A stretch of 64,000 nucleotides of DNA from Ginsengibacter hankyongi. Its GTDB lineage: Bacteria > Bacteroidota > Bacteroidia > Chitinophagales > Chitinophagaceae. Below, in pieces: positions 1 to 64,000 of the stretch. The translations under genes were made by a program, and so were the position numbers. Below the pieces are notes generated by a model. It did not search any database, was not told the DNA's origin, and saw nothing but the letters and a program-made list of their open reading frames with translations. The DNA is taken from assembly GCF_008710285.1 (NCBI RefSeq), contig NZ_VYQF01000001.1, positions 744,001 to 808,000 of the forward strand, written 5' to 3'. Each line of letters opens with the position of its first letter. Position 1 is the first letter of the stretch.

Positions 1-1279
1 TTTGGAATTTTTCTTCATCCAGTTTCAACCGGTGATTAGTTTGCCTTGTTACAATTTCATTTACTACTCCTTCTTCTCCCTTAAACAAATCAGGCGAAAG
101 CAAGTCTAATTTCACCATGTGCTGATGATATCTTTTTTCAATAATCAGGAAAGAATTTCTAACAATCAATAATGGAAATGGAACTTTATAATATTGAAAC
201 AGATCTTTCAGTTCGAGCCAGTAAGCAATTTCACCGCCTCCGCCAATGAAGGCAATGTTTGGCAACATCATTTCCTGGAAGAGTCCTCTTAAAATTACAT
301 TAGGGCTAAACCGTTCAGGATGATTCTTTAATTCATTTTTTAATTCATCTTTTGTAAAAAAAAGTTTGGTATCATGAACAAGGTAATGGTCTTCCACCTG
401 CACAATCCGGTTTCGTATATCATCTTTTAAATAAAATAAATTGATCTCCCGTGGATGCGCCTGCACTTTATATTTCTGTGATAATTTTTCCGAAGTTTTG
501 CTTACAATATTTGAAGACATATTTTCAAAAATGTCTTCTTCAAAAATGGCAGACATTTCATTTTTTAATGAAGCGTTATCCGGTAAAAAAACAATAAGCC
601 CATAATTTTTAAAAAGTTCATGAACCAGTAGAAAAGTTGATTGCTGTATTGTTGAATCTTTTTGAAAACATTTTTTTAGCAATTCAATTATCTTTTTGCC
701 ATGTTCTTCAACAGACAATCGCCCTTCAAGTTCATTCATTAGTAGTAATAAACTATCATCCACTTTCATTCTTCCTACAGCGCCAGTTTGCATAGTGTTC
801 CACACATATTTCTTTCCATCAACGACGACATGATTTAGTTCTTCCAAATCTGCATCTTCACTGCCCATAAAAAAAACAGGAACAAAATTATATTGTGGTA
901 ACTGCTTTTTTAAATCATCAGCAAGCTTTATGGTATGAAGAATTTTATAAATGAAATATAAATGCCCCGTAAAAATATTGGGTTGATGCGCAGTGCAAAC
1001 AGTGAATGTATTTTCATTGGAAAGTGCATCAATATTAGCTTCTACTTTGTCGCTGTCGCCTATATTTTTATATTGAAGTTGTAACTGCTCAACTAATAAT
1101 TTCCTGTTGGTATTGAAATTCCTTCTTTCATTAATAGAATCGGTGATTCCATTAATATTTAATTCATGTTCGTAAAAATCTTTTAAATCATTTGCCCCGG
1201 CAACATAATCCAAAATAATTTTTGCAAATTTTCCTGTTGCTGAATAAGGTATGTATTGAGATTGAAATGCCTGGCTCAT
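1..1279 (-). CDS. bshC: Bacillithiol biosynthesis cysteine-adding enzyme BshC (partial, C-terminus outside window)
   Basis: BshC is proposed to add cysteine to GlcN-malate in the last step of bacillithiol synthesis in the cytosol. The translation begins with an ATG at 1277-1279 (MSQAFQSQYIPYSATGKFAK). It contains a segment TVCTAHQPNIFTGHLYFIYK that matches the family's GQQAGLFGGPLYTIYK-type nucleotide-binding region, and later a GGGGEIAYW segment, also typical. About 426 residues are visible. The family is about 530 residues long, so the C-terminal part, including the coiled coil, lies left of the window. A possible -7 element (TATCTTTG on the minus strand, 1325-1332) sits 45 nt upstream. The family call rests on these motifs and the overall pattern. 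Confidence 0.9.
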   Translation of the reverse strand, partial: MSQAFQSQYIPYSATGKFAKIILDYVAGANDLKDFYEHELNINGITDSINERRNFNTNRKLLVEQLQLQYKNIGDSDKVEANIDALSNENTFTVCTAHQPNIFTGHLYFIYKILHTIKLADDLKKQLPQYNFVPVFFMGSEDADLEELNHVVVDGKKYVWNTMQTGAVGRMKVDDSLLLLMNELEGRLSVEEHGKKIIELLKKCFQKDSTIQQSTFLLVHELFKNYGLIVFLPDNASLKNEMSAIFEEDIFENMSSNIVSKTSEKLSQKYKVQAHPREINLFYLKDDIRNRIVQVEDHYLVHDTKLFFTKDELKNELKNHPERFSPNVILRGLFQEMMLPNIAFIGGGGEIAYWLELKDLFQYYKVPFPLLIVRNSFLIIEKRYHQHMVKLDLLSPDLFKGEEGVVNEIVTRQTNHRLKLDEEKFQ

Positions 1280-1324
1280 CTATACTTTTTAATTGCTTTT
1301 GTAACGCAGTTATTTTTTGAGAAG

Positions 1325-1332
1325 CAAAGATA
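1325..1332 (-). promoter_or_regulatory. Candidate -7 element for bshC
   Basis: On the minus strand the sequence reads TATCTTTG (TAnnTTTG), 45 nt before the bshC ATG. No TTG is seen at the expected -33 position, so this is a weak call. Confidence 0.35.
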
Positions 1333-1355
1333 TAGGGAAAAAATTGAGGGAAGAC

Positions 1356-1385
1356 TTGGTAGTGTATTAGAAGGGACTAAATTTG
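1356..1385 (+). promoter_or_regulatory. Bacteroidota-type promoter for the SRPBCC gene
   Basis: TTG at 1356-1358 is followed after exactly 19 nt by TAAATTTG at 1378-1385. This matches the Bacteroidota primary sigma consensus TTG-N19-TAnnTTTG. The start codon at 1405 lies 19 nt further on. It is the cleanest promoter seen in the window. Confidence 0.7.
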
Positions 1386-1404
1386 AAAAATATCTAAAGT
1401 TGTT

Positions 1405-1878
1405 ATGCCTACAATATACTTAGAAACCAAAATAAAATCCAACATTCAAATTTGTTTTGACCTGGCCAGGAGTATTGACTTACACCAAATATCAACCGCA
1501 AAAACGAATGAAAAAGCAGTCGATGGCAAAACAAAAGGACTCATAAACCTTGGCGAATATGTTACTTGGCAGGCAAAACATTTTGGAATAAACCAAAGAC
1601 TAACATCAAAGATTACCCGATTTAATGAACCGTTTTACTTTAAAGATGAACAGCAAAAAGGAGCATTTAAATACATTGCTCATGACCATTACTTTGAAAA
1701 ATATGACCAGTATGTAATTATGAAAGATATTTTCAATTTCCAATCACCACTTGGGATGATTGGTAAGTTAGTTGACAAAATACTCCTTTCAAACTACCTA
1801 AAAAGATTACTCATTGAAAGGAACAGTACAATTAAAGAATATGCCGAAACAGAAAAATGGAAATCCATTTTTGAATAA
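1405..1878 (+). CDS. SRPBCC family protein (START-like ligand-binding fold)
   Basis: A 157-residue cytosolic protein without signal peptide or membrane segment. The order of features fits the SRPBCC/polyketide-cyclase-like superfamily as found in Bacteroidota and Firmicutes: an N-terminal strand with TKIKSNIQICFDLARSIDLH, a central GEYVTWQAKHFGINQRLTSK region and a C-terminal helix (GKLVDKILLSNYLKRLLIERN). These proteins bind hydrophobic ligands in a helix-grip cavity, and the ligand here cannot be read from sequence. It stands alone between the divergent bshC and the next plus-strand gene, with its own well-formed promoter. Start chosen because the promoter lies 19 nt upstream and there is no alternative ATG near it. 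Confidence 0.75.
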   Translation: MPTIYLETKIKSNIQICFDLARSIDLHQISTAKTNEKAVDGKTKGLINLGEYVTWQAKHFGINQRLTSKITRFNEPFYFKDEQQKGAFKYIAHDHYFEKYDQYVIMKDIFNFQSPLGMIGKLVDKILLSNYLKRLLIERNSTIKEYAETEKWKSIFE

Positions 1879-1993
1879 ATACGCATAAAATCGTTCACGC
1901 CTTAATAATTTTCTTTTGGCCTAACACAAAAATTTTTAATAGCTTTAATCTATCAGCTAATTAATATTTCCTTACTTCTAAATCTATTACATT

Positions 1994-3349
1994 ATGTCTT
2001 CATCCCGTCGTGATTTTATAAAAAAAACAGCCCTTACCACTGCAGGTGTTTATATGGGCGCCAATGCTTTCAGCGCACAAAGCTACAGGAGAATCATAGG
2101 TTCTAATGACCGCGTAAGAGTAGGCGTGGTAGGATTTTCAGACAGGCATAGAAGTTCTCACATGCCTTCTTTCATGAACCACTATAAAGAATTAAATTTT
2201 GATATTGTAGCCGTTTCTGATATATGGAACAAACGAAGAAATGAAGGCACCGCTATGTGGAAAGAAAAAATGAATCATGATATTGTTGGCTGCCGTAACA
2301 ATGAAGAAATGTATAATAAAAAATTAGTGGATGCTGTGTTTGTGAGCACCGCCGATTTTCAGCATGCGCTGCATGCTGTGGAAGCTGTAAATGCAGGTTG
2401 CGATGTGTATTGTGAAAAACCTTTTGCAGAAACTATGGAAGATAATCGCCTCGCATTTAAAACCATTAAAGCGTCAGACAGGATTGTGCAGATTGGCTCA
2501 CAAAGAAGAAGTGGCGCCAACTACATCCAGGCTGCAGAATTTATACAATCAGGAAAGTTTGGCCCCATAAAAATGGTGGAGCTTACATGGAATGTAAACC
2601 AGCCAGGACGTTGGCGCAGGCCGGATCTCGTTGCACAGTTGAGAGAAGAAGATACTGACTGGAAACGATTTTTATTGAACAGGCCCGCCGATACTTATGA
2701 TCCAAGAAAATACCTCGAATACCGTTTATTTTGGCCGTATTCATCAGGACTTCCCGGTCAATGGATGAGTCACCAGATTGATACAGTTCATTGGTTCAGC
2801 GGGTTGAAGCATCCGCGCAGCGCAGTGGCTAATGGTGGAGTTTATATGTGGAAAGATGGAAGAAAAAACTGGGATACAATAACGGCTGTTTTTGATTACG
2901 GGCCTGCTGATGATCTGACCACAGGCTTCCAGGTATCGTTCCAGGCACGTATGGATAACGGCGACGAACATCCTTCAGAAATCTATTATTCTAACGGTGG
3001 GGAATTGAATCTTATAACCAATAAGGTTTCACCAAAAGGAGGACTGACAAAACATTATGCAGATGAAATGCATATGCAACCGAATTTATTGCCCGAAATG
3101 AATTTAGACCAAAGTGAAAAAGTTGTCGCTTCTGCAAACACCGGCGGCGATGTACTAACCAGCAACCACGTACGCAATTGGATGGAATGCGTACGCAGCC
3201 GTAAACAACCGCATGCTCCTGTTGAAGCGGGATACAGCCACTCCATTGCCAACATCATGACCACCGCAGCATCGCATACAGGCTTAAAAGCGACTTTTGA
3301 TGAAGCGACACAGGAAGTAATGGTGGGTGGAAAAATTTTTAAGTATTAA
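1994..3349 (+). CDS. Gfo/Idh/MocA family oxidoreductase, exported by a Tat-type signal
   Basis: An NAD(P)-dependent sugar or polyol dehydrogenase-like protein of 451 residues. A Tat-like signal (SRRDFIKK at residues 4-11, then a hydrophobic stretch to about residue 28) indicates folded export to the periplasm, common for Bacteroidota members of this family. The Rossmann fold begins with VRVGVVGFSDR (about 41-51). The family EKP motif is at residues 141-143 (CEKPFAETMEDN), and the C-terminal alpha/beta domain follows. It is followed after 57 nt by a DUF6807 gene, a frequent partner in carbohydrate-degrading regions. Substrate unknown. Periplasmic members may carry a tightly bound cofactor, which is inference here. 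Confidence 0.88.
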   Translation: MSSSRRDFIKKTALTTAGVYMGANAFSAQSYRRIIGSNDRVRVGVVGFSDRHRSSHMPSFMNHYKELNFDIVAVSDIWNKRRNEGTAMWKEKMNHDIVGCRNNEEMYNKKLVDAVFVSTADFQHALHAVEAVNAGCDVYCEKPFAETMEDNRLAFKTIKASDRIVQIGSQRRSGANYIQAAEFIQSGKFGPIKMVELTWNVNQPGRWRRPDLVAQLREEDTDWKRFLLNRPADTYDPRKYLEYRLFWPYSSGLPGQWMSHQIDTVHWFSGLKHPRSAVANGGVYMWKDGRKNWDTITAVFDYGPADDLTTGFQVSFQARMDNGDEHPSEIYYSNGGELNLITNKVSPKGGLTKHYADEMHMQPNLLPEMNLDQSEKVVASANTGGDVLTSNHVRNWMECVRSRKQPHAPVEAGYSHSIANIMTTAASHTGLKATFDEATQEVMVGGKIFKY

Positions 3350-3406
3350 AATCGTTTAAGGTCAGCCGTTAGCAAATTGTTCAATCATTAGTAATCCTAT
3401 TTAAAA

Positions 3407-4498
3407 ATGAAGAAGAACAGTAGACATTCGTCGCAAAAGTTTTCCCTGGGAATAGTAGCAATCTTTTGTTGCTCAGTATTATTTGCACAAAAAAATGAAA
3501 TGGTAAAGATTGTAAAATCACCAAGCCAAAATAAAATATCTGTTTTTATAGGAAATAAAATCTTCACCAGTTTCTTGTACCCCGACACTTTGGAGAAACC
3601 GGTTTTATATCCGGTGCATGCGGCCAATGGAATCGTTGTTACAAGAGGATTTCCATTCAATACCCAGCCTGGCGATCCTACCGATCATCCGCATCATGTT
3701 GGAATTTGGTTTACTTATGAAAATGTAAACGGGCTCGACTTCTGGAATAATTCATATGCAATTTCAAAAGCAAAAAAACATTTATACGGGTGGATAAGAA
3801 CAGATAAAATTCTTAACACATCAAATGGCACGAAAGGAATAATTTCTTACCACGCAAACTGGACCGATCAGCAAAAAAATGTATTGCTGGAAGAAACAAC
3901 GCGATTGGAATTTAGCGGAATGGAACATCAGCGAATTATAGACAGGATAACTGTTTTAAAAGCCGATACGACAGTAAATTTTTACGATGCAAAAGATGGC
4001 TTGTATGGAATGAGGATAGCACATGCGTTACAAATTCCATCAACCAAAGACCAGGAATTTAAAGACAATAAAGGCAACGTAACCATTGTAAAAGGCGTGA
4101 AAGATTCCATTGCAAATGGCAACTATCTTACCAGTGAAGGGAAAACCGGAGACGATGCATGGAGCTCAAGAGGAAGATGGTGCAAAGTATATGGCAAAAT
4201 GGGAAATGATTCTATAAGCATTGCAATCATTGATCACCCGGAGAATCCCAACTATCCTACTTTCTGGCATGCAAGGGGCTACGGTTTATTTGCAGCAAAT
4301 CCTCTTGGAGAAAAAATATTTACGAATGGAAAATCTTCAAAAAATCTTCTATTAAAAAAAGGGGAGTCTGTTACTTTTCGGTACAGGATAGTGATTGAGG
4401 ATAACAAAACAACTTTAGGTGTTGACGATCTCAATAAGCTCGCTGATGATTTTTGCCAAAGAGAAATAACATTTCGTCTGCGCCTTCCGTTAGAGTAA
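3407..4498 (+). CDS. DUF6807 (PmoA-like) family secreted protein
   Basis: A 363-residue protein with a Sec signal peptide (hydrophobic core about 12-26, then LFAQK). The body carries the family hallmark DHPHHVGIWF at about residues 93-102 followed by NGLDFW, a His-rich motif characteristic of the PmoA/DUF6807 family often found next to Gfo/Idh/MocA dehydrogenases in Bacteroidota and Planctomycetes. Molecular function is not established. A role in periplasmic sugar or methoxy-compound turnover is suggested only by neighbours. Its stop overlaps by 9 nt the end of the convergent Ldh-type gene, so the two transcripts must run into each other. Start chosen at the ATG that gives an intact signal peptide. 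Confidence 0.75.
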   Translation: MKKNSRHSSQKFSLGIVAIFCCSVLFAQKNEMVKIVKSPSQNKISVFIGNKIFTSFLYPDTLEKPVLYPVHAANGIVVTRGFPFNTQPGDPTDHPHHVGIWFTYENVNGLDFWNNSYAISKAKKHLYGWIRTDKILNTSNGTKGIISYHANWTDQQKNVLLEETTRLEFSGMEHQRIIDRITVLKADTTVNFYDAKDGLYGMRIAHALQIPSTKDQEFKDNKGNVTIVKGVKDSIANGNYLTSEGKTGDDAWSSRGRWCKVYGKMGNDSISIAIIDHPENPNYPTFWHARGYGLFAANPLGEKIFTNGKSSKNLLLKKGESVTFRYRIVIEDNKTTLGVDDLNKLADDFCQREITFRLRLPLE

Positions 4499-5518
4499 AT
4501 TAATTTCCTCCCATACTTCTTTAAGAACCGGAATTCCATTGGCAAGATTATTTTTTCTTGTTTGTAAAACTCTTTCACCAGGATATACTATTATTTTAGA
4601 TTCATCTAACGGTATGGATTGATGATAATCTTTTAAGATTTCTTCAATTGCTTGCGCAATTACGGATTGCTTACCAAATTTTGACATATCAATAGCGATA
4701 AATACCTGCGACAAACTGTATTCAACTTCCTTCTTACTTAGTTCATGAGTTGATAACCCACCTGATAAAATAGTTGCGAGCAAATCTAACAATAAAGATA
4801 ATCCTGCACCTTTCCAATAACCAATGGGTAATGGGCTGTTGGCCGCAAGAATTGCAGAAGGATCTTTGGTTAAGTTACCTTCAGTATCAAAACCACCATA
4901 CACAGAAAGTGATTCATCTTTCATGGCTGATAATTCCAATGCCCCATAAGAATATTGTGACATCGCCATATCCAGCACTATCGCTTCATCCTTATATGGC
5001 AATGCAATAACCAAAGGATTATTGCCAAGTTTTGCATCTTTAGCTCCCCATGCGGGCATGTTGGCAATTGTATTTGTCCAGCCGATAAATACAAAACCTG
5101 CTTTTGCAGCCTGCCATCCGTAAGTACCTCCACGCATCCAATGATTGGTATTTCTTAAAGCCACACAACCAATACCATATTCAATTGCGAGTGAGATAAC
5201 GGTGTCGGTTACCTGTAGTGCATTTAATATACCTGGCCCCAGGTTGCCATTCCATTGTTCCATGGCGCCAAACTTGCTTTCCAACGTTGGCAAAGCTTCC
5301 GGAACAACATATCCAGCTTTTAAATATTGAATAAATCTTGGGAAACGGTAAATCCCATGTGTGTAAATTCCATCAAGGCTGCTTTCAGTAAAAACCTGTG
5401 CACACTGCAATGCTCTTTCACGTATAAACCCGTATTTCAATAAAATGCCGGTGAAGCATTCCTGCATTTCATTTGCAGGTATTGCAATTGTGGCGGAGTT
5501 TTCCTGCACTAAGTTCAA
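4490..5518 (-). CDS. Ldh family oxidoreductase (malate/L-sulfolactate/2,3-diketo-L-gulonate dehydrogenase type)
   Basis: A cytosolic NAD(P)-dependent dehydrogenase of 342 residues, the usual family length. Visible signatures are THGIYRFP (about 53-60), the catalytic-site NTNHWMRGGTYG (about 123-134), corresponding to the family's N-x-x-H motif, LVIALP and the GLSLLLDLLATILSGG region near the C-terminal third. Members reduce or oxidise 2-hydroxy acids or diketogulonate, and the substrate cannot be decided here. The gene ends inside the convergent DUF6807 gene (9-nt overlap) and starts 20 nt downstream of rimO on the same strand, so it may be co-transcribed with rimO. Confidence 0.85.
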   Translation of the reverse strand: MNLVQENSATIAIPANEMQECFTGILLKYGFIRERALQCAQVFTESSLDGIYTHGIYRFPRFIQYLKAGYVVPEALPTLESKFGAMEQWNGNLGPGILNALQVTDTVISLAIEYGIGCVALRNTNHWMRGGTYGWQAAKAGFVFIGWTNTIANMPAWGAKDAKLGNNPLVIALPYKDEAIVLDMAMSQYSYGALELSAMKDESLSVYGGFDTEGNLTKDPSAILAANSPLPIGYWKGAGLSLLLDLLATILSGGLSTHELSKKEVEYSLSQVFIAIDMSKFGKQSVIAQAIEEILKDYHQSIPLDESKIIVYPGERVLQTRKNNLANGIPVLKEVWEEINLL

Positions 5519-5538
5519 GATTTAAGAATAAAAGGAAT

Positions 5539-6846
5539 TTAATTTACTAGTTCACCTTCAAGGTCGTAATCAAAAGCAGAAGTGATTTTTACATTTACAA
5601 AATCACCCGGCAATAATTTTGTTTTTGAATGAACGATCACTTCATTGTCCACTTCAACACTATCAAATTCTGTACGGCCAAGATATCTCCCCGCCTCTTT
5701 TTTATCAATAATAACCTTAAAAGTTTTACCAATTTTCTCTTCATTTTTCATAAAAGAAATTTCCTGTTGCACTTCCATAATTTCCTGTGCTCTCTGCTCT
5801 TTTATTTCTGAAGGAACATCATCTGCCAAATCATACGCAGTTGTGTTTTCTTCATGAGAATAAGTAAATATGCCAACGCGATCAAATTCAATTTTCTTCA
5901 AAAAAGTTTTTAATTCTTCTACATCATCTTTAGTTTCTTTCGGAAAACCGGCTATGAGCGTGGTTCTTAAACAAATGCCCGGAATTTTATATTTAATCTC
6001 TCCAATAATATCTTCCATTTCTTCTCTTGTAATTTGCCTTTTCATTGCATGTAGCATTTTATTGCTGGCATGCTGCAAAGGCATATCAAGGTAATTACAG
6101 ATGTTTTCTCTTTCCTTCATAGCATCTATAATTTCCATCGGGAATTTTGAAGGATATGCATAATGCAACCTTATCCATTCCAGGCCGGGAATATCGGCCA
6201 ATGCGTGAAGCAGTTTTGGTAATTCTCTTTTTTTATAAATATCCAATCCATAGTAAGTAAGTTCCTGCGCTATCAGCATAATTTCTTTCACACCTCTTTG
6301 CACTAAATTCTTTGCTTCATTAACTAATGATTCTATGGAACGGCTTACATGTTTTCCCCGCATTAAAGGGATTGCGCAAAAGGAACAGGTACGGTTGCAG
6401 CCCTCACTTATTTTCAGATAGGCATAGTGGTTAGGTGTGCTTAACAACCTTTCGCCAACCAATTCAGCTTTATAATCAACATCAAATTTTCTAAGCAAAA
6501 AAGGCAGCTCCATAGTTCCAAAAAATGCATCCACTTCAGGAATTTCATCTTCCAAATTTTGTTTGTAACGCTCGCTCAAACAGCCTGTAACGTAGACCTT
6601 ATCAAGCTTTCCCCGTTTCTTTAATTCTACCTGTTCCAAAATTGTATTGATACTTTCTTCTTTTGCTTTATCAATAAATCCGCATGTATTTACAACTACA
6701 ATATTATGATCAAGCTTTTTACTTTCATGTTCCACATTTACATCAGCCGCTGCAAGTTGACCGCTCAACACTTCACTATCAACCAGGTTTTTGCTGCACC
6801 CTAATGTGATGATATTTACTTTATCTTTTTTAAGCTTGGTTCTCAT
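5539..6846 (-). CDS. rimO: Ribosomal protein S12 methylthiotransferase RimO
   Basis: RimO adds a methylthio group to an aspartate of ribosomal protein S12 using two Fe-S clusters and radical SAM chemistry. From the chosen ATG at 6844-6846 the protein has 435 residues. The N-terminal MTTase domain has cysteines at about 17, 55 and 89 (TLGCSKN, VNTCGF, VTGCLSE). The radical SAM motif CNRTCSFC is at about 150-157, and a C-terminal TRAM domain follows. An upstream in-frame ATG at 6894 would add 16 residues rich in hydrophobics (MHSIRVISTKKFVLLK) that do not belong to the family, so it was rejected. The intergenic stretch to ftsY contains copies of an ACACGAATT repeat. Confidence 0.95.
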   Translation of the reverse strand: MRTKLKKDKVNIITLGCSKNLVDSEVLSGQLAAADVNVEHESKKLDHNIVVVNTCGFIDKAKEESINTILEQVELKKRGKLDKVYVTGCLSERYKQNLEDEIPEVDAFFGTMELPFLLRKFDVDYKAELVGERLLSTPNHYAYLKISEGCNRTCSFCAIPLMRGKHVSRSIESLVNEAKNLVQRGVKEIMLIAQELTYYGLDIYKKRELPKLLHALADIPGLEWIRLHYAYPSKFPMEIIDAMKERENICNYLDMPLQHASNKMLHAMKRQITREEMEDIIGEIKYKIPGICLRTTLIAGFPKETKDDVEELKTFLKKIEFDRVGIFTYSHEENTTAYDLADDVPSEIKEQRAQEIMEVQQEISFMKNEEKIGKTFKVIIDKKEAGRYLGRTEFDSVEVDNEVIVHSKTKLLPGDFVNVKITSAFDYDLEGELVN

Positions 6847-6852
6847 TTTTAA

Positions 6853-6886
6853 TAACACGAATTTCTTTGTACTAATTACACGAATT
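6853..6886. repeat. Copies of the dispersed ACACGAATT repeat upstream of rimO
   Basis: AACACGAATTT near 6855 and AATTACACGAATT at 6874-6886 share their core with the inverted repeat at 9595-9652 and the repeat inside murB at 17753-17769. Direct visual match; the family extent is unknown. Confidence 0.5.
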
Positions 6887-6963
6887 GAATGCAAACATCA
6901 ATTCAATATCTCTATTCACCTCTGAACTGTTTAACTTAACCAATAAACTAATGAATCAATTAA

Positions 6964-7932
6964 CTATTTAACTCCCTCAAATAAACTATCCACAAATTCT
7001 TTTTTATCAAATACCAAAAGATCCGTTGCTTTTTCGCCCACTCCTATAAACTTCACAGGAATTTTAAACTGATCGGCAATGGCTAACACCACACCACCTT
7101 TTGCAGTTCCATCAAGTTTTGTAATTGCAATTGCAGTTACGTCTGTAGCGCCAGTAAATTGTCTTGCCTGCTCGAGTGCATTTTGCCCTGTGCTACCATC
7201 AAGTACCAATAATACTTCATGCGGCGAACCGGGAAGCGCTTTATTTACAGATCGCTTAATCTTACTCAATTCATCCATTAAATGAATTTTATTATGAAGC
7301 CTTCCAGCAGTGTCAATCAGCACCACATCCATATCTTTTGCGACTGCACTTTGCACCGCATCAAATGCGACAGCGCTTGGATCGGCGCCCATTGAATGCT
7401 TTACGATAGATACTTTTGCCCGTTGGCTCCATATATCCAACTGATCGACGGCTGCTGCCCTGAAAGTATCAGCAGCACCCAATAAAACTTTTTTGCCTGC
7501 TAAAGTAAAATTATGAGCAAGCTTACCAATGGTAGTCGTTTTTCCTGCACCATTTACTCCAACAATTAATATTACATGAGGTTTATGAGTTGACGGTAAT
7601 TCATAGCTTTTATAAGAAGTATCAACAGGCGAATCTATAAGAACAGATTGAATCTCCTCCTTTAATATTCTATTAAGTTCTGAAGTATTAATGTATTTAT
7701 CTTTTGCAACTCTTTTTTCAATTCCATCAATAATCTTTATTGTAGTATCAACGCCAACATCTGCACTCACCAAAGCATTTTCAAGATCGTCCAGCACTTC
7801 TTCATCAACCGTACTTTTACCGGCAATAACTTTTGTAAGCTTGTCAAAAAAACCTTCTTTTGTTTTTTGCAAACCCTGGTCAAGACTTTCCTTTTGTTCT
7901 TTCTTTCCAAATATTTTATCAAAAATTCCCAT
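6964..7932 (-). CDS. ftsY: Signal recognition particle receptor FtsY
   Basis: FtsY is the membrane-associated SRP receptor GTPase that docks ribosome-nascent chain complexes at the translocon. From the ATG at 7930-7932 (MGIFDKIFGKKEQ) the protein is 322 residues. Visible are the N domain, the P-loop GVNGAGKTTTIGKL, the insertion-box DTFRAAAVDQL, DTAGRL and the guanine-specificity TKLDGTAKGG. The acidic A domain is short, as usual in Bacteroidota. The upstream ATG at 7956 is rejected because a -7 promoter element (7954-7961) overlaps it and because MGIFDKIFGKK is the conserved family start. It lies just downstream of the rpmB-rpmG-DUF4295 terminator. Confidence 0.96.
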   Translation of the reverse strand: MGIFDKIFGKKEQKESLDQGLQKTKEGFFDKLTKVIAGKSTVDEEVLDDLENALVSADVGVDTTIKIIDGIEKRVAKDKYINTSELNRILKEEIQSVLIDSPVDTSYKSYELPSTHKPHVILIVGVNGAGKTTTIGKLAHNFTLAGKKVLLGAADTFRAAAVDQLDIWSQRAKVSIVKHSMGADPSAVAFDAVQSAVAKDMDVVLIDTAGRLHNKIHLMDELSKIKRSVNKALPGSPHEVLLVLDGSTGQNALEQARQFTGATDVTAIAITKLDGTAKGGVVLAIADQFKIPVKFIGVGEKATDLLVFDKKEFVDSLFEGVK

Positions 7933-7953
7933 TGTATAAAAATTAGTAAAGGG

Positions 7954-7961
7954 CAAAAATA
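7954..7961 (-). promoter_or_regulatory. -7 element for ftsY
   Basis: Minus strand TATTTTTG (TAnnTTTG), 21 nt before the ftsY ATG. It overlaps the T-rich tail of the terminator stem at 7965-7996, so one set of bases may end one transcript and begin the next. Confidence 0.45.
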
Positions 7962-7964
7962 AAT

Positions 7965-7996
7965 AAAGCTATCCGCAATGAATGCCGGATAGCTTT
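7965..7996 (-). terminator. Rho-independent terminator of rpmB-rpmG-DUF4295
   Basis: Perfect 11-bp inverted repeat: AAAGCTATCCG (7965-7975) and CGGATAGCTTT (7986-7996) with a 10-nt loop. On the minus strand a T-rich tail (TTTATTTATTTTTG) follows. It sits 22 nt after the DUF4295 stop. Confidence 0.85.
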
Positions 7997-8018
7997 ACAT
8001 GAAGTTTAAAGAAGCAAT

Positions 8019-8189
8019 TTAGCTTGCTAAAAATTCTTTGATCTTGTCCTTGTGAACAATAGATTCTTTAAATGTGTAAGAACCGGATTTGGGGCTGCGT
8101 ACTGTGCGAACCACTTTAGTCCAGTTTTTTGCTTCCGCTGCTGCTTTTTGATCTTTTGTTTTAATAGCGGTTTTAGCTGCTTTTGCCAT
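8019..8189 (-). CDS. DUF4295 family small basic protein (ribosome-linked, Bacteroidota)
   Basis: A 56-residue protein, MAKAAKTAIKTKDQKAAAEA at the start and KDKIKEFLAS at the end. It matches the DUF4295 family, which in Bacteroidota is encoded directly after rpmB and rpmG. High Lys/Ala content with the central KVVRTVRSPKSGSYTFKE segment is typical. The position and basic charge suggest a ribosomal or ribosome-associated protein. I recall reports of lineage-specific Bacteroidota ribosomal proteins but cannot confirm that this family is one of them. Followed by a strong terminator. 43 nt separate it from rpmG. Confidence 0.85.
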   Translation of the reverse strand: MAKAAKTAIKTKDQKAAAEAKNWTKVVRTVRSPKSGSYTFKESIVHKDKIKEFLAS

Positions 8190-8232
8190 TGTATTTTAAT
8201 TTGATAATGTGATAATTTGCTTTGTAAGCTAA

Positions 8233-8415
8233 TTATTTAATTTCTTTATGAACCGTTACCTTCTTTAAAATAGGGTTGAATTTTTTCAACTCCAATCTTT
8301 CCGGTGTATTCTTTTTATTTTTTTTGGTAATATAACGGCTGGTGCCGGGCAAACCAGATGTTTTATGCTCCGTGCATTCCAAAATTACCTGTACCCTGTT
8401 TCCTTTTCTTGCCAT
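8233..8415 (-). CDS. rpmG: 50S ribosomal protein L33
   Basis: A 60-residue protein [20 protein letters not shown] that matches bL33, a structural component of the large subunit near the E site. The usual pattern of a first strand with VQVILEC, the [21 protein letters not shown] segment and a final VHKEIK is intact. Only one of the four zinc-binding Cys of the C+ form is present (C14), so this is the Zn-independent form. It lies 24 nt downstream of rpmB and 43 nt upstream of DUF4295 in the same operon. Confidence 0.95.
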
Positions 8416-8439
8416 AACAAATGTTTAAAATATTTTTGA

Positions 8440-8676
8440 TCAGATTTTGGCTCCGTTTGCCCTCATTTCTTTTACTACGTTATAAAGACCATTTTTATTA
8501 ATAGTACGAATCGCCTCAGAAGACAACTTTAAAGTAACCCATTTATCCTCTTCCGCAAGAAAATATCTTTTCTTTTGAAGATTAGGTAAAAATCTCCTGC
8601 GGGTTTTTATATTTGAATGCGAAACAGTATTTCCCGTGATGGGTCTCTTTCCTGTAACCTGACATACTCTGGCCAT
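8440..8676 (-). CDS. rpmB: 50S ribosomal protein L28
   Basis: A 78-residue bL28 beginning [20 protein letters not shown], with the typical [19 protein letters not shown] core. The start at 8674-8676 is chosen because the conserved family N-terminus begins there. An upstream in-frame ATG at 8805 would add 43 unrelated residues and would lie upstream of the promoter element at 8698-8705. First gene of the rpmB-rpmG-DUF4295 operon. Confidence 0.96.
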
Positions 8677-8697
8677 AATGATCTTTTTTTCGGACGG

Positions 8698-8705
8698 CAA
8701 AGGTA
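8698..8705 (-). promoter_or_regulatory. -7 element for rpmB operon
   Basis: Minus strand TACCTTTG (TAnnTTTG), 21 nt before the rpmB ATG. This is the same element-to-ATG spacing as at ftsY. Confidence 0.5.
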
Positions 8706-8835
8706 ATAAAGAAATATTTACCCGAAAAATAAATAAAGGAGTTTTTTCAGAACAGTTCAAAACTGTCATAATGTTCCATTTTTTGGGCAAAAACTTCATG
8801 GGCATGCTTTATGTTGTACAATGGGAAAATAGATT

Positions 8836-9132
8836 ATGGAAACATTTAGCACAATAATTAATGACGACAAACCTGTCCTTGTTGACTTTCATGCCGAATG
8901 GTGTGGGCCGTGTAAAATGATGGCTCCTGAGTTACAACGATTTGCCCAAAACAACAAAGAAAATGTAAGGGTTTTAAAAGTTGATATCGACAAAAACCAA
9001 CCCACAGCAAGCCAGTTTAATATACAAGGTGTACCAACATTGATTCTTTTTAAAAAAGGAAAAATTCTTTGGAGACAATCAGGCGCTATGAGTGCACAGC
9101 AAATTTCCAGTGCTGTACTACCAAAATTATAA
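8836..9132 (+). CDS. Thioredoxin family protein
   Basis: A 98-residue cytosolic thioredoxin. The redox-active site is WCGPCK at about residues 22-27, the cis-proline is in GVPTLILFKKG, and there is no signal peptide. It is slightly shorter than E. coli TrxA (108-109 residues) because the first strand is reduced. It is followed after 30 nt by an OsmC-family gene, so the pair may act together in thiol or peroxide metabolism. The organism also makes bacillithiol (bshC at the left edge). The gene could be a second thioredoxin rather than the main TrxA. Confidence 0.9.
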   Translation: METFSTIINDDKPVLVDFHAEWCGPCKMMAPELQRFAQNNKENVRVLKVDIDKNQPTASQFNIQGVPTLILFKKGKILWRQSGAMSAQQISSAVLPKL

Positions 9133-9162
9133 TTCGTTTATTAGCAATTTCAAAAAATAAAA

Positions 9163-9579
9163 ATGGCAACAAATACAATAACGTCCGTGTACCAGGGCGG
9201 CGTGGCTTTTAAGGCTGATGTAAAAGGGCACGATGTAATAATAGATCTTGATAAAGCCGGTGGCGGCAATGATCTTGGCACGAGCCCGAAGATATTAATG
9301 TTGGTTTCATTGGCAGGTTGTACCGGCCTGGATGTAGTGGGTATTTTGAATAAAATGAAAGTAACTTTCTCTGACCTTTCAATAAATGTGCATGCACATC
9401 TTACAGAAGTTGATCCAAAAATTTACGATGAGGTTACCGTTACCTATACCATAAAAGTTCATAAAAAAGATGAAGGAAAAGTGCAAAAAGCGGTTACACT
9501 TTCACAGGACAAATATTGCGGCGTAAGTGAAATGTTCAGGGCTTTTGCAAAACTTTCTCATACAATTATTTTTATTTGA
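9163..9579 (+). CDS. OsmC family protein
   Basis: A 138-residue OsmC/Ohr-superfamily protein, expected to reduce organic hydroperoxides with a reactive cysteine pair as a dimer. The first conserved Cys is in SLAGCTGLDVVGIL (about residue 53) and the second in SQDKYCGVSEMF (about residue 117). This spacing fits the YhfA-like subgroup of OsmC. Its likely co-transcribed neighbour is the thioredoxin 30 nt upstream. A second, only moderately similar OsmC gene lies at 34452-34895. Confidence 0.88.
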   Translation: MATNTITSVYQGGVAFKADVKGHDVIIDLDKAGGGNDLGTSPKILMLVSLAGCTGLDVVGILNKMKVTFSDLSINVHAHLTEVDPKIYDEVTVTYTIKVHKKDEGKVQKAVTLSQDKYCGVSEMFRAFAKLSHTIIFI

Positions 9580-9594
9580 TTACACTAATTGAAT

Positions 9595-9652
9595 ATTACA
9601 CGAATTAGACAGCAGATAAATCTATTAGCGTATTCGTTCTAATTCGTGTAAT
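9595..9652. repeat. Inverted repeat with ACACGAATT core between convergent genes
   Basis: ATTACACGAATTAGA (9595-9609) and TCTAATTCGTGTAAT (9638-9652) are perfect 15-bp arms around a 28-nt centre. It lies between the convergent OsmC and DMT genes. The core recurs at 6874-6886 and 17753-17769. Confidence 0.8.
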
Positions 9653-9657
9653 GAGTT

Positions 9658-10539
9658 TTAGTTTTTCTGCAATTTCCTTTCCCTCCAAACTCTTGCCATT
9701 TGCAATGAAATCGCCAGCAGTATAAGACCAAAGCCAAAATAGAAACCCGGTCCAAGAAATTTATTTTCTTTGAAAATTATAAATGCCAGTATGATAGAAT
9801 ATATAGGTTCAAAATTGTAGGTAAGATTTACAGTAAAAGCTGAAATATATTTCAGGGCATTTAGACTTAAAATAAAAGCGAATACAGTACATATCCACGA
9901 TAAAATTAACAACCAAAACAAATCGGTGGAAGTTGGGACAAAATATCTGGCGGGAAAAAATTGCAGGTAAAACGGAATGATTAAACAAAGTGCAATAAAA
10001 CCACCGCTCATCTCATACAGCGTTACTATTTTAGGTGAGAATTCTTTCAGCAATGTTTTATTAAAAATCGGGAAAAGACAGGCAAGCAGCGCTGAAATAA
10101 TTCCAAAAATAATTCCTGTTTTATATTCAGGATAAAAATTAAATATGAGATAAATACCAGCAATAGCAAGCATTCCCAGCAACACTTCTGTATAATCAAT
10201 TCTTCTCTTCATTATTACCGGTTCAATAAAAGAAGTAAAAAACCCGATGGCAGAAAGGCAGGTTACAGATACCGAAACATTAGCATATTTTATACTTCCA
10301 TAAAAACTAACCCAATGAAGCGCAATAAGAGTTCCAACCCCAAAAAGTTTCATTGTATTTAAAAAAGAAATTCTAATAAGTTCTTTTCTCAACAATAAAA
10401 TTATAGCCAGTGTTATAGCACTGAATAACATTCGATACCAAACTAATATTCCTTCGTTTAAATTAATAAGCTTCCCAAGAATTGCTGTAAATCCCGCAAG
10501 TACTACGGCAACGTGTAGTTGAAGAAAAGCTTTTTTCAT
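9658..10539 (-). CDS. DMT superfamily transporter (EamA domains)
   Basis: A 293-residue integral membrane protein with about ten hydrophobic segments in two repeated halves, the standard EamA layout. The C-terminal half contains the family pattern LTYNFEPIYSIILAFIIFKEN, in which a proline-containing EP motif is followed by the exporter signature. Members export amino acids, drugs or metabolites. Substrate not predictable. A -7-like element (TATTTTTG, 10544-10551 minus) ends only 4 nt before the ATG, suggesting a leaderless transcript. Confidence 0.88.
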   Translation of the reverse strand: MKKAFLQLHVAVVLAGFTAILGKLINLNEGILVWYRMLFSAITLAIILLLRKELIRISFLNTMKLFGVGTLIALHWVSFYGSIKYANVSVSVTCLSAIGFFTSFIEPVIMKRRIDYTEVLLGMLAIAGIYLIFNFYPEYKTGIIFGIISALLACLFPIFNKTLLKEFSPKIVTLYEMSGGFIALCLIIPFYLQFFPARYFVPTSTDLFWLLILSWICTVFAFILSLNALKYISAFTVNLTYNFEPIYSIILAFIIFKENKFLGPGFYFGFGLILLAISLQMARVWRERKLQKN

Positions 10540-10543
10540 GCGC

Positions 10544-10551
10544 CAAAAATA
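10544..10551 (-). promoter_or_regulatory. -7-like element immediately before the DMT gene
   Basis: Minus strand TATTTTTG. With the usual distance to the transcription start, the RNA would begin at or next to the ATG at 10539. Confidence 0.35.
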
Positions 10552-10564
10552 TGTACGAAGTCCG

Positions 10565-10667
10565 ATGTTTGATGTACGATGCCGGAAATTAGTACTGTAG
10601 AAACTTTAATTATTCTTAGTAATTGAATATGCATTACATCGTACTTCGCTCATCGTACAACAAACAT
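10565..10667. repeat. Imperfect inverted repeat with TGTACGATG core
   Basis: ATGTTTGATGTACGATG (10565-10581) pairs with CATCGTACAACAAACAT (10651-10667): 16 of 17 bases complementary, 69-nt centre. Further TACGA/TCGTA words lie inside and beside the arms. It fills most of the intergenic space between the divergent DMT and DUF2723 genes. Confidence 0.7.
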
Positions 10668-10760
10668 TTTGATTATTTCCACCATCATAACATTGTAATA
10701 ATATTAACATTCCTTTGTATAAAAAAAAATCAGCGTATGTAATTGTAGCATGCATAGTTT

Positions 10761-10768
10761 TATATTTG
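10761..10768 (+). promoter_or_regulatory. -7 element for the DUF2723 gene
   Basis: TATATTTG lies 25 nt before the ATG at 10794. A TTG at 10743-10745 is only 15 nt upstream of it, shorter than the usual 19, so the -33 element is uncertain. Confidence 0.5.
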
Positions 10769-10793
10769 CCCCTGTTTATTATAAAACCCCGCT

Positions 10794-13700
10794 ATGAGCT
10801 TTAAAAAAATCAACAACATTACAGGATGGGCAATATGTATTATTGCGTGTGTAGTTTATTTAATGACAATGGAAGCCACCGGAAGTTTTTGGGATTGTGG
10901 CGAATTTGCTTCCAGCGCATATAAACTCCAGATTCCTCATCCGCCCGGAGCACCTTTATTTATTTTGCTGGGAAGGTTGTTCATGATTCCTTTTTCAAAT
11001 CCCGATAGCGCCATACTTGGGCTGAATAGCATGAGTGCTTTAATGAGCGGTTTTACTATTTTATTTTTATTCTGGACCATAACACACTTTGCCAGGAAAA
11101 TTCTTGAAAAAAATAAGCCAAACCCTCTTACAAGCGGGCAGATTTTTTCTATAATGGCTGCAGGGGCTGTTGGTGCACTGGCTTATACATTCAGCGATTC
11201 ATTCTGGTATAGCGCCGTTGAATCTGAAGTATATGCAAGTTCCTCTTTTTTTACAGCCATAGTTTTTTGGGCCGTTCTTAAATGGGAACAGAATGTAACC
11301 ATAGAAATGGCCAATGGAATCAAAGGGCATTTCACAAGGGCTGACCGGTGGTTGATATTAATTTTCTACCTCATAGGACTTGCAGTGGGTGTTCATTTGC
11401 TACCAATTCTTACTATTCCTGCTATTGTTATGGTGTATTATTTTAAGAGATATAACAATAAAACAAAATGGAAAACCTTCTGGGCTTTTGTAATAGCATG
11501 TCTTATTACAGGAATTGTGCAAGTGCCAATGATTCAATGGTCTATTAAGTTTGCCGGGCAGTTCGATATATTTTTCAAAAATAGCCTGGGTCTTCCTTTC
11601 TTCACCGGGTTCACTTTCTTTTTTATAATGCTTGCCGTTATCATTTATTTCATGTTACGACTTGCCGCAAAGCGAAACTGGAATTTCTTAAAGCTGGCAA
11701 TGTGGAGTTTTGCATTTGTATTGCTGGGTTTTTCTACTTATTACACAACTCTTATTCGCTCACTTGCCGATCCGGCAGTTGATATGTTTAACGTTGATAA
11801 CCCCGTGAGTCTTGTTGGCTATTTAAGCCGGGAGCAATATGGTGACTGGCCAATTTTATATGGCCAGGATTTTACAGCAGGAAATGTACAGGGAGAACAA
11901 TATACGCCTGATTATAAGACGGAATCTTATATGGTTAAGGGAAAAAACAAATATGAAGATCTTGGCAAAAAGCAAACCATAACTTACCATCCCGAAGACC
12001 TCCATTTTTTTCCAAGAATGTGGGACAACAGCAATGACCAGGGGCATGCTGATTATTACGCAAGCTTTGCGGGTATAACGAGGGACCAGAAGTCTGGAGC
12101 CTATAGCAATAAGCCAACTGTTGGAGATAATTTTGCTTTCTTTTTTAGTTACCAGTTGAACTGGATGTACCTGAGGTATTTCATGTGGAATTTTGCTGGT
12201 AAGCAAAATGACATCCAAGGAGTAGATATGGGCAATGTAAGAGATGGAAACTGGCTTACCGGAATTCCTTTTTGGGATAATGCACGGTTGGGGGATCAAA
12301 GCAAAATGCCTGATAGCATCAAGCATAATAAGGCGCATAATAAACTCTTTTGCCTTCCGCTCATTTTGGGAATTCTCGGTCTTATTTATCAATATAAAAA
12401 AGATAAACAGGATACTCTTATTGTGGGCTTGCTCTTTTTCTTTACAGGCATAGCAATCGTTTTGTATCTTAACCAGGCGGGCAATCAGCCACGTGAAAGG
12501 GATTACGCTTATGTGGGTTCATTTTACGCCTTCGCAGTATGGATTGGGCTTGGAGTATTATATGTAAAAGAACTATTTGAAAAGTTTGCCAATAATAAAA
12601 TTGCCAATTATGCTTCGGCCGGATTATGCCTCCTTGCAGTACCAGTATTGATGGGCAGCCAGGAGTGGAACGATCACGATCGCAGCCACAAAGTTCTTGC
12701 ACGTGATTTGGCAATAGATTATTTAGAAAGCTGCGCGCCAAATGCGATTCTTATTACGTTTGGCGATAATGACACATACCCGCTATGGTATGCCCAGGAA
12801 GTGCAGGGCATTCGCCGGGATATCAGGGTGATTAATTCCAGCCTGATGGGAACGGACTGGTATCTTAACCAATTGCGTTATAAGGTAAATCAAAGTGACC
12901 CGATAGATGTTATATGGACTCCTGATCAGATCATGGGAAGTAACAGGGATGCCATATATTTTTATCCGGACGCTCCGGGGGCGAAAGTGGACCAGACAAA
13001 ACCAATGGATCTCTATACAATGATGAAAGATTATGCCGGAAGCGATGATCCAAATCGAATGGTGGCAAATGGTGACGATTATTTGAATATATATCCAACG
13101 AAAAAAGTAGAAGTTCCGGTTGATACAAATTTTGTAAGGCAAAATGGCACGGTTAACCCAGGAGATAGTGTGGTAAGCGAAGTTGAATTTGATATTCCCA
13201 AGAGTGCTTTAGGCAAAAATGAAAGTGCCATATTAAATATAATAGCTGCCAACAAATGGAAAAGGCCAATTTATTTTACATCGCCTTATGATGAACTCGG
13301 ATTTCAAAATTATTTAAGAACGGACGGTTTAACCTACAGATTGGTTCCGGTAAAAAACAGTGAGGTAAACCGTGACTGGGCTTATGATGTTATGATGAAA
13401 AAATTTGCTTTTGGCAATGCAAACGTTAAAGGCGTTTATTATGATGAAGAAAATCGCAGGCATTTAAATACTATAAGAATGCAGTATGCACAGGTTGCCA
13501 TGAATCTCGCCGACCATAACAGGAAAGATGATGCAAAAGAGATGCTTGAGAAATGTGACAAGATGATGTTGCAGGAAAATTTCCCTTATGGCCTTGTATC
13601 ACGCCGTCAGCAACAGGACCAGATTTCAGGGCAGTTCCTGTTAGCAGCATACAAAGCCGGCGATACGGTATTGGCAAAAAAGGTTTCTGAATCGCTGCGT

Positions 13701-13925
13701 AAAGATCTTGAACAACAAATAACTTATTTTAATAGTTTGGACGATAATAAACAACAAGCCCTTGCTTATGAAAATCAAATTGTTCAACAACTCTTACAGC
13801 AATTACAGGGCATGGAGCAGTATTTCAAAAATAATCCTGCAATAAACCCTGAAACAAGCGCCCCGGTTATTAATAACGTTCCTGCACCAAAAAAGGAAAA
13901 GCAGGCTAGCGACAAAACACAATAA
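10794..13925 (+). CDS. DUF2723 membrane protein (GT-C type, O-mannosyltransferase-like)
   Basis: A 1043-residue protein with an N-terminal multi-pass membrane domain (about residues 10-660, roughly a dozen hydrophobic segments) and a soluble C-terminal part with helical repeats to the end. DUF2723 proteins resemble GT-C lipid-linked glycosyltransferases. The conserved acidic motif SFWDCGEFASSAYKLQIPHP begins at residue 31 and is followed by PGAPLF, with D34 and E37 in the position of the GT-C catalytic acid. Further conserved parts are NQPRERDYAYVGSFYAF and TFGDNDTYPLWYAQEVQGIR. Family members in Bacteroidota are long and linked to protein or surface glycosylation and gliding or secretion. 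The exact donor and acceptor are unknown. It is a single-gene unit with its own -7 element and terminator. Confidence 0.92.
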   Translation: MSFKKINNITGWAICIIACVVYLMTMEATGSFWDCGEFASSAYKLQIPHPPGAPLFILLGRLFMIPFSNPDSAILGLNSMSALMSGFTILFLFWTITHFARKILEKNKPNPLTSGQIFSIMAAGAVGALAYTFSDSFWYSAVESEVYASSSFFTAIVFWAVLKWEQNVTIEMANGIKGHFTRADRWLILIFYLIGLAVGVHLLPILTIPAIVMVYYFKRYNNKTKWKTFWAFVIACLITGIVQVPMIQWSIKFAGQFDIFFKNSLGLPFFTGFTFFFIMLAVIIYFMLRLAAKRNWNFLKLAMWSFAFVLLGFSTYYTTLIRSLADPAVDMFNVDNPVSLVGYLSREQYGDWPILYGQDFTAGNVQGEQYTPDYKTESYMVKGKNKYEDLGKKQTITYHPEDLHFFPRMWDNSNDQGHADYYASFAGITRDQKSGAYSNKPTVGDNFAFFFSYQLNWMYLRYFMWNFAGKQNDIQGVDMGNVRDGNWLTGIPFWDNARLGDQSKMPDSIKHNKAHNKLFCLPLILGILGLIYQYKKDKQDTLIVGLLFFFTGIAIVLYLNQAGNQPRERDYAYVGSFYAFAVWIGLGVLYVKELFEKFANNKIANYASAGLCLLAVPVLMGSQEWNDHDRSHKVLARDLAIDYLESCAPNAILITFGDNDTYPLWYAQEVQGIRRDIRVINSSLMGTDWYLNQLRYKVNQSDPIDVIWTPDQIMGSNRDAIYFYPDAPGAKVDQTKPMDLYTMMKDYAGSDDPNRMVANGDDYLNIYPTKKVEVPVDTNFVRQNGTVNPGDSVVSEVEFDIPKSALGKNESAILNIIAANKWKRPIYFTSPYDELGFQNYLRTDGLTYRLVPVKNSEVNRDWAYDVMMKKFAFGNANVKGVYYDEENRRHLNTIRMQYAQVAMNLADHNRKDDAKEMLEKCDKMMLQENFPYGLVSRRQQQDQISGQFLLAAYKAGDTVLAKKVSESLRKDLEQQITYFNSLDDNKQQALAYENQIVQQLLQQLQGMEQYFKNNPAINPETSAPVINNVPAPKKEKQASDKTQ

Positions 13926-13941
13926 TTTTTTTGAATAAATT

Positions 13942-13975
13942 AAAATCCCGGTTAGCTTCAGGCAGCCGGGATTTT
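13942..13975 (+). terminator. Rho-independent terminator after DUF2723 gene
   Basis: AAAATCCCGG (13942-13951) and CCGGGATTTT (13966-13975) form a perfect 10-bp stem with a 14-nt loop, followed by a T run. It starts 17 nt after the stop codon. Confidence 0.88.
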
Positions 13976-14181
13976 TTTATTTAACAATCAAACTAATTAT
14001 TAAAATAAATTGTTTAGTAATTTGCTGTAGATTAATTCGTGAGTACCCTTGGTCTGCCGCTTCATATCATAAACCAAAGTTTATAAAATAGTTACCTTAG
14101 ATTAATCTTAGTACCTTATTTCTGATGTAATCTATTTCAGGCAATTTTGAAATCTTACATCGCTAATTTAAAAATACCATC

Positions 14182-15279
14182 ATGCGAGGACATAATTTTT
14201 CCAGATACGACCCTAATGAAAATAGTAAGACATCTTTCGAAAAGCTCCTGGATATTTTCATGCAATTGCTTACCTACACAAATGGAGATGTAGGAGAAGC
14301 ATTAAGCTGGTTGACAGAACTTGATAAAGAGTATAAACTTACCAATGATGAATATGGGATGGGCGATTTTATTGAAGACCTCAAGGATAAAGGATACATT
14401 GATGAGAACCGACAGAATGGTGAAATAAAAATTACTCCCAAAACCGAGCAGGGAATTCGCAAGAGAAGTTTGGAGGAAATTTTCGGGAAATTAAAAAAAA
14501 CCAAGCAGGGAAATCACAACACTTTCAAACCGGGTGGTGGCGATGAAATAAATCCAGAAACGAGGCCATTTCAATTTGGCGATACATTAGAACAAATTGA
14601 TTTTACAGAATCCATTCGTAATGCACAGATCAATCATGGCATAGATAGCTTTACCATGCACGAAGACGATCTTGAAATTCGTGAAACAGATTTCAAGGCG
14701 CAAACTTCCACAGTTTTAATGATTGATATTTCGCACAGCATGATTTTGTATGGCGAGGACAGGATAACACCTGCAAAAAAAGTTGCTATGGCGCTGAGTG
14801 AATTAATCACAACCAAATATCCTAAAGACACGTTGGATATTGTAGTTTTTGGAAATGATGCATGGACCGTTGAAATTAAAGATTTGCCTTATCTGCAGGT
14901 TGGCCCTTATCACACAAATACGGTGGCGGGACTTCAGCTGGCCATGGATTTATTAAGAAAAAGAAAAAATCCCAACAAGCAGATTTTTATGATAACTGAT
15001 GGCAAGCCCACTTGCTTAAAAATTGGAAAGCGATATTATAAAAATAGTTTTGGGGTTGACAGAAGAATATTAAACCGTTGTATGAATCTTGCTGCGCAAT
15101 GCAAAAAATTAAAAATACCTATTACAACATTTATGATAGCAAGCGATCCATACCTCCAAAGATTTGTTACAGAATTCACTGAAACCAATAATGGTAAAGC
15201 ATTTTTTGCATCTCTCGACAGGCTTGGCGCGTTTATCTTTAAAGACTTTGAAAGCGGTAAAAGAAAGACGGTGTATTAA
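14182..15279 (+). CDS. VWA domain protein (MoxR-partner type)
   Basis: A 365-residue cytosolic protein. The von Willebrand A domain has a perfect MIDAS start, DISHS at residues 182-186, with VFGNDAWTVEI and MITDGKP further on. The N-terminal 170 residues are a charged helical region without a recognised fold. The next gene (15352) encodes a MoxR/Mg-chelatase-like AAA+ ATPase, and such ATPase-VWA pairs act together as chaperone-like machines that insert cofactors or activate partner complexes. The client here is not evident from neighbours. No signal peptide or membrane anchor is seen. About 255 nt without genes precede it, containing only the previous terminator and AT-rich sequence. Confidence 0.87.
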   Translation: MRGHNFSRYDPNENSKTSFEKLLDIFMQLLTYTNGDVGEALSWLTELDKEYKLTNDEYGMGDFIEDLKDKGYIDENRQNGEIKITPKTEQGIRKRSLEEIFGKLKKTKQGNHNTFKPGGGDEINPETRPFQFGDTLEQIDFTESIRNAQINHGIDSFTMHEDDLEIRETDFKAQTSTVLMIDISHSMILYGEDRITPAKKVAMALSELITTKYPKDTLDIVVFGNDAWTVEIKDLPYLQVGPYHTNTVAGLQLAMDLLRKRKNPNKQIFMITDGKPTCLKIGKRYYKNSFGVDRRILNRCMNLAAQCKKLKIPITTFMIASDPYLQRFVTEFTETNNGKAFFASLDRLGAFIFKDFESGKRKTVY

Positions 15280-15351
15280 ATCTATTTGTGCATTTAAAGA
15301 AATGTTTCTAAATGGAAGTTTTAATCTAAAATTTAAATTCAAAAAAAATTA

Positions 15352-16875
15352 ATGGACATACAAAAAATAAAAACCTTAGGCGAATTAAAAGACAGCAGCT
15401 ACAAACCAAGGTCTATAAAAGAAGAACTGCGTGAGAATCTTATAAAAAAAATAAGTAAAAAAGAAATTACATTTCCCGGTATTATTGGTTACGAAGATTC
15501 TGTAATTCCTGATACGGAAAGAGCATTACTGTCGAGGCATAACATTTTGTTTCTCGGATTACGTGGACAGGCAAAAACCCGCATGGCAAGGCAAATGACC
15601 GATTTGCTTGATGAATATATTCCAGTGATACAAGGCAGTGAAGTAAACGATGATCCTTTTAAGCCACTGAGTAAATACGCAAAAGATTTGATTGCAGAAA
15701 AGGGAGACGATACACCAATTGAATGGCTTCACAGAAGCAAACGCTACGGAGAAAAACTGGCAACCCCCGATGTAAGCGTTGCCGATCTTATCGGCGATAT
15801 CGATCCTATAAAAGCTGCTAATTTAAAATTAAGTTATGCTGATGAAAGGGTAATTCATTATGGAATTATTCCAAGAAGCAACCGCTGCATTTTTGTTATA
15901 AACGAATTACCGGATTTGCAGGCCCGCATCCAGGTTTCATTATTTAATATTTTGGAAGAAGGCGATTTACAAATAAGAGGTTTTAAATTAAGATTGCCTT
16001 TGGATATTATGTTTGTGTTTACAGCTAACCCTGAAGACTACACGAACAGGGGAGCAATTGTAACCCCTTTAAAAGACAGGATAGAAAGCCAGATACTTAC
16101 ACACTATCCCATTACCATGGAGACTTCCTTATCAATTACCGAACAGGAGGCAGGCATTCATGAAGATCAGTTAAAAAGAATACAAGTTAGCGATTTGGTA
16201 AAACGTTTGATAGAACAGGTTTCATTTGAAGCACGTGGCAGTGAATACGTTGATAAGAAAAGTGGTGTATCTGCAAGGCTTACTATTGCCGCTTATGAAA
16301 ATGCAGTAAGTTCCGCAGAACGCAGGGCGATTATTAATAAAGAAAAAGAAACGCAGGTATGGATTAGCGACCTCGTTGGCATTATTCCATCTATAACGGG
16401 GAAGATTGAACTCGTATACGAAGGAGAACAGGAAGGCCCTTACCAGGTGGCTTATAATTTAATGGAGAAAGCAATTCGCACACAATTCGCAGCGTTTTTC
16501 CCCAATCCTGAAACATTTAAAAAAAGAAGAAAAGACAGCGGAGCGGATGAAAATCCTTATAGAGCAATCATCCGCTGGTTTGATTCCGGCAATCATTTAA
16601 ATCTTTTATTCGGATTAAAAGATGAAGAGAAAATTCAAATGCTATATAAAGTAGATGGATTGTTTGGCCTGGTAAAAAAACATTTTCCAACGGCCAATGC
16701 GAAAGAAAATGCATTGCTTATGGAATTTGTTTTGCATGGACTTTCCTCGTATTCACTCATAAGCAAAAAAGTGGTAGAAGGAAAAATAGAATTTAAAGAT
16801 CTGATGGGAAGTATGCTCAACTTCAGCCCTCAATCTTTTAGAGATGAAGAACTGGATGACGATGATTTTAAATAA
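15352..16875 (+). CDS. MoxR-like / magnesium chelatase ChlI-type AAA+ ATPase
   Basis: A 507-residue AAA+ ATPase. Walker A is GLRGQAKT at about residues 69-76. The Walker B and sensor region is CIFVINELPDLQARIQVSLF (E present), followed by GFKLRLPLDIMFVFTANPEDY, a ChlI-like beta-hairpin insertion and sensor 1 N. The C-terminal 180 residues are helical and variable. It is the ATPase partner of the VWA protein upstream (72-nt gap), as in BchI-BchD or MoxR-CoxE systems. The target complex is unknown. It ends 41 nt before the convergent gene, and a bidirectional terminator fills that gap. Confidence 0.88.
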   Translation: MDIQKIKTLGELKDSSYKPRSIKEELRENLIKKISKKEITFPGIIGYEDSVIPDTERALLSRHNILFLGLRGQAKTRMARQMTDLLDEYIPVIQGSEVNDDPFKPLSKYAKDLIAEKGDDTPIEWLHRSKRYGEKLATPDVSVADLIGDIDPIKAANLKLSYADERVIHYGIIPRSNRCIFVINELPDLQARIQVSLFNILEEGDLQIRGFKLRLPLDIMFVFTANPEDYTNRGAIVTPLKDRIESQILTHYPITMETSLSITEQEAGIHEDQLKRIQVSDLVKRLIEQVSFEARGSEYVDKKSGVSARLTIAAYENAVSSAERRAIINKEKETQVWISDLVGIIPSITGKIELVYEGEQEGPYQVAYNLMEKAIRTQFAAFFPNPETFKKRRKDSGADENPYRAIIRWFDSGNHLNLLFGLKDEEKIQMLYKVDGLFGLVKKHFPTANAKENALLMEFVLHGLSSYSLISKKVVEGKIEFKDLMGSMLNFSPQSFRDEELDDDDFK

Positions 16876-16884
16876 AAAAAGTAA

Positions 16885-16910
16885 TAAAGCCGGGATAAAA
16901 CCCGGCTTTA
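16885..16910. terminator. Bidirectional terminator between convergent genes
   Basis: TAAAGCCGGG (16885-16894) and CCCGGCTTTA (16901-16910), perfect 10-bp stem with a 6-nt loop, T-rich on both strands. It separates the MoxR-like gene and the convergent barrel gene. Confidence 0.88.
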
Positions 16911-16915
16911 TTATT

Positions 16916-17446
16916 TTAAAAATTATGACCAAAACCAACATAGTACGACGTTGCATACTCGCCCTCAAAAAATAAAGGGCTAATGCCTCCCCTGAAAAAA
17001 AATCCGCCGCGTGTAGGTTGATAACGGTAACCCGTATTGATATGAAAAATAACACCACTTCCGTTACTGGTCCCGGAATCAAAAAAATCTGTTGCTGTTG
17101 CTGAAACAAAAGTAGCGCCACCTGCAATCTCTAAAAAATGAGAGTTGCGTCCAATTAAATAATTTAAGGAAGCCGGAATTGAAAAAATGCTTATTCCACT
17201 CACACCATAAAATCCTACTCCGGCTGCAAAGCCAAACCCATTTACTTTTTTTAAAAATCGTCTGTCATATTGAATAGATAAAAGCGGGCCTGAACCACCA
17301 ATTAAAAAATAAACTGCCTGGGGTGGTCGGTCAGTCACAATGGTTTTTTGATTTCTTGAAATTTCTCTTAAACGTACTGTATCTTTTTGTGCAAAAAGGA
17401 TCCCAATACAAAGTGTTAACATTAAGGTTAAATGCAATTTTTTCAT
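16916..17446 (-). CDS. Predicted outer-membrane beta-barrel protein (unknown function)
   Basis: A 176-residue protein with a Sec signal peptide (MKKLHLTLMLTLCIGILFAQ, cleavage after about residue 20). The mature part has alternating hydrophobic and polar short strands rich in Gly and aromatics (GFGFAAGVGFYGVSGISIF, GVIFHINTGYRYQPTRGGFF) and ends in an aromatic residue (YVGFGHNF), the usual outer-membrane barrel C-terminus. The size suits an eight-stranded OmpA-like barrel. No specific family recognised. Convergent with the MoxR-like gene. Confidence 0.7.
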   Translation of the reverse strand: MKKLHLTLMLTLCIGILFAQKDTVRLREISRNQKTIVTDRPPQAVYFLIGGSGPLLSIQYDRRFLKKVNGFGFAAGVGFYGVSGISIFSIPASLNYLIGRNSHFLEIAGGATFVSATATDFFDSGTSNGSGVIFHINTGYRYQPTRGGFFFRGGISPLFFEGEYATSYYVGFGHNF

Positions 17447-17493
17447 AAAACAGTTTAGTTATGGAATTAAAGATATAAATCCATTTGAATAAA

Positions 17494-18513
17494 TCAAATA
17501 ATGTTTACTTCGGTTTCCAACGTTAGGCCAAACTTATTTTTAACTGATCTTTTTATTGCTTCGCTCAATTCTAAAATCTCACTCCCTTTTGCATTACCAT
17601 AATTTATTAAAACCAACGCCTGCTTATCATAGCAGCCTGCATCGCCTTTGCGATAACCTTTCCATCCACATTGTTCAATAAGCCAGCCTGCAGGAATTTT
17701 AAACTTATGATCATTTATTGTATAGAATGGTACATCAATTTTAATTCGTTTCAATTCGTGTAATTCGTGTTCGTTAACCTCAAGGTTTTTAAAAAAACTG
17801 CCTGCATTACCAATTATTTTTGGATCAGGTAATTTTGACGTACGTATATTAATAACGGCATCAGATATGGCTTTGATGCTTAATTGCTCAACATGCATTC
17901 TTTTTAACTCTTCCTCAATAGCGCCGTAAGAAATATTATAATGAGGAATTTTATTTAACCGGAAAGTAACATCCAGTATAACAAATTGATTTTTATATTT
18001 CTTTTTAAAAACACTTTCCCGGTAACCAAATTCACAATCGTTTAAAGTAAAATTTATTATTTTATTTTCTTTGTAATGATAGGCTTCCAATGAATAAAAA
18101 ACATCTTTAATTTCTACACCATAGGCACCAATATTCTGCATCGGCGATGCACCTACATTACCGGGAATCAAAGAAAGATTTTCGACACCTGCAAAATTTT
18201 TATGAATACAATGCAATACGAATTGATGCCAGTTTACACCGGCTCCCACTTTTACATATACATATTTTTCTTCTTCATGAATTGTTTCAATTCCATCTAT
18301 TTCATTTTTTAAAACAAGGCCATCAAAATTTTTTGTAAAGAGTATATTACTTCCTCCACCTAAAAAAAGAACGGCCTCATCTTTATAATCGTTTGTTGTA
18401 TGAAAAGTGTTTTGCAAATCATTGACTGAATTAAATACAGCAAAACTCTTTGCGTAGGCATCAATGCCGAATGTGTTATAATCTTTGAGCGAATAGTTTT
18501 TAAAAATTTGCAT
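17494..18513 (-). CDS. murB: UDP-N-acetylenolpyruvoylglucosamine reductase MurB
   Basis: MurB reduces UDP-GlcNAc-enolpyruvate to UDP-MurNAc with FAD and NADPH in cytosolic peptidoglycan synthesis. The 339-residue protein shows type I features: N-terminal NYSLKDYNTFGIDAYAKSF, FLGGGSNILF, IPGNVGASPMQNIGAYGVEI, the YRESVFK segment and the catalytic-serine region GNAGSFFKN. Directly after it the reading frame passes through the dispersed repeat AATTCGTGTAATTCGTG (17753-17769), read on the coding strand as HELHEL. The following GWLIEQCGWKGYRKGDAG and LEVNII end are standard. Next gene upstream is priA, 20 nt away. Confidence 0.95.
   Translation of the reverse strand: MQIFKNYSLKDYNTFGIDAYAKSFAVFNSVNDLQNTFHTTNDYKDEAVLFLGGGSNILFTKNFDGLVLKNEIDGIETIHEEEKYVYVKVGAGVNWHQFVLHCIHKNFAGVENLSLIPGNVGASPMQNIGAYGVEIKDVFYSLEAYHYKENKIINFTLNDCEFGYRESVFKKKYKNQFVILDVTFRLNKIPHYNISYGAIEEELKRMHVEQLSIKAISDAVINIRTSKLPDPKIIGNAGSFFKNLEVNEHELHELKRIKIDVPFYTINDHKFKIPAGWLIEQCGWKGYRKGDAGCYDKQALVLINYGNAKGSEILELSEAIKRSVKNKFGLTLETEVNII
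17753..17769. repeat. Dispersed repeat inside murB
   Basis: AATTCGTGTAATTCGTG, two tandem AATTCGTG words, translated in frame within MurB. Same core as the intergenic repeats at 6874-6886 and 9595-9652. Confidence 0.6.
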
Positions 18514-18533
18514 CGATCAATATAAACAATTTA

Positions 18534-21023
18534 TTAAACAGGATCCACATCAGGAATTATTATAACACTTCTAAATCTTTTATCAGCTTTCAAAAGATTT
18601 ATATAATTATTGATTACTTTTTTTTGATCCTGAATGTGACCTGCATCTTTTGATAACTTAATTAAAATTTCCATCAGGTACATGCTACGTACTCTATTAA
18701 TTACAGGTGCAGCAGGCCCAACTAAACCTGGAAAATATTTTTTTAAAGAATTACCAAGTATATCAGCTGCATCATGTGTAGTATCCTTTAGTTTATGCTT
18801 TAAAGTTAATTTTATAAGCCTGCTGTATGGCGGATAAAAAAATTGCTTCCTCATCGCAATTTCATTTTCATAAAATTTTTCATAATTATGTTCCTGTAAA
18901 AACAACAGTACAGGATGATTAATTTTTGAAGCCTGTATCAAAACAAGGCCCTGCTCTTTTTTTCGTCCTGCTCTCCCACTCACCTGCTCCATTAATTGAA
19001 AGGCACGCTCATTCACTCTGAAGTCTGCAAAGCTCAACAAGCCATCCGCATCTAAAATACCAACAAGACTTACTTTTTCAAAATCAAGTCCCTTAACAAC
19101 CATTTGTGTTCCTGCGAGAATATCGATACGATGTTGCTCAAACAATTTAATTAAAGTATCATGTGCATTTTTTCCTTTAACTGCATCTACATCCATTCGT
19201 GCAATCCTGTTATTAGGAAAATCCTCAGTAAGCTCTTCTTCGATTTTTTCGGTACCGAAATTTTTTTCAATCCAATTAACACTGCCGCATGCGGGACATG
19301 CCGGAAGCTTAGGGTAAGTATTGCCGCAATAATGACAATGCAGTTTATTTGAAAATTTATGCAGCGTTAAAGTAACATCACAGTTTTCACATCGCGGAAT
19401 AAATCCACAGGTGCCGCAAATTAAAAATGGTGCATAGCCCCGCCGGTTTTGAAAAAGAATTACCTGCCGGTCATTCGCCAAGGCCTCTTCAATTGCGGCT
19501 TTTAGCTGAGGAGAGATCATCACTTTGCCTTTTTTAGCAGCAGCAACTGTTCTTGTATCTATAATTTTTATTTCAGGTAATTTAATGCCCCCATATCTTT
19601 CATCAAGATTCACTAATGCATATTTGTTTTTCAAAGCATTGTAATAACTTTCAACGGAAGGTGTTGCACTTCCCATTAAAACTTTAGCTTTAAAAAGTGA
19701 TGCATAAAAAATTGCCGTATCCCGTGCATTGTATCTTGGCGCTGGCTCCTGCTGCTTAAAAGAAGGATCATGCTCCTCATCAATAACTATTAGCCCAAGA
19801 CTTTTAAATGGAAGGAATAGTGCACTTCTTGCTCCTAAAATAATTTTTAATTCCCCGGTTTTTATTTTGTTCCAAAGTTCTACCCTTTCATTATTATTAA
19901 ACTTTGAATGATATATTCCAATGTTACCTCCGAAATTTATTTGCAGTCTTCGGATAATCTGTGCAGTTAGAGTTATCTCAGGCAGCAGGTACAATACCTG
20001 TTTCCCCTCGTTAATAAACTTTTCAATTTGTTTGATGTACAACTGCGTTTTGCCACTGCTGGTAATTCCATGTACCAGGCAAACATCTTTGGTGTTAAAG
20101 GCAATATCAATTTCACTCAATGCCTTCTTTTGTGATTCATTCAATTCAAAACTTATATCACTTTTTTTAGGCAAACTTTTCAACCGGTCAACACTTCTCT
20201 TTTCAACCAACAAAATATTTTTATCAGCCAGGCCTTTCAATTGGGCAACCGAAGCGCCCGATTTTTTTAAAAGCTCAGATTGAGAAACTTCGCCTTGGGT
20301 TTTTATTAAATGCAGGAAACTTAATAACAGTTCCATCTGTTTAGGAGCTTTAGAATTGTTTAATAATTCACTAAGCTTTTCATCATTATCATAATCGGGA
20401 TTTAATACAATATAATTCTCTTTCTTTTCTTTATACTTTTCGTTAAATGCTTCCCATACAAAGCATACCCTTTTATCAATAAGCCGTTTTATTATTGGAT
20501 ACACATGAATCGTATCCGTTACTAATTGTACTTCGGCTAACTTTAATTCTTTTTTTATCAACAATGCTTCTGCTACCAGATATTCTTCATTATCAAGCTG
20601 AGAAAAATCATCGCCATATTCCTCATTATAAATTAAAATAGTTTCGCTGCTTAATTTTAAATGTGTTGGCAGCGCTGCAGCCATAACTTCACCCTCACTA
20701 CACATATAATAATCGCTTATCCATTTCCAAAGCAAAAGCTGCTGCGGATAAACTATAGGCTCATCATCAATTATATTAAGAATGTCTTTGGTTTCGTAAG
20801 CAGGTTTTAAATTACCTACTGATTTTATGATGCCTGCGTACTTTTTATTTTTTCCAAAAACTACCTCAGCACGGCAACCTGTTTTAATTTTTTTTTGAAG
20901 AAATGATGGAACAGAATAGGTATATGTTTTAGGAATAGCGAGAGGAAGAATAACTTCAATCCATAGATTGGCAACTTCGCTTTTTTCAAATAAATTTTGT
21001 TCCTGAAAATTTTCATTTATCAT
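18534..21023 (-). CDS. priA: Primosomal replication restart helicase PriA
   Basis: PriA is the 3'-5' DNA helicase that reloads the replisome at stalled forks. The 829-residue protein has the N-terminal DNA-binding domain (VILPLAIPKTYTYSVP), helicase Walker A GITSSGKT, DEEH box IDEEHD, PRYNARDTA, GSATPS, and the eight-cysteine zinc domain (CGTCGFIPRCENC, then CHYC and CPACG). The helicase C domain with QMVVKGLDFEKVSLVGI and the C-terminal domain follow. All are complete. A -7-like element (21029-21036) ends 5 nt before the ATG. It probably shares a transcript with murB. Confidence 0.96.
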   Translation of the reverse strand: MINENFQEQNLFEKSEVANLWIEVILPLAIPKTYTYSVPSFLQKKIKTGCRAEVVFGKNKKYAGIIKSVGNLKPAYETKDILNIIDDEPIVYPQQLLLWKWISDYYMCSEGEVMAAALPTHLKLSSETILIYNEEYGDDFSQLDNEEYLVAEALLIKKELKLAEVQLVTDTIHVYPIIKRLIDKRVCFVWEAFNEKYKEKKENYIVLNPDYDNDEKLSELLNNSKAPKQMELLLSFLHLIKTQGEVSQSELLKKSGASVAQLKGLADKNILLVEKRSVDRLKSLPKKSDISFELNESQKKALSEIDIAFNTKDVCLVHGITSSGKTQLYIKQIEKFINEGKQVLYLLPEITLTAQIIRRLQINFGGNIGIYHSKFNNNERVELWNKIKTGELKIILGARSALFLPFKSLGLIVIDEEHDPSFKQQEPAPRYNARDTAIFYASLFKAKVLMGSATPSVESYYNALKNKYALVNLDERYGGIKLPEIKIIDTRTVAAAKKGKVMISPQLKAAIEEALANDRQVILFQNRRGYAPFLICGTCGFIPRCENCDVTLTLHKFSNKLHCHYCGNTYPKLPACPACGSVNWIEKNFGTEKIEEELTEDFPNNRIARMDVDAVKGKNAHDTLIKLFEQHRIDILAGTQMVVKGLDFEKVSLVGILDADGLLSFADFRVNERAFQLMEQVSGRAGRKKEQGLVLIQASKINHPVLLFLQEHNYEKFYENEIAMRKQFFYPPYSRLIKLTLKHKLKDTTHDAADILGNSLKKYFPGLVGPAAPVINRVRSMYLMEILIKLSKDAGHIQDQKKVINNYINLLKADKRFRSVIIIPDVDPV

Positions 21024-21028
21024 TTACA

Positions 21029-21036
21029 CAAATATA
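21029..21036 (-). promoter_or_regulatory. -7-like element immediately before priA
   Basis: Minus strand TATATTTG. The distance of 5 nt to the ATG would imply a leaderless mRNA. Confidence 0.4.
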
Positions 21037-21059
21037 AATTCAAACCATTAAAGCAGTTT

Positions 21060-21821
21060 CTATTTAATCCAACTTGCGTTGTAACGTTTTAATCCATCTT
21101 CCATTTGCCTGAAAATTTTTTCTTTTAGCATTGGAACATCGTTAATCGTTAGTCCGCTGGTAGAAGTTTCGGAAAGGTATACTGAACGGCATTTTCCGGG
21201 GTTCAGGGAAAAAATACTTTTATAATTAAGCCGGTCGTACGTATCTAAAAATAAGATAGGCTTTATTGGCATTTGTGTTTGTATGGCAATTTTAAAAGCT
21301 CCATCATAAAAATTTTTCAAAGGTTTATGTGTCATATTAAATGTTCCTTCCGGGCAAATAAACACTGATATTTTTTTATGCAAAAAATAAATAAGACTTT
21401 TTATACTCTGTGATCTTTTACCGGGGTTTTCCCTGTCAACCAACACAGCACCCTTTTTATAAATCGTGCCGAAGATGGGAACTTTAGTCATTTCCGCTTT
21501 TCCTAAAATACGTACATGCTGGCGCCTGATAGCTTTCATCATCATAGGTATATCGAGATATGAAATATGATTGCTTACAAAAATGTATTGTTTATTGGTA
21601 TCATGCTTTTCTTCGTAAATATTTTTATAAGTAATGCCTGTTGCGAAAAAAAATGCATCTGCCCAAAACCGGGATATCTTATATAACACATTTCCACCTT
21701 TTATTTCATTTAACAGAAAGCTATATATAAAAAGGGGCAGTAACAGGAACATCAATACCAGGAAAATTAAAAATCCATAAATACTAAAAATTAAGCGGAA
21801 TATTCTACTTAAACTACTCAC
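21060..21821 (-). CDS. 1-acyl-sn-glycerol-3-phosphate acyltransferase (PlsC family)
   Basis: A 253-residue inner-membrane enzyme that places the second acyl chain in phosphatidic acid. An N-terminal hydrophobic stretch (about 8-35) anchors it. The acyltransferase motif H-X4-D is NHISYLD, motif III is ICPEGTFN (EGT), and GAVLVDRENPGKRS supplies motif II. The C-terminus has basic residues for membrane contact. A general phospholipid enzyme or one of several paralogues acting on lyso- or ornithine lipids. It lies 36 nt upstream of priA on the same strand. Confidence 0.88.
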   Translation of the reverse strand: MSSLSRIFRLIFSIYGFLIFLVLMFLLLPLFIYSFLLNEIKGGNVLYKISRFWADAFFFATGITYKNIYEEKHDTNKQYIFVSNHISYLDIPMMMKAIRRQHVRILGKAEMTKVPIFGTIYKKGAVLVDRENPGKRSQSIKSLIYFLHKKISVFICPEGTFNMTHKPLKNFYDGAFKIAIQTQMPIKPILFLDTYDRLNYKSIFSLNPGKCRSVYLSETSTSGLTINDVPMLKEKIFRQMEDGLKRYNASWIK

Positions 21822-21968
21822 TTTAAAAGGTTTAAATCACAAAAAAATAACAAGTTACACATCGTATAAAACCAGCAATTTCGCACATATAAGAACGGAA
21901 TTTAACCTAAAATCCGAAAAATAGGCGTTAGTTGGGATTTTAATAGAAAATTTTATTCATAAATCCCT

Positions 21969-21976
21969 TACATTTG
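21969..21976 (+). promoter_or_regulatory. -7 element for rplU-rpmA
   Basis: TACATTTG, 21 nt before the rplU ATG at 21998. The spacing is identical to that at rpmB and ftsY. It overlaps the TTG at 21974 that would otherwise look like an upstream start. Confidence 0.55.
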
Positions 21977-21997
21977 CACTCCAAAAATTTGGAATTT

Positions 21998-22303
21998 ATG
22001 TTTGCAGTTATAAAAATCGCCGGTCAGCAGTTTAAAGTTCAGCCCGGTCAAAGCTTATACGTACCTCATTTGACAGGTAAATCAGGAGACAAGGTTGAAT
22101 TTTCTGATATTCTTTTGCACGACAGCGAAGGAAAAATTTCTGTTGGCAAAGATGCAAAGGTTACTGTAAAAGCAGAAATAGTAAATGACCTTATTAAAGG
22201 TGAAAAAGTTATCGCCTTTAAAATGAAAAGAAGAAAAGGCTTTAGAAAAAAGCATGGTCATCGTACCCAATACACGCAAATAAAAGTTACAGACATAGCA
22301 TAA
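21998..22303 (+). CDS. rplU: 50S ribosomal protein L21
   Basis: A 101-residue bL21: MFAVIKIAGQQFKVQPGQSL at the start and the KMKRRKGFRKKHGHRTQYTQ signature near the end. The start at 21998 is chosen because this is the conserved N-terminus. An upstream in-frame TTG at 21974 lies inside the promoter element. It is followed by rpmA after 80 nt, the universal rplU-rpmA order. Confidence 0.96.
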   Translation: MFAVIKIAGQQFKVQPGQSLYVPHLTGKSGDKVEFSDILLHDSEGKISVGKDAKVTVKAEIVNDLIKGEKVIAFKMKRRKGFRKKHGHRTQYTQIKVTDIA

Positions 22304-22383
22304 TAAAAAATTGTGCAAATAAATAAATGATATTAATTTTTGATGGTATCATTTTAATAAATAATAATTTTTAATTTAAAATT

Positions 22384-22650
22384 ATGGCTCATAAAAAAGG
22401 TGAAGGCTCGGTTAAAAACGGCCGCGATTCACAAAGCAAAAGATTAGGTGTAAAAATTTTCGGCGGACAAGCAGCTACAGCAGGAAATATTATTTTACGT
22501 CAACGCGGAACAGTTTATCATCCTGGTAAAAATGTTGGACTTGGAAAAGATTTTACCATCTTCGCAACTACTGATGGAGTTGTTGAATTTAGAAAAACAA
22601 AAGGCGATAAGACATTCGTTTCTGTAAATGCAGTTGAAGCTTCTGCATAA
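22384..22650 (+). CDS. rpmA: 50S ribosomal protein L27
   Basis: An 88-residue bL27 beginning [20 protein letters not shown] with [20 protein letters not shown]. The N-terminal tail reaches the peptidyl-transferase centre. The protein begins at MAHKK without the Firmicutes-type N-terminal extension that needs protease cleavage. Downstream 80 nt lies the Lys/Ala/Pro repeat gene. Confidence 0.97.
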
Positions 22651-22730
22651 AATTTCATAAATAATTTTTGGCAGTTAAAAAAATGTTTTTATTTTTAATT
22701 ATTATTTACTAACAATTAAATTCTAAAAAC

Positions 22731-22859
22731 ATGGCAATGGCAAAAAAAGCCGCTAAGAAAGCTGCTCCTAAAAAGGCTGCTAAGAAAGCTGCTCCTAAGA
22801 AAGCTGCTAAGAAAGCTGCTCCTAAAAAAGCTGCTAAGAAAGCTGCAAAAAAGAAGTAG
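22731..22859 (+). CDS. Very small Lys/Ala/Pro-rich repeat protein (histone H1-tail-like)
   Basis: A 42-residue open frame, MAMAKKAAKKAAPKKAAKKA then the same units again to KKAAKKAAKKK, made almost only of Lys, Ala and three prolines. A 9-residue, 27-bp unit AAPKKAAKK repeats about three times. The composition matches the histone H1-like or eukaryotic H1-tail-like proteins of several bacteria that bind DNA or RNA through charge. It lies 80 nt after rpmA and 27 nt before a strong terminator, so it may be the last gene of the rplU-rpmA transcript. Expression is inferred from the frame, its position and the terminator. Confidence 0.7.
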   Translation: MAMAKKAAKKAAPKKAAKKAAPKKAAKKAAPKKAAKKAAKKK

Positions 22860-22886
22860 TAACTTATTTCAAAGCAGAATACTACT

Positions 22887-22913
22887 AAAGTCCCGGATTT
22901 TTTCCGGGACTTT
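22887..22913 (+). terminator. Rho-independent terminator after the Lys/Ala repeat gene
   Basis: AAAGTCCCGGA (22887-22897) and TCCGGGACTTT (22903-22913), perfect 11-bp stem, 5-nt loop, followed by a T run. Confidence 0.9.
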
Positions 22914-23013
22914 TTTTATTTTTTAATTCTTACTGAAACCCATACTGGCGAAGGCTTTCAGGCCTTTCTAAATTTTTGTTCAAAAAAAACATCAGTAATT
23001 AATTCACGATTTC

Positions 23014-23021
23014 TACATTTG
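23014..23021 (+). promoter_or_regulatory. -7-like element immediately before the PolX-PHP gene
   Basis: TACATTTG ends 4 nt before the ATG at 23026, which predicts transcription beginning at or next to the start codon. Confidence 0.45.
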
Positions 23022-23025
23022 AATT

Positions 23026-24711
23026 ATGGATAATTATGAAATATCAAAGCAGTTTTCATTGCTTTCGAAGCTGATGGAAATACATGGAGAAAATAGTTTT
23101 AAATCAAAAACTTATTCCATCGCTGCATACAAAATTGATCAACTAACGGTTGAGCTACAAATGCTTTCCGATGATAAAATTTTTTCAATTAATGGCATAG
23201 GTGAAGCCATAGGAAAAAAAATTTTGGAGTTAAATAAGACAGGAAAGATGAAAAGTCTTGATGAATTACTATTAAAAACTCCTGAAGGAATTTTAGAAAT
23301 GATGAAGATAAAAGGTATCGGTCCAAAAAAAATAGCCATCATATGGAAAGAAATGAATGTAGAAAATATCGGGGAACTTTTATATGCCTGTCATGAGAAC
23401 AGGTTGTCACTTTTAAAAGGCTTTGGAAAGAAAACACAGGATAATGTTATTGAATCAATAGAATTTTTTTTAAAGCAAAAAGGTAATTATTTATATGCTC
23501 AAGTGGAACAACTTGCCATTGATATGGAACAGATGCTTTGCAAAATTTTTGCATCTGATAAAATAAAAATTACAGGGTCATTTGCAAGACAAAATGAAAC
23601 TGTTGATGAACTTGAATTTGTAATCCCTTTCTCCAATAAAATTATTTCAGAAAGAATTGCGGGCCTGCCAGAGTTTTATTTTTTAGAAAGCAATGATGAA
23701 TTTTTTATTTACAAATACAATGACGGAATAAAAATAAAACTGTACTCAGCTAACGAAAAAAATTTTATACAAAAGGTTTTTGAAACAACAAATACCATTG
23801 AGTTTAATGAGGCCTTTAATAAATTATTTAACCCGGCGGAAATTGAGAAAGCTAATAATGATGAAGAAATATTTAAAACTGCAGGATTACAATATATTCT
23901 TCCTTCCTTAAGAGAATCCGGAAGCATAATAGAATTTGCCCGGGGAAAAAAGATACCTGCGTTAATTCAGCCTGGGGATATAAAAGGAATTATTCATTGC
24001 CATAGTAACTGGAGTGATGGCTCCAACACACTGGAGGAACTTGCCGAAGCTTGTATATTGAAAGGCTATGAATATCTTGTAATCAGCGACCATAGTAAAT
24101 CGGCTTTCTATGCGCAGGGACTTAATGAAGAAAAAATAGCGGCTCAACACACTTTAGTTGATGAACTCAATTTAAAACTGGCGCCATTTAAAATTTTTAA
24201 AAGTATTGAAAGCGACATTTTAAATGATGGCAGTCTTGATTACAGTAATAATATTCTTTCCACGTTCGACCTGGTTATAGCTTCTGTGCATTCTAATTTA
24301 AAAATGAATGAAGAAAAAGCAATGATGAGATTAATAAACGCTATTGAAAATCCTTATACTACAATTCTTGGTCACATGACCGGGAGATTATTATTGAGCC
24401 GGAAAGGATATCCCGTTGATCATAAAAAAATAATTGACGCGTGCGCTGCGAACCATGTTGTGATTGAAATAAATGCGCATCCACGCAGGCTCGATATGAG
24501 CTGGAAATGGCTTGAATATGCGTTGAATAAAAATGTACAGGTTTCCATAGATCCGGATGCTCATGCTATTGAAGAATTTTCAAATACACGCTATGGCGTG
24601 TTAGTTGCGCAAAAAGGAATGGTTACTGCTCAAAAAAATCTTAGCAGTTTTAATTTAAAAGAATTTGAAAGCTTTCTAAAAGAAAATAAGGAGAAGAAAG
24701 CTTTGACATGA
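23026..24711 (+). CDS. PolX-like protein: HhH, degenerate nucleotidyltransferase and PHP domain
   Basis: A 561-residue protein with the architecture of bacterial PolX. Helix-hairpin-helix repeats are at about 52-66 (INGIGEAIGKK), 95-104 (IKGIGPKK) and 129-139. The PolX palm core is GSFARQNETVDELEF from residue 184. A C-terminal PHP phosphoesterase starts near 325 (HCHSNWSDG) and continues with ISDHS, ESDIL, HMTG, EINAHPRRLD and SIDPDAH, so its metal site looks intact. In the palm, the usual D-x-D is E195-L-E197, and the third Asp position (VDLR) reads IKLY with K238, so polymerase activity is doubtful. Likely a base-excision-repair nuclease or phosphoesterase. Confidence 0.88.
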   Translation: MDNYEISKQFSLLSKLMEIHGENSFKSKTYSIAAYKIDQLTVELQMLSDDKIFSINGIGEAIGKKILELNKTGKMKSLDELLLKTPEGILEMMKIKGIGPKKIAIIWKEMNVENIGELLYACHENRLSLLKGFGKKTQDNVIESIEFFLKQKGNYLYAQVEQLAIDMEQMLCKIFASDKIKITGSFARQNETVDELEFVIPFSNKIISERIAGLPEFYFLESNDEFFIYKYNDGIKIKLYSANEKNFIQKVFETTNTIEFNEAFNKLFNPAEIEKANNDEEIFKTAGLQYILPSLRESGSIIEFARGKKIPALIQPGDIKGIIHCHSNWSDGSNTLEELAEACILKGYEYLVISDHSKSAFYAQGLNEEKIAAQHTLVDELNLKLAPFKIFKSIESDILNDGSLDYSNNILSTFDLVIASVHSNLKMNEEKAMMRLINAIENPYTTILGHMTGRLLLSRKGYPVDHKKIIDACAANHVVIEINAHPRRLDMSWKWLEYALNKNVQVSIDPDAHAIEEFSNTRYGVLVAQKGMVTAQKNLSSFNLKEFESFLKENKEKKALT

Positions 24712-24718
24712 AATTAAA

Positions 24719-27700
24719 TTATGAATTTACTACAGGAAGTTCTACGAAGAAAATTGTCCAACTGCCTTCTTTTGTTTCAAACCAAATTTTTCCATTTAAT
24801 TTTTCAACAATTCCTTTGCACATAGCAAGCCCAAGACCCGTACCCGAAGTTTTCGTTGTGAAATTGGGAATAAAAATTTTACTATACATCTCCGGGGGTA
24901 TCCCGTTTCCATTATCTTTTATCGAAACTATTACGTGATCTCCGCTGAGATGACTCTCTATTTCGATTATTGCTTTTCTTGTTTCAGGAACAGACTGCAC
25001 TGCATTTTGCAGCAGGTTTGTAAACAGCCGGTTGATTTGTGTTTTATCAGCTTCAACTAATATTTCATCATCGTATAAATTAGTATTTATTTTAAGTTTT
25101 TCATTTGCTGAATAAAGTGATGCAATACTTATAAGAGTTCGATTAATATCAAAAAGTTGATTTTTAGAATTTCCCAGGTTTGCAAACTGTGCAAAGTCAC
25201 TCGCAATCTTCGATAAATGTTCTATCTGTTCAAGTAAAATATTAGAAACATACAATGATATTTTTTTCACGCCCGGCGAATTATTATCTATCGCCATTTG
25301 AAGATATTGCAGATTAAGCTTCATTGGCGTAAGTGGGTTTTTAATTTCATGAGCTACCTGTCTTGCCATTTCACGCCACGCTCCTTCCCTCTCGCTTTTA
25401 GCTAACAACTGGGCACTTACATCGAGCTTTCTAACCATCTTATTATACTCATTAACCAGCTCGCCAATTTCATCCTTGCGTGTCCAAATAATTTCTTCGT
25501 TTGTTTTTTCAAGATTTATTTCTTTCATCTTATTACTTATAAGAGAAAACGATCTTGTAATTCTGTTGGTGATAAACAATGCGATAATGCCGGCAATAAG
25601 AAAAATAAAAGCATTCAGGTTAATAATTGTTACAAGGAAATTTGAAATTTCATCCTGCAGGTTGCTCTGCGATTCGAAGTAGGGAATATTAAGGTAAGCG
25701 TATTCTCTGCCAGTCTCATCTCTTACGGGCACATAGTTGCTCAGGTATTCAAGACTGCCAATTAATTGTTCCTGCGAGTACTGCACATCTTTTAATTTAT
25801 TTAAATGATAAAAAGCGACCGGGTCCATTTTTTCGCTTACAATTCCTTTTTTATAAGGTAACGGCAATGACGAAACTTTAAGATCTCCATTAATATCGTA
25901 AAGATTAATATCTGCTGCATGAATACCTGCAACGCGGTTAATAGTTTCATCTAATTTTTCATTCGAGACTGAATCAAAATCCATCATTTGTGTTTCCGCA
26001 GTTGACATTGTGTCTATCGAATTGCGAATTTCATTTTCCATTACATGAATTGTACGGCTAAGCTTTTCACGATTGTTGCTATGATAGCGGCTTATAAAAA
26101 AAAGTATCGTGGTAATACCAATTACTAAAAAAGAAAAGATGCTGATCATTATAATAGTACCATGCACCTGGTTGCGTATCGTAAACTGCCAGAAGGACCT
26201 GAAATTTTCTGATTTTATTTTACTCCCCAATATTTTATTTAAAAAATTAAAGAGCACTGTGATAACCAAAAAAGAGCAAAACAGGTAAGCGAATAAAGTG
26301 ATTGATTCAATAAAAAAATCATCTTGCCTTGCTATAACTATTACTTTATCTTCATTAGCCTTATACCAAAGCTCTTCATATCCATTTCTATTTACTATCT
26401 TAAACTCATTGTAAGTAAACGCACCGGGATCTATCATTGTTGGAAATGGATAATCATTATTACTGCTGCTAAGTTGGTTATCGTTATAAATAGCAAACGC
26501 ATATACCGATGAGCTTTCTATAGAATTGGTGCTGCCTTTGGAAAATAGCTCCGGGTATAACGCATCGCTTTTATACTTTTTAGGAGTAGAAACGATAAAA
26601 ATATATCCTTTCTTTTTTCCTGTTGTATCAACAATTTCTTTTTTACTGATGTAATTAAAACGATCGTAAGAAATGTCGTAATAATAAAGATCCGGTATCT
26701 CGGTTTTCTTTCCCTGCGTTTGTATTATAGCATTAAGTGAATTAAAATTTGTGGAATCTAAATTATAAAGTGGCGCTTCACTTGAGTCGAAAGTATAAAT
26801 GCGTGTGTCATATTTATTAAGATATCCTGAAAAATTTTCATTGATGAGGCTGTCTTTTAAAAACCTGTTTTCATTAGGTTTTTTAAACCTGTTGAAAATT
26901 CCCAGCAATGCTTCATTATTGAAATCGCTAAGAATAATACTTATGATTCTTTCACCCGCAGGGTCTGCCCTGTTAGCAATATTTTCAGCAAAATGCTTTC
27001 TTTGTTCCAATTCCTTTTTCCGGTTTTGTATAACTATTGCTGCAGTAATTGAAACAGAAAAGAAAAAGAGCCAGAATATAAAACGGGAAGATATAAGATT
27101 GTAAGTATCTATGGCAAGTGATACTTTATTAAGCAGGTAAATGAAAAATAAAAGCCAGGCAAGCAGGCTGAGGTTAAAAGCAACGGAGGTTGAATGAAAC
27201 ATTACCGTTAAAAAAACCAAGCCAATAACCGCAATAAAAACATATAGTATAAACCAATGATTCTCTATAATCCTTTTTATCGGATACATTAGAATCTGGA
27301 TAAGAAAAAAATATCCCGTTGCTACACAACTCAATACTATAAAACCAACAACACTATAAATATTTAGCGTGAAAAAATTTATTACATCAAATGAAATTTG
27401 TGAATCTGAAACGAGGCTTCTTACGATATTGCCGCATGAAATTGTAATAACAATCATCAAAAGAGAGATAATGCCAATGACTCCGTATTTTTTAAGTTTG
27501 GTATCGAAATACGAATCGACATATTTAAACTGGTAATGAACTCTTATGAAAAGCACAACCCATATAAATAACAGCGAATTTATCAGCAGATCGCCAAGAG
27601 AGTGAAAAACAATGTTGGACCCATACACATCAGAGCTAAAGAGCTCAAGCTGTTTAAAGTTTAATGGTATGGGTAAAAAGTAACTTAAGGTTCTAAGTAT

Positions 27701-28489
27701 AATAATAGAAATTATTAATACTGAAAAAGCAGGCCAGAATCCTTTTCTTTCATAATAAAACCTAGCAAACTTTTGTATAAAAAAAAGAACCAAAATACCG
27801 GCCAGAATTCTTAATAGTATCGAAATAATATTATCACGGGTTATTACATTATATTTTATTTGTTTTAAATAAAAGAGCTTATTCCCGTTAATATCTTTAA
27901 TAGCAATATTTGTTGGCACCAAGCTTACGTCGTAAGCATCCTGGATATTATCGACCGCAATAAATGAATTGATAAGGTATTTATTTACGATATAATAATT
28001 CCATTTAACCGGTATCAATGACACTATTTCATACAGTAACCCGTTGCTGTTTTCGTATGATTTTTTATTAATAACATACCACCCGTTTACCAGTCGTTTA
28101 AAATATCTTCCATCCGGTTTATCCAGCACTGTTGAATCAGGCAAGATAACCTGAGTGTTCCAAAACACCGGCTGGGGCTCGGCAAACGGTGTTATTTTAT
28201 AAATAAAAATGAAATAATCTTTATTTACAAAATCATTAATTTCCTTCTCGCTGTAAGAGCGGTTAATAACTTTATTTATTAAAGCAGTGTTATTAAAAAA
28301 GTCATCACTCCTTCTTTGATTTTTATTAATATTCCTTTGAATTCTTCTTTGAACAGCATTAATAGTAGATGTTCCGCTCCAGTAATTATCTATGATAAAT
28401 GAAATAGTAAACAGCCATGCCGATGCGAGAAGAAGATACCCGTTTCTTCCAAAAAAAGTATTGGTGTTTTTATTAAAGATAGAGTTCAC
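24719..28489 (-). CDS. Large membrane sensor histidine kinase (HAMP, HisKA, HATPase)
   Basis: A 1256-residue sensor kinase starting with GTG at 28487-28489. One N-terminal membrane span precedes an extracytoplasmic domain of about 190 residues. Then come about eight membrane spans (about 230-505), a second extracytoplasmic segment, two spans near 735-800, a third sensor segment, a span near 965-985, HAMP, and HisKA with the phospho-acceptor H1047 in ARQVAHEIKNPLTPMKLN. The HATPase domain has N-box LLQNAVQS, KDNGNGIP and SGTGLGLAMCKGIV. Architecture and H-box resemble NtrY-like kinases. No response regulator is adjacent. Its GTG overlaps the mazG stop by 4 nt, so translation is probably coupled. 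Confidence 0.9.
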   Translation of the reverse strand: MNSIFNKNTNTFFGRNGYLLLASAWLFTISFIIDNYWSGTSTINAVQRRIQRNINKNQRRSDDFFNNTALINKVINRSYSEKEINDFVNKDYFIFIYKITPFAEPQPVFWNTQVILPDSTVLDKPDGRYFKRLVNGWYVINKKSYENSNGLLYEIVSLIPVKWNYYIVNKYLINSFIAVDNIQDAYDVSLVPTNIAIKDINGNKLFYLKQIKYNVITRDNIISILLRILAGILVLFFIQKFARFYYERKGFWPAFSVLIISIIILRTLSYFLPIPLNFKQLELFSSDVYGSNIVFHSLGDLLINSLLFIWVVLFIRVHYQFKYVDSYFDTKLKKYGVIGIISLLMIVITISCGNIVRSLVSDSQISFDVINFFTLNIYSVVGFIVLSCVATGYFFLIQILMYPIKRIIENHWFILYVFIAVIGLVFLTVMFHSTSVAFNLSLLAWLLFFIYLLNKVSLAIDTYNLISSRFIFWLFFFSVSITAAIVIQNRKKELEQRKHFAENIANRADPAGERIISIILSDFNNEALLGIFNRFKKPNENRFLKDSLINENFSGYLNKYDTRIYTFDSSEAPLYNLDSTNFNSLNAIIQTQGKKTEIPDLYYYDISYDRFNYISKKEIVDTTGKKKGYIFIVSTPKKYKSDALYPELFSKGSTNSIESSSVYAFAIYNDNQLSSSNNDYPFPTMIDPGAFTYNEFKIVNRNGYEELWYKANEDKVIVIARQDDFFIESITLFAYLFCSFLVITVLFNFLNKILGSKIKSENFRSFWQFTIRNQVHGTIIMISIFSFLVIGITTILFFISRYHSNNREKLSRTIHVMENEIRNSIDTMSTAETQMMDFDSVSNEKLDETINRVAGIHAADINLYDINGDLKVSSLPLPYKKGIVSEKMDPVAFYHLNKLKDVQYSQEQLIGSLEYLSNYVPVRDETGREYAYLNIPYFESQSNLQDEISNFLVTIINLNAFIFLIAGIIALFITNRITRSFSLISNKMKEINLEKTNEEIIWTRKDEIGELVNEYNKMVRKLDVSAQLLAKSEREGAWREMARQVAHEIKNPLTPMKLNLQYLQMAIDNNSPGVKKISLYVSNILLEQIEHLSKIASDFAQFANLGNSKNQLFDINRTLISIASLYSANEKLKINTNLYDDEILVEADKTQINRLFTNLLQNAVQSVPETRKAIIEIESHLSGDHVIVSIKDNGNGIPPEMYSKIFIPNFTTKTSGTGLGLAMCKGIVEKLNGKIWFETKEGSWTIFFVELPVVNS

Positions 28490-29256
28490 AGTTTTTGTTT
28501 CTTTATTTCATTCCACATTTCATCCATTTCTTTCAAAGTCATATTGCTAAGGTTGTGCCCGCTTTTTGCAGCAGTTTCTTCCATCTTTGTAAACCGTTGA
28601 ATAAATTTTTTATTAGTAATTTCCAAAGCATTTTCGGCATCCACATTTACAAATCTTACATAATTAATTACCGAAAAGAAAAGATCACCTGCTTCTTCTT
28701 CAATATGTGCGCTGTCACCTTCGTTTACGGCTTCCAGTAATTCATTCTTTTCTTCTTCTATTTTTTCCCAAACCTGTTCTTTGGTTTCCCATTCAAAACC
28801 AACCTGCTTTGCTTTCTCCTGCAGTCGCATGGCTTTTACCATGGCTGGTAACGATTTTGGAACACCGCTTAAAACAGATTTTTTTCCTTCACTCAATTTT
28901 ATCTGCTCCCAATTTCTCTTAACTTCTTCATCATCTTTTACAGTTACTGTTCCATAAATATGCGGATGCCGTTTAATCAATTTCTCACATATATCATCAA
29001 TAACTCCCTGCAACGAAAATTGTTTTTCTTCATCAGCAATTTTTGCATAGAAGATAATATGCAATAACAGGTCACCCAATTCTTCCTTAATTCCTTTCCA
29101 GTCTTTATCAGTTATTGCATCTGCAAGTTCAAAAGTTTCTTCAATGGTTTGCTGACGAAGGATATGAATAGTTTGCTTCTTATCCCACGGACATTTTTCA
29201 CGAAGTTCATTCATCATGTTTACCAGGCGTTCTATTCCACTATTAATTTCGGGCAT
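28486..29256 (-). CDS. mazG: Nucleoside triphosphate pyrophosphohydrolase MazG
   Basis: MazG hydrolyses (d)NTPs, including non-canonical ones, to NMP and pyrophosphate in the cytosol. The 256-residue protein has the tandem MazG layout: the N-terminal domain has CPWDKKQTIHIL, EETFELADAI and KEELGDLLLHIIFYAKI (metal-binding E-E-x-x-E and E-x-x-D), and the second has EKIEEEKNELLEAVNEGD and EEEAGDLFFSVINYVRF. Length and motifs agree with E. coli MazG. Its stop overlaps the kinase start by 4 nt, and its start is 2 nt after the end of a DUF3667 remnant. Confidence 0.95.
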   Translation of the reverse strand: MPEINSGIERLVNMMNELREKCPWDKKQTIHILRQQTIEETFELADAITDKDWKGIKEELGDLLLHIIFYAKIADEEKQFSLQGVIDDICEKLIKRHPHIYGTVTVKDDEEVKRNWEQIKLSEGKKSVLSGVPKSLPAMVKAMRLQEKAKQVGFEWETKEQVWEKIEEEKNELLEAVNEGDSAHIEEEAGDLFFSVINYVRFVNVDAENALEITNKKFIQRFTKMEETAAKSGHNLSNMTLKEMDEMWNEIKKQKL

Positions 29257-29257
29257 A

Positions 29258-29512
29258 TTACATTACTTGGATTTCAAAAAAATAAGTCAAATATTCTTTA
29301 GAAAGAATGCCAGGCCGTAGACCCAGGTCTTTCAAAGAGGTGAAAAACTTTCCATCAAAATGAGGTATTTCACTAAAGAAATGTGAGATTAAATGCCAAA
29401 CACTTTCCTTTGGTTCAATATTTTCCTGACCGCATTCGTGACAATATTTTCCGATTAATGTCGTTCCACAATTAAGGCAGTTTTTTTCATTTCGTTGGGG
29501 CAGATGAGACAC
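29258..29512 (-). pseudogene. N-terminal remnant of a DUF3667 protein
   Basis: An 84-residue frame with the typical DUF3667 N-terminus: a four-cysteine zinc ribbon (CLNCGTTLIGKYCHECGQEN), then SVWHLISHFFSEIPHFDGKFFTSLKDLGLRPGILSKEYL. Full-length members continue with a G-K-R-x-x-Y-x-x-P segment and several membrane helices for a total of about 250-400 residues. Here the frame ends after YFFEIQVM and mazG begins 2 nt later, so the membrane part is missing. It may still be translated as a short zinc-ribbon protein. I favour a truncated gene. Confidence 0.65.
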
Positions 29513-29554
29513 TATACTACTGGCTTTAATAAATTATGGTTAAAAATAACAAAC

Positions 29555-29562
29555 TAAATTTG
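29555..29562 (+). promoter_or_regulatory. -7 element for the secreted YD-like protein
   Basis: TAAATTTG, 30 nt before the ATG at 29593 and downstream of an earlier in-frame ATG at 29536, so it decides the start. Confidence 0.5.
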
Positions 29563-29592
29563 CTTGCAGAATTATTCTGTTATTTTACAGAT

Positions 29593-30486
29593 ATGAAAAA
29601 CAGCCAAAAAAAACGATCCAAATTTTCCTTGACGATGATCATAAAATCTTCAGCTTTTTACCTTTCCGTTTTACTGTTAGTGTGTATGTTTTCAACTTCG
29701 GTAAGTGGCCAGTATTACTACAAAGATATCTGGAACAATCAGCAATTGGTAAAGGAGTTCGGCATTCTTAAAACTGATAATTTAAAAGCCATAAAAATTA
29801 AAAGCTTTGAAGATGATAATCAGCCAAGCGAAGGTTTTTTTTGCGAAAAGAAAATTAACAAAAATTATACGCAGTCGCAAATGATTTCAAAATCGAATGT
29901 TACAGGACAATCATTATTAATATCAGATTATAACATTAGCGGTCAGCCAGTTAAAACAACTGAAGAAACACCAACAACAACAAGCGTTACTAATTATCAA
30001 TACGATCAAAATAATCTACTTAAAACAATCCAAATTGTTACAAAAGGTGATGATGATTCTGACGGAATAACAGAAACTCGTGAATATTTTTATGATGAAA
30101 ACAGAAGGCCGGTAAAAATGTTACGCAAGAAGGGAGATAATCTTATTGCTACCGTTCAGTTTGTAAGTGATGCTAACGGAAATATTATCGAAGAAGATGT
30201 GGAAGGAAATAGCAATGTAGATAAAAAATATTTTTACTACTATGATGATAAAAATAGGCTTACAGATGTTGTTCACTATAATGAAAGAGCTAAACGCCTG
30301 CTACCAAACTATATGTATGAATATAATGAACTCAACCTGCCTAAACAAATGATTTCTACAGAAGAAGGCGGAAGCAACTATTTTATATGGAAGTATACTT
30401 ATAACGATAAAAATCTTCGCGAAACGGAAAAGTGCTTTTCAAAGGAGAGACGATTATTGGGAACTATACAGTATGAGTACAAATGA
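29593..30486 (+). CDS. Secreted protein with YD/RHS-like strand repeats (unknown function)
   Basis: A 297-residue protein from the ATG at 29593. The signal peptide has a long basic N-region and a hydrophobic core (SAFYLSVLLLVCMFSTSVSG). The mature part contains repeated YD-like strands: YQYDQNNLLKTIQI, REYFYDENRRPVKML, KYFYYYDDKNRLTDVVHY, YMYEYNELNLPKQMIS and WKYTYNDKNLRETEKC. They form five or six units similar to the RHS/YD fold. Such proteins are common and uncharacterised in Bacteroidota. The earlier ATG at 29536 was rejected because the -7 element lies after it. Confidence 0.7.
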   Translation: MKNSQKKRSKFSLTMIIKSSAFYLSVLLLVCMFSTSVSGQYYYKDIWNNQQLVKEFGILKTDNLKAIKIKSFEDDNQPSEGFFCEKKINKNYTQSQMISKSNVTGQSLLISDYNISGQPVKTTEETPTTTSVTNYQYDQNNLLKTIQIVTKGDDDSDGITETREYFYDENRRPVKMLRKKGDNLIATVQFVSDANGNIIEEDVEGNSNVDKKYFYYYDDKNRLTDVVHYNERAKRLLPNYMYEYNELNLPKQMISTEEGGSNYFIWKYTYNDKNLRETEKCFSKERRLLGTIQYEYK

Positions 30487-30599
30487 TTTAAATTAAAAAT
30501 ATTTAGAAAAGTTAACGCTTGGTTAAACTCACCGGTTTTATTTATCTTGAATTATCCGACAGGCTTTATGAGAGTCTAATAATTATAAAAATATTTAAA

Positions 30600-32135
30600 A
30601 TGAAAAATATTTATACATATATTTCTTTAATTATAGCTATGCTGTTAGCCTCATGCAGCGTTACTAATTATCCTCAAAGCAATTATAATTCCGAACAACC
30701 TGATATAACGTATCAACAATTTTATAACGATTTAAGCCCTTATGGCGATTGGGTTGATTATCAAAATTATGGTTACGTATGGATACCTAACGAAATAGGT
30801 TTTCGTCCCTATTATAACAATGGTCACTGGATTTACAGTGAATATGGATGGACCTGGGTATCGAATTATAATTGGGGATGGGCGCCTTTCCATTATGGCC
30901 GTTGGTTGTATGATTATGCCTATGGATGGATGTGGGTGCCGGGCTATCAATGGGCACCGGCATGGGTTTCGTGGAGAAGCGGAGGCGATTATTATGGATG
31001 GGCACCCCTTGGTCCCGGCATGGATGTAAACTCTAATTATGGCTCCAATATCCCATACGATTATTGGTCGTTTGTGCCTAGCCGTTATATTAATAGCCCC
31101 CGTATTAATAATTATTATGTGAACCGTCAACAAAATGTTACTATAATAAATAACACTACTATCATAAATAATACCCGGGTTATCAATAATAACAATGTCT
31201 ACGTTACTGGCCCTTCACCCAGCGATGTAGAAAGGAATACTCATCAAAAGATAACTCCGGTAAGAATTATACAAAGAAATAAACCAGGAGAGGAACAGGT
31301 ATCGGGTGATAAATTGACGATGTTCAGGCCGGTGATAAAAGATGTACCGCAGCAAACGCGGACTATTAGGCCGCCCAAACTGTCAAACCTGGATGAAGTT
31401 AAACTTCGTCGGGAAAGGTATGAAGGGGCAACTGATAAATTTCCTTCCAATGATAATAACAGGAAAGAACTGAATCCTGTAGACAGAGTGCAGGAACCGG
31501 ATAACACACAAAAAAATAACCCTCCACTTATAATTAATCGCCAAAAGGAAGTTAGTCTCCCACAAAAAGCAATTAACGATCAGAAGGTTCAACCTAATCC
31601 AGGTAACATAAAAAATGAAAACAATAACCCGGATAATGAAAGAATACTTCGTGAAAAAGAGTTTCAGCAACGCATTCAACAACAAAAAGCTGAAAATGAC
31701 AGACAACTTCAGGATAAAGTAAATCAGCAACGCATACAACAACAGAAAGCTGAAAATGACAGGCTAGTCCGTGAAAAAGAGTTTCAGCAACGCATTCAAC
31801 AACAAAAAGCTGAGAATGACAGACAACTTCAGGAAAAAGAAAATCAACAACGCATTCAAAAAAATACGGACAAGAAAAATGAGCAGTTTAATAACAGGCG
31901 TTTTCAAAACCCTAATAACAATCAACCACCACAGGGAAGAGATAATCCGCCAGCCAATATTCGTAATTTGAATCGGCCGAATATAAAACCGCAAAATGAC
32001 AATGTACAACCAATACAAAGAAATGCACCTGATAACAGGCCGCCGTTAAATAATCAACCTCCACGAATCAACGATAATCAAAAAGTAATTTCGCCACCGC
32101 AAGGTGATCCTCAAAGAAAAGAAAAGAAAGAATAA
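30600..32135 (+). CDS. DUF6600 family lipoprotein with C-terminal coiled-coil repeats
   Basis: A 511-residue lipoprotein from the ATG at 30600-30602: MKNIYTYISLIIAMLLASCS with lipobox LASC. Residues about 40-150 are the DUF6600 region, a dense run of Trp/Tyr/Gly units (YGDWVDYQNYGYVWIP, YGWTWVSNYNWGWAPFHYG, GWMWVPGYQWAP). A low-complexity Asn/Thr stretch (NVTIINNTTIINNTRVIN) follows, then a charged Gln/Glu/Arg coiled coil with 20-residue repeats (31652-31862) and a Pro/Asn-rich tail. It is probably anchored at the outer membrane or exposed to the periplasm. The function of DUF6600 is unknown. The upstream ATG at 30519 lacks a signal peptide at its front and was rejected. Confidence 0.82.
   Translation: MKNIYTYISLIIAMLLASCSVTNYPQSNYNSEQPDITYQQFYNDLSPYGDWVDYQNYGYVWIPNEIGFRPYYNNGHWIYSEYGWTWVSNYNWGWAPFHYGRWLYDYAYGWMWVPGYQWAPAWVSWRSGGDYYGWAPLGPGMDVNSNYGSNIPYDYWSFVPSRYINSPRINNYYVNRQQNVTIINNTTIINNTRVINNNNVYVTGPSPSDVERNTHQKITPVRIIQRNKPGEEQVSGDKLTMFRPVIKDVPQQTRTIRPPKLSNLDEVKLRRERYEGATDKFPSNDNNRKELNPVDRVQEPDNTQKNNPPLIINRQKEVSLPQKAINDQKVQPNPGNIKNENNNPDNERILREKEFQQRIQQQKAENDRQLQDKVNQQRIQQQKAENDRLVREKEFQQRIQQQKAENDRQLQEKENQQRIQKNTDKKNEQFNNRRFQNPNNNQPPQGRDNPPANIRNLNRPNIKPQNDNVQPIQRNAPDNRPPLNNQPPRINDNQKVISPPQGDPQRKEKKE
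31652..31862 (+). repeat. 60-bp tandem repeat within the DUF6600 gene
   Basis: About 3.5 in-frame units of 60 bp (20 residues), each with the core QQRIQQQKAENDR. Units 1 and 3 are the closest pair (both begin EKEF), hinting at a 120-bp duplication. Confidence 0.85.
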
Positions 32136-32156
32136 CAAAAGGTATAAAGAAAAAAT

Positions 32157-32175
32157 AAGCGGCTATTTGCCGCTT
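32157..32175 (+). terminator. Rho-independent terminator after the DUF6600 gene
   Basis: AAGCGGC (32157-32163) and GCCGCTT (32169-32175), 7-bp stem with a 5-nt loop, followed by T-rich sequence. Confidence 0.7.
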
Positions 32176-32258
32176 TATTTTTTTATAGACTACCAAAAAA
32201 GTCTTAATGGATAATAAAAAATTAATTTCACAACTTTGCAGGTATTATTAAAACCATT

Positions 32259-32822
32259 ATGATAGAATTTTTAAAACAACCATGGCCCTGGTATATAGCC
32301 GGCCCGTTAATTGGCCTGATGGTTCCTTTATTATTAATATTGGGGAACAAAGCGTTTGGTGTGTCTTCATCATTACGACATATTTGTGCTATTTGTGTAC
32401 CATTACGGATTCCTTTTTTTAAATACGATTGGAAAAAAGAAAGCTGGAATTTATTTTTTGCCGGAGGAATATTAGCAGGGGGAGTTATCGCAGGTTTGTT
32501 CCTGGCGAGTGGAAAGGCTATCGATGTGAACCCAAAATTAGTAAGCGAATTTTCAAAATATGGCATCACCGATTATCATTCATTAGTTCCTGCGCAGATT
32601 TTTAACTGGCAACAATTATTTACTTTGAAGGGATTTATCCTTATGGTTGTTGGCGGTTTTTTTGTGGGCTTTGGAACACGCTATGCCGGAGGTTGTACAT
32701 CCGGCCATTCAATAATGGGACTTTCCAATCTGCAATTTCCTTCTTTAGTTGCAACCATTTGTTTTATGGCAGGTGGTTTTATAATGGCCAATTTTATTTT
32801 ACCGTTTATTTTAAACCTATAA
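32259..32822 (+). CDS. YeeE/YedE family half-transporter, first half
   Basis: A 187-residue membrane protein with about four or five spans. The YeeE/YedE signature GFGTRYAGGCTSGHSIMG is near residue 135-152, with C43 and C46 (HICAICVPLR) earlier. E. coli YeeE (about 350 residues) imports thiosulfate through conserved cysteines. Here the fold is split into two half-length genes, this one and the next (2-nt gap). The neighbours TsdA-like, CysE and CysM support a thiosulfate or other reduced-sulfur role. Substrate itself is inferred. Confidence 0.88.
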   Translation: MIEFLKQPWPWYIAGPLIGLMVPLLLILGNKAFGVSSSLRHICAICVPLRIPFFKYDWKKESWNLFFAGGILAGGVIAGLFLASGKAIDVNPKLVSEFSKYGITDYHSLVPAQIFNWQQLFTLKGFILMVVGGFFVGFGTRYAGGCTSGHSIMGLSNLQFPSLVATICFMAGGFIMANFILPFILNL

Positions 32823-32824
32823 GA

Positions 32825-33340
32825 ATGAATAATACAACAACTATAGAAACTATTGAAACCAATACCGATTTTGAAGTGCGTTCGCTGGATACAATGTGCG
32901 TTAATGAATCAACCCTGCAGCATCCGTGGTGGTATAATATTAAATATTTGATTACCGGAGTTTTGTTTGGAATCATTTTGGTAAAGTCCGAAGTAATATC
33001 ATGGTTTAGGATCCAGGAAATGTTTCGCCTGGAAAGTTTTCACATGTATGGCGTAATAGGCTCGGCAGTTGTAACGGGCATTATTTCAATTTTAATTATA
33101 AAAAGATTCAATATAAAAACTATCTATGGAGAAAAAATAAATTTTTATCCCAAAAAATTTAATAAGGGTCAAATTTATGGAGGTTTAATTTTCGGGTTTG
33201 GATGGGCATTAACAGGCGCCTGCCCCGGACCTTTATTTGCATTAATTGGAACAGGTGCATTAGTAATTATAATTACTTTATTGAGTGCAATTGCAGGAAC
33301 CTGGATGTATGGTTTATTGAGAGAGAAACTTCCTCATTAA
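32825..33340 (+). CDS. YeeE/YedE (DUF6691) family half-transporter, second half
   Basis: A 171-residue protein from the ATG at 32825: an acidic N-terminal tail, then four membrane spans. The conserved motif is GFGWALTGACPGPLFALIG, the counterpart of the GGCTSGHS motif in the other half and containing the conserved Cys. An upstream in-frame ATG at 32693 lies inside the preceding gene and gives unrelated residues, so it was rejected. The 2-nt gap to its partner points to obligate co-expression and an assembled two-subunit transporter. Confidence 0.86.
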   Translation: MNNTTTIETIETNTDFEVRSLDTMCVNESTLQHPWWYNIKYLITGVLFGIILVKSEVISWFRIQEMFRLESFHMYGVIGSAVVTGIISILIIKRFNIKTIYGEKINFYPKKFNKGQIYGGLIFGFGWALTGACPGPLFALIGTGALVIIITLLSAIAGTWMYGLLREKLPH

Positions 33341-33352
33341 TTATCTTATTCT

Positions 33353-34342
33353 ATGGGCAATTCATTTAAAGCTAAAATAATTTTCATTGTTGTTATTTTT
33401 TTTATTGCCGTTTTGAGCTCATTTCTGCCATCCTGTAAATCGTCTTTTGATAAGGAAACAATTAGTGATTCAATTCCCGTAGCTCCATGGTATGGATGGA
33501 ATAAATACCAGATAAAACCTGAAGACACGTTAGTTAGATTGGGACATGATCTTATTGAAAATACATCTTATTATTTCGGGCCAAAAGGAAAAGTAGCAGC
33601 CATTACAAATGGAATGAATTGCCAAAACTGCCACATGCAGGGTGGCATAATTCCATGGGGAAACAATTTTAGCGCAGTAATAATCTCCTACCCAAAATTT
33701 AGTAATCGTAGTGGAAAAATGATGTCTATTTCGCGCCGCATAAACGATTGTTTCGAGCGTAGCTTAAATGGAAGTGCCATCGATACAAATAGCCACGAAA
33801 TGCAAGCCATCATCGCTTATATGCATTGGGTTGGCGATGATGTGCCGCGTGGAAAAAAACCGTTAGGTTCAGGTATAATGAAACTTAAATATTTAGATAG
33901 AGCAGCAGACCCCGTCAAAGGTCAAATTGTTTTCATAAATAACTGTCAAAAATGCCATGGCAAAAATGGTGAAGGAAAATTTAATGAAGATGCTTCAGGG
34001 TTTATTTATCCGCCGTTATGGGGGCCAAATAGTTTCAATACAGGCGCAGGTTTTTACCGGATATCAAACCTGGCTGGTTTTATAAAAAATAATATGCCGT
34101 TTGAGGAATCGAATTATGAGCATCCAAAACTTACCGATGAAGAGGCATGGGATGTTGCCGCATTTATAGATAGCCAGCCACGACCACTAATAAAAAATAA
34201 AATAGATTATCCTGATATTTCTAAAAAGGAAATTGATAATCCAACCGGTCCTTATAGTGATACTTTTTCTGAATTACAACACAAGTATGGACCTTATAAA
34301 CCAATAGCCGAAGCACTTCAGCTTAAAAAAAATATAGATTAA
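33353..34342 (+). CDS. TsdA-like dihaem c-type cytochrome lipoprotein
   Basis: A 329-residue lipoprotein (hydrophobic span then LPSC, lipid Cys at 28) with two haem-binding motifs: CQNCH at 90-94 and CQKCH at 198-202. Between them is a TsdA-family stretch: YPKFSNRSGKMMSISRRIND, then CFERSLNG with C133. In thiosulfate dehydrogenase TsdA the first haem has a His/Cys ligand pair, and C133 is placed to serve as that Cys. TsdA couples two thiosulfates to tetrathionate. The gene follows two YeeE-type transporter halves by 12 nt, which strengthens a sulfur role. Direction of the reaction and electron partner are unknown. Confidence 0.82.
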   Translation: MGNSFKAKIIFIVVIFFIAVLSSFLPSCKSSFDKETISDSIPVAPWYGWNKYQIKPEDTLVRLGHDLIENTSYYFGPKGKVAAITNGMNCQNCHMQGGIIPWGNNFSAVIISYPKFSNRSGKMMSISRRINDCFERSLNGSAIDTNSHEMQAIIAYMHWVGDDVPRGKKPLGSGIMKLKYLDRAADPVKGQIVFINNCQKCHGKNGEGKFNEDASGFIYPPLWGPNSFNTGAGFYRISNLAGFIKNNMPFEESNYEHPKLTDEEAWDVAAFIDSQPRPLIKNKIDYPDISKKEIDNPTGPYSDTFSELQHKYGPYKPIAEALQLKKNID

Positions 34343-34424
34343 CACATCTTTTTTATTAACGATTTGGTAATTCTTTTAAGAAGGCATTAGGTTTTAATTA
34401 ATGCAACACTTCGCCTGTTTCGTT

Positions 34425-34432
34425 TAATTTTG
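34425..34432 (+). promoter_or_regulatory. -7 element for OsmC-cysE-cysM
   Basis: TAATTTTG (TAnnTTTG), 19 nt before the ATG at 34452. No convincing -33 TTG. Confidence 0.5.
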
Positions 34433-34451
34433 CAAACAAAAAAATGATTTT

Positions 34452-34895
34452 ATGAATATTATAGAAATGGAAAGAAAAACCGGCGATTTTGGTTTCCAGG
34501 CAAAAGATGAAAACGGAAATGTGGTACAATCAGATAGCAGCATAGAGAACGGGGGTAGTAATTATGGATTCAGGCCCATGCAATTGATTCTTGCGGGTCT
34601 GGGAAGTTGCAGCGCCATTGATATAGTATCGATATTAAAAAAACAAAGGCAAACGGTTGAAGATTTTAAAATTAAAATAGCAGGTGAGAGAGAAAAAAAT
34701 AAAATGCCTTCTTTATGGGAATCAGTTGAAATTACATTTGAATTGTATGGAAATATAAATACAGAAAAAGCAAACAAAGCAGCTTCTTTATCAATGGAAA
34801 AACATTGTTCGGTTGCAGAAACACTTAGACGGGGAGGAACACAAGTTACCTGGAATGTAAAGGTAATTAATACCGAAAAAGCATTGGTGCAATGA
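34452..34895 (+). CDS. OsmC family protein
   Basis: A 147-residue OsmC/Ohr-superfamily protein. The first conserved Cys lies in LAGLGSCSAIDIVSILKKQR, the second in SMEKHCSVAETLRRGG, the same layout as the OsmC protein at 9163-9579. Expected to act on peroxides or sulfur species with a Cys pair. It begins the OsmC-cysE-cysM run: 23 nt to cysE, then 6 nt to cysM. In sulfur operons an OsmC protein may handle reactive sulfur, which is inference. Confidence 0.87.
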   Translation: MNIIEMERKTGDFGFQAKDENGNVVQSDSSIENGGSNYGFRPMQLILAGLGSCSAIDIVSILKKQRQTVEDFKIKIAGEREKNKMPSLWESVEITFELYGNINTEKANKAASLSMEKHCSVAETLRRGGTQVTWNVKVINTEKALVQ

Positions 34896-34918
34896 TATCA
34901 TAAATACAATTACTTAGA

Positions 34919-35734
34919 ATGAATATAAATTTCTTCAACCAACTTTTAAGCAAGCAGCAGCAAAAGGAAATTGTGCCGAGCAATGAGGTTATAGCATCGT
35001 GGGCATTAAATCTTATAGGTTTGTTATATCCTGAATTATCGATATCTTCTTATTCTTCAACTATTGAAATTGAAGAAGAATATAAACGACAGGAAACAGA
35101 TCTTGTGAAGATTTTAAATGCAACCCGTGCCTGCAAAAATTGTAATAATGAAGAGATAGCACGGGTATTTTTTAAGAAGGTGCCAGATATTTACCGGGTA
35201 TTAAATACCGATATTTATTCGTTACATACTGGCGATCCCGCGGCGAGGGTGGAGTTTGAAGTAATCCGTGCATATCCGGGTTTTTTTGCATTGTGTTTTT
35301 ATAGAATTGCCCATGAACTATTAAAACTTGATGTCCCGCTTCTCCCCCGCATACTCACAGAATATGCTCATTCCAAAACCGGTATTGATATACATCCCGG
35401 CGCGTTAATAGGTGATCACTTTTTTATAGATCATGGTACTGGTATAGTTATAGGCGAAACTGCTGAAATTGGCAACCATGTAAAGTTATACCAGGGCGTT
35501 ACTCTTGGCGCCTTAAGTGTTGATAAAAGTATGGTGTTTCAAAAGCGCCACCCTACCGTACAGGATCATGTAATCATTTATTCAGGTGCAACTATCTTGG
35601 GTGGAGAAACTGTTATTGGTCATCATAGCGTTGTCGGGGGTAATGTATGGCTTACTAAAAGTATTCCGCCGGGTTCATTGGTCTATCACAATCCTGAAAT
35701 AACAGTCGTTGAAGGTAAAATCGTTAACTATTAA
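34919..35734 (+). CDS. cysE: Serine O-acetyltransferase (EpsC-type CysE)
   Basis: CysE acetylates serine to O-acetylserine, the acceptor for sulfide or thiosulfate. The 271-residue protein has an N-terminal helical domain (GDPAARVEFEVIRAYPGFFA with the acetyl-transfer His in YRIAHELL) and a C-terminal left-handed beta-helix of hexapeptide repeats (GIDIHPGALIGDHFFIDHGT and GIVIGETAEIGNHVKLYQGV). It fits the longer EpsC form found in plants, cyanobacteria and Bacteroidota. 6 nt separate it from cysM, with which it can form the cysteine synthase complex. Confidence 0.94.
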   Translation: MNINFFNQLLSKQQQKEIVPSNEVIASWALNLIGLLYPELSISSYSSTIEIEEEYKRQETDLVKILNATRACKNCNNEEIARVFFKKVPDIYRVLNTDIYSLHTGDPAARVEFEVIRAYPGFFALCFYRIAHELLKLDVPLLPRILTEYAHSKTGIDIHPGALIGDHFFIDHGTGIVIGETAEIGNHVKLYQGVTLGALSVDKSMVFQKRHPTVQDHVIIYSGATILGGETVIGHHSVVGGNVWLTKSIPPGSLVYHNPEITVVEGKIVNY

Positions 35735-35740
35735 AAAAAT

Positions 35741-36613
35741 ATGGCTACAATTCTAGACACCGTTGGTAATACTCCGTTAGTTGAACTGCAACATTTGAAT
35801 CAAAATAAAAATGTAAAAATCTTTGCCAAGCTGGAAGGCAATAATCCAGGCGGAAGCGTGAAAGACAGGCCCGCATTAAATATGATAAAAAGCGCTCTTG
35901 AAAGAGGAGACATCAACAAGAGCTCAAAACTTATTGAGGCCACCAGCGGAAATACAGGAATAGCTTTAGCCTTAATTGCAAAATTATATGGAATAGAAAT
36001 AGAACTGGTAATGCCATCTTCATCTACCCGTGAGCGTGTGTTAACTATGGAAGCGTTTGGAGCAAAAGTAACTTTATTGGAAAGTATAGAAGCATGCAGG
36101 GATTATGCTGAAGAAAAAAGTGCTTCCGGCGATTTTTATTTATTAGACCAATTTGCTAATCCTGATAATTACAAGGCACATTATAAAACAACCGGGCCCG
36201 AAATATGGAAAGATACTAACCATGAAATAACTCATTTTGTAAGTTCAATGGGCACCACGGGAACTATTATGGGCTGCAGTATGTATTTGAAGGAACAAAA
36301 TAAAGATATTCAAATTGTCGGTTGCCAGCCAACTGAAGAATCTTCTATTCCGGGTATAAGAAGATGGCCTGTTGAATATCTTCCAAAAATTTTTGATCCC
36401 TCAAGAGTTGACAGAATAATTGATGTATCGCAGGAAGAAGCAACTGTGATGACAAGAAGGCTTGCAAAGGAAGAAGGCGTTTTTGCCGGCATGAGTAGTG
36501 GTGGTGCAGCTTCTGCTGCTTTAAGATTATCTCAGGAATTATCTTCAGGTACCATTGTCTTTATTGCGTGCGACCGTGGAGACAGGTATTTAAGCAGTGA
36601 CTTATTCGGATAA
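35741..36613 (+). CDS. cysM: Cysteine synthase, CysM type
   Basis: A 290-residue fold-type II PLP enzyme. PLP-binding Lys41 lies in NPGGSVKDRPALNM, the substrate loop is TSGNTGIALA, the phosphate loop is SSMGTTGTIMG, and the C-terminus contains the GMSSGGAA motif. The short length and the RRWPVEYLPKIFD segment favour the B isoform CysM over CysK. CysM can use thiosulfate as well as sulfide, which fits the YeeE-TsdA genes next door. The C-terminus FIACDRGDRYLSSDLFG is complete. Confidence 0.93.
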   Translation: MATILDTVGNTPLVELQHLNQNKNVKIFAKLEGNNPGGSVKDRPALNMIKSALERGDINKSSKLIEATSGNTGIALALIAKLYGIEIELVMPSSSTRERVLTMEAFGAKVTLLESIEACRDYAEEKSASGDFYLLDQFANPDNYKAHYKTTGPEIWKDTNHEITHFVSSMGTTGTIMGCSMYLKEQNKDIQIVGCQPTEESSIPGIRRWPVEYLPKIFDPSRVDRIIDVSQEEATVMTRRLAKEEGVFAGMSSGGAASAALRLSQELSSGTIVFIACDRGDRYLSSDLFG

Positions 36614-36664
36614 AATAATTTATAAAATTCCAAATCAACTCGTTAATAGTTCAGCCTTCTATAA

Positions 36665-37615
36665 TTACTCGCTAAAGTTTATAGACAGTGAAACTTCACT
36701 ACTAACTTTCCTATTATGTTTAATTGCAGGCGCCCAGGGAGGAGATCCTTTTAAAGCTTCAAAAGCCACTTTGTCAAAAGCGGGATTTAGTGGCAGGCTA
36801 ACCTGTGTATCGCCAATTGTTCCATCCTCGTGAACGGTGGCTGTAACGGTAACAACGGCTTGGTAGCCACTTTTAAATTCATAACCGGGAGGGAAATATA
36901 AACGTTTAGTCAAATAATTATTCCAAGCTCTGTCTCCACCTACGAATTGAGCATTCCTATCAGTTGACGTAGTATCCGCCATCGGATTTCCTTCTTCATC
37001 AAAATAATTTTTATCAATTAATGTATCATGTTTATAAATTTCCAAGGCACTCAGTTTTCCATTTTTATGGAAATATTGCCACTTCCCCTCGTGTTGATTA
37101 AAATGAGTATACCTTCCTGCCGATGATGGATTTCCATTATCAAACCAAGAAATGTAAACCCCATCCCCACTTGCATCAAGGTTTAATGAATCTCTTGAAG
37201 CACCGTCATCATACCACCCTAATGAAATACCAACACGATTGCCGTCTTCATAATTTTCAGAATCTTTTATTGTTCTATCAGGAAAATAATACATCCACCT
37301 ACCTGTTTTTTTACCATGTATAAATTTACCTACAGACTCTAAAGCTCCATTACAATAAAATTGGTAAAAAGTACCATTTGGTATTAAATCCTCCTGGTCT
37401 TCATACAATCCAGCCATCTGGAGTTTTTTTATACTCACAAAGTAATCAGTTTTGTACCAGCCCGAGTCTGTCTTTACTTCCAGTGAATAGTATCTTGCAT
37501 CATCCGCCGGGCATTCCCGTCGATAATAATTATAGTAATGTTCAATTTTTTTTTGAGAGAAAGAAGTTGAATAAAAAAACACAGCTATAGGTACTAATAA
37601 AAATCTAAAATGCAT
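36665..37615 (-). CDS. MORN-repeat protein with C-terminal TonB domain
   Basis: A 316-residue exported protein with a signal peptide (MHFRFLLVPIAVFFYSTSFS). Residues about 80-210 are MORN or YwqK-type repeats (NGALESVGKFIHGKKTGRWM, YFPDRTIKDSENYEDGNRVG, YFHKNGKLSALEIYK). Residues about 230-316 form a TonB C-terminal domain (AWNNYLTKRLYFPPGYEFKS, then VTVTATVHEDGTIGDTQV and PWAPAIKHNRKVSSEVSLSI). There is no N-terminal transmembrane anchor and no ExbB/D nearby, so a role in energy coupling is uncertain. It could be a periplasmic adaptor. It ends 52 nt after the convergent cysM, with no terminator hairpin visible. Confidence 0.78.
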   Translation of the reverse strand: MHFRFLLVPIAVFFYSTSFSQKKIEHYYNYYRRECPADDARYYSLEVKTDSGWYKTDYFVSIKKLQMAGLYEDQEDLIPNGTFYQFYCNGALESVGKFIHGKKTGRWMYYFPDRTIKDSENYEDGNRVGISLGWYDDGASRDSLNLDASGDGVYISWFDNGNPSSAGRYTHFNQHEGKWQYFHKNGKLSALEIYKHDTLIDKNYFDEEGNPMADTTSTDRNAQFVGGDRAWNNYLTKRLYFPPGYEFKSGYQAVVTVTATVHEDGTIGDTQVSLPLNPAFDKVAFEALKGSPPWAPAIKHNRKVSSEVSLSINFSE

Positions 37616-37903
37616 ATAATGAGCTTTGGTTAAAACGAAATCTAGTATAAGGCTTTTATCAGAATTTAAACTATTAATAAAATTTTAGTCAACCCTCATA
37701 ATAACGTATGTCTCTTTTGTTTTATTTTGAGCTTTTCTCATCAATCAGATTATTTTTCTTAACATTCTCTTCGTTTGAAAACCATTTAAAATGCAAAAGA
37801 ATTGAATATTTTTACAATCCGATAAATTCATATTTTATATAATTAAGTTAATTCATACTTAATTCAAAAATCCAACTTGTTTTTAAACATTTTATAGAAC
37901 CTG
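37616..37903. other. Gene-poor 288-bp AT-rich interval
   Basis: No frame with coding signs, RNA gene, hairpin or promoter consensus was recognised between the divergent MORN-TonB and DUF4184 genes. Confidence 0.5.
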
Positions 37904-38677
37904 ATGCCTTTTACCTTTTCTCATCCTGCAATAGTTTTACCTGCTACCTCGTTGCCCAAAAAATATTATTCTCTAAGCAGTCTAATTATCGGCAGCATGA
38001 CTCCTGATTTTGAATATTTCATCAGGATGAAAGATTACAGCCGGTATAGCCACACATGGTCTGGCGTTTTTTGGTTTGATGTTCCATTAGGATTGATATT
38101 GCTTTTTATTTTTCATAATGTAGTAAGAAATACTTTAATCGAATATCTACCATTTAGCTATAATGTAAGGCTTTCAACTTTTGAAAAATTTAACTGGAAT
38201 CAATATTTCAAAAAAAATACAATCGTTGTTTTTATTTCTTTGCTAGCAGGTATTTCATCCCATTTGTTCTGGGATAGTTTTACCCACGACGGCGGCTTTT
38301 TTGCGGAAACCATACCCGTTTTAAACGACAACATTAATATTTTAAATCACAACATATCGGGTGCATTGTTATTTCAATATATAAGTTCGCTAATTGGCGC
38401 TATTGCAATATTAATTTTTATTTTAAAATTTCCCGAAGGGCATAAAACCAAACAGCCTAACATTCTTACGTTCTGGCTTGTTGTTTCATCCATTATGATG
38501 TTCATCTTAGCTATAAGATTATATCTCGATTCTTTGCTCAACCACCACGACCATGAAGATATAATTGTAACAATGATATCGGGAGCGCTAATCGGAATTT
38601 TATCGTTATCAGTTTTCATCAACGAAAACAAAAAAAGACAACTTTACAAAAAGCTGAATAGGGTAAGGAACAAGTAA
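37904..38677 (+). CDS. DUF4184 family membrane protein
   Basis: A 257-residue protein beginning MPFTFSHPAIVLPA, the typical DUF4184 start (SHP), with LIIGSMTPDFEYF, HTWSGVFWFDVPLGLILLF and SHLFWDSFTHDGGFF. These His/Asp motifs recall the YdjM/metal-dependent hydrolase-like membrane family, although no function is established. Six membrane segments are likely (about 60, 85, 115, 165, 195 and 225). Stands alone, no operon partner. Confidence 0.82.
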   Translation: MPFTFSHPAIVLPATSLPKKYYSLSSLIIGSMTPDFEYFIRMKDYSRYSHTWSGVFWFDVPLGLILLFIFHNVVRNTLIEYLPFSYNVRLSTFEKFNWNQYFKKNTIVVFISLLAGISSHLFWDSFTHDGGFFAETIPVLNDNINILNHNISGALLFQYISSLIGAIAILIFILKFPEGHKTKQPNILTFWLVVSSIMMFILAIRLYLDSLLNHHDHEDIIVTMISGALIGILSLSVFINENKKRQLYKKLNRVRNK

Positions 38678-38792
38678 AGTATTAGTTGATGCTACATACG
38701 ATTAATCATTTTTCCTTCATCATTAATTTTTAAAAATCGTTGCAACACTCAAAAAAGTTTTATAATTTTTTACTTCTTTCAAAAAAATTATT

Positions 38793-40355
38793 ATGCCCTA
38801 CTTCGATTTTCATTGCCACCCCGGCCTAAAGCCAACTTTTTCAGATCAAAAAAACGCAATATCACCCTGGTTGTTTATTGACGCCAAACTTGCGATTTTT
38901 AAAGACATCAAAATAAGCATCAATCCTTTGTTTAATGAGGTGTTAAACTCCCAAAGCTGCCTTGGGCAATTATATAAAGGTCACGTAAAATTATTTGGCA
39001 TAGCATTACATTCACCCGAAGCAAACATGGCAAAAGGGCTACTCGAAAAAAAAATCGTAAACAAGGGAGCTATTGCATTGCTAGATAAAAAGCGATTACA
39101 ACTTATTAATAGTGGCAACCATTACTTCGAATTATTGAATGAAGACCTTCAAAGAATTACTGAATCAAAAGCTCCTGCAGATCTAAACCGCGCAGCATTA
39201 AAAATCATAAAAAATTCAAATGATTTTAATGAAGATGATCCGGACACCATTTTTGCGTTTCTTATTGTTGAAGGATTACATTGCTTCTTTGACGATCAAA
39301 CAGCAACCAACGTTAAAGAAGTATTCACGAAAAACTTTGAAAGCTTTACGGATGCTAATACCATTTTTGCCATCAATATTTGTCATATACAGCAAAATTC
39401 ATTTTGCAATCATGCCTATGGAATTCAATTTATAAATCCCGGATATTTTTTCCCAACAAGATGCGGAATTTCAACATGGGGATTTGAAGTTATAAAACGA
39501 ATGCTTGAAAAAAAGATACTTACAGACATAAAGCACATGAGTCTTTTTTCGAGATGGCAATTATATAATTTATTGCGTGATCCGGCAGATTCAAATAAAT
39601 ACACTGCGCCGATTTTATGTACCCACGCCGGGCTTACCGGCCAACGGATGGAAAACCGGTTAAAATATATCCTTCGTGTACCCGCCGACGTTGGCCTGGT
39701 GTACGAGGTTGTTTATATGAAACCAAAAAGTCCTTACATAGATGAAGTATATTTCAATTGCAGCAGCATTAATTTATATGATGAAGATGTAGAGGCGATA
39801 TTACTTTCAGGCGGCTTAATCGGTTTGTCATTCGACCAACGTATACTCGGCTTTGCAGATGAAAATGTGTTACGTGATGTAACAGTTCCACACGACGTGG
39901 AATATATAAGTGAACTGGAAGCAAACTTTTTTTTCAATGGCGTTAACCCATCAAACATGAAGCCCTGGACGGATGATACTAAAATATGGACCTCTGAAGA
40001 TTTTGAAAATCTCGATCCTGCATTTGATTCCATACTTCATCCTCTATTTTTCCTAAACCAGGTAATTCACGTTTTAACTATTGCAAAAAATAACGCCAAT
40101 ATCGGAATACAAAAAGCAATGAAACAAGTTTGCCTTGGCACTGACTACGACGGACTGATTAATGCTATTGATAACTGCAAACATGTGGACCTGCTTGATG
40201 CTTTTAAAACATTAACCATCGCCAAAATGCCAAAGCTTTTGAATGATGCTAAGCTTGGTGATGAAGGAATCAATGTGAATGAATTCGCAGAAAATATTTT
40301 TTATAACAATGGCAAAAATTTTCTTCTAAACCGCTTGCGTGAAATAGGAAAATAG
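38793..40355 (+). CDS. Membrane dipeptidase-like protein (peptidase M19 family)
   Basis: A 520-residue protein related to renal dipeptidase/M19 amidohydrolases. Metal-binding His at the start (YFDFHCHPG), CTHAGLTGQ in the middle, and a C-terminal CLGTDYDGLINAI. The family usually has about 350-420 residues, and this protein has an extra insertion in the first third (about 90-180). There is no signal peptide, so it acts in the cytosol. The substrate may be a dipeptide or another amide. No neighbour clarifies the role. Confidence 0.75.
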   Translation: MPYFDFHCHPGLKPTFSDQKNAISPWLFIDAKLAIFKDIKISINPLFNEVLNSQSCLGQLYKGHVKLFGIALHSPEANMAKGLLEKKIVNKGAIALLDKKRLQLINSGNHYFELLNEDLQRITESKAPADLNRAALKIIKNSNDFNEDDPDTIFAFLIVEGLHCFFDDQTATNVKEVFTKNFESFTDANTIFAINICHIQQNSFCNHAYGIQFINPGYFFPTRCGISTWGFEVIKRMLEKKILTDIKHMSLFSRWQLYNLLRDPADSNKYTAPILCTHAGLTGQRMENRLKYILRVPADVGLVYEVVYMKPKSPYIDEVYFNCSSINLYDEDVEAILLSGGLIGLSFDQRILGFADENVLRDVTVPHDVEYISELEANFFFNGVNPSNMKPWTDDTKIWTSEDFENLDPAFDSILHPLFFLNQVIHVLTIAKNNANIGIQKAMKQVCLGTDYDGLINAIDNCKHVDLLDAFKTLTIAKMPKLLNDAKLGDEGINVNEFAENIFYNNGKNFLLNRLREIGK

Positions 40356-40515
40356 ATTAATTGTGTGGGCAATATCTTTTGTTATGTTGAAATATTTTGT
40401 ACACTTTCTTAAAACTTACAGCAATTTTTATTATATATAATAGCAAAACCAGCATTTGTTTTGAAACCAATTCCATCACAAGTCTTATTTTATATTCAGT
40501 ACTTTTAGTTTACGT

Positions 40516-41154
40516 ATGATTAATGATCATGAAATAAAAAATCTTTTTCCTTTATTTGAACGCAAGCTTTTGGAAGAAATTGAGAGTAATGCTGAAATAA
40601 TAGAATATGAAGAAGGCGAAGACCTGATAAAGAGTGGACAGAATATTAAATCTACCATGCTCATTAAAAAAGGATTGGTAAAAATTTACAGGGAAGATGA
40701 AGATGGGAATGAAATATTTATGTATCATTTAGAACCTGGCCAGGCCTGCGCATTATCAATATTATGTGCGGTTCAACACAAAACCAGCGAAATAAAAGCA
40801 ACAGCAGTTAAACCTACAGAAGTATATGCTATTCCTGTGCATTTAGTTGAGCAATGGATGAAAGAATACAAATCATGGTATCAATTTATTCTCTCAACTT
40901 ACCGGTCGCGGTTTGAAGAATTATTGAATACAATAGATGCGATAGCTTTCAAAAATATGGATGAAAGACTGGTAATGTATTTAAAAAAGCATTCAGAAAT
41001 TTCTAATAACAAAACAATTACCGTTACCCATGCGCAAATAGCAGCAGAACTTACCACATCAAGAGAGGTAGTTTCAAGATTGTTAAAAAAACTGGCAGAA
41101 AGAGGATTGATTAAAGTTAACCGGCAAAATATCGAAATCATTAATTTAGACTAA
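40516..41154 (+). CDS. Crp/Fnr family transcriptional regulator
   Basis: A 212-residue regulator: N-terminal cyclic-nucleotide-binding-type beta roll (about 25-120), dimer helix (about 122-150) and C-terminal winged helix (THAQIAAELTTSREVVSRLL). The recognition helix R183-E184-V-V-S187-R188 carries E-x-x-S-R as in FNR, which recognises TTGAT-N4-ATCAA. It lacks FNR's N-terminal four-cysteine cluster: the only cysteines, C78 and C84, lie in the roll, so the signal is probably not a classic 4Fe-4S. Five TGAT-N4-ATCA-like sites lie nearby, one just downstream before the TauE gene, supporting local control. Confidence 0.9.
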   Translation: MINDHEIKNLFPLFERKLLEEIESNAEIIEYEEGEDLIKSGQNIKSTMLIKKGLVKIYREDEDGNEIFMYHLEPGQACALSILCAVQHKTSEIKATAVKPTEVYAIPVHLVEQWMKEYKSWYQFILSTYRSRFEELLNTIDAIAFKNMDERLVMYLKKHSEISNNKTITVTHAQIAAELTTSREVVSRLLKKLAERGLIKVNRQNIEIINLD

Positions 41155-41163
41155 CACTAACTG

Positions 41164-41175
41164 TGACATATATCA
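41164..41175. promoter_or_regulatory. Crp/Fnr-type palindrome before the TauE gene
   Basis: TGACATATATCA, one base from TGAT-N4-ATCA. It sits 34 nt before the ATG at 41210 and directly after the Crp/Fnr gene. Confidence 0.5.
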
Positions 41176-41209
41176 CCATATTTTTAATAGATTAAAACCA
41201 AATTGCACG

Positions 41210-42010
41210 ATGCAAATTTTGGGCTATTTTGCTTCTTTACTAATAGGTATTTCATTAGGGTTGATTGGCGGTGGCGGATCAATCTTAACTGTGCCGGTAC
41301 TGGTTTATTTATTTAGTGTCAACCCTGTGTTGTCAACTTCCTATTCATTATTCATAGTTGGTTCCACAAGCCTCGTTGGCGCATTTAATAATTATCTTAA
41401 AGGGTTTGTACGAATAAAAACTGCCTTACTTTTTGGCATATCATCTATAACAACGGTGTTCCTTACACGCAAATTTTTAATACCACATATACCAGGGTAT
41501 TTTGGCTCAATAGGTAATTTTAAAATAACAGAGTCCATTCTTGTAATGGTATTGTTTGCCATACTTATGGTGGCTGCATCTTTATCGATGATAAACGACA
41601 GTAATAAAAAAATAAAAACTGAGGACGTCAGCAACAAAAAAATAAATCTTCCGAAGCTGTTGCTCTACGGCATTGCAATTGGCTTTGTTACCGGGCTTCT
41701 CGGCGCCGGCGGCGGTTTTTTATTAATTCCTACGCTTGTACTTCTTGTAAAATTACCAATGAAAGAAGCCGTTGGTACTTCTCTCTTTATAATAGCATTA
41801 AATTCTTTAATTGGTTTTACAGGCGATCTTGGTCATTTTAATATTGATTGGATTTTCCTTTTCAAAATAACTGCAATTGCTATCGCAGGAATTCTTATTG
41901 GCGGAGCATTAAATAAAAAAATTCATGGAGACCACTTAAAGAAAGGCTTTGGATGGTTTGTATTGATCATGGGTATCTACATAATTATCCATGAAACGTT
42001 GATAAAATAA
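41210..42010 (+). CDS. TauE/SafE family sulfite/sulfonate exporter-like protein
   Basis: A 266-residue inner-membrane protein with about eight spans in two homologous halves. Both halves begin with the glycine-rich TauE signature (GLIGGGGSILTVPVLVYLF and GLLGAGGGFLLIPTLVLLVK). These transporters export sulfite, sulfoacetate or similar anions. Being 55 nt downstream of the Crp/Fnr gene and behind a palindrome, it is probably under that regulator. It may belong functionally to the sulfur block at 32-36 kb. Substrate is inferred from the family. Confidence 0.88.
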   Translation: MQILGYFASLLIGISLGLIGGGGSILTVPVLVYLFSVNPVLSTSYSLFIVGSTSLVGAFNNYLKGFVRIKTALLFGISSITTVFLTRKFLIPHIPGYFGSIGNFKITESILVMVLFAILMVAASLSMINDSNKKIKTEDVSNKKINLPKLLLYGIAIGFVTGLLGAGGGFLLIPTLVLLVKLPMKEAVGTSLFIIALNSLIGFTGDLGHFNIDWIFLFKITAIAIAGILIGGALNKKIHGDHLKKGFGWFVLIMGIYIIIHETLIK

Positions 42011-42130
42011 TTTGAATCCGTGGCAAAAAGATTTCATTTATAATATTGCTTTCGGGCAATCTTGTGTTTGAAGAAAAACCAGGTATTATTTTTTATGAAT
42101 ATTACAATATAAAATCAAAAATGCTTTTTT

Positions 42131-43498
42131 TTATTCAGTTTTCAGATGTAAAGCCCTAGGTCTTACAAAAGCACGTAAGCCTGCGTGGGAAAGGGTTACG
42201 CCAAAGCCAGAGTGTTTTCTTCCACTCCAGGGAAGAGCAGCGCTCACCCTGTCACAACAATTCCAATAACCCGTTCCTGAATTTATGTGTTGCAAAATAT
42301 TTTCCGCTCTTGTTTTATTACTGCTATAAACAGAAGCAGTTAATCCATATTCCGTATCCTGCATTAGCTGGATGGCTTCATCATCATTTTTTACTTTCAT
42401 AATGCCAATAACCGGCCCAAAGGATTCATCTTTCATAACAAGCATTTCATGATTGACATTAGTAAGAATCGTTGGCTCAAAGTAATAACCTTTTCTATCA
42501 ATTCGTTTTCCACCAATTAGTATGTTCGCGCCTTTTTCCAATGCATCTTTAACTTGTTCTCCCAAAACATTAAGTTGTTCTTTTCTTGTTAGTGGCCCAA
42601 AATAAATTCCATCTTCCGTCGGCAAACCGCTTTTCCACGATTTCACTTCCTTAACAAACTCCTCAACATATTTATCATAAATTTTTTCATTCACATAAAT
42701 TCTTTCAACTGAACAACAACTTTGCCCGTTATTATAAAAAGCTCCGTCTGCAGTTGCCGCTGCAACTGATTTAATATCGGTAACATCCTCTGCAACATAC
42801 AAAGGATCCTTTCCACCCAGCTCACACTGGCATGGAAGCATTTTAGCAGCTACTTTTTCATAGATATATTTGCCTGTTTTATAAGAGCCTGTAAAAAAAT
42901 ATCCATCGAATGGAAGTTCCAGCAGCAACTCTCCAACCTCTTTTGCACCAACCGCTACATGAAAAATATTTTCGGGTAGCCCTGCCTGTTGCAATAGCTT
43001 TTCAATTTCTAATCCTGTAAGCGTGGCATATTCAGAAGGCTTATACATAACAGCATTACCAGCCAGCAAAGCCGGAACAAATACATTTACTCCTACGAGA
43101 TAAGGATAATTCCATGCAGAGATATTACAGATAACTCCCAAAGGTTCATAAGAAATTCTTTCTTCAAGCCCCTCTTCAAAATTCATTACTTCATCGGATA
43201 AATATTTTTCTGCATTACCTGTAAGCCATTTAATACGATTGATAACGCCATTAATTTCATTACGTGATTGTTGCAGTGGTTTACCAACTTCATTAGAAAG
43301 AGTAAGCGCAAGCTCTTCAATATTTCCTTTAAGAAGATTAGAAAACTTCTGTAGAACTCTTATTCGTTCCGGCAATGAAACCTTTTGCCAGGAAGGTTGA
43401 GCAGATTGTAATGATTGAATTTTTTTTTCTAAAGTTACTTTTGCATCCTCTTCAATTTCCCTGATGAGTTCTTCTGTTGCAGGGTTAATGATTTTCAT
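42131..43498 (-). CDS. NAD(P)-dependent aldehyde dehydrogenase (last gene of the gamma-glutamyl amine operon)
   Basis: A 455-residue ALDH superfamily enzyme. NAD binding: WNYPYLVGVNVFVPALLAGN. Catalytic Glu226 is in CELGGKD and the nucleophile C261 in NNGQSCCSVERIYV. The C-terminal bridging region WSGRKHSGFG is present. Length is somewhat below the usual 480-500. In this operon it would oxidise the aldehyde made by the Fe-alcohol dehydrogenase, for example gamma-glutamyl-aminoacetaldehyde to gamma-glutamylglycine. That substrate is inferred from the gene set. 10 nt after the hydrolase gene. Confidence 0.9.
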   Translation of the reverse strand: MKIINPATEELIREIEEDAKVTLEKKIQSLQSAQPSWQKVSLPERIRVLQKFSNLLKGNIEELALTLSNEVGKPLQQSRNEINGVINRIKWLTGNAEKYLSDEVMNFEEGLEERISYEPLGVICNISAWNYPYLVGVNVFVPALLAGNAVMYKPSEYATLTGLEIEKLLQQAGLPENIFHVAVGAKEVGELLLELPFDGYFFTGSYKTGKYIYEKVAAKMLPCQCELGGKDPLYVAEDVTDIKSVAAATADGAFYNNGQSCCSVERIYVNEKIYDKYVEEFVKEVKSWKSGLPTEDGIYFGPLTRKEQLNVLGEQVKDALEKGANILIGGKRIDRKGYYFEPTILTNVNHEMLVMKDESFGPVIGIMKVKNDDEAIQLMQDTEYGLTASVYSSNKTRAENILQHINSGTGYWNCCDRVSAALPWSGRKHSGFGVTLSHAGLRAFVRPRALHLKTE

Positions 43499-43508
43499 AA
43501 ATTATTTA

Positions 43509-44210
43509 TTAAATAGTTTGCCGAACTGTATCTATAAAATTATGTTTAATATTTTTTGCAAACCTGCTTTGCTGGTTTTCCATTCTTTCAGGATGCCATT
43601 GTACCAACATCAGGAATGATTTTCCTTCCGGCTCTCTTCTTTCTATTCCTTCAATTATTCCATCCGGTGATAGTGCATTTACCACGAGATCAAAACCTGG
43701 CATATCCACACTCTGATGATGAGCACTGTTTATCTCACCCTTTTCTTCGCCAATAATTTTATATAAAGCTGAATTGGGATCAACGCTAATTAAATGTTTC
43801 CTGTCATCACCTTCTTTAAATTTACCATGGTTAAATTTTCCAAATGCGGGAATATCAGGAACCAATGTGCCGCCAAAATAAACGTTTACAATTTGTAACC
43901 CCCGGCATATTCCTAAAAGAGGTTTTTGATTCTCCTGAGTGTATTTAATTATTTGCCATTCAAATTCATCCCTCTTTTCATCAATATCTTTTGGGTTAAC
44001 ATAAGCAAGAAAGTCAGGTTGGTTATACAACCTTGGATTTATATCATTTCCTCCCGATAATATAATTCCATTACATTTTTCAACATCTTTAAAATTATCC
44101 AGTAGATAACTCAATTTAATTATTTGCACTCCAGGCTCATCTTTGAACCAGTTTTCATAATTAAAATATTTAGAACCTTCACTAATACCAATAACAATAT
44201 TTTTCATCAA
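43509..44210 (-). CDS. Class I glutamine amidotransferase-like gamma-glutamyl hydrolase (PuuD-like)
   Basis: A 233-residue peptidase C26/class I GATase. The oxyanion segment is ILSGGNDINPRLY. Catalytic Cys102 is in LLGICRGLQIVN, and the His-Glu pair is in QWHPERM. Members such as PuuD split gamma-glutamyl-GABA into glutamate and GABA. In this operon it would release glutamate from the final gamma-glutamyl amino acid. The start is ATG-ATG (MMKN). It follows the alcohol dehydrogenase gene by 26 nt and precedes the aldehyde dehydrogenase gene by 10 nt, so the three are surely one transcript. Confidence 0.9.
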   Translation of the reverse strand: MMKNIVIGISEGSKYFNYENWFKDEPGVQIIKLSYLLDNFKDVEKCNGIILSGGNDINPRLYNQPDFLAYVNPKDIDEKRDEFEWQIIKYTQENQKPLLGICRGLQIVNVYFGGTLVPDIPAFGKFNHGKFKEGDDRKHLISVDPNSALYKIIGEEKGEINSAHHQSVDMPGFDLVVNALSPDGIIEGIERREPEGKSFLMLVQWHPERMENQQSRFAKNIKHNFIDTVRQTI

Positions 44211-44236
44211 TAAAATTTTAAAGTAAAAAACTCATC

Positions 44237-45385
44237 TTACAATGCGTTTAAATATAATTGTTTGAAATTTTCTCTGGTAACGGGTTTTGGATTATTAGGA
44301 TGAGCAAAATCCGCAATAGCAAGATCAGCCAATGTTTCTATGTGTTCTTCTTTTACACCAATATCACCGAGTCTGTTTGGGATGTTTATTTTAGAATTTA
44401 ACTCATGCAAATACTCAACAACTCCTTCCCCGTTTTCTTCTGTTAATTCGAGTGTTCTTGCTATTCGTTTAAATTTATGTTCAAATCCTTCAATATTGAA
44501 TTCCATACCATAAGGAATATTCACAGCATTTGCCAGGCCATGATGCGTATCCAGCAATGAAGATAAAGGATGCGCTAATGAATGTACCACGCCTAATCCT
44601 TTTTGAAAAGCAACGGCTCCCATCAATGAAGCGATGAGCATTTTACTTCGTGATTCAACGTCAGGATTCTTTACTGCTTTTACCAACGACTGGTTAATTA
44701 ATGAAATTCCTTCCAGGGCAATTCCATCACACATAGGATGTGGCATCTTTGCAAGAAACGCCTCCATATTATGGGTTAGTGCATCCATGCCGGTAGCAGC
44801 AGTAATAAACGGCGGTAATTCCATCGTTAATAACGGGTCAGCATAGACGATTTTAGCCAAAAGCTTCGGTGAAAAAAGGATTTTCTTTTGATGTGTTATC
44901 TCATCAGAAATGATAGCGCTTCTTCCGACTTCACTCCCGGTTCCGGCCGTAGTTGGGATAGTAATAAAATGCGGAACATCATTAGTAACATAAACATCAC
45001 CACCAATAAGATCATCATATTTAAAAAGATCTTCACGATGATTTACTCTTAATACAATAGCCCTTGCAACGTCTAAAGCAGCGCCACCTCCTATTCCAAT
45101 AACTGCATCACGATTTGTTGCATCATAAACATCTGTTCCATTATAAACGTCAGGCCTTATTGGATTTTTATGAATGTCATTAAATACCTCCGTTGAAATA
45201 TTTTTTTTCTTGAGGTCAGAAATAATTTCTTTAAAAAAATCTAATTGAGCAACATTTCGATCGGTAACAATAAGAGGCTTTAATAAATCATTTTTTAGTA
45301 AATAATCTCCCAGTTCTTTACTGGCTCCTGCACCAAAGCGAATGGTAGTTGGAAAATTGTATTGATAAATTTTGTCGAACTTCAT
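44237..45385 (-). CDS. Iron-containing (group III) alcohol dehydrogenase
   Basis: A 382-residue Fe-dependent alcohol dehydrogenase. NAD motif GIGGGAALDVARAI at about 97-110, then ITIPTTAGTGSEVG. Metal ligands D201 and H205 (GMDALTHNMEAF), H268 (GVVHSLAH) and H282 (THHGLANA) are all present. Expected here to oxidise a terminal alcohol such as gamma-glutamylethanolamide. A -7 element (TATCTTTG, 45412-45419 minus) in the 148-nt gap behind it suggests a second, internal promoter. The third gene of the operon. Confidence 0.92.
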   Translation of the reverse strand: MKFDKIYQYNFPTTIRFGAGASKELGDYLLKNDLLKPLIVTDRNVAQLDFFKEIISDLKKKNISTEVFNDIHKNPIRPDVYNGTDVYDATNRDAVIGIGGGAALDVARAIVLRVNHREDLFKYDDLIGGDVYVTNDVPHFITIPTTAGTGSEVGRSAIISDEITHQKKILFSPKLLAKIVYADPLLTMELPPFITAATGMDALTHNMEAFLAKMPHPMCDGIALEGISLINQSLVKAVKNPDVESRSKMLIASLMGAVAFQKGLGVVHSLAHPLSSLLDTHHGLANAVNIPYGMEFNIEGFEHKFKRIARTLELTEENGEGVVEYLHELNSKINIPNRLGDIGVKEEHIETLADLAIADFAHPNNPKPVTRENFKQLYLNAL

Positions 45386-45411
45386 TTAGAAATTTATTTA
45401 AAGGATTTGGG

Positions 45412-45419
45412 CAAAGATA
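45412..45419 (-). promoter_or_regulatory. Internal -7 element before the Fe-alcohol dehydrogenase
   Basis: Minus strand TATCTTTG (TAnnTTTG), 26 nt before the ATG, in the 148-nt gap between the ligase and dehydrogenase genes. No -33 TTG seen. Confidence 0.4.
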
Positions 45420-45533
45420 CATAAGGATAAAAGGTAAGAAGTAGCCGTGAATATTTGTTTAAGTTTTCATAATAGAGCGTTAACAAATCTTCCTGGCCTT
45501 GAACCGTGATTCTGCAGGTAATAAAATCGGATC

Positions 45534-46892
45534 TTATATAATCTCAAAATATCTTTTATACTCCCAATCAGTAACAGCCTTCAAATGTTGCCTCCACTCC
45601 CATTCACGGGTTTGAACAAAGTGTTCAACAAATTTTTCTCCTAAAATTTCATTCGCAACTTCTGATTGTTTCATCATCTTCGTAGCCTCATCTAATGTTT
45701 TAGGAAGCGTTCCGTTTGAATAATCTTTATAACCATTTCCAACAGTAGCAGGTTGTTTTAATTTTAATTTATTTTTTATTCCATACAAACCAGATGCCAG
45801 TGAAGCGGCCATTGCTAAATAAGGGTTTACATCTGAACCTATGACTCTTGTTTCCAGCCTGCAGGATTTATTGCTTAATGACAAAACCCGCAAAGCAACA
45901 GTTCTGTTGTCAACTCCCCAGGTGAGTGTAGTGGGAGCCCACGCTCCTTCTACCAGCCGTTTATAACTATTAATTACTGGAGCAAACATGGGCAAAATAT
46001 AAGGAAGACAATACAACTGTCCTGCTATATAATTTTTCATAATACTACTCATCTTCATCTCATCCTTTTCATTATAAAAAAGATTTTTTTTCCCGTTCTT
46101 ATCCCATAAACTTTGATGCACATGCCCACCGCAACCGGGAAGATTCTCATTAATTTTAGCCATGAAGGTGGCCATACAGCCATGCATGTACGCAATTTCT
46201 TTTACGGATGTCTTAAACACTACTGCCCTGTCTGCGGCTTCAACAATTTCAGAATAATTAATAGCCGCTTCATAAGTACCCGGACCAGTTTCGGTATGCA
46301 AGCCCTCTAATGGAACCCCAAATTTGTTGAGGAAATCGAAAAGATCAGTGAAATATGGATTTTCTAGGGAGCTTCTTAGGATGGAATATCCAAACATACC
46401 CGGCGTGAGCGGCGTTAGATTTTTGAATTGCTTTTCGTGAACACTTTGCGGAGTTTCTGCAAAATTGTACCACTCAAATTCCTGTGAAAAATATGGCAGG
46501 TAACCCAGACCGTTAGCATCCTTCAAAACTTTTTTCAATAATTGCCTTGGGCAAACTGATGATGGCTTATTGTTATTATCTACCATTTCACCCAGAAAAA
46601 AAGGGACATCATTTTCCCATGGGATTTTCCTGAAAGTAGATAAGTCTATTTTAGCAGGCGCATCGGGATACCCTGTTTGCCAGCCCGTGTAAGCAACATT
46701 ATCATAAGCCACATCGTTTGAATCCCATCCGAAGATGACGTCACAAAAGCCCGTATGGCCATCAATTACCGAAAGAAATTTTTCTGTTGAAATATATTTA
46801 CCACGCAATATGCCATCAATATCAGTTAATGCAATCTTTACTTTTCCTGAGGGGTGATCTTTTACGTATTGAATGATTTCTTCTATATTCAT
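45534..46892 (-). CDS. Glutamine-synthetase-like gamma-glutamyl amide ligase
   Basis: A 452-residue member of the glutamine synthetase family. Metal- and ATP-site motifs are present (EWYNFAETPQ, EGLHTETGPGTYEAAI, GCGGHVHQSLWDKNGKKNLF, NRTVALRVLS, SCRLETRVIGSDVNPYLAMA). Length and neighbours fit the PuuA/GlnA4/IpuC group that joins glutamate to an amine such as putrescine, ethanolamine or isopropylamine, rather than to ammonia. The adjacent gene is an ethanolamine-type permease, which favours an amino alcohol. A true housekeeping GlnA is less likely in this setting, since the standard Bacteroidota GlnA is larger (GSIII type) or of another subgroup. Confidence 0.87.
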   Translation of the reverse strand: MNIEEIIQYVKDHPSGKVKIALTDIDGILRGKYISTEKFLSVIDGHTGFCDVIFGWDSNDVAYDNVAYTGWQTGYPDAPAKIDLSTFRKIPWENDVPFFLGEMVDNNNKPSSVCPRQLLKKVLKDANGLGYLPYFSQEFEWYNFAETPQSVHEKQFKNLTPLTPGMFGYSILRSSLENPYFTDLFDFLNKFGVPLEGLHTETGPGTYEAAINYSEIVEAADRAVVFKTSVKEIAYMHGCMATFMAKINENLPGCGGHVHQSLWDKNGKKNLFYNEKDEMKMSSIMKNYIAGQLYCLPYILPMFAPVINSYKRLVEGAWAPTTLTWGVDNRTVALRVLSLSNKSCRLETRVIGSDVNPYLAMAASLASGLYGIKNKLKLKQPATVGNGYKDYSNGTLPKTLDEATKMMKQSEVANEILGEKFVEHFVQTREWEWRQHLKAVTDWEYKRYFEII

Positions 46893-46930
46893 ATAATTTC
46901 ATTGATGAAAATTAAAAATAATAAACGTTC

Positions 46931-48246
46931 TTATTTCTTAATTACTTTAAACGCACCATAACAAACTCCGATAATCACCAAATAGATCATCGCAAGTTGT
47001 AAATTAAAAATCGTCATTGCAACAAACGATACAATTGCAATTACTAAAGCTGAAACGGGAAATAAAGGATACATCGGCACTTTAAAAGGGCGAACCATCT
47101 GTGCTTCTTTTTTTCTTAATTGTAAAAGAGAGACCATAGATATTATGTATAACGTTAGCGCACCAAATACTGAAATGGTTATAATCTCTGCTGTTTTGCC
47201 TGTAAGCAACGCAATTATTCCAATGACCATATTAATCAATAATGCATTGGAGGGTGTCCTAAATTTTGAATGAATTTTACCAATAAATGCCGGCGCAAAT
47301 TTCACTCTTCCAAATTCGAAAACAGACCTTCCGACAGCTAAAATAATTCCATGAAAAGATGCAATTAATCCAAACAACCCAACCGCAATTAATAAGTGAT
47401 ACATTACATGATTGCTCCCTACAATATGGCTCAAAGCCAATGGCAGTGGCGAATCTGAAGAAGTACCATCTGATTTATAAACTATAGCTTCCCACCCCGC
47501 AACACCGATTGAAGATGCAAAAGTTAATACACATAAAATAACCAATGTAAGAATAGCAGAACCAAATCCAATTAAAATAGTTCGTTGAGGATTGATCGCC
47601 TCTTCTGCAACATTGGCAACACCTTCTATAGCGAGAAAAAACCAAATAGCAAAAGGAATAGCTGCAAAAATTCCCATCCATCCGTGAGGCAATGCATTAT
47701 GTTGCAAATTTTGAAATCGAAATGAGGAATAGTTATACCTGTAAATAACAATAACTCGCCTACTGCTAAAATTGTTATAGCCAATTCAAACATTGCAGCA
47801 GCCTTCACACCATAGATATTTAAGGCAGTAAAAACTACATAAGCAAAGATGGCAATTGCAATAACAGGTATCTGTGGAAAGAATAAATTAAAATAAGCGC
47901 CGATTGCAAAAGCAATAGCAGGAGGAGCAAAAATAAATTCAATATTTTGGGCCATACCTGCCACAAAGCCTAAGTCTTTTCCGAGTGCACGTGCAGCATA
48001 ATCAAATGCGCCACCGGCTTTAGGTATAGCACAGGCTAATTCAGCATAACTGAATGTGAATGTGACATACATAATGATGATAAAAAATGTAGCAATAGCC
48101 AAACCTAACGTACCCCCTTCTTCAAGTCCCAGGTTCCATCCGAAATACATTCCAGAAATAACGTACCCAACACCAAGGCCCCACAACATAGCAGGTGAGA
48201 GTGTACGCTTTAATTCAGCGGGATGAGGCTTTGGTAATAAAGACAT
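46931..48246 (-). pseudogene. Ethanolamine-type APC permease, interrupted by a one-base frameshift
   Basis: Two overlapping frames encode successive parts of one APC transporter: 48246 to 47626 (MSLLPKPHPAELKRTLSPAM) and 47707 to 46931 (reading QHNALPHGWMGIFAAIPFAI). The first contains FGWNLGLEEGGTLG and IEFIFAPPAIAFAIGAY. The second contains IWFFLAIEGVANVAEEAINP. Together they match the ethanolamine permease (Eat) family over about 440 residues. One added T in the run at 47709-47712 (A on the coding strand) would restore HFDFKNLQHNALPHGWMG. Hence either a sequencing slip, a phase-variable run or a recent mutation. It is the first gene of the gamma-glutamyl amine operon, 38 nt before the ligase. 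Confidence 0.85.
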
Positions 48247-48468
48247 GTTAATTGCTTATCAGCTTAAATAATTCTGAAATAAACTTATAACAAAAAAACT
48301 AATATTTAACTGCAAAGAAAAATGCTGTGAAATTTGATGGTTGAAAGACCAGGATAACAATTACAAACAAGTTGAAAATTTATTGCAAAATGTTTATATT
48401 GGATTGGGCTACATTGATTCAATTCTCTTATAAGATGAAAATAAGAAATAAAAGTCTCTTTTATTTTC

Positions 48469-49068
48469 ATGAGCAAACCAAAATACAATGAATTTCAAAT
48501 TTTTGATAAAGTCGACGATTCGGTAACATTTAAAATTGAAACTAAAATGGCAAATAGTTTTTTCGTATACCTGCAACAGTTAGAGCTAATGGCTTTCTTT
48601 TCAGGTTATCCATTAATATATGCCGTTATAATTTACTTTGCAGGAAACAAACGGGCCGAAAATAATTTTAAGACCCGCATACTTGCAGTTTTACCTTTTG
48701 CGTACGCATTTACAGGGACCCTTTATCTCGGCCTTCAGTTAAAAAAACTATATTTCAACTATTCATCCGAAAATGTAAAACTGTTAATGCATTCGCCTTA
48801 CCTGATGATCTGGGCATTAATTTCAATACTCTTCTGGATACCTGCAGTCGGCAGGAAAAGGGCACTGAGTCTACTTCATAGCCTGGTATTCTTTTTCTTT
48901 TTGGTTAAGGATATCATATTACAATTTGCTTCATCAGCAGACGAGAATATTTTAAAAAACGATATGAGAATTTATACCGTTAGCCTGCTTTTAAATATTG
49001 GTTCTTTAGTGTTGATGTTATTATTATCTTTTCTTTTTCTCCCTAAAAAGAAACAGGAATTGAAATAA
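48469..49068 (+). CDS. Small multi-span membrane protein of unknown function
   Basis: A 199-residue protein with about five or six hydrophobic segments (near 42-58, 68-86, 108-122, 130-148 and 172-192). No family motif recognised. Two starts are possible: the ATG at 48469 gives a 26-residue polar leader, while the ATG at 48547 (MANSFFVYLQQLELMAFFSG) begins close to the first span. The gene lies between the divergent permease operon and the electron-transfer genes. Downstream, the 223 nt to the next gene contain the FNR-type palindrome of module A. Confidence 0.6.
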   Translation: MSKPKYNEFQIFDKVDDSVTFKIETKMANSFFVYLQQLELMAFFSGYPLIYAVIIYFAGNKRAENNFKTRILAVLPFAYAFTGTLYLGLQLKKLYFNYSSENVKLLMHSPYLMIWALISILFWIPAVGRKRALSLLHSLVFFFFLVKDIILQFASSADENILKNDMRIYTVSLLLNIGSLVLMLLLSFLFLPKKKQELK

Positions 49069-49212
49069 CACTTTAGCGATTACCTGCCGACGTTAGTAAC
49101 ATTCATTTTTCCGCTTTCATATAAATTTCTGCAACTATTTAATCCATTTTATGCTCATGCTGCGTCCAGGGTAAGTCTCCTTTTACTTTGTGACAAAAGT
49201 CACCCGGGTGAT

Positions 49213-49224
49213 TGATTATAATCA
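49213..49224. promoter_or_regulatory. FNR-type palindrome before module A
   Basis: TGATTATAATCA (flanked as TTGAT-TATA-ATCAT). Its centre is 36.5 nt upstream of the last base of a -7-like TAGTTTCG (49248-49255), so it would be at about -41.5, the class II activator position. Confidence 0.65.
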
Positions 49225-49291
49225 TAAGAATACTAATCTGGCCAATTTAGTTTCGTGTTTTCATTTAATTATTCATAAATAAAAATACAAT

Positions 49292-50092
49292 ATGAAACTG
49301 TTCAACAACAAAGCACTGCTATTAATTGCCCTGATCTTGATAAGCGGATATGGCTATATAGCGAGTTGTACTCATAAAGATTTGATTCTTCCAGACCAGT
49401 CCACCGGCACTGTTATTATTAACCGCGGTAATAGCGTTTTTCTGCCCGGCACCGAAACCAAGGGCGATACAACCCAATGGAAAATGGACAAGGTACATTC
49501 CAGCGTTCTTTGGTCAGGTGACTACCTTCAACAGGGGGCCCTGCTTACAGGCCGCTTTAACATGTTTGGACTAAATAGTCTTCCATCTTCTGCAAGACAG
49601 CTTTACGTTACAAAAGGTCAGCCCGTGCTGGATACTTCATGGGCGTTCTATGAAAACGATCCGACAAAAACTTATTTTGCCGGCTATGTTCAAATGAATA
49701 CCTCTAATACAGGAGAACCCGGAAGAGACGGAAATTGTTATTTAGGCTATGTAGCTGCACCCAAAATAATCACCGGCACACAGAACCTCCAGGACTCCAA
49801 CGTAGCTGTTATCAGAACTACCAAAGTGGAATTTGATACAAAAAGTCCGGGCTATATCGTTACGATGGTAATGAGTTGGAAGGGTTTACTTTCCGCCCCC
49901 CATGACACAACAATAAATGGTACACTTTCTTATGTAAAAAGGTCAACAATTGATGCGGGTACAGCGAAAGCCTATGACGTATTTGGTTTGCAACTAAACT
50001 TTAAGTTCAACTGCCGATCCTTTGGAATGACTACTGACGAAATATCAGATATTGTTTCGGTTCAATGTAACATAAATTTCAATAATCTATAA
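49292..50092 (+). CDS. YceI-like (lipocalin-fold) lipoprotein, module A
   Basis: A 266-residue lipoprotein with lipid Cys26 (ASCTHKDLILPD). Residues about 64-110 carry a YceI-like start (QWKMDKVHSSVLWSGDYLQQ followed by LLTGRFNMFG). The rest forms beta strands with VEFDTKSPGYIVTMVMSWKG and ends NINFNNL. YceI proteins bind isoprenoid or other lipophilic molecules. The match is at the motif level and distant. It is the first gene of module A, 21 nt before a CX4CH lipoprotein, and is placed where module B has the haem lipoprotein at 52481. An FNR-type palindrome lies 68 nt upstream. Confidence 0.7.
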   Translation: MKLFNNKALLLIALILISGYGYIASCTHKDLILPDQSTGTVIINRGNSVFLPGTETKGDTTQWKMDKVHSSVLWSGDYLQQGALLTGRFNMFGLNSLPSSARQLYVTKGQPVLDTSWAFYENDPTKTYFAGYVQMNTSNTGEPGRDGNCYLGYVAAPKIITGTQNLQDSNVAVIRTTKVEFDTKSPGYIVTMVMSWKGLLSAPHDTTINGTLSYVKRSTIDAGTAKAYDVFGLQLNFKFNCRSFGMTTDEISDIVSVQCNINFNNL

Positions 50093-50113
50093 TTACTCAA
50101 AAACTTAATTATA

Positions 50114-50488
50114 ATGAAACGATTATTAATATACGCAGGATTGCTGTTCTTTACGAGTTTTGTCTTGAGCAGTTGCTACAAGGATGTGATTCTACCTGCT
50201 GTTGCTAACACCAAGCCGCCTCAATACGTAAGTTTTAGCACCGATCTCCAGCCCATTTTTACCGCAAATTGTGCTTTGTCCGGTTGTCATGTAAAAGGTT
50301 CTCAGGCTCCTTATTTAAGTGCTGATGTTTCTTACCAACAGCTTTTGGGAGGATTTGTGAATACGATAAAGCCAGAGCAAAGTGAGCTGTACCAACAAAT
50401 AAACGGAAACATGCAGGTACACATTCCCAATGCTGATGACAGACGAAAAATTTATGACTGGATAAGAAATGGCGCTCCTAACAATTAA
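50114..50488 (+). CDS. Small haem-lipoprotein with CX4CH motif, module A
   Basis: A 124-residue lipoprotein with lipid Cys21 (LSSCYKDVILPAV). The single haem-like motif is C53-A-L-S-G-C58-H59 (CX4CH), longer than the usual CXXCH. The segment FSTDLQPIFTANCALSGCHV and the Met-containing NGNMQVHIP near the C-terminus (possible axial ligand) resemble small Bacteroidota cytochrome-like lipoproteins. It lies between the YceI-like and DUF5777 genes, as its paralogue at 53889 lies between the EB_dh-type and DUF5777 genes. Confidence 0.78.
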   Translation: MKRLLIYAGLLFFTSFVLSSCYKDVILPAVANTKPPQYVSFSTDLQPIFTANCALSGCHVKGSQAPYLSADVSYQQLLGGFVNTIKPEQSELYQQINGNMQVHIPNADDRRKIYDWIRNGAPNN

Positions 50489-50511
50489 GTGATCCCAAAA
50501 AAATTAATCAA

Positions 50512-51492
50512 ATGAAAAGAATTAGTTATACATCAAAAAGGCAATTGAAATTTTGCGCTTATATAACGGTTTTACTGTTTATGGCAACCAGTGCAGGTTT
50601 TGCCCAGGCTGACAGTACCGCTGATGCAATACAAACAGATGCGCCAGTTCCAATGAAACATAAGCCTGTAAAGAATACATTTAATAGTGTATGGATATTG
50701 GATAATCAAACCGTAATGGTTCCCGTGAAGGGGACTTTCGAAGCGGATATTCAGCACCGGTTTGGAACAGTTGAAAATGGTGCCAAAGATGTTTGGGGTA
50801 TCTATGCTTCAGCTAACATGCGCATCGGCTTTAATTATGCCCCCGTCAATAATTTGTATCTTGGTTTTGGGCTTACAAAGAACGATTTGCTGTGGGATGG
50901 AAGCGCAAAATATGCTATAATAAAGCAGACAAAGGGCAAATATCCTGTAAGTGTTACGTATTATGGAAATATAGGTTATAAGTCGATTGCAGATCCAAGT
51001 CATTTTTTGTTTACTTATCAAACGGAACGCTTCTCGTTTTTTAACGAGTTGCTGGTGGCCCGCAAGGTCAGCGATAAATTATCGGTACAGGTTGGAGCAG
51101 GCATATCTCATCAAAATTCGGTTCCGGGTTATTATGCTCAGAAAGATACTACCACATTTATATATAAAAAACAGAAGTTTGACATGTTTACAGCATCTGT
51201 ATGCGCAAGGTATCAATTAACGGGCGTCACAGCAATTATTATCGGCTACGATCAGCCTCTTACAAGGTTTCCGACAGATAACCCACATCCTAACCTGGCA
51301 TTCGGCTTTGAGTTTAACACCAGTGGACACACCTTTCAGTTGTTTGCAGGAAACTATTCCTTGCTGAACCCTCAACAAAATAGTCTATACAACGCAAACA
51401 ACCCCTTTGGATTTACTCAAACAGGTGGCACAAAAGTGAAAGGTGGTCAATTCTTGATTGGTTTTAATATTACCAGGTTGTGGAACTTTTAA
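50512..51492 (+). CDS. DUF5777 family outer-membrane beta-barrel protein, module A
   Basis: A 326-residue protein with a signal peptide (hydrophobic core about 16-30, then GFAQA). The body is strand-rich, with the family segments LDNQTVMVPVKGTFEADIQH, FGTVENGAKDVWGIYASANM and PVSVTYYGN, and the end GGQFLIGFNITRLWNF, whose terminal Phe suits outer-membrane insertion. It is paralogous to the protein at 54298. Role unknown. Its partners suggest a channel for an electron-transfer or substrate-uptake lipoprotein set. A terminator-like hairpin (51548-51577) follows. Confidence 0.85.
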   Translation: MKRISYTSKRQLKFCAYITVLLFMATSAGFAQADSTADAIQTDAPVPMKHKPVKNTFNSVWILDNQTVMVPVKGTFEADIQHRFGTVENGAKDVWGIYASANMRIGFNYAPVNNLYLGFGLTKNDLLWDGSAKYAIIKQTKGKYPVSVTYYGNIGYKSIADPSHFLFTYQTERFSFFNELLVARKVSDKLSVQVGAGISHQNSVPGYYAQKDTTTFIYKKQKFDMFTASVCARYQLTGVTAIIIGYDQPLTRFPTDNPHPNLAFGFEFNTSGHTFQLFAGNYSLLNPQQNSLYNANNPFGFTQTGGTKVKGGQFLIGFNITRLWNF

Positions 51493-51547
51493 TTATAATA
51501 TAAATATTGTGCTTATATAAATAAAGCGACAATCTCAAAACTAGGGG

Positions 51548-51577
51548 ACCCTTAATTCAATTGCAATTCAGGGTTCT
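51548..51577 (+). terminator. Probable terminator after module A
   Basis: GACCCTTAATT and AATTCAGGGTTC can pair with one mismatch around a short AT loop, followed by TTTATTTTA. Position approximate. Confidence 0.55.
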
Positions 51578-51669
51578 TTATTTTATGATTGCTTCGGTAA
51601 TAAGTATAGCTTCCAACTTAGTTGCTACTAGAGTAAAAGTAATAATAGAAAGTTTTCAACTCTCTTTCC

Positions 51670-52200
51670 GTGAGCAAAAATGTTACCATAATAATTCCTT
51701 ATCAAATCCTCACGTATTGCATATTGACAATATTTATGCTCACTTCATCATGTTCTGAAAACTATGAAAAAAATAATAAGCAGAAAGAGGAAATCCCAAA
51801 AAGAAAGCCATCGAACATAAAAAAGCCAGCATCCAGTTTTAATGATACCATTAAGGTTACAGTTAAATCAGCTGTATTTTACAGTCCCGATTCGCTACAA
51901 ATGGAAAAAATAAAAGCAGTGAACGAAAAAGCCATTTTTGATATGCTCACTCACAATTGTTATTATCAAATGGAAAATGCGAGGATAGAGCTTAAAAAAT
52001 ATTGGCCTCAAATACATATTGTTGAAGTTTCAATGGCCCGTTACCTGATATTTATAAAAGCCAATGAAAGTAAAATATGTATTGACCTCAATAACAAGAA
52101 CGACATATGTGGCTTATTTCTTTTTGACGGGAAAAAGGATCCTGTACTTGTTGACATGCCAAACATTGACACTGAGCTCGGATTTTATTTTAAAAAATAG
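51670..52200 (+). CDS. Lipoprotein of unknown function
   Basis: A 176-residue protein starting with GTG at 51670. A hydrophobic span ends in a lipobox-like TSSC (Cys28), then SENYEKNNKQ. The mature part (about 50-176) is a small mixed fold with KVTVKSAVFYSPDSLQ, NCYYQMENARIELKKYWPQI and FIKANESKICIDLNNKNDIC. No family recognised. It sits alone between modules A and B, and no link to electron transfer is visible in the sequence. An ATG at 51736 inside the signal region is possible but would cut off the signal. Confidence 0.6.
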   Translation: MSKNVTIIIPYQILTYCILTIFMLTSSCSENYEKNNKQKEEIPKRKPSNIKKPASSFNDTIKVTVKSAVFYSPDSLQMEKIKAVNEKAIFDMLTHNCYYQMENARIELKKYWPQIHIVEVSMARYLIFIKANESKICIDLNNKNDICGLFLFDGKKDPVLVDMPNIDTELGFYFKK

Positions 52201-52351
52201 ATGAATTCATCTTTCATAACAATAAAGCATACACGTAAATATTCTGCTCTTTGTTTATAATATCATCCAGACAAATTTCGAATGGGATTCTATAATTATC
52301 AGATTTTAAATAGTTAATGATTTCTTCAACTTGTAATCAACTTTTAAGTTA

Positions 52352-52363
52352 TGATCAAAATCA
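52352..52363. promoter_or_regulatory. FNR-type palindrome before module B
   Basis: TGATCAAAATCA, perfect TGAT-N4-ATCA, 117 nt before the ATG at 52481. No convincing -7 element at the expected distance. Confidence 0.5.
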
Positions 52364-52480
52364 CATTTAGGAATGATTAACCTCACAAAATTTTATTTTA
52401 ACCATTTATATTTTTACGCATTCTTAAAACAAGGTAATTATCTACAACTGCTTAAGATTTAAATTATTAAAATAACAAAT

Positions 52481-53857
52481 ATGAAAATGTTTCAACAAAA
52501 GTCATTTTGGATACTGACTTCGTTCGTTTTATTTGTAGGTTATTGGATAAGCTGTACCAAACACGACCAAATACTTACGGTTAATAATACTTCAGATAAT
52601 TCAACAACCCTCCAATCCATTAAGGTAACAACACCACCTACCATTGATGGCACAATTGACGCATCCTGGGCTAATGCAACAAAACTAAATATTTTGCCAA
52701 CGGTACCCGATCCGGGAAACGGATTGTTTTCGGGCTACAGCGGTCAGCAATATCCTGCAACTATCCGCTCTATGTATGATGATCAAAATATTTATTTTTT
52801 AGTTGAAATTAAAGATCCAACTCAAAGTGTAAATGTTGCACCCTGGTATTTTGATCCTGCAAAGAATGTTACCGGAAAAACAGGATGGCAAAAAGAACCT
52901 AATAATGATTCATACGATGCAAACGGAGCTTTATCAAGAGTTGGCTTCGGTGAAGATAGAATTGCCATGCTTTGGAATATTGATAATTCAACTCCAAAAT
53001 TCGTCTCGCAAACCTGCTATTCAAGCTGCCACATATTTACGCCATATATGGATTATTCTAAAGATCCGGCAGTTTATACAGCAAATGCCAGTGGTAACCA
53101 TTATACTAACGGTGCATCTGAAAAAATTGATATGTGGTGGGGCCGCTTAGGTTATATGAGTAAAGATGCGTCGCTTCATTTTGTGGATGACAACTACCAG
53201 GATTGGGCTGGTGGCCCAACTTATACTAATGTTACAGGTGGTAATGGAAACGGAAGGCACGTGGATGGCATTTATCCGGACGGCACAAAATCCAAAACCT
53301 GGCCCTATCGTCCAAATTACACGTCATCTCCAACACAAGGTGAAGTTAATAATTCGCAAAATTTCTATTTTTCTCATAAGGTGGATACTGTGACAGTTAA
53401 GGATACTGTTTCCGTTCCAGTTTGGGTAATCCCGGGAGCCGGGAGTGCTGGTTATATTTTAGTGGCAGATACGGCAAGTGGAAAAGCCAAAAAAGTAACT
53501 CAGTTGGATATAAAGACCGGTGTCTTGACTTTAAGTGATGGTTCAACAATTGATCCTAATGTAGGTACCGATTATCAAAAATCAAGCGGTGCTACAGGAG
53601 CTACTGCAAAAAATTCAATTCCAGGCTATATTGGAGTTCCCTTAATCGGGGGAAGAGCCGATATAACCGGCGCTGCTGTTTATACCGGTACTGGTTGGAT
53701 TGTTGAATACAAGCGTGCATTAAAGACCGGGGATGTATTAAAACAGGACATTGATTTTTCAAGTTTGCAAGACCAGGTATTTGGAGTGGCGATTTGGAAC
53801 AATTCAAATTACCAGCATGGCATTCAACCAAACTTAACCCTCACGTTTAAGAAATAA
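52481..53857 (+). CDS. Ethylbenzene-dehydrogenase-related (EB_dh) haem lipoprotein, module B
   Basis: A 458-residue lipoprotein with lipid Cys25 (WISCTKHDQILTV). Residues about 45-115 start the EB_dh fold (PPTIDGTIDASWANATKL, then TIRSMYDDQNIYFLVEIKDP). A haem motif C179-Y-S-S-C183-H184 (CX3CH) follows, with IDMWWGRLGY about 45 residues later as in EB_dh-related cytochromes. The C-terminal half closes the sandwich (FGVAIWNNSNYQHG). This family includes periplasmic haem-b or haem-c electron carriers associated with molybdoenzymes. No molybdoenzyme is encoded here. First gene of module B, 31 nt before the CX4CH protein. Confidence 0.82.
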   Translation: MKMFQQKSFWILTSFVLFVGYWISCTKHDQILTVNNTSDNSTTLQSIKVTTPPTIDGTIDASWANATKLNILPTVPDPGNGLFSGYSGQQYPATIRSMYDDQNIYFLVEIKDPTQSVNVAPWYFDPAKNVTGKTGWQKEPNNDSYDANGALSRVGFGEDRIAMLWNIDNSTPKFVSQTCYSSCHIFTPYMDYSKDPAVYTANASGNHYTNGASEKIDMWWGRLGYMSKDASLHFVDDNYQDWAGGPTYTNVTGGNGNGRHVDGIYPDGTKSKTWPYRPNYTSSPTQGEVNNSQNFYFSHKVDTVTVKDTVSVPVWVIPGAGSAGYILVADTASGKAKKVTQLDIKTGVLTLSDGSTIDPNVGTDYQKSSGATGATAKNSIPGYIGVPLIGGRADITGAAVYTGTGWIVEYKRALKTGDVLKQDIDFSSLQDQVFGVAIWNNSNYQHGIQPNLTLTFKK

Positions 53858-53888
53858 TCCTGGCGACTTAATAATTAAAACAACAATC

Positions 53889-54287
53889 ATGTCGAAGATA
53901 ATAATAGGAATAGGATTGTTATTTATTGCTGCGCTGGTGGTTACGATAGCTGGTTGTTCCAAAACAACAACCGTTCTTTTAGATAACTCTCCTGCCATAA
54001 CAGAGACGGTTCAATTCTCCAAAACCATTGTTCCGATATTAACCAAAAGCTGCGCTACAAGTGGTTGCCATAGTGGAAGCGTTGCTCCTAATTTAACTGA
54101 GACAAATGCATATAATTCATTAGTGTCAGGTCACTATCTTAATCTTTCAGATCCTCCAAGCAGTGAAGTATACCTATGGCTAACAGGAAAAAAAGGTGCA
54201 GCAATGCCTCTTGGCAGTGCTAATAATCCTTCAAATATAAATGCATTAATACTTGCCTGGATTAAACAAGGCGCAAAAAACAATTAA
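53889..54287 (+). CDS. Small haem-lipoprotein with CX4CH motif, module B
   Basis: A 132-residue lipoprotein with lipid Cys23 (TIAGCSKTTT). The haem-like motif is C55-A-T-S-G-C60-H61 (CX4CH), and GAAMPLG later supplies a Met that could be the sixth ligand. It aligns with the module A protein at 50114, including the FSKTIVPILTKSCATSGCHS segment and a final WIKQGAKNN against WIRNGAPNN. Likely a periplasmic or outer-membrane electron carrier. It is followed after 10 nt by the DUF5777 barrel. Confidence 0.78.
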   Translation: MSKIIIGIGLLFIAALVVTIAGCSKTTTVLLDNSPAITETVQFSKTIVPILTKSCATSGCHSGSVAPNLTETNAYNSLVSGHYLNLSDPPSSEVYLWLTGKKGAAMPLGSANNPSNINALILAWIKQGAKNN

Positions 54288-54297
54288 AAAAAAATTT

Positions 54298-55227
54298 ATG
54301 AAAAAACAGAATATATATTTTATCATAAAACATAGCATTGCCTTTTGCCTGCTGATGATTATGAGCCTGGGTGCTGCCGCGCAGGACTCTACACAGGCTG
54401 ATAATGCAGCTCCGGAACCTGTAGTTAAAAAGAAATCTTTTGTAAAAAATACATTTGAAGGAAATTATTTAATAGATAATCAAACTGTAATGTTACCTAT
54501 TAAAGGAACTTTCGAATTTGCTATTCTACACAGATTTGGAATTGCCAGTAATGGCTTTAAAGATATGTTCGGACTTTTTGCAAGCGCCAAAATGAGACTG
54601 GGTTTTAGCTATGTACCGGTAAAGAATTTACAGGTAGGATTTGGTGCCAGCAACGACAGAATGCAGGTAGATTGGAATTTAAAATATGCTTTATTGCAAC
54701 AAACAAAAGATGAAAAAATACCTGTAAGTGTTACCTATTTTGGCAATGCCGTTATGGATACACGAAAACAAGACGCAACAACATTGTTTGTTAGCTTATC
54801 CGATCGCTTCAGTTACTTTAACCAAATTATGATTGCAAGAAAAGTTACCGATAAATTTTCTATCCAGGTAAGCCCAAGCTTATCACACTTTAATAATCTC
54901 CAGGGTTATATCGATTCGTCAGGAAAAGTTCAACAGTTAATGAAAAACGATCATTTCGCGATTTCATTTTCAGCAAGGTATAAGATAGCCCCTCAAACCG
55001 CCATTATTGCTAATTATGATCAACCGCTTACTGAACATCCTGCAAATAATCCCCATCCTAATATCAGTATCGGGTTGGAGATGAGGTCAAGCGGACATGA
55101 TTTCCAGGTTTTTGTCGGAAACTACGGCTATATTTTACCTCAAAATAATGCCATGTTTAATCAGAATGATTTTACAAAGGGGCAATTTTTAATTGGCTTT
55201 AATATCACAAGACTATGGAATTTTTAA
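54298..55227 (+). CDS. DUF5777 family outer-membrane beta-barrel protein, module B
   Basis: A 309-residue protein from the ATG at 54298-54300. The signal peptide has a core of about 11-25 and ends AAAQ. It is clearly paralogous to the module A barrel: IDNQTVMLPIKGTFEFAILH, FGLFASAKMRLGFSYVPVKN, PVSVTYFGN and the end KGQFLIGFNITRLWNF. An upstream in-frame ATG at 54253 lies inside the previous gene and gives charged residues before the signal, so it was rejected. The barrel probably lies in the outer membrane beside the two lipoproteins encoded before it. Confidence 0.86.
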   Translation: MKKQNIYFIIKHSIAFCLLMIMSLGAAAQDSTQADNAAPEPVVKKKSFVKNTFEGNYLIDNQTVMLPIKGTFEFAILHRFGIASNGFKDMFGLFASAKMRLGFSYVPVKNLQVGFGASNDRMQVDWNLKYALLQQTKDEKIPVSVTYFGNAVMDTRKQDATTLFVSLSDRFSYFNQIMIARKVTDKFSIQVSPSLSHFNNLQGYIDSSGKVQQLMKNDHFAISFSARYKIAPQTAIIANYDQPLTEHPANNPHPNISIGLEMRSSGHDFQVFVGNYGYILPQNNAMFNQNDFTKGQFLIGFNITRLWNF

Positions 55228-55276
55228 ACCACACTTTTAAATATTAAATTAGTAATCAAACAATAAATAAAATAAA

Positions 55277-55687
55277 ATGAAAACAAAATTCTTATTCACA
55301 TCAGCTCTGCTTCTTGCAAGCGTTGCAATCTTTAGCATTATCACTGCTTTTCAGCCTAAGAAACCATGGGTGGTTCCTGGTAAATATGTCAGTATGAAAA
55401 ATCCTGTTGCCTCTAATGCTGAATCCTTAAAAAACGGAAAGGAATTATGGATAAAAAATTGCCAGTCATGTCATGGTAAATCCGGGCATGGTGATGGGCC
55501 AAAGGCAGCGCAATTAAAAACTGACCCGGGAAGCTTTGCACCAGCAGAAGTACAAAGCCAGTCAGACGGCGCTTTGTTTTATAAAATATCTGAAGGAAGA
55601 GAAGATATGCCAAACTTCAAGAAAAAAATTCCTGATGAAGAAGACATCTGGAGCCTTGTAAATTATATAAGAACACTAAACAAGTAA
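55277..55687 (+). CDS. Monohaem class I cytochrome c
   Basis: A 136-residue periplasmic cytochrome c with an N-terminal signal or anchor (hydrophobic 6-24). The haem motif is C62-Q-S-C65-H66 in ELWIKNCQSCHGKSGHGDGP, with probable axial Met111 in REDMPNFKKK and a C-terminal helix DIWSLVNYIRTLNK. It sits between the module B lipoproteins and the Fe-S/NrfD genes, and likely moves electrons between the inner-membrane complex and the haem lipoproteins. Confidence 0.9.
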   Translation: MKTKFLFTSALLLASVAIFSIITAFQPKKPWVVPGKYVSMKNPVASNAESLKNGKELWIKNCQSCHGKSGHGDGPKAAQLKTDPGSFAPAEVQSQSDGALFYKISEGREDMPNFKKKIPDEEDIWSLVNYIRTLNK

Positions 55688-55729
55688 TCAATTTATTTCG
55701 ATACTACTTCTCATCAAGAAATGAAACAT

Positions 55730-55960
55730 ATGGATACCGATAACAAAATACAGAGCCGAAAAAAATTTATTGGGCTTGGTATTTCCGCAGCGGCTTTATT
55801 TACTGCTTTTAAATTTTGGGTTCCCAAAAGAAAGAAAGAAACAAAAACAGTAAAGATGCTAACTCAAGACGGCAAACTTGTAGAGGTTGATATAGCTGCA
55901 CTATCTCCTAAAAAGAAAAAGATAACCAATAAAGAATTACAAAACTGGATCAAAAAATAG
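55730..55960 (+). CDS. Small anchored protein related to the N-terminus of the Fe-S subunit
   Basis: A 76-residue protein from the ATG at 55730 (79 residues from an earlier ATG at 55721). It has a Tat-like segment (SRKKFIGLGISAAALFTAFK) and a short basic tail with TVKMLTQDGKLVEVDIAALS. The same two elements form the first 65 residues of the next gene product (SRREFLATGIL and KVKLLSIDGNVIEVDKAFL). So the small protein looks like a duplicate of that N-terminal region without the Fe-S domain. Perhaps an assembly or anchoring subunit; function unknown. Confidence 0.75.
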   Translation: MDTDNKIQSRKKFIGLGISAAALFTAFKFWVPKRKKETKTVKMLTQDGKLVEVDIAALSPKKKKITNKELQNWIKK

Positions 55961-55988
55961 CAGTGTCCAATAATCAAACTCATGTAAA

Positions 55989-56912
55989 ATGAATCAAGAC
56001 AAATCCCGCAGAGAGTTTCTTGCAACTGGTATATTAACTACAATGGCCGTAGCCTGCAATTCTAAGAAGCTGCCTTTTGACCGCGAGGAAGACCTAATGG
56101 CTTCGGGCGAAAAAGTAAAATTGCTTTCAATTGATGGCAACGTTATTGAAGTGGATAAAGCTTTTCTAAAACCTGTGCCACATATGCCTTCTGTGAGTAA
56201 TGAAGAAGCAAGGAAGGGAATACCAGGCAAAAAATTTGTAATGGTTATAGATCTTTCACGCTGCAAAAATGTAAAAGCCTGCCAGACGTCCTGCAATCAC
56301 GCTCACCATGTTCAAGATGCACAAAACTGGATAAAAGTATATCCAATGCAGGATTCAGAAAAGGAAGCACCATACTGGCAACCTACTACCTGCATGCATT
56401 GCGATGAACCGCCTTGTGTAAAAGTTTGTCCGGTAGATGCAACTTTCAAGCGGCAGGATGGAATTGTATTAATTGATAGCGATAGATGTATCGGTTGCCG
56501 TTTTTGTATGGCGGCATGTCCTTATTCTACACGCGTTTTTAATTGGGGAGACCCCAACCTGCCTGTAGATATAGCTGACCAGGCTTATAATCCTGAAACC
56601 AGTCTGCCACAGAAAAAGGGAACTGTTGGCAAATGTGATTTTTGCCCGGATATGACAAGAATGGGTATGTTGCCACATTGTGTTTCTGCCTGTCCTAACG
56701 GTGTATACTTCTTTGGAGATATGATTGAAGATTCGGTTACTAACGGAGCAGAAACTTTTCGTTTCAGCGACCTCGTTAGAGACAAAGCAGGATACCGCCT
56801 GATGGAGGATCTTGGAACAAAACCAAGTGTTTATTATTTACCACCCGTAAACAGGAATTTCAAATTTGAAGAAGGCCTTGAAAAAGAGGAGCCTGCTCAA
56901 AAAAAATCTTAA
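55989..56912 (+). CDS. Four-cluster Fe-S electron-transfer subunit (NrfC/DmsB/ActB type), Tat exported
   Basis: A 307-residue Fe-S protein with a Tat-like start (SRREFLATG) and possible lipid Cys23 (VAC). The cysteine groups are C92..C98-x3-C102, with V95 where the second Cys of C-x2-C-x2-C-x3-C is expected; C135-x2-C-x4-C-x3-C (CMHCDEPPCVKVCP); C167-x2-C-x2-C-x3-C (CIGCRFCMAACP); and C216-x2-C-x11-C-x3-C. So three full clusters and one altered, maybe a 3Fe-4S. It pairs with the NrfD-like gene 7 nt downstream, as in polysulfide reductase, DMSO reductase and alternative complex III. No catalytic molybdoprotein is nearby. Confidence 0.88.
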   Translation: MNQDKSRREFLATGILTTMAVACNSKKLPFDREEDLMASGEKVKLLSIDGNVIEVDKAFLKPVPHMPSVSNEEARKGIPGKKFVMVIDLSRCKNVKACQTSCNHAHHVQDAQNWIKVYPMQDSEKEAPYWQPTTCMHCDEPPCVKVCPVDATFKRQDGIVLIDSDRCIGCRFCMAACPYSTRVFNWGDPNLPVDIADQAYNPETSLPQKKGTVGKCDFCPDMTRMGMLPHCVSACPNGVYFFGDMIEDSVTNGAETFRFSDLVRDKAGYRLMEDLGTKPSVYYLPPVNRNFKFEEGLEKEEPAQKKS

Positions 56913-56919
56913 ACTAATA

Positions 56920-58275
56920 ATGGAAAATCTGAAAAATTTATCGGCTGAAAAAATTACCAATGATCTGCTACCGCAGAAATTTGGACGCAGGGGAATGATA
57001 TGGACCGCCTCATTGATAGTCATTTGCTGTATAGGAGCATTTGCTTATATCAAACAATTAAGAGAAGGCTTGATAGTTACCAATATGGGCGACTACGTTT
57101 CGTGGGGAATTTATATTTCAAACTTCGTGTTCTTTGTTGCGGTAAGCCTCGTGGGCTCACTTATAACGGCAATTTTCAGGCTGTCGGGTGTTCCCTGGCG
57201 AACACCACTAACACGCATAGCCGAAATTATTGCGGTATCCAACATTACCTTTGCTGCGCTCATCATTATTGTAGATATGGGGCGCCCCGAAAGGCTGTAT
57301 TTTTTGTTTACTCACGGGCGTATACAATCTCCCATTTTGTGGGATGTTATCGTTATTACTACTTATTTCTTTCTTAGTCTTCTTTTGTTGTACATAACCC
57401 TAATCCCCGATATAAGAATGATGATATCTTTAAAAGATAAACTCGGAAAACCTTTTTCCAAACTGTACCATTGGCTGGCTTCCTTCTGGCAGGGAACGGC
57501 TGCACAGGAAAAAATAAGAGACAGAGCCATTACCATACTTTGTATCACAGTTATCCCAGTTGCATTTTGCATACATACAGTTACTTCCTGGCTATTTGCA
57601 ACTACCTACCGCCCGGGATGGGACAGCAGTAATTTCGGCGCTTATTTTGTTTCAGGTGCGTTCCTCGTAGGAGCCGGTGCGGTGGTTGTGGCTATGTACG
57701 TTTTTCGCAGGGTATATAAACTTGAAAACTATATTACCGAAACGCATTTTGATAAAATGGGAAAACTAACGGTAATGCTTGCCCTATTATACCTGTATTT
57801 TAATGTAAATGAATTTTTAGTTCCTGCCTTTAAAATGAAAAAAGAAGAGAAGGACTATTTAAGCGGCCTTTTTACAGGTGACTTCGCCCCTATGTTCTGG
57901 TTTGCTATTTTAATTGGAATGATTATTCCAATATTAGTTCTTTTATTTAAAAAAGGAAGAAAGCCCAAACCTATGTTTATTGTAGGGGTAATGGTAGTAG
58001 TAGGCGCATGGTTCAAACGTTACCTGATAGTTACTCCCACATTACTTCATCCCTTTTTGCCAAAATACGATGCACCAGCAAGATTTAACCATTATTTTCC
58101 AAGTTGGGAAGAATGGGCCATTACCATAGGTTCCATGGCTGGCGTTCTACTGATCATTACTTTTTTTGCAAGAGTGTTTCCCGTTATATCCATTTATAAA
58201 ACACTTGAGGATAAAAATGCATTAACAAAACAACATGAAACAACTGAACAATATGAAAGTGTACCAGTATCATAA
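56920..58275 (+). CDS. NrfD/PsrC-type quinone-interacting membrane subunit
   Basis: A 451-residue membrane protein from the ATG at 56920-56922 with about ten spans. Early signatures are GRRGMIWTASLIVICCIGAF and NMGDYVSWGIYISNFVFFVA, and later FRLSGVPWRTPLTRIAEIIA and DMGRPERLYFLF. These are characteristic of NrfD/PsrC/ActC proteins that oxidise or reduce quinones and hand electrons to the Fe-S subunit. The last 23 nt overlap the next gene. The upstream frame start at 56866 lies inside the Fe-S gene and adds only charged residues, so it was rejected. Confidence 0.9.
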   Translation: MENLKNLSAEKITNDLLPQKFGRRGMIWTASLIVICCIGAFAYIKQLREGLIVTNMGDYVSWGIYISNFVFFVAVSLVGSLITAIFRLSGVPWRTPLTRIAEIIAVSNITFAALIIIVDMGRPERLYFLFTHGRIQSPILWDVIVITTYFFLSLLLLYITLIPDIRMMISLKDKLGKPFSKLYHWLASFWQGTAAQEKIRDRAITILCITVIPVAFCIHTVTSWLFATTYRPGWDSSNFGAYFVSGAFLVGAGAVVVAMYVFRRVYKLENYITETHFDKMGKLTVMLALLYLYFNVNEFLVPAFKMKKEEKDYLSGLFTGDFAPMFWFAILIGMIIPILVLLFKKGRKPKPMFIVGVMVVVGAWFKRYLIVTPTLLHPFLPKYDAPARFNHYFPSWEEWAITIGSMAGVLLIITFFARVFPVISIYKTLEDKNALTKQHETTEQYESVPVS

Positions 58276-59146
58276 ATATATTATTATTATGGTGCTCCTG
58301 TTTGGAACATCTGTTTGTACCATAAATGCACAGGACTCTGCAGTATCTAAAACAGAACTGAGTGTAAGTTATTTTCTACCTGCAAACAAAGTTCCCTATC
58401 TGGAAGTAAGTACAAAAAAGAAAGTAGGGAGAAAATTTGAACCGGTAAAAAACATACCTGTTAGTGTTTACCTAAGCGAAGCGGAACCAACAAATTTATT
58501 AGGAAAAGTAACTACTGATGCCAGTGGAAAAGGCAGAATAGGTATCCCGGCTTCTTTTAAAAATACCTGGGATTCACTCAATGAATTTAAATTTATTGCA
58601 CAGTCTGATTCATCTGCAGGACAGGAATCATTAAGTGCTGACATTACAATAAAAAAGGCAATACTAACGGTTGATACAACCTCAGCAGATGGAACCAGGA
58701 TGGTTACCGCACAACTAAAAGAAAAAAGTGGAAATGACTGGGTAGCAATTAAAAACATTGATATGAAACTCGGTATAAAACGCATGCTGGGTAATTTATC
58801 AGTAGGCGATGAAGCAACGTACACCTCTGATTCTACCGGCGTTTCAAGTGCTGAGTTTAAAAGAGATTCTTTACCCGGCGATCAAAAAGGAAATATAATT
58901 CTGGTAGCTGAAGTGGATGATAACGATACTTACGGTAACCTCGTTACCGAAAAAAATGTTAATTGGGGAGCGGCCGTTAAACCTCCAAAAAATTTCTTTG
59001 CTCAACGAACACTATGGTCAACAAGATTTGAAACACCAATATGGTTATTGATCGTAGCTTATTCTATTGGCATTGGCGTATGGTGTGTTATATTTTATTT
59101 AATCTGGCAAATTGTAAAAATAAAGAGGTTGGGAGCCAATGCCTAA
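58253..59146 (+). CDS. Secreted beta-sandwich protein with C-terminal membrane anchor
   Basis: A 297-residue protein from the ATG at 58253, which overlaps the end of the NrfD gene by 23 nt; another ATG at 58235 would add six residues. A signal peptide (YIIIMVLLFGTSVCTINAQ) precedes two repeated strand-rich regions of about 110 residues (KFEPVKNIPVSVYLSEAEPT and WVAIKNIDMKLGIKRM) of Ig-like type. A C-terminal membrane span (FETPIWLLIVAYSIGIGVWC) ends with a short basic tail. No family recognised. Translational overlap suggests it is a subunit or partner of the NrfD-Fe-S complex. Confidence 0.75.
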   Translation: MKVYQYHKYIIIMVLLFGTSVCTINAQDSAVSKTELSVSYFLPANKVPYLEVSTKKKVGRKFEPVKNIPVSVYLSEAEPTNLLGKVTTDASGKGRIGIPASFKNTWDSLNEFKFIAQSDSSAGQESLSADITIKKAILTVDTTSADGTRMVTAQLKEKSGNDWVAIKNIDMKLGIKRMLGNLSVGDEATYTSDSTGVSSAEFKRDSLPGDQKGNIILVAEVDDNDTYGNLVTEKNVNWGAAVKPPKNFFAQRTLWSTRFETPIWLLIVAYSIGIGVWCVIFYLIWQIVKIKRLGANA

Positions 59147-59220
59147 TTCAATACAGCAGAGATAAAATTAAATCGTTTTATAACGACTCCGGTCAAACGC
59201 TATGTATCTTGCCTCGACAA

Positions 59221-60597
59221 TTAAATAGCTTTACTAAATGTTTGCGTTGTTATTTCTTTATTGAGAAGATAAGCGTCAATAGCAGCGCAGATGTTCCTTA
59301 TAAATAATTTACCCTTTTCAGTTACAGTTATTTCCTCTTCATTCAAAACTACTAAACCATCAGCCTCCAGCGATCTGAGCTTTGAAAAAGCATTTTCTAA
59401 ATAATCATTATCATGTAATTCTTTATGCAATGTTGTTTTATTCAAACACATCAATTCATGAATATAATTTTGAATTACGATGTCTTCTTCATTTAATAAA
59501 TGTCCATTCACCGAAGGAAATATCCCGGAATTCACTTTCACCTCATAATCTTCCACAACCTTTTCATTTTGTGCAAACGCATTTCTTGTTGCGCTGATTG
59601 AAGAAGCTCCAAGGCCTATTATAATCTTCGATTGAGTAGTGGTATAACCCATAAAATTACGATGCAGATTTCCATGCGCTGCGGCTATAAACAATTGGTC
59701 ATCCGGCAGAGCAAAATGGTCCATACCAATACTTTTAAAGCCAGCCTCTTCAAGGAGCACTCTACCTCTATGATATATTTCCCATTTTAAAGCAGCGGCT
59801 GGCAAATCACTTTCTGTGTATCTACGCTGGGCCTTACTCTTCCATGGAACATGTGCATAAGAATAAAATGCAATTCGGTCGGGCATCAATGTTTTAATAA
59901 GTCCAATTGTATGTTCAACACTCTTTATAGTTTGATGCGGAAGGCCATAAATTAAATCAACATTAATGCTTTTATAATTATACTTTCTTCCCCAATCAAA
60001 AACTTCTTTAGTTTTTTTATAAGTCTGTATACGGTTTATTGCAAATTGTATCTGCGGGTCAAAATCCTGCACGCCAATGCTCATCCTGTTAAAGCCAAGT
60101 GCTGATAATTTTTCCAGGTGGTCTTCAGTTGTAAAATTTGGATGTATTTCAATACTAAATTCATGATCGTCTTTTATAAGGGAGCCGGTCGTAATATTAT
60201 TTATGAGATTAACGAGGTTATCCGCACTAAAAAAAGTGGGCGTGCCTCCTCCTAAATGAATTTCTTTTATTACCGGAATACCAGGTAATATTTTGCCATA
60301 CATTTGCCACTCTTTTAGAACTGCGTCTATGTATGATTGCTCAACGTTATGATTTTTAGTGATGCGTTTATTGCAGGCGCAAAAAGTACACAGACTTTCG
60401 CAAAACGGCAAATGAATATAAATACATAATTCGCCGTTCTCCAGTTTAAAGCTTTCGGCAATGGATTGTCTCCAGGTGTTATTATCAAGAGAAGAAAAAT
60501 TCCAGTAAGGCACGGTTGGATAACTTGTATAACGTGGTGTTGCTACATCATATTTGGCAAGCAATGATAAAATACTATCATTCATATAAAAAGTCAT
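59221..60597 (-). CDS. hemN: Oxygen-independent coproporphyrinogen III oxidase HemN
   Basis: HemN decarboxylates coproporphyrinogen III to protoporphyrinogen IX without oxygen, using radical SAM chemistry in the cytosol. The 458-residue protein has the N-terminal YDVATPRYTSYPTVPYW, the radical SAM set C66-x3-C70-x2-C73-x-C75 (CESLCTFCAC), GGGTPTFFSADNL, NVDLIYGLPHQT and the GLGASSIS region. ATG alternatives are at 60597 and 60585. It supplies haem to the cytochromes encoded in the 49-56 kb region, and its upstream region contains two FNR-type palindromes, fitting induction at low oxygen. Confidence 0.94.
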   Translation of the reverse strand: MTFYMNDSILSLLAKYDVATPRYTSYPTVPYWNFSSLDNNTWRQSIAESFKLENGELCIYIHLPFCESLCTFCACNKRITKNHNVEQSYIDAVLKEWQMYGKILPGIPVIKEIHLGGGTPTFFSADNLVNLINNITTGSLIKDDHEFSIEIHPNFTTEDHLEKLSALGFNRMSIGVQDFDPQIQFAINRIQTYKKTKEVFDWGRKYNYKSINVDLIYGLPHQTIKSVEHTIGLIKTLMPDRIAFYSYAHVPWKSKAQRRYTESDLPAAALKWEIYHRGRVLLEEAGFKSIGMDHFALPDDQLFIAAAHGNLHRNFMGYTTTQSKIIIGLGASSISATRNAFAQNEKVVEDYEVKVNSGIFPSVNGHLLNEEDIVIQNYIHELMCLNKTTLHKELHDNDYLENAFSKLRSLEADGLVVLNEEEITVTEKGKLFIRNICAAIDAYLLNKEITTQTFSKAI

Positions 60598-60703
60598 TTA
60601 AAAAATAAACCGGCTATTTAAACCGGAATTTATAATAAATATATAATTGGTAAATGTTCAAAACAATTTCGGCAAATACTATGATGCAAATTAATATTAT
60701 TCC

Positions 60704-60715
60704 TGATTTTTATCA
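60704..60715. promoter_or_regulatory. FNR-type palindrome before hemN (1)
   Basis: TGATTTTTATCA. Its centre to the last base of the minus-strand TTTG (60673) is 36.5 nt, the same spacing as at module A, so a class II site for hemN is plausible. Confidence 0.6.
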
Positions 60716-60778
60716 TAACTAAAACAGTAAGTTCGTCATTATATAAAGCTCAATAGCCTCTTTAATTAAAAATATTGC

Positions 60779-60790
60779 TGATTTAGATCA
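60779..60790. promoter_or_regulatory. FNR-type palindrome before hemN (2)
   Basis: TGATTTAGATCA, perfect half-sites. It is 75 nt from the first palindrome and 188 nt before the L,D-transpeptidase start. Could serve either divergent gene. Confidence 0.5.
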
Positions 60791-60977
60791 TCTTTTGTGG
60801 CCTTTAATATCATAGATAATAGATACTGGCTAATTTACTTTTAAAAAAATTTCACAAGTAAATTAGCCTTTGAAAATATTAAATCCACTAAATCTTAACT
60901 ATTAAAATAAATATTGCCTGCCTTTGAGCAATTAAACTTATCGGCTTTAATATAATTGAGCAAAACAAAAGGTAACA

Positions 60978-62351
60978 ATGATTTATAATTATCACTTTCA
61001 TCATAAACTAAACATTACTGCTATAAGTATAATTATAATTTTGCTCTTTAGTTTATTATTGAATACTCCACATCGTTTGTTTGCCGGTAAAACTGAACCT
61101 GCTTCCAAAGCATCAATTGATGCAAACGGGGAAATAAAACTACTGTACCCTCAGCTGGTAAAACGGTTTTATGAGGCAGGAACTAATCAATTGTTTTGGT
61201 TTTCAATTAATGAAAATTCTAAGCCATTAAGGCAATTATTAAAGTCGAAGATTGATAATTCAGCAAGTCTTGGATTAAAGAAAGAAAAATATCATCTGAA
61301 TGAAATTAATAAATATATCAATTCAGATTTTACAGAACAAGATAGCATAATCGCTTTAACTGCAGACCGCATTTTTACTGACGCTGCAATTGCCTATTGT
61401 AAAGATGTTTACCAGGGAAATGATATTGGTCATTGGATGTTGTACGACGAAATTTCTCTAAAGAGTGAAGCGCAGGATAATCAATTTTTATTAACCGGAT
61501 TATCAAATGCAAAGACACCTTACAATTTGCTTGCATCCATTAATTCATTAGAGCCCAAGGATGCCGAATACCTCGCAATAAAAAAAGAACTGCAATCTAA
61601 AGCAGACTCATTATCTGCTTTGCAAAAAAAACAACTTACAACTTCCCTGCAATTTTATAGATGGATGCACCATTTCAAACTTGAAAAATGGATAGTGGTA
61701 AATATACCATCAGCTACATTAAGGTACTATGAATATGACAGCATTAAACTAAGAATGAAAGTGGTGGTGGGAAAGCCTTCAACAAGAACTCCGCGTTTTG
61801 CTGCACATTGCAACGAGATTATATTATATCCTTACTGGAATGTTCCTTCAAGTATTGCGAGGAATGAACTATTGCCACAGTTCAGGAGACATCCCGGCGA
61901 TGTTGATGCATTAAATATGCAGGTGCTGGATTTAAAAGGAAACATTATTGATCACCATAAATTAAACTGGAGAAATTACAGTAGAGATTATTTTCCGTTT
62001 CAAATTCGTCAATCAACGGGATGTGACAATTCCTTAGGCGTTGTAAAATTTAATCTTACATCGCCGTTCAGCGTGTACCTGCATGATACCAATAATAAGA
62101 ATGCATTTCTTTCGGGACTTCGTTACTACAGCCACGGCTGTATTCGCATCCAGGAGCCGATTGCACTTGCCAGCTATTTGTTGCCGGGCAAAATTGACAG
62201 CACATTTTTAGAATCCTGTTTAAAGGATCAACAGCCCATTACTTTAAATTTACCTAAGCCGGTACCGATATTCGTGATCTATCAAACCGTAGAAACCAGC
62301 ATTGCAGGTAAACTACAATATTTTAAAGATGTATATAGCTTTTTAAAATAG
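60978..62351 (+). CDS. L,D-transpeptidase (YcbB-like)
   Basis: A 457-residue periplasmic enzyme that makes 3,3-type peptidoglycan cross-links or attaches proteins to the wall. It has an N-terminal membrane anchor (about 13-30). A domain of about 200 residues has helical and substrate-capping features (YPQLVKRFYEAGTNQLFWFS). The catalytic domain begins WIVVNIPSATLRYYE, and its signature is Y384-S-H-G-C388-I-R390, the Cys nucleophile, with the preceding H369 in YLHDTNNKN. The length and capping region resemble E. coli YcbB/LdtD. It starts 380 nt from hemN and 21 nt before the P-type ATPase. Confidence 0.9.
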   Translation: MIYNYHFHHKLNITAISIIIILLFSLLLNTPHRLFAGKTEPASKASIDANGEIKLLYPQLVKRFYEAGTNQLFWFSINENSKPLRQLLKSKIDNSASLGLKKEKYHLNEINKYINSDFTEQDSIIALTADRIFTDAAIAYCKDVYQGNDIGHWMLYDEISLKSEAQDNQFLLTGLSNAKTPYNLLASINSLEPKDAEYLAIKKELQSKADSLSALQKKQLTTSLQFYRWMHHFKLEKWIVVNIPSATLRYYEYDSIKLRMKVVVGKPSTRTPRFAAHCNEIILYPYWNVPSSIARNELLPQFRRHPGDVDALNMQVLDLKGNIIDHHKLNWRNYSRDYFPFQIRQSTGCDNSLGVVKFNLTSPFSVYLHDTNNKNAFLSGLRYYSHGCIRIQEPIALASYLLPGKIDSTFLESCLKDQQPITLNLPKPVPIFVIYQTVETSIAGKLQYFKDVYSFLK

Positions 62352-62371
62352 ATTATAAATAGAACTGTTAT

Positions 62372-64000
62372 ATGCAACCCAATCCTAAAAATATACAAGG
62401 CCTTAACACGTCAGAGATTGCAATATCAAGAGAAACTAATGGAACTAATACTACCGAGTCAGGCGAGCCGCGTTTATTGCTACATGTATTCAAAGAAATA
62501 GTTTTTCAGCCCATGTTCATTTTGCTATTAGCTGCCTGCTTAATATATTTTTTTGTTGGAAGATCTTCAGATGGAATAATAATGCTGGTTTCTATTTTTA
62601 TCGTTTCGGGTATCTCGTTATACCAGGAATACAGGAGCCAGGACGCTGTAAACGCTTTGAAAAAGTTATCAGCTCCCAAATCAACCGTTATACGAGATGG
62701 AATGCAAATTAAAATACCCACGGAAGAAATAGTGGTAGATGATATTGTTGTATTAGAAGAAGGTGAAATTATTTCTGCAGATGGACTAATCATTTCGTCC
62801 CACGATTTTTTTATTAATGAATCCATTCTTACGGGTGAGTCGTTACCTGTTAATAAAACGTCAGAGAACGATGATAAGGTTTACAAAGGCACGCAGGTAT
62901 TTAGTGGCAATGCGATCATAAAAGTATTTGCCGTGGGCAACAAAACTATGTTGGGCAAAATTGGTTTATCTATTAAGGCAATCAATATCCTGAAAACGCC
63001 ACTTCAGCAACAAATTAATTCTTTTGTTCGCATAATGGTTTGGATTGGGGCGATAGCTTTTATAATTGTCGTTGTGTACCATTATTTGCAATCAGGCAAT
63101 ATTGTTCAATCTTTTTTACAGGGATTAACTCTTGCAATGAGTATTCTGCCCGAAGAGATTCCCGTGGCGTTTACTACATTTCAGGCTCTGGGCGCTTTTC
63201 GTTTATTGCGCAATAATATTATTGTAAAACAACCGCAGTATGTCGAAACTTTAGGATCTGCTACTGTAATATGTGTTGATAAAACCGGCACGCTCACAGA
63301 AAATAATATGAGCATTGCTTATGTATACGATGCTATAAATAAAATTTCGTTGAGTGTTGAGAATAAAAAAGAATTGCCCCGCAAGTTGATTGAATATGCA
63401 ATGTGGTCAAGCGAAACAGATCCATTTGATCCTATGGAAAAAGCGATTCATGAATTATATGCGCAAACTAGCGGTGCGGATAAACGCTTACAATATGAAC
63501 AGGTACATGAATACCCGGTAAGCGGGAAGCCGCCGATGATGACTCATATTTTTAAAAACCATTCAAATGAATTTATTATTGCCGCAAAAGGCGGGCCCGA
63601 AGCGTTGTTGAAGAAAAGTAATTTAAGTGTTGAACAAACAGACAAGATTCAACAACAACTGCAATCTTATGCCCAAGAAGGATTTAGAGTATTAGGAATT
63701 GGGAAAGGAGTTTGGCAAGAAAAAACATGGCCAGTATCGCAGGAAGAATTTGATATCCAGTTTCTGGGTCTTATAGCTTTTTATGATCCTCCCAAAGCAA
63801 AAATTGAGGAAACCCTAAAAACATTCAATGATGCCGGAATATCCGTAAAAATGCTTACCGGCGATTATCCTGAAACTTCAATGGCAATTGCCCACTTAAT
63901 TAAGCTGGACAAAAGCAGTAAATATATAACCGGAAAACAAGTAACTCATTTTTCAAAGGAAGAATTAAAAAAACAAGTTAAGGAAACAAACGTTTTTGCA
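62372..64000 (+). CDS. Cation-transporting P-type ATPase (partial, C-terminus outside window)
   Basis: The visible 543 residues begin at the ATG at 62372 with a short polar N-terminus and no heavy-metal-binding CXXC domain. Then come spans (FILLLAACLIYFFVGRSSDG, IIMLVSIFIVSGISLYQEYR) and the actuator motif LTGESLPVNKT. The phosphorylated Asp is in VDKTGTLTEN (near 63277), preceded by a PEEIPVAF span typical of P2A/P2B calcium-like pumps. The nucleotide-binding domain has AAKGGPEALL. The last seen residues, KMLTGDYPETSMAIA, match the TGD hinge. Pumped ion is unknown; Ca, Mg or another divalent cation fits the PEE(I/L)P span. The gene continues beyond 64000. Confidence 0.92.
   Translation, partial: MQPNPKNIQGLNTSEIAISRETNGTNTTESGEPRLLLHVFKEIVFQPMFILLLAACLIYFFVGRSSDGIIMLVSIFIVSGISLYQEYRSQDAVNALKKLSAPKSTVIRDGMQIKIPTEEIVVDDIVVLEEGEIISADGLIISSHDFFINESILTGESLPVNKTSENDDKVYKGTQVFSGNAIIKVFAVGNKTMLGKIGLSIKAINILKTPLQQQINSFVRIMVWIGAIAFIIVVVYHYLQSGNIVQSFLQGLTLAMSILPEEIPVAFTTFQALGAFRLLRNNIIVKQPQYVETLGSATVICVDKTGTLTENNMSIAYVYDAINKISLSVENKKELPRKLIEYAMWSSETDPFDPMEKAIHELYAQTSGADKRLQYEQVHEYPVSGKPPMMTHIFKNHSNEFIIAAKGGPEALLKKSNLSVEQTDKIQQQLQSYAQEGFRVLGIGKGVWQEKTWPVSQEEFDIQFLGLIAFYDPPKAKIEETLKTFNDAGISVKMLTGDYPETSMAIAHLIKLDKSSKYITGKQVTHFSKEELKKQVKETNVFA

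Follow-up and report, generated by a model that had tools for sequence, protein, structure and literature searches.

Membrane-lipid breakdown yields ethanolamine as a main product, and the eut lyase is cobalamin-dependent. A whole pathway by glutamylation has already been proposed for Streptomyces and Chromohalobacter (PMC6529630) and, together with proteomics, for Phaeobacter (PMC10132767), the latter source noting a close relationship of the Phaeobacter sp. MED193 operon to Chromohalobacter salexigens and Agrobacterium tumefaciens genes. Here we analyse five genes of Ginsengibacter hankyongi, situated in a stretch of 64,000 nucleotides (the window), that on comparison of sequences probably form a catabolic operon for ethanolamine, with glutamylation, two oxidations and hydrolysis leading to glycine and glutamate. 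An earlier sequence-only reading of the window had advanced this pathway idea, and the idea is favoured by the present analysis; that reading understated the precedent, however, since what stood proposed in both sources was the whole pathway and not the GlnA4 step only.

Gene content, order and conservation

The genes for permease, glutamine synthetase (GS)-like ligase, Fe-alcohol dehydrogenase (Fe-ADH), C26 hydrolase and aldehyde dehydrogenase (ALDH) form a set on the minus strand, laid out as follows.

47626..48246, minus strand: APC-family permease for ethanolamine (Eat-type), N-terminal half, 206 aa; TIGR00908 positions 4-174, 203 bits; the ORF ends after a frameshift
46931..47707, minus strand: C-terminal half of the same Eat-type permease, 258 aa, in another frame; TIGR00908 positions 187-427, 240 bits
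45534..46892, minus strand: GS-like ligase, 452 aa, predicted gamma-glutamyl-ethanolamide synthetase; PF00120 (Gln-synt_C), 328 bits
44237..45385, minus strand: Fe-ADH, 382 aa, predicted gamma-glutamyl-ethanolamide dehydrogenase; PF00465 and PF25137
43509..44210, minus strand: Peptidase_C26 protein (class-I GATase fold), 233 aa, predicted gamma-glutamylglycine hydrolase; PF07722, 152 bits; Cys102, H206 and E208
42131..43498, minus strand: ALDH, 455 aa, predicted to oxidise gamma-glutamyl-aminoacetaldehyde; PF00171 (Aldedh), 431 bits; E226 and C261

The ORF coordinates, together with a Pfam scan of nine ORFs of the window, bear out the sequence-only reading in its same-strand ligase, Fe-ADH, C26 hydrolase and ALDH, in the gaps of 38 (behind the second permease ORF), 148, 26 and 10 nt, and in the positions claimed for ALDH E226/C261 and C26 Cys102. 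The C26 gene has a TTG start, with ATG as the next codon. Where that reading had a single intact permease gene and a complete operon, the permease is in fact split over two overlapping ORFs in different frames, each matching one half of TIGR00908, and the same two pieces were recovered in a search of the strain's own genome. Because of this frameshift, the operon is incomplete as sequenced.

A long match of the ligase type was found in 37 of 147 genomes of the family (own genome included; G112 adds a contig-end fragment). All five genes in the same order were detected in 20 of these 37 family loci, a count that takes in L037 and L052 (each with a gene truncated at the contig end) and L044 (broken ligase reading), and four further loci agree as far as their contig ends. 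Among the named Bacteroidota loci the number is 52 of 80, including L101 (permease cut by the contig end) and L093 (ALDH in two pieces). The earlier reading had staked itself on joint conservation of the five genes in relatives, and this holds, though in 13 of the 37 family loci the ligase stands apart from any such operon. The operon is thus real and conserved, and the conserved gene order means that the arrangement is not due to chance. A link of the operon to the downstream genes for an M19-type peptidase, a CRP-type regulator and TauE was considered and dropped, since the 37 family loci gave no match to any of the three. All five genes occur in named Bacteroidota such as Pedobacter, Chitinophaga, Niabella, Solitalea, Olivibacter, Parapedobacter, Emticicia, Lacihabitans and Aquirufa, so the glutamylation route to ethanolamine use, independent of the eut lyase, could be more widespread than the surveyed literature describes. 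Among the papers listed in a literature survey, none has a title or opening of the abstract that concerns the five-gene operon in Bacteroidota.

The permease is a single open frame in all 87 relative loci that hold both halves (84 distinct records, three records being common to the family and named locus sets), which rules out programmed frameshifting as an explanation of the split. The three relatives' permeases tested all exceeded the TIGR00908 cut-off of 381.75 (439, 420 and 430 bits), a threshold set for the whole protein, whereas the two permease halves of the window were scanned apart. As sequenced, uptake would be broken, and one may ask whether the operon in this strain is a decaying remnant and not a working pathway, a view compatible with ethanolamine as the operon's purpose. 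We regard it as unlikely. The remaining four reading frames are open, with crude dN/dS values of 0.03-0.11 against the nearest relative L089 (dS near saturation) that indicate strong constraint, and the permease halves give 0.02-0.05 in the same comparison and under the same reservation about dS. With all genes so constrained, both permease halves among them, the frameshift represents either a recent loss or a sequencing error. Moreover, S. coelicolor is described in PMC6529630 as using ethanolamine although it has neither an Eat nor an EutH homologue.

The ligase and its relatives

Aligned with E. coli GlnA, the ligase retains the residues of the metal and ATP-phosphate sites and the two Arg that bind glutamate; at the flap position, E327 in GlnA, it carries Trp in place of the flap Glu of a true glutamine synthetase. 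With metal and ATP positions kept and the flap Glu replaced, it presents an altered ammonia site in a GS-fold ligase. The flap residue is Trp in PauA7 and Phe in the GlnA4 model, according to PMC6529630. Pro at the position aligned to N264 in the glutamate site of GlnA speaks against the ethanolamine reading; the position aligned to GSI D50 falls in a gappy region and was left unused. Might the ligase be an ordinary glutamine synthetase, placed by chance in a dehydrogenase operon? Of the NCBIfam models it matches TIGR00653 GlnA best, and the only further PF00120 match of the genome lies in a 741-aa frame, the size of a GSIII. The 237 bits reached lie far under the GlnA cut-off of 429, however, the flap residue is Trp, and most of the family is without this ligase type, all of which makes an ordinary glutamine synthetase highly improbable. 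On the ethanolamine reading, a gene that is easily mistaken for a glutamine synthetase would gain a likely function.

A route of the Puu type, acting on putrescine or other polyamines, is likewise highly improbable. GS-like ligase, ALDH and C26 hydrolase are indeed three of the Puu enzyme types, but the ligase is 28.5% identical to E. coli PuuA and reaches 203 bits on the gamma-glutamylputrescine synthetase model (cut-off 650), the hydrolase reaches 50 bits on the PuuD model (cut-off 266), and the nine ORFs include a Fe-ADH in place of any PuuB-like oxidase or PuuE-like aminotransferase.

The nearest ligases with a specific annotated name are the IpuC pair (40.4% and 37.6% identity), the ethanolamine-type ligases being more distant at 33.3-35.9%. 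Substrate transfer by ligase homology alone would therefore be unsafe. The tree comprised 76 rows (the window, 35 of 37 family loci, 23 of 80 named loci, 15 references and 2 partial PDB chains; L044 was left out of the alignment for its broken ligase reading and L035, cut by a contig end, out of the tree). In this tree, which is without GlnA4, the window ligase lies outside the clade of ethanolamine-type (Paracoccus-type) ligases, the two forming separate starred groups. E. coli GlnA and PuuA sit on very long branches and the joins of the IpuC pair and the ethanolamine group are flagged as possibly false, and the conclusions rest on the groups themselves, not on deep branching order. The ethanolamine reading would thereby add a second ligase clade for assay and comparison of amine specificity.

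IpuC belongs to a pathway running through gamma-glutamyl-alaninol, and its proximity to the window ligase raises the alternative that the same reaction chain serves another primary amino alcohol (e.g., alaninol, 3-aminopropanol), in which case ethanolamine would be a side substrate at most. The set of ADH, ALDH and hydrolase would suit any primary amino alcohol. We consider this alternative distinctly unlikely, given that the nine ORFs, in contrast to IpuC clusters, contain no P450 or other monooxygenase, and that the relatives' permeases belong to the ethanolamine permease equivalog and are common to the Paracoccus-type ligase in two loci, L200 and L201. Both of these have a Paracoccus-type ligase and ALDH in one run with a permease whose parts show 71-74% and 65-66% identity to the two permease halves of the window; the run in L200 reads ligase, SDR, ALDH, GATase and permease, with 457 bits for the permease on TIGR00908.

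The ligase family as a whole is not bound to ethanolamine, seeing that its members are found operon-free not only in the 13 family loci above but also in 12 of 12 loci with a window-type ligase fetched outside the family (from 33 such matches). No viral relatives of the ligase were found in a search for them. As a separate observation, relatives carry an uncharacterised trio of ligase, unknown protein and HAD; the unknown protein has no Pfam, NCBIfam or credible PDB match, and the trio may be more novel than the operon.

Proposed pathway for ethanolamine

An amino alcohol, and ethanolamine in particular, is favoured by the Eat-family permease, by the pairing of Fe-ADH with ALDH, by the lack of any amine oxidase, aminotransferase or monooxygenase in the nine ORFs, and by the absence of EutB from the genome. 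Of the two absences claimed previously, that of a PuuE-like aminotransferase was confirmed within those nine ORFs and that of a eut ammonia-lyase for EutB, which had no match in the genome, in a search that matched E. coli only among 14 controls. The observations concern gene families, their order and conservation, active-site residues and kinship; from these we infer the following scheme of substrate and enzymatic steps, and any working of the operon in this strain is equally inferred. The Eat-type permease would import ethanolamine, and the GS-like ligase, spending ATP, would couple the amine of ethanolamine to glutamate at the gamma-carboxyl. Fe-ADH would convert the resulting gamma-glutamyl-ethanolamide into the aldehyde, to be oxidised by ALDH to gamma-glutamylglycine, from which the C26 hydrolase would release glycine and regenerate glutamate. 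From there the glycine could feed the glycine cleavage system; the P protein of that system (glycine decarboxylase) is present in the genome.

Gene neighbourhoods of the dehydrogenases are largely consistent with this scheme. Among the plasmid matches listed, 7 of 12 for ADH and 9 of 12 for ALDH adjoin, by coordinates, GS-like ligase matches, Paracoccus denitrificans supplying four entries in each list, which are thus not independent; the remaining 5 ADH and 3 ALDH matches lend no such support, which counts against ethanolamine. In P. denitrificans the cluster runs RpiR, FGase, three TRAP genes, ligase, ALDH and Fe-ADH, the order that PMC10132767 gives for the Phaeobacter operon, and the proteins of the latter increase on phosphorylethanolamine. 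Eight Bacteroidota loci have a Paracoccus-type ligase, with an ALDH match nearby in seven, ADH in two and Eat permease in two. Formylglutamate-amidohydrolase queries found no match in 20 Bacteroidota loci, these eight included, and for this reason both Bacteroidota cassettes may lack a hydrolase of that type.

Comparison with known systems

The Phaeobacter sp. MED193 operon, as presented in PMC10132767, resembles the present one in having a ligase, alcohol- and aldehyde-oxidising dehydrogenases, a glycine-freeing hydrolase and an ethanolamine transporter, but it differs in its TRAP transporter and RpiR regulator. The Paracoccus cluster, syntenic with it, has a hydrolase of the formylglutamate-amidohydrolase type instead of C26, and a ligase from another clade. 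For the GlnA4 (SCO1613) pathway of S. coelicolor, the same sequence of glutamylation, two oxidations and hydrolysis to glycine and glutamate is proposed, and the GSI flap Glu is lost as here; its hydrolase, however, comes from the formylglutamate amidohydrolase family, and S. coelicolor has no permease gene (PMC6529630).

Clusters of IpuC, the gamma-glutamylisopropylamide synthetase of Paenarthrobacter aurescens TC1 plasmids, contain GATase-type hydrolases as this operon does, along with P450, ferredoxin and SDR, none of which occurs here. A plasmid cluster of Legionella lytica (L082) assembles the same enzyme types (GS, ALDH, Fe-ADH and a 'GMP synthase', i.e. GATase), with a ligase 44.5% identical to that of the window and placed in the sister clade of the tree, but the gene order is another and no permease is listed beside the cluster. 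E. coli PuuA-PuuD share the logic of glutamylation, oxidation and hydrolysis and the C26 kind of hydrolase; their amine oxidase and aminotransferase types, unlike these, are without counterpart among the ORFs scanned, and PuuA is the distant ligase noted above.

The chemistry is therefore known from other bacteria, and what is found here appears to be a variant of it, with another ligase clade and with C26 in place of the formylglutamate-amidohydrolase type, two departures that, like the permease frameshift, also weigh against ethanolamine. As a tentative proposal, for which we would claim somewhat less than an even chance, a second gamma-glutamyl-ethanolamine pathway arose in Bacteroidota when a separate branch of GS-like ligases and a hydrolase of the C26 type were recruited to join an Eat permease, one that elsewhere in Bacteroidota is paired with the Paracoccus-type ethanolamine ligase. 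Two ligase clades would then have come to serve the same step, one of them diverted elsewhere into the trio with unknown protein and HAD.

The operon, its permease and its conservation

From its sequence, the window operon, conserved among Bacteroidota, probably encodes a variant of a pathway already described and is predicted to convert ethanolamine to glycine via gamma-glutamyl intermediates; in the window sequence its permease is broken. The region comprises the following features:

42131-48246, minus strand: permease, GS-like ligase, Fe-ADH, C26 hydrolase and aldehyde dehydrogenase (ALDH) genes
47626-47707, minus strand: overlap of two permease ORFs
38793-42010, plus strand: downstream genes for an M19-type peptidase, a CRP/FNR-type regulator and a TauE/SafE transporter (Pfam)
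49292-54287, plus strand: upstream run of ORFs with lipoprotein-like starts (by eye, from the ORF list), two of them short and carrying a possible heme-binding C-x4-C-H motif (also by eye)

The four enzyme genes lie where the sequence-only reading had placed them, with gaps of 38, 148, 26 and 10 nt in the ORF list, and belong by Pfam to Gln-synt_C, Fe-ADH, Peptidase_C26 and Aldedh; the active-site residues claimed for them, E226 and C261 in the ALDH and Cys102 in the C26 hydrolase, are present. To call the operon complete was too strong, given a permease frameshifted in the window sequence into ORFs of 206 and 258 aa in different frames. Each half matches the corresponding part of the ethanolamine permease model TIGR00908, and a search of the host assembly (33 contigs, 5.5 Mb) returned the same two pieces at 241 and 200 bits, the other matches listed reaching at most 98 bits. 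All 87 relative loci with both halves (23 from the family set and 64 from the named set; 84 distinct records, three being common to both) have a single open frame. Measured against L089, the nearest relative, the two halves show the same constraint as the other operon genes, with synonymous sites near saturation. The open frame in relatives, together with this constraint, argues that the lesion is either recent or else a sequencing error.

Among 147 genomes of the window's family, Chitinophagaceae (own included), a search with the ligase gave matches in 48 at E ≤ 0.001; these comprise 37 genomes with a long window-type match (own included), one with a contig-end fragment (G112), and 10 with weak matches only, most of these in GSIII-sized frames. 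The family set consists of 37 ligase loci with neighbourhoods from 36 genomes other than the host's. All five genes were detected in the same order in 20 of the 37, counting L037 and L052 (gene cut by a contig end) and L044 (ligase in two pieces); four more (L035, L046, L058, L061) are consistent with the operon up to contig ends, and 13 carry the ligase without it. The downstream peptidase, regulator and transporter genes of the window had no match across the 37 loci. In the wider collection, at least 576 stretches encode a relative. The best 80 form the named set: 52 show all five genes (including L101, where the permease is cut, and L093, whose ALDH is in two pieces), nine have only the ligase, and the remaining 19 show other partial combinations, several with contig ends nearby. 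Further apparent frame breaks affect relatives' operons at L044 (1937-3276, ligase) and L093 (10426-11782, ALDH).

Ligase chemistry and occurrence outside the operon

Aligned to E. coli GlnA, the window ligase retains the residues at the metal and ATP-phosphate sites and at R321/R359, and has Pro in place of N264. In the 26 of 77 alignment rows considered, the E327 flap position is Trp in the window ligase as in IpuC and the proteobacterial rows; in the ethanolamine-type rows, so labelled from gene neighbourhood and papers rather than from assays of those rows, it is Phe in five of six and Trp in Thermomicrobium. PuuA has Tyr, and a published study describes a comparable loss at the flap in GlnA4 and PauA7 (PMC6529630). 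The ligase scores far under the NCBIfam cut-offs for both GlnA and gamma-glutamylputrescine synthetase. Because ligases of this type are found outside the operon as well, homology of the ligase alone does not fix the substrate.

A conserved trio combines a window-type ligase, a protein of ~335-390 aa and a HAD-IIA hydrolase (L038 6702-10347, L204-L215 and others). Beyond the family there were 33 window-type matches; the 12 loci examined from these all contain both partners (in L214 the HAD lies ~2 kb further off). Of the 13 operon-less family loci, 11 have the ~335-390-aa protein and 10 have the HAD. That protein gave no Pfam, NCBIfam or credible PDB match among the members scanned, its DWNIGNF and RWDYDWFR motifs are invariant in eight aligned members, and by eye it looks kinase-like. 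The trio is possibly more novel than the ethanolamine operon. At L126, L128, L134 and L157 (~5700-9820; three Emticicia, one Cytophagaceae MAG), the ligase has a 401-aa ORF on one side and a membrane-protein-like ORF of 442-444 aa on the other, and the operon is absent.

Evidence for ethanolamine

The pairing of Fe-ADH with ALDH is consistent with an amine that bears a primary alcohol. Pfam found no amine oxidase, aminotransferase or monooxygenase among the nine ORFs scanned, and the genome search gave no EutB match. Glycine decarboxylase is present in the genome, and glycine from the operon would be used through it. Ethanolamine as substrate is more firmly supported than the sequence-only reading could know, from relatives' permeases, plasmid neighbours and two Bacteroidota loci, L200 and L201. 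The TIGR00908 cut-off was passed by relatives' permeases in three of three tested. Plasmid matches numbered 1518 records for the ADH and 3381 for the ALDH, neighbours being judged by coordinates on the 12 listed for each: seven ADH matches (Legionella, Photobacterium GJ3, four P. denitrificans records, Paracoccus TOH) and nine ALDH matches (two Photobacterium, P. versutus, four P. denitrificans, Legionella, Sinorhizobium K101) adjoin GS-like ligase matches, the four P. denitrificans records being non-independent. The Shinella PSBB067 ADH match lies ~107 kb from its best ligase match. The P. denitrificans cluster runs RpiR, FGase, two TRAP permeases, TRAP binding protein, ligase, ALDH and Fe-ADH; a published study of Phaeobacter MED193 reports an operon of the same order, enzymes that increase on phosphorylethanolamine, and a TRAP binding protein that binds ethanolamine (PMC10132767).

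In L200 and L201, a Paracoccus-type ligase (43% and 46% identity to its Paracoccus counterpart), an ALDH and a permease form one run, the permease parts being 71-74% and 65-66% identical to the window halves; the transporter is thus common to two ligase types. The L200 permease scores 457 bits on TIGR00908. Both loci present an alternative cassette in the window's order, with all five genes identified in L200 (6962-12480: Paracoccus-type ligase, SDR, ALDH, GATase hydrolase, Eat permease) and only the ligase, ALDH and permease in L201.

Relation to known systems

The pathway is less novel than had been implied, its chemistry being already known. Bacteroidota ligases form one group in the tree (100/96), beside a proteobacterial group (100/99) containing a Legionella lytica plasmid cluster of GS, ALDH, Fe-ADH and a GATase-type gene. 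A separate group (100/99) unites the ethanolamine-type ligases (P. denitrificans, S. meliloti, R. conchae, T. roseum, 5dm3, 11zs), and the two IpuC make a third (100/99). With these two IpuC the window ligase shares 40.4% and 37.6% identity, and with the ethanolamine-type rows 33.3-35.9%. Both the P. denitrificans operon and that of S. meliloti have RpiR-type genes alongside, whereas no regulator was recognised in the eight protein clusters present in at least 4 of the 37 family loci. Queries of the formylglutamate-amidohydrolase type had no match in 20 Bacteroidota loci: where the known pathway employs a hydrolase of that type, the window operon encodes a C26 enzyme.
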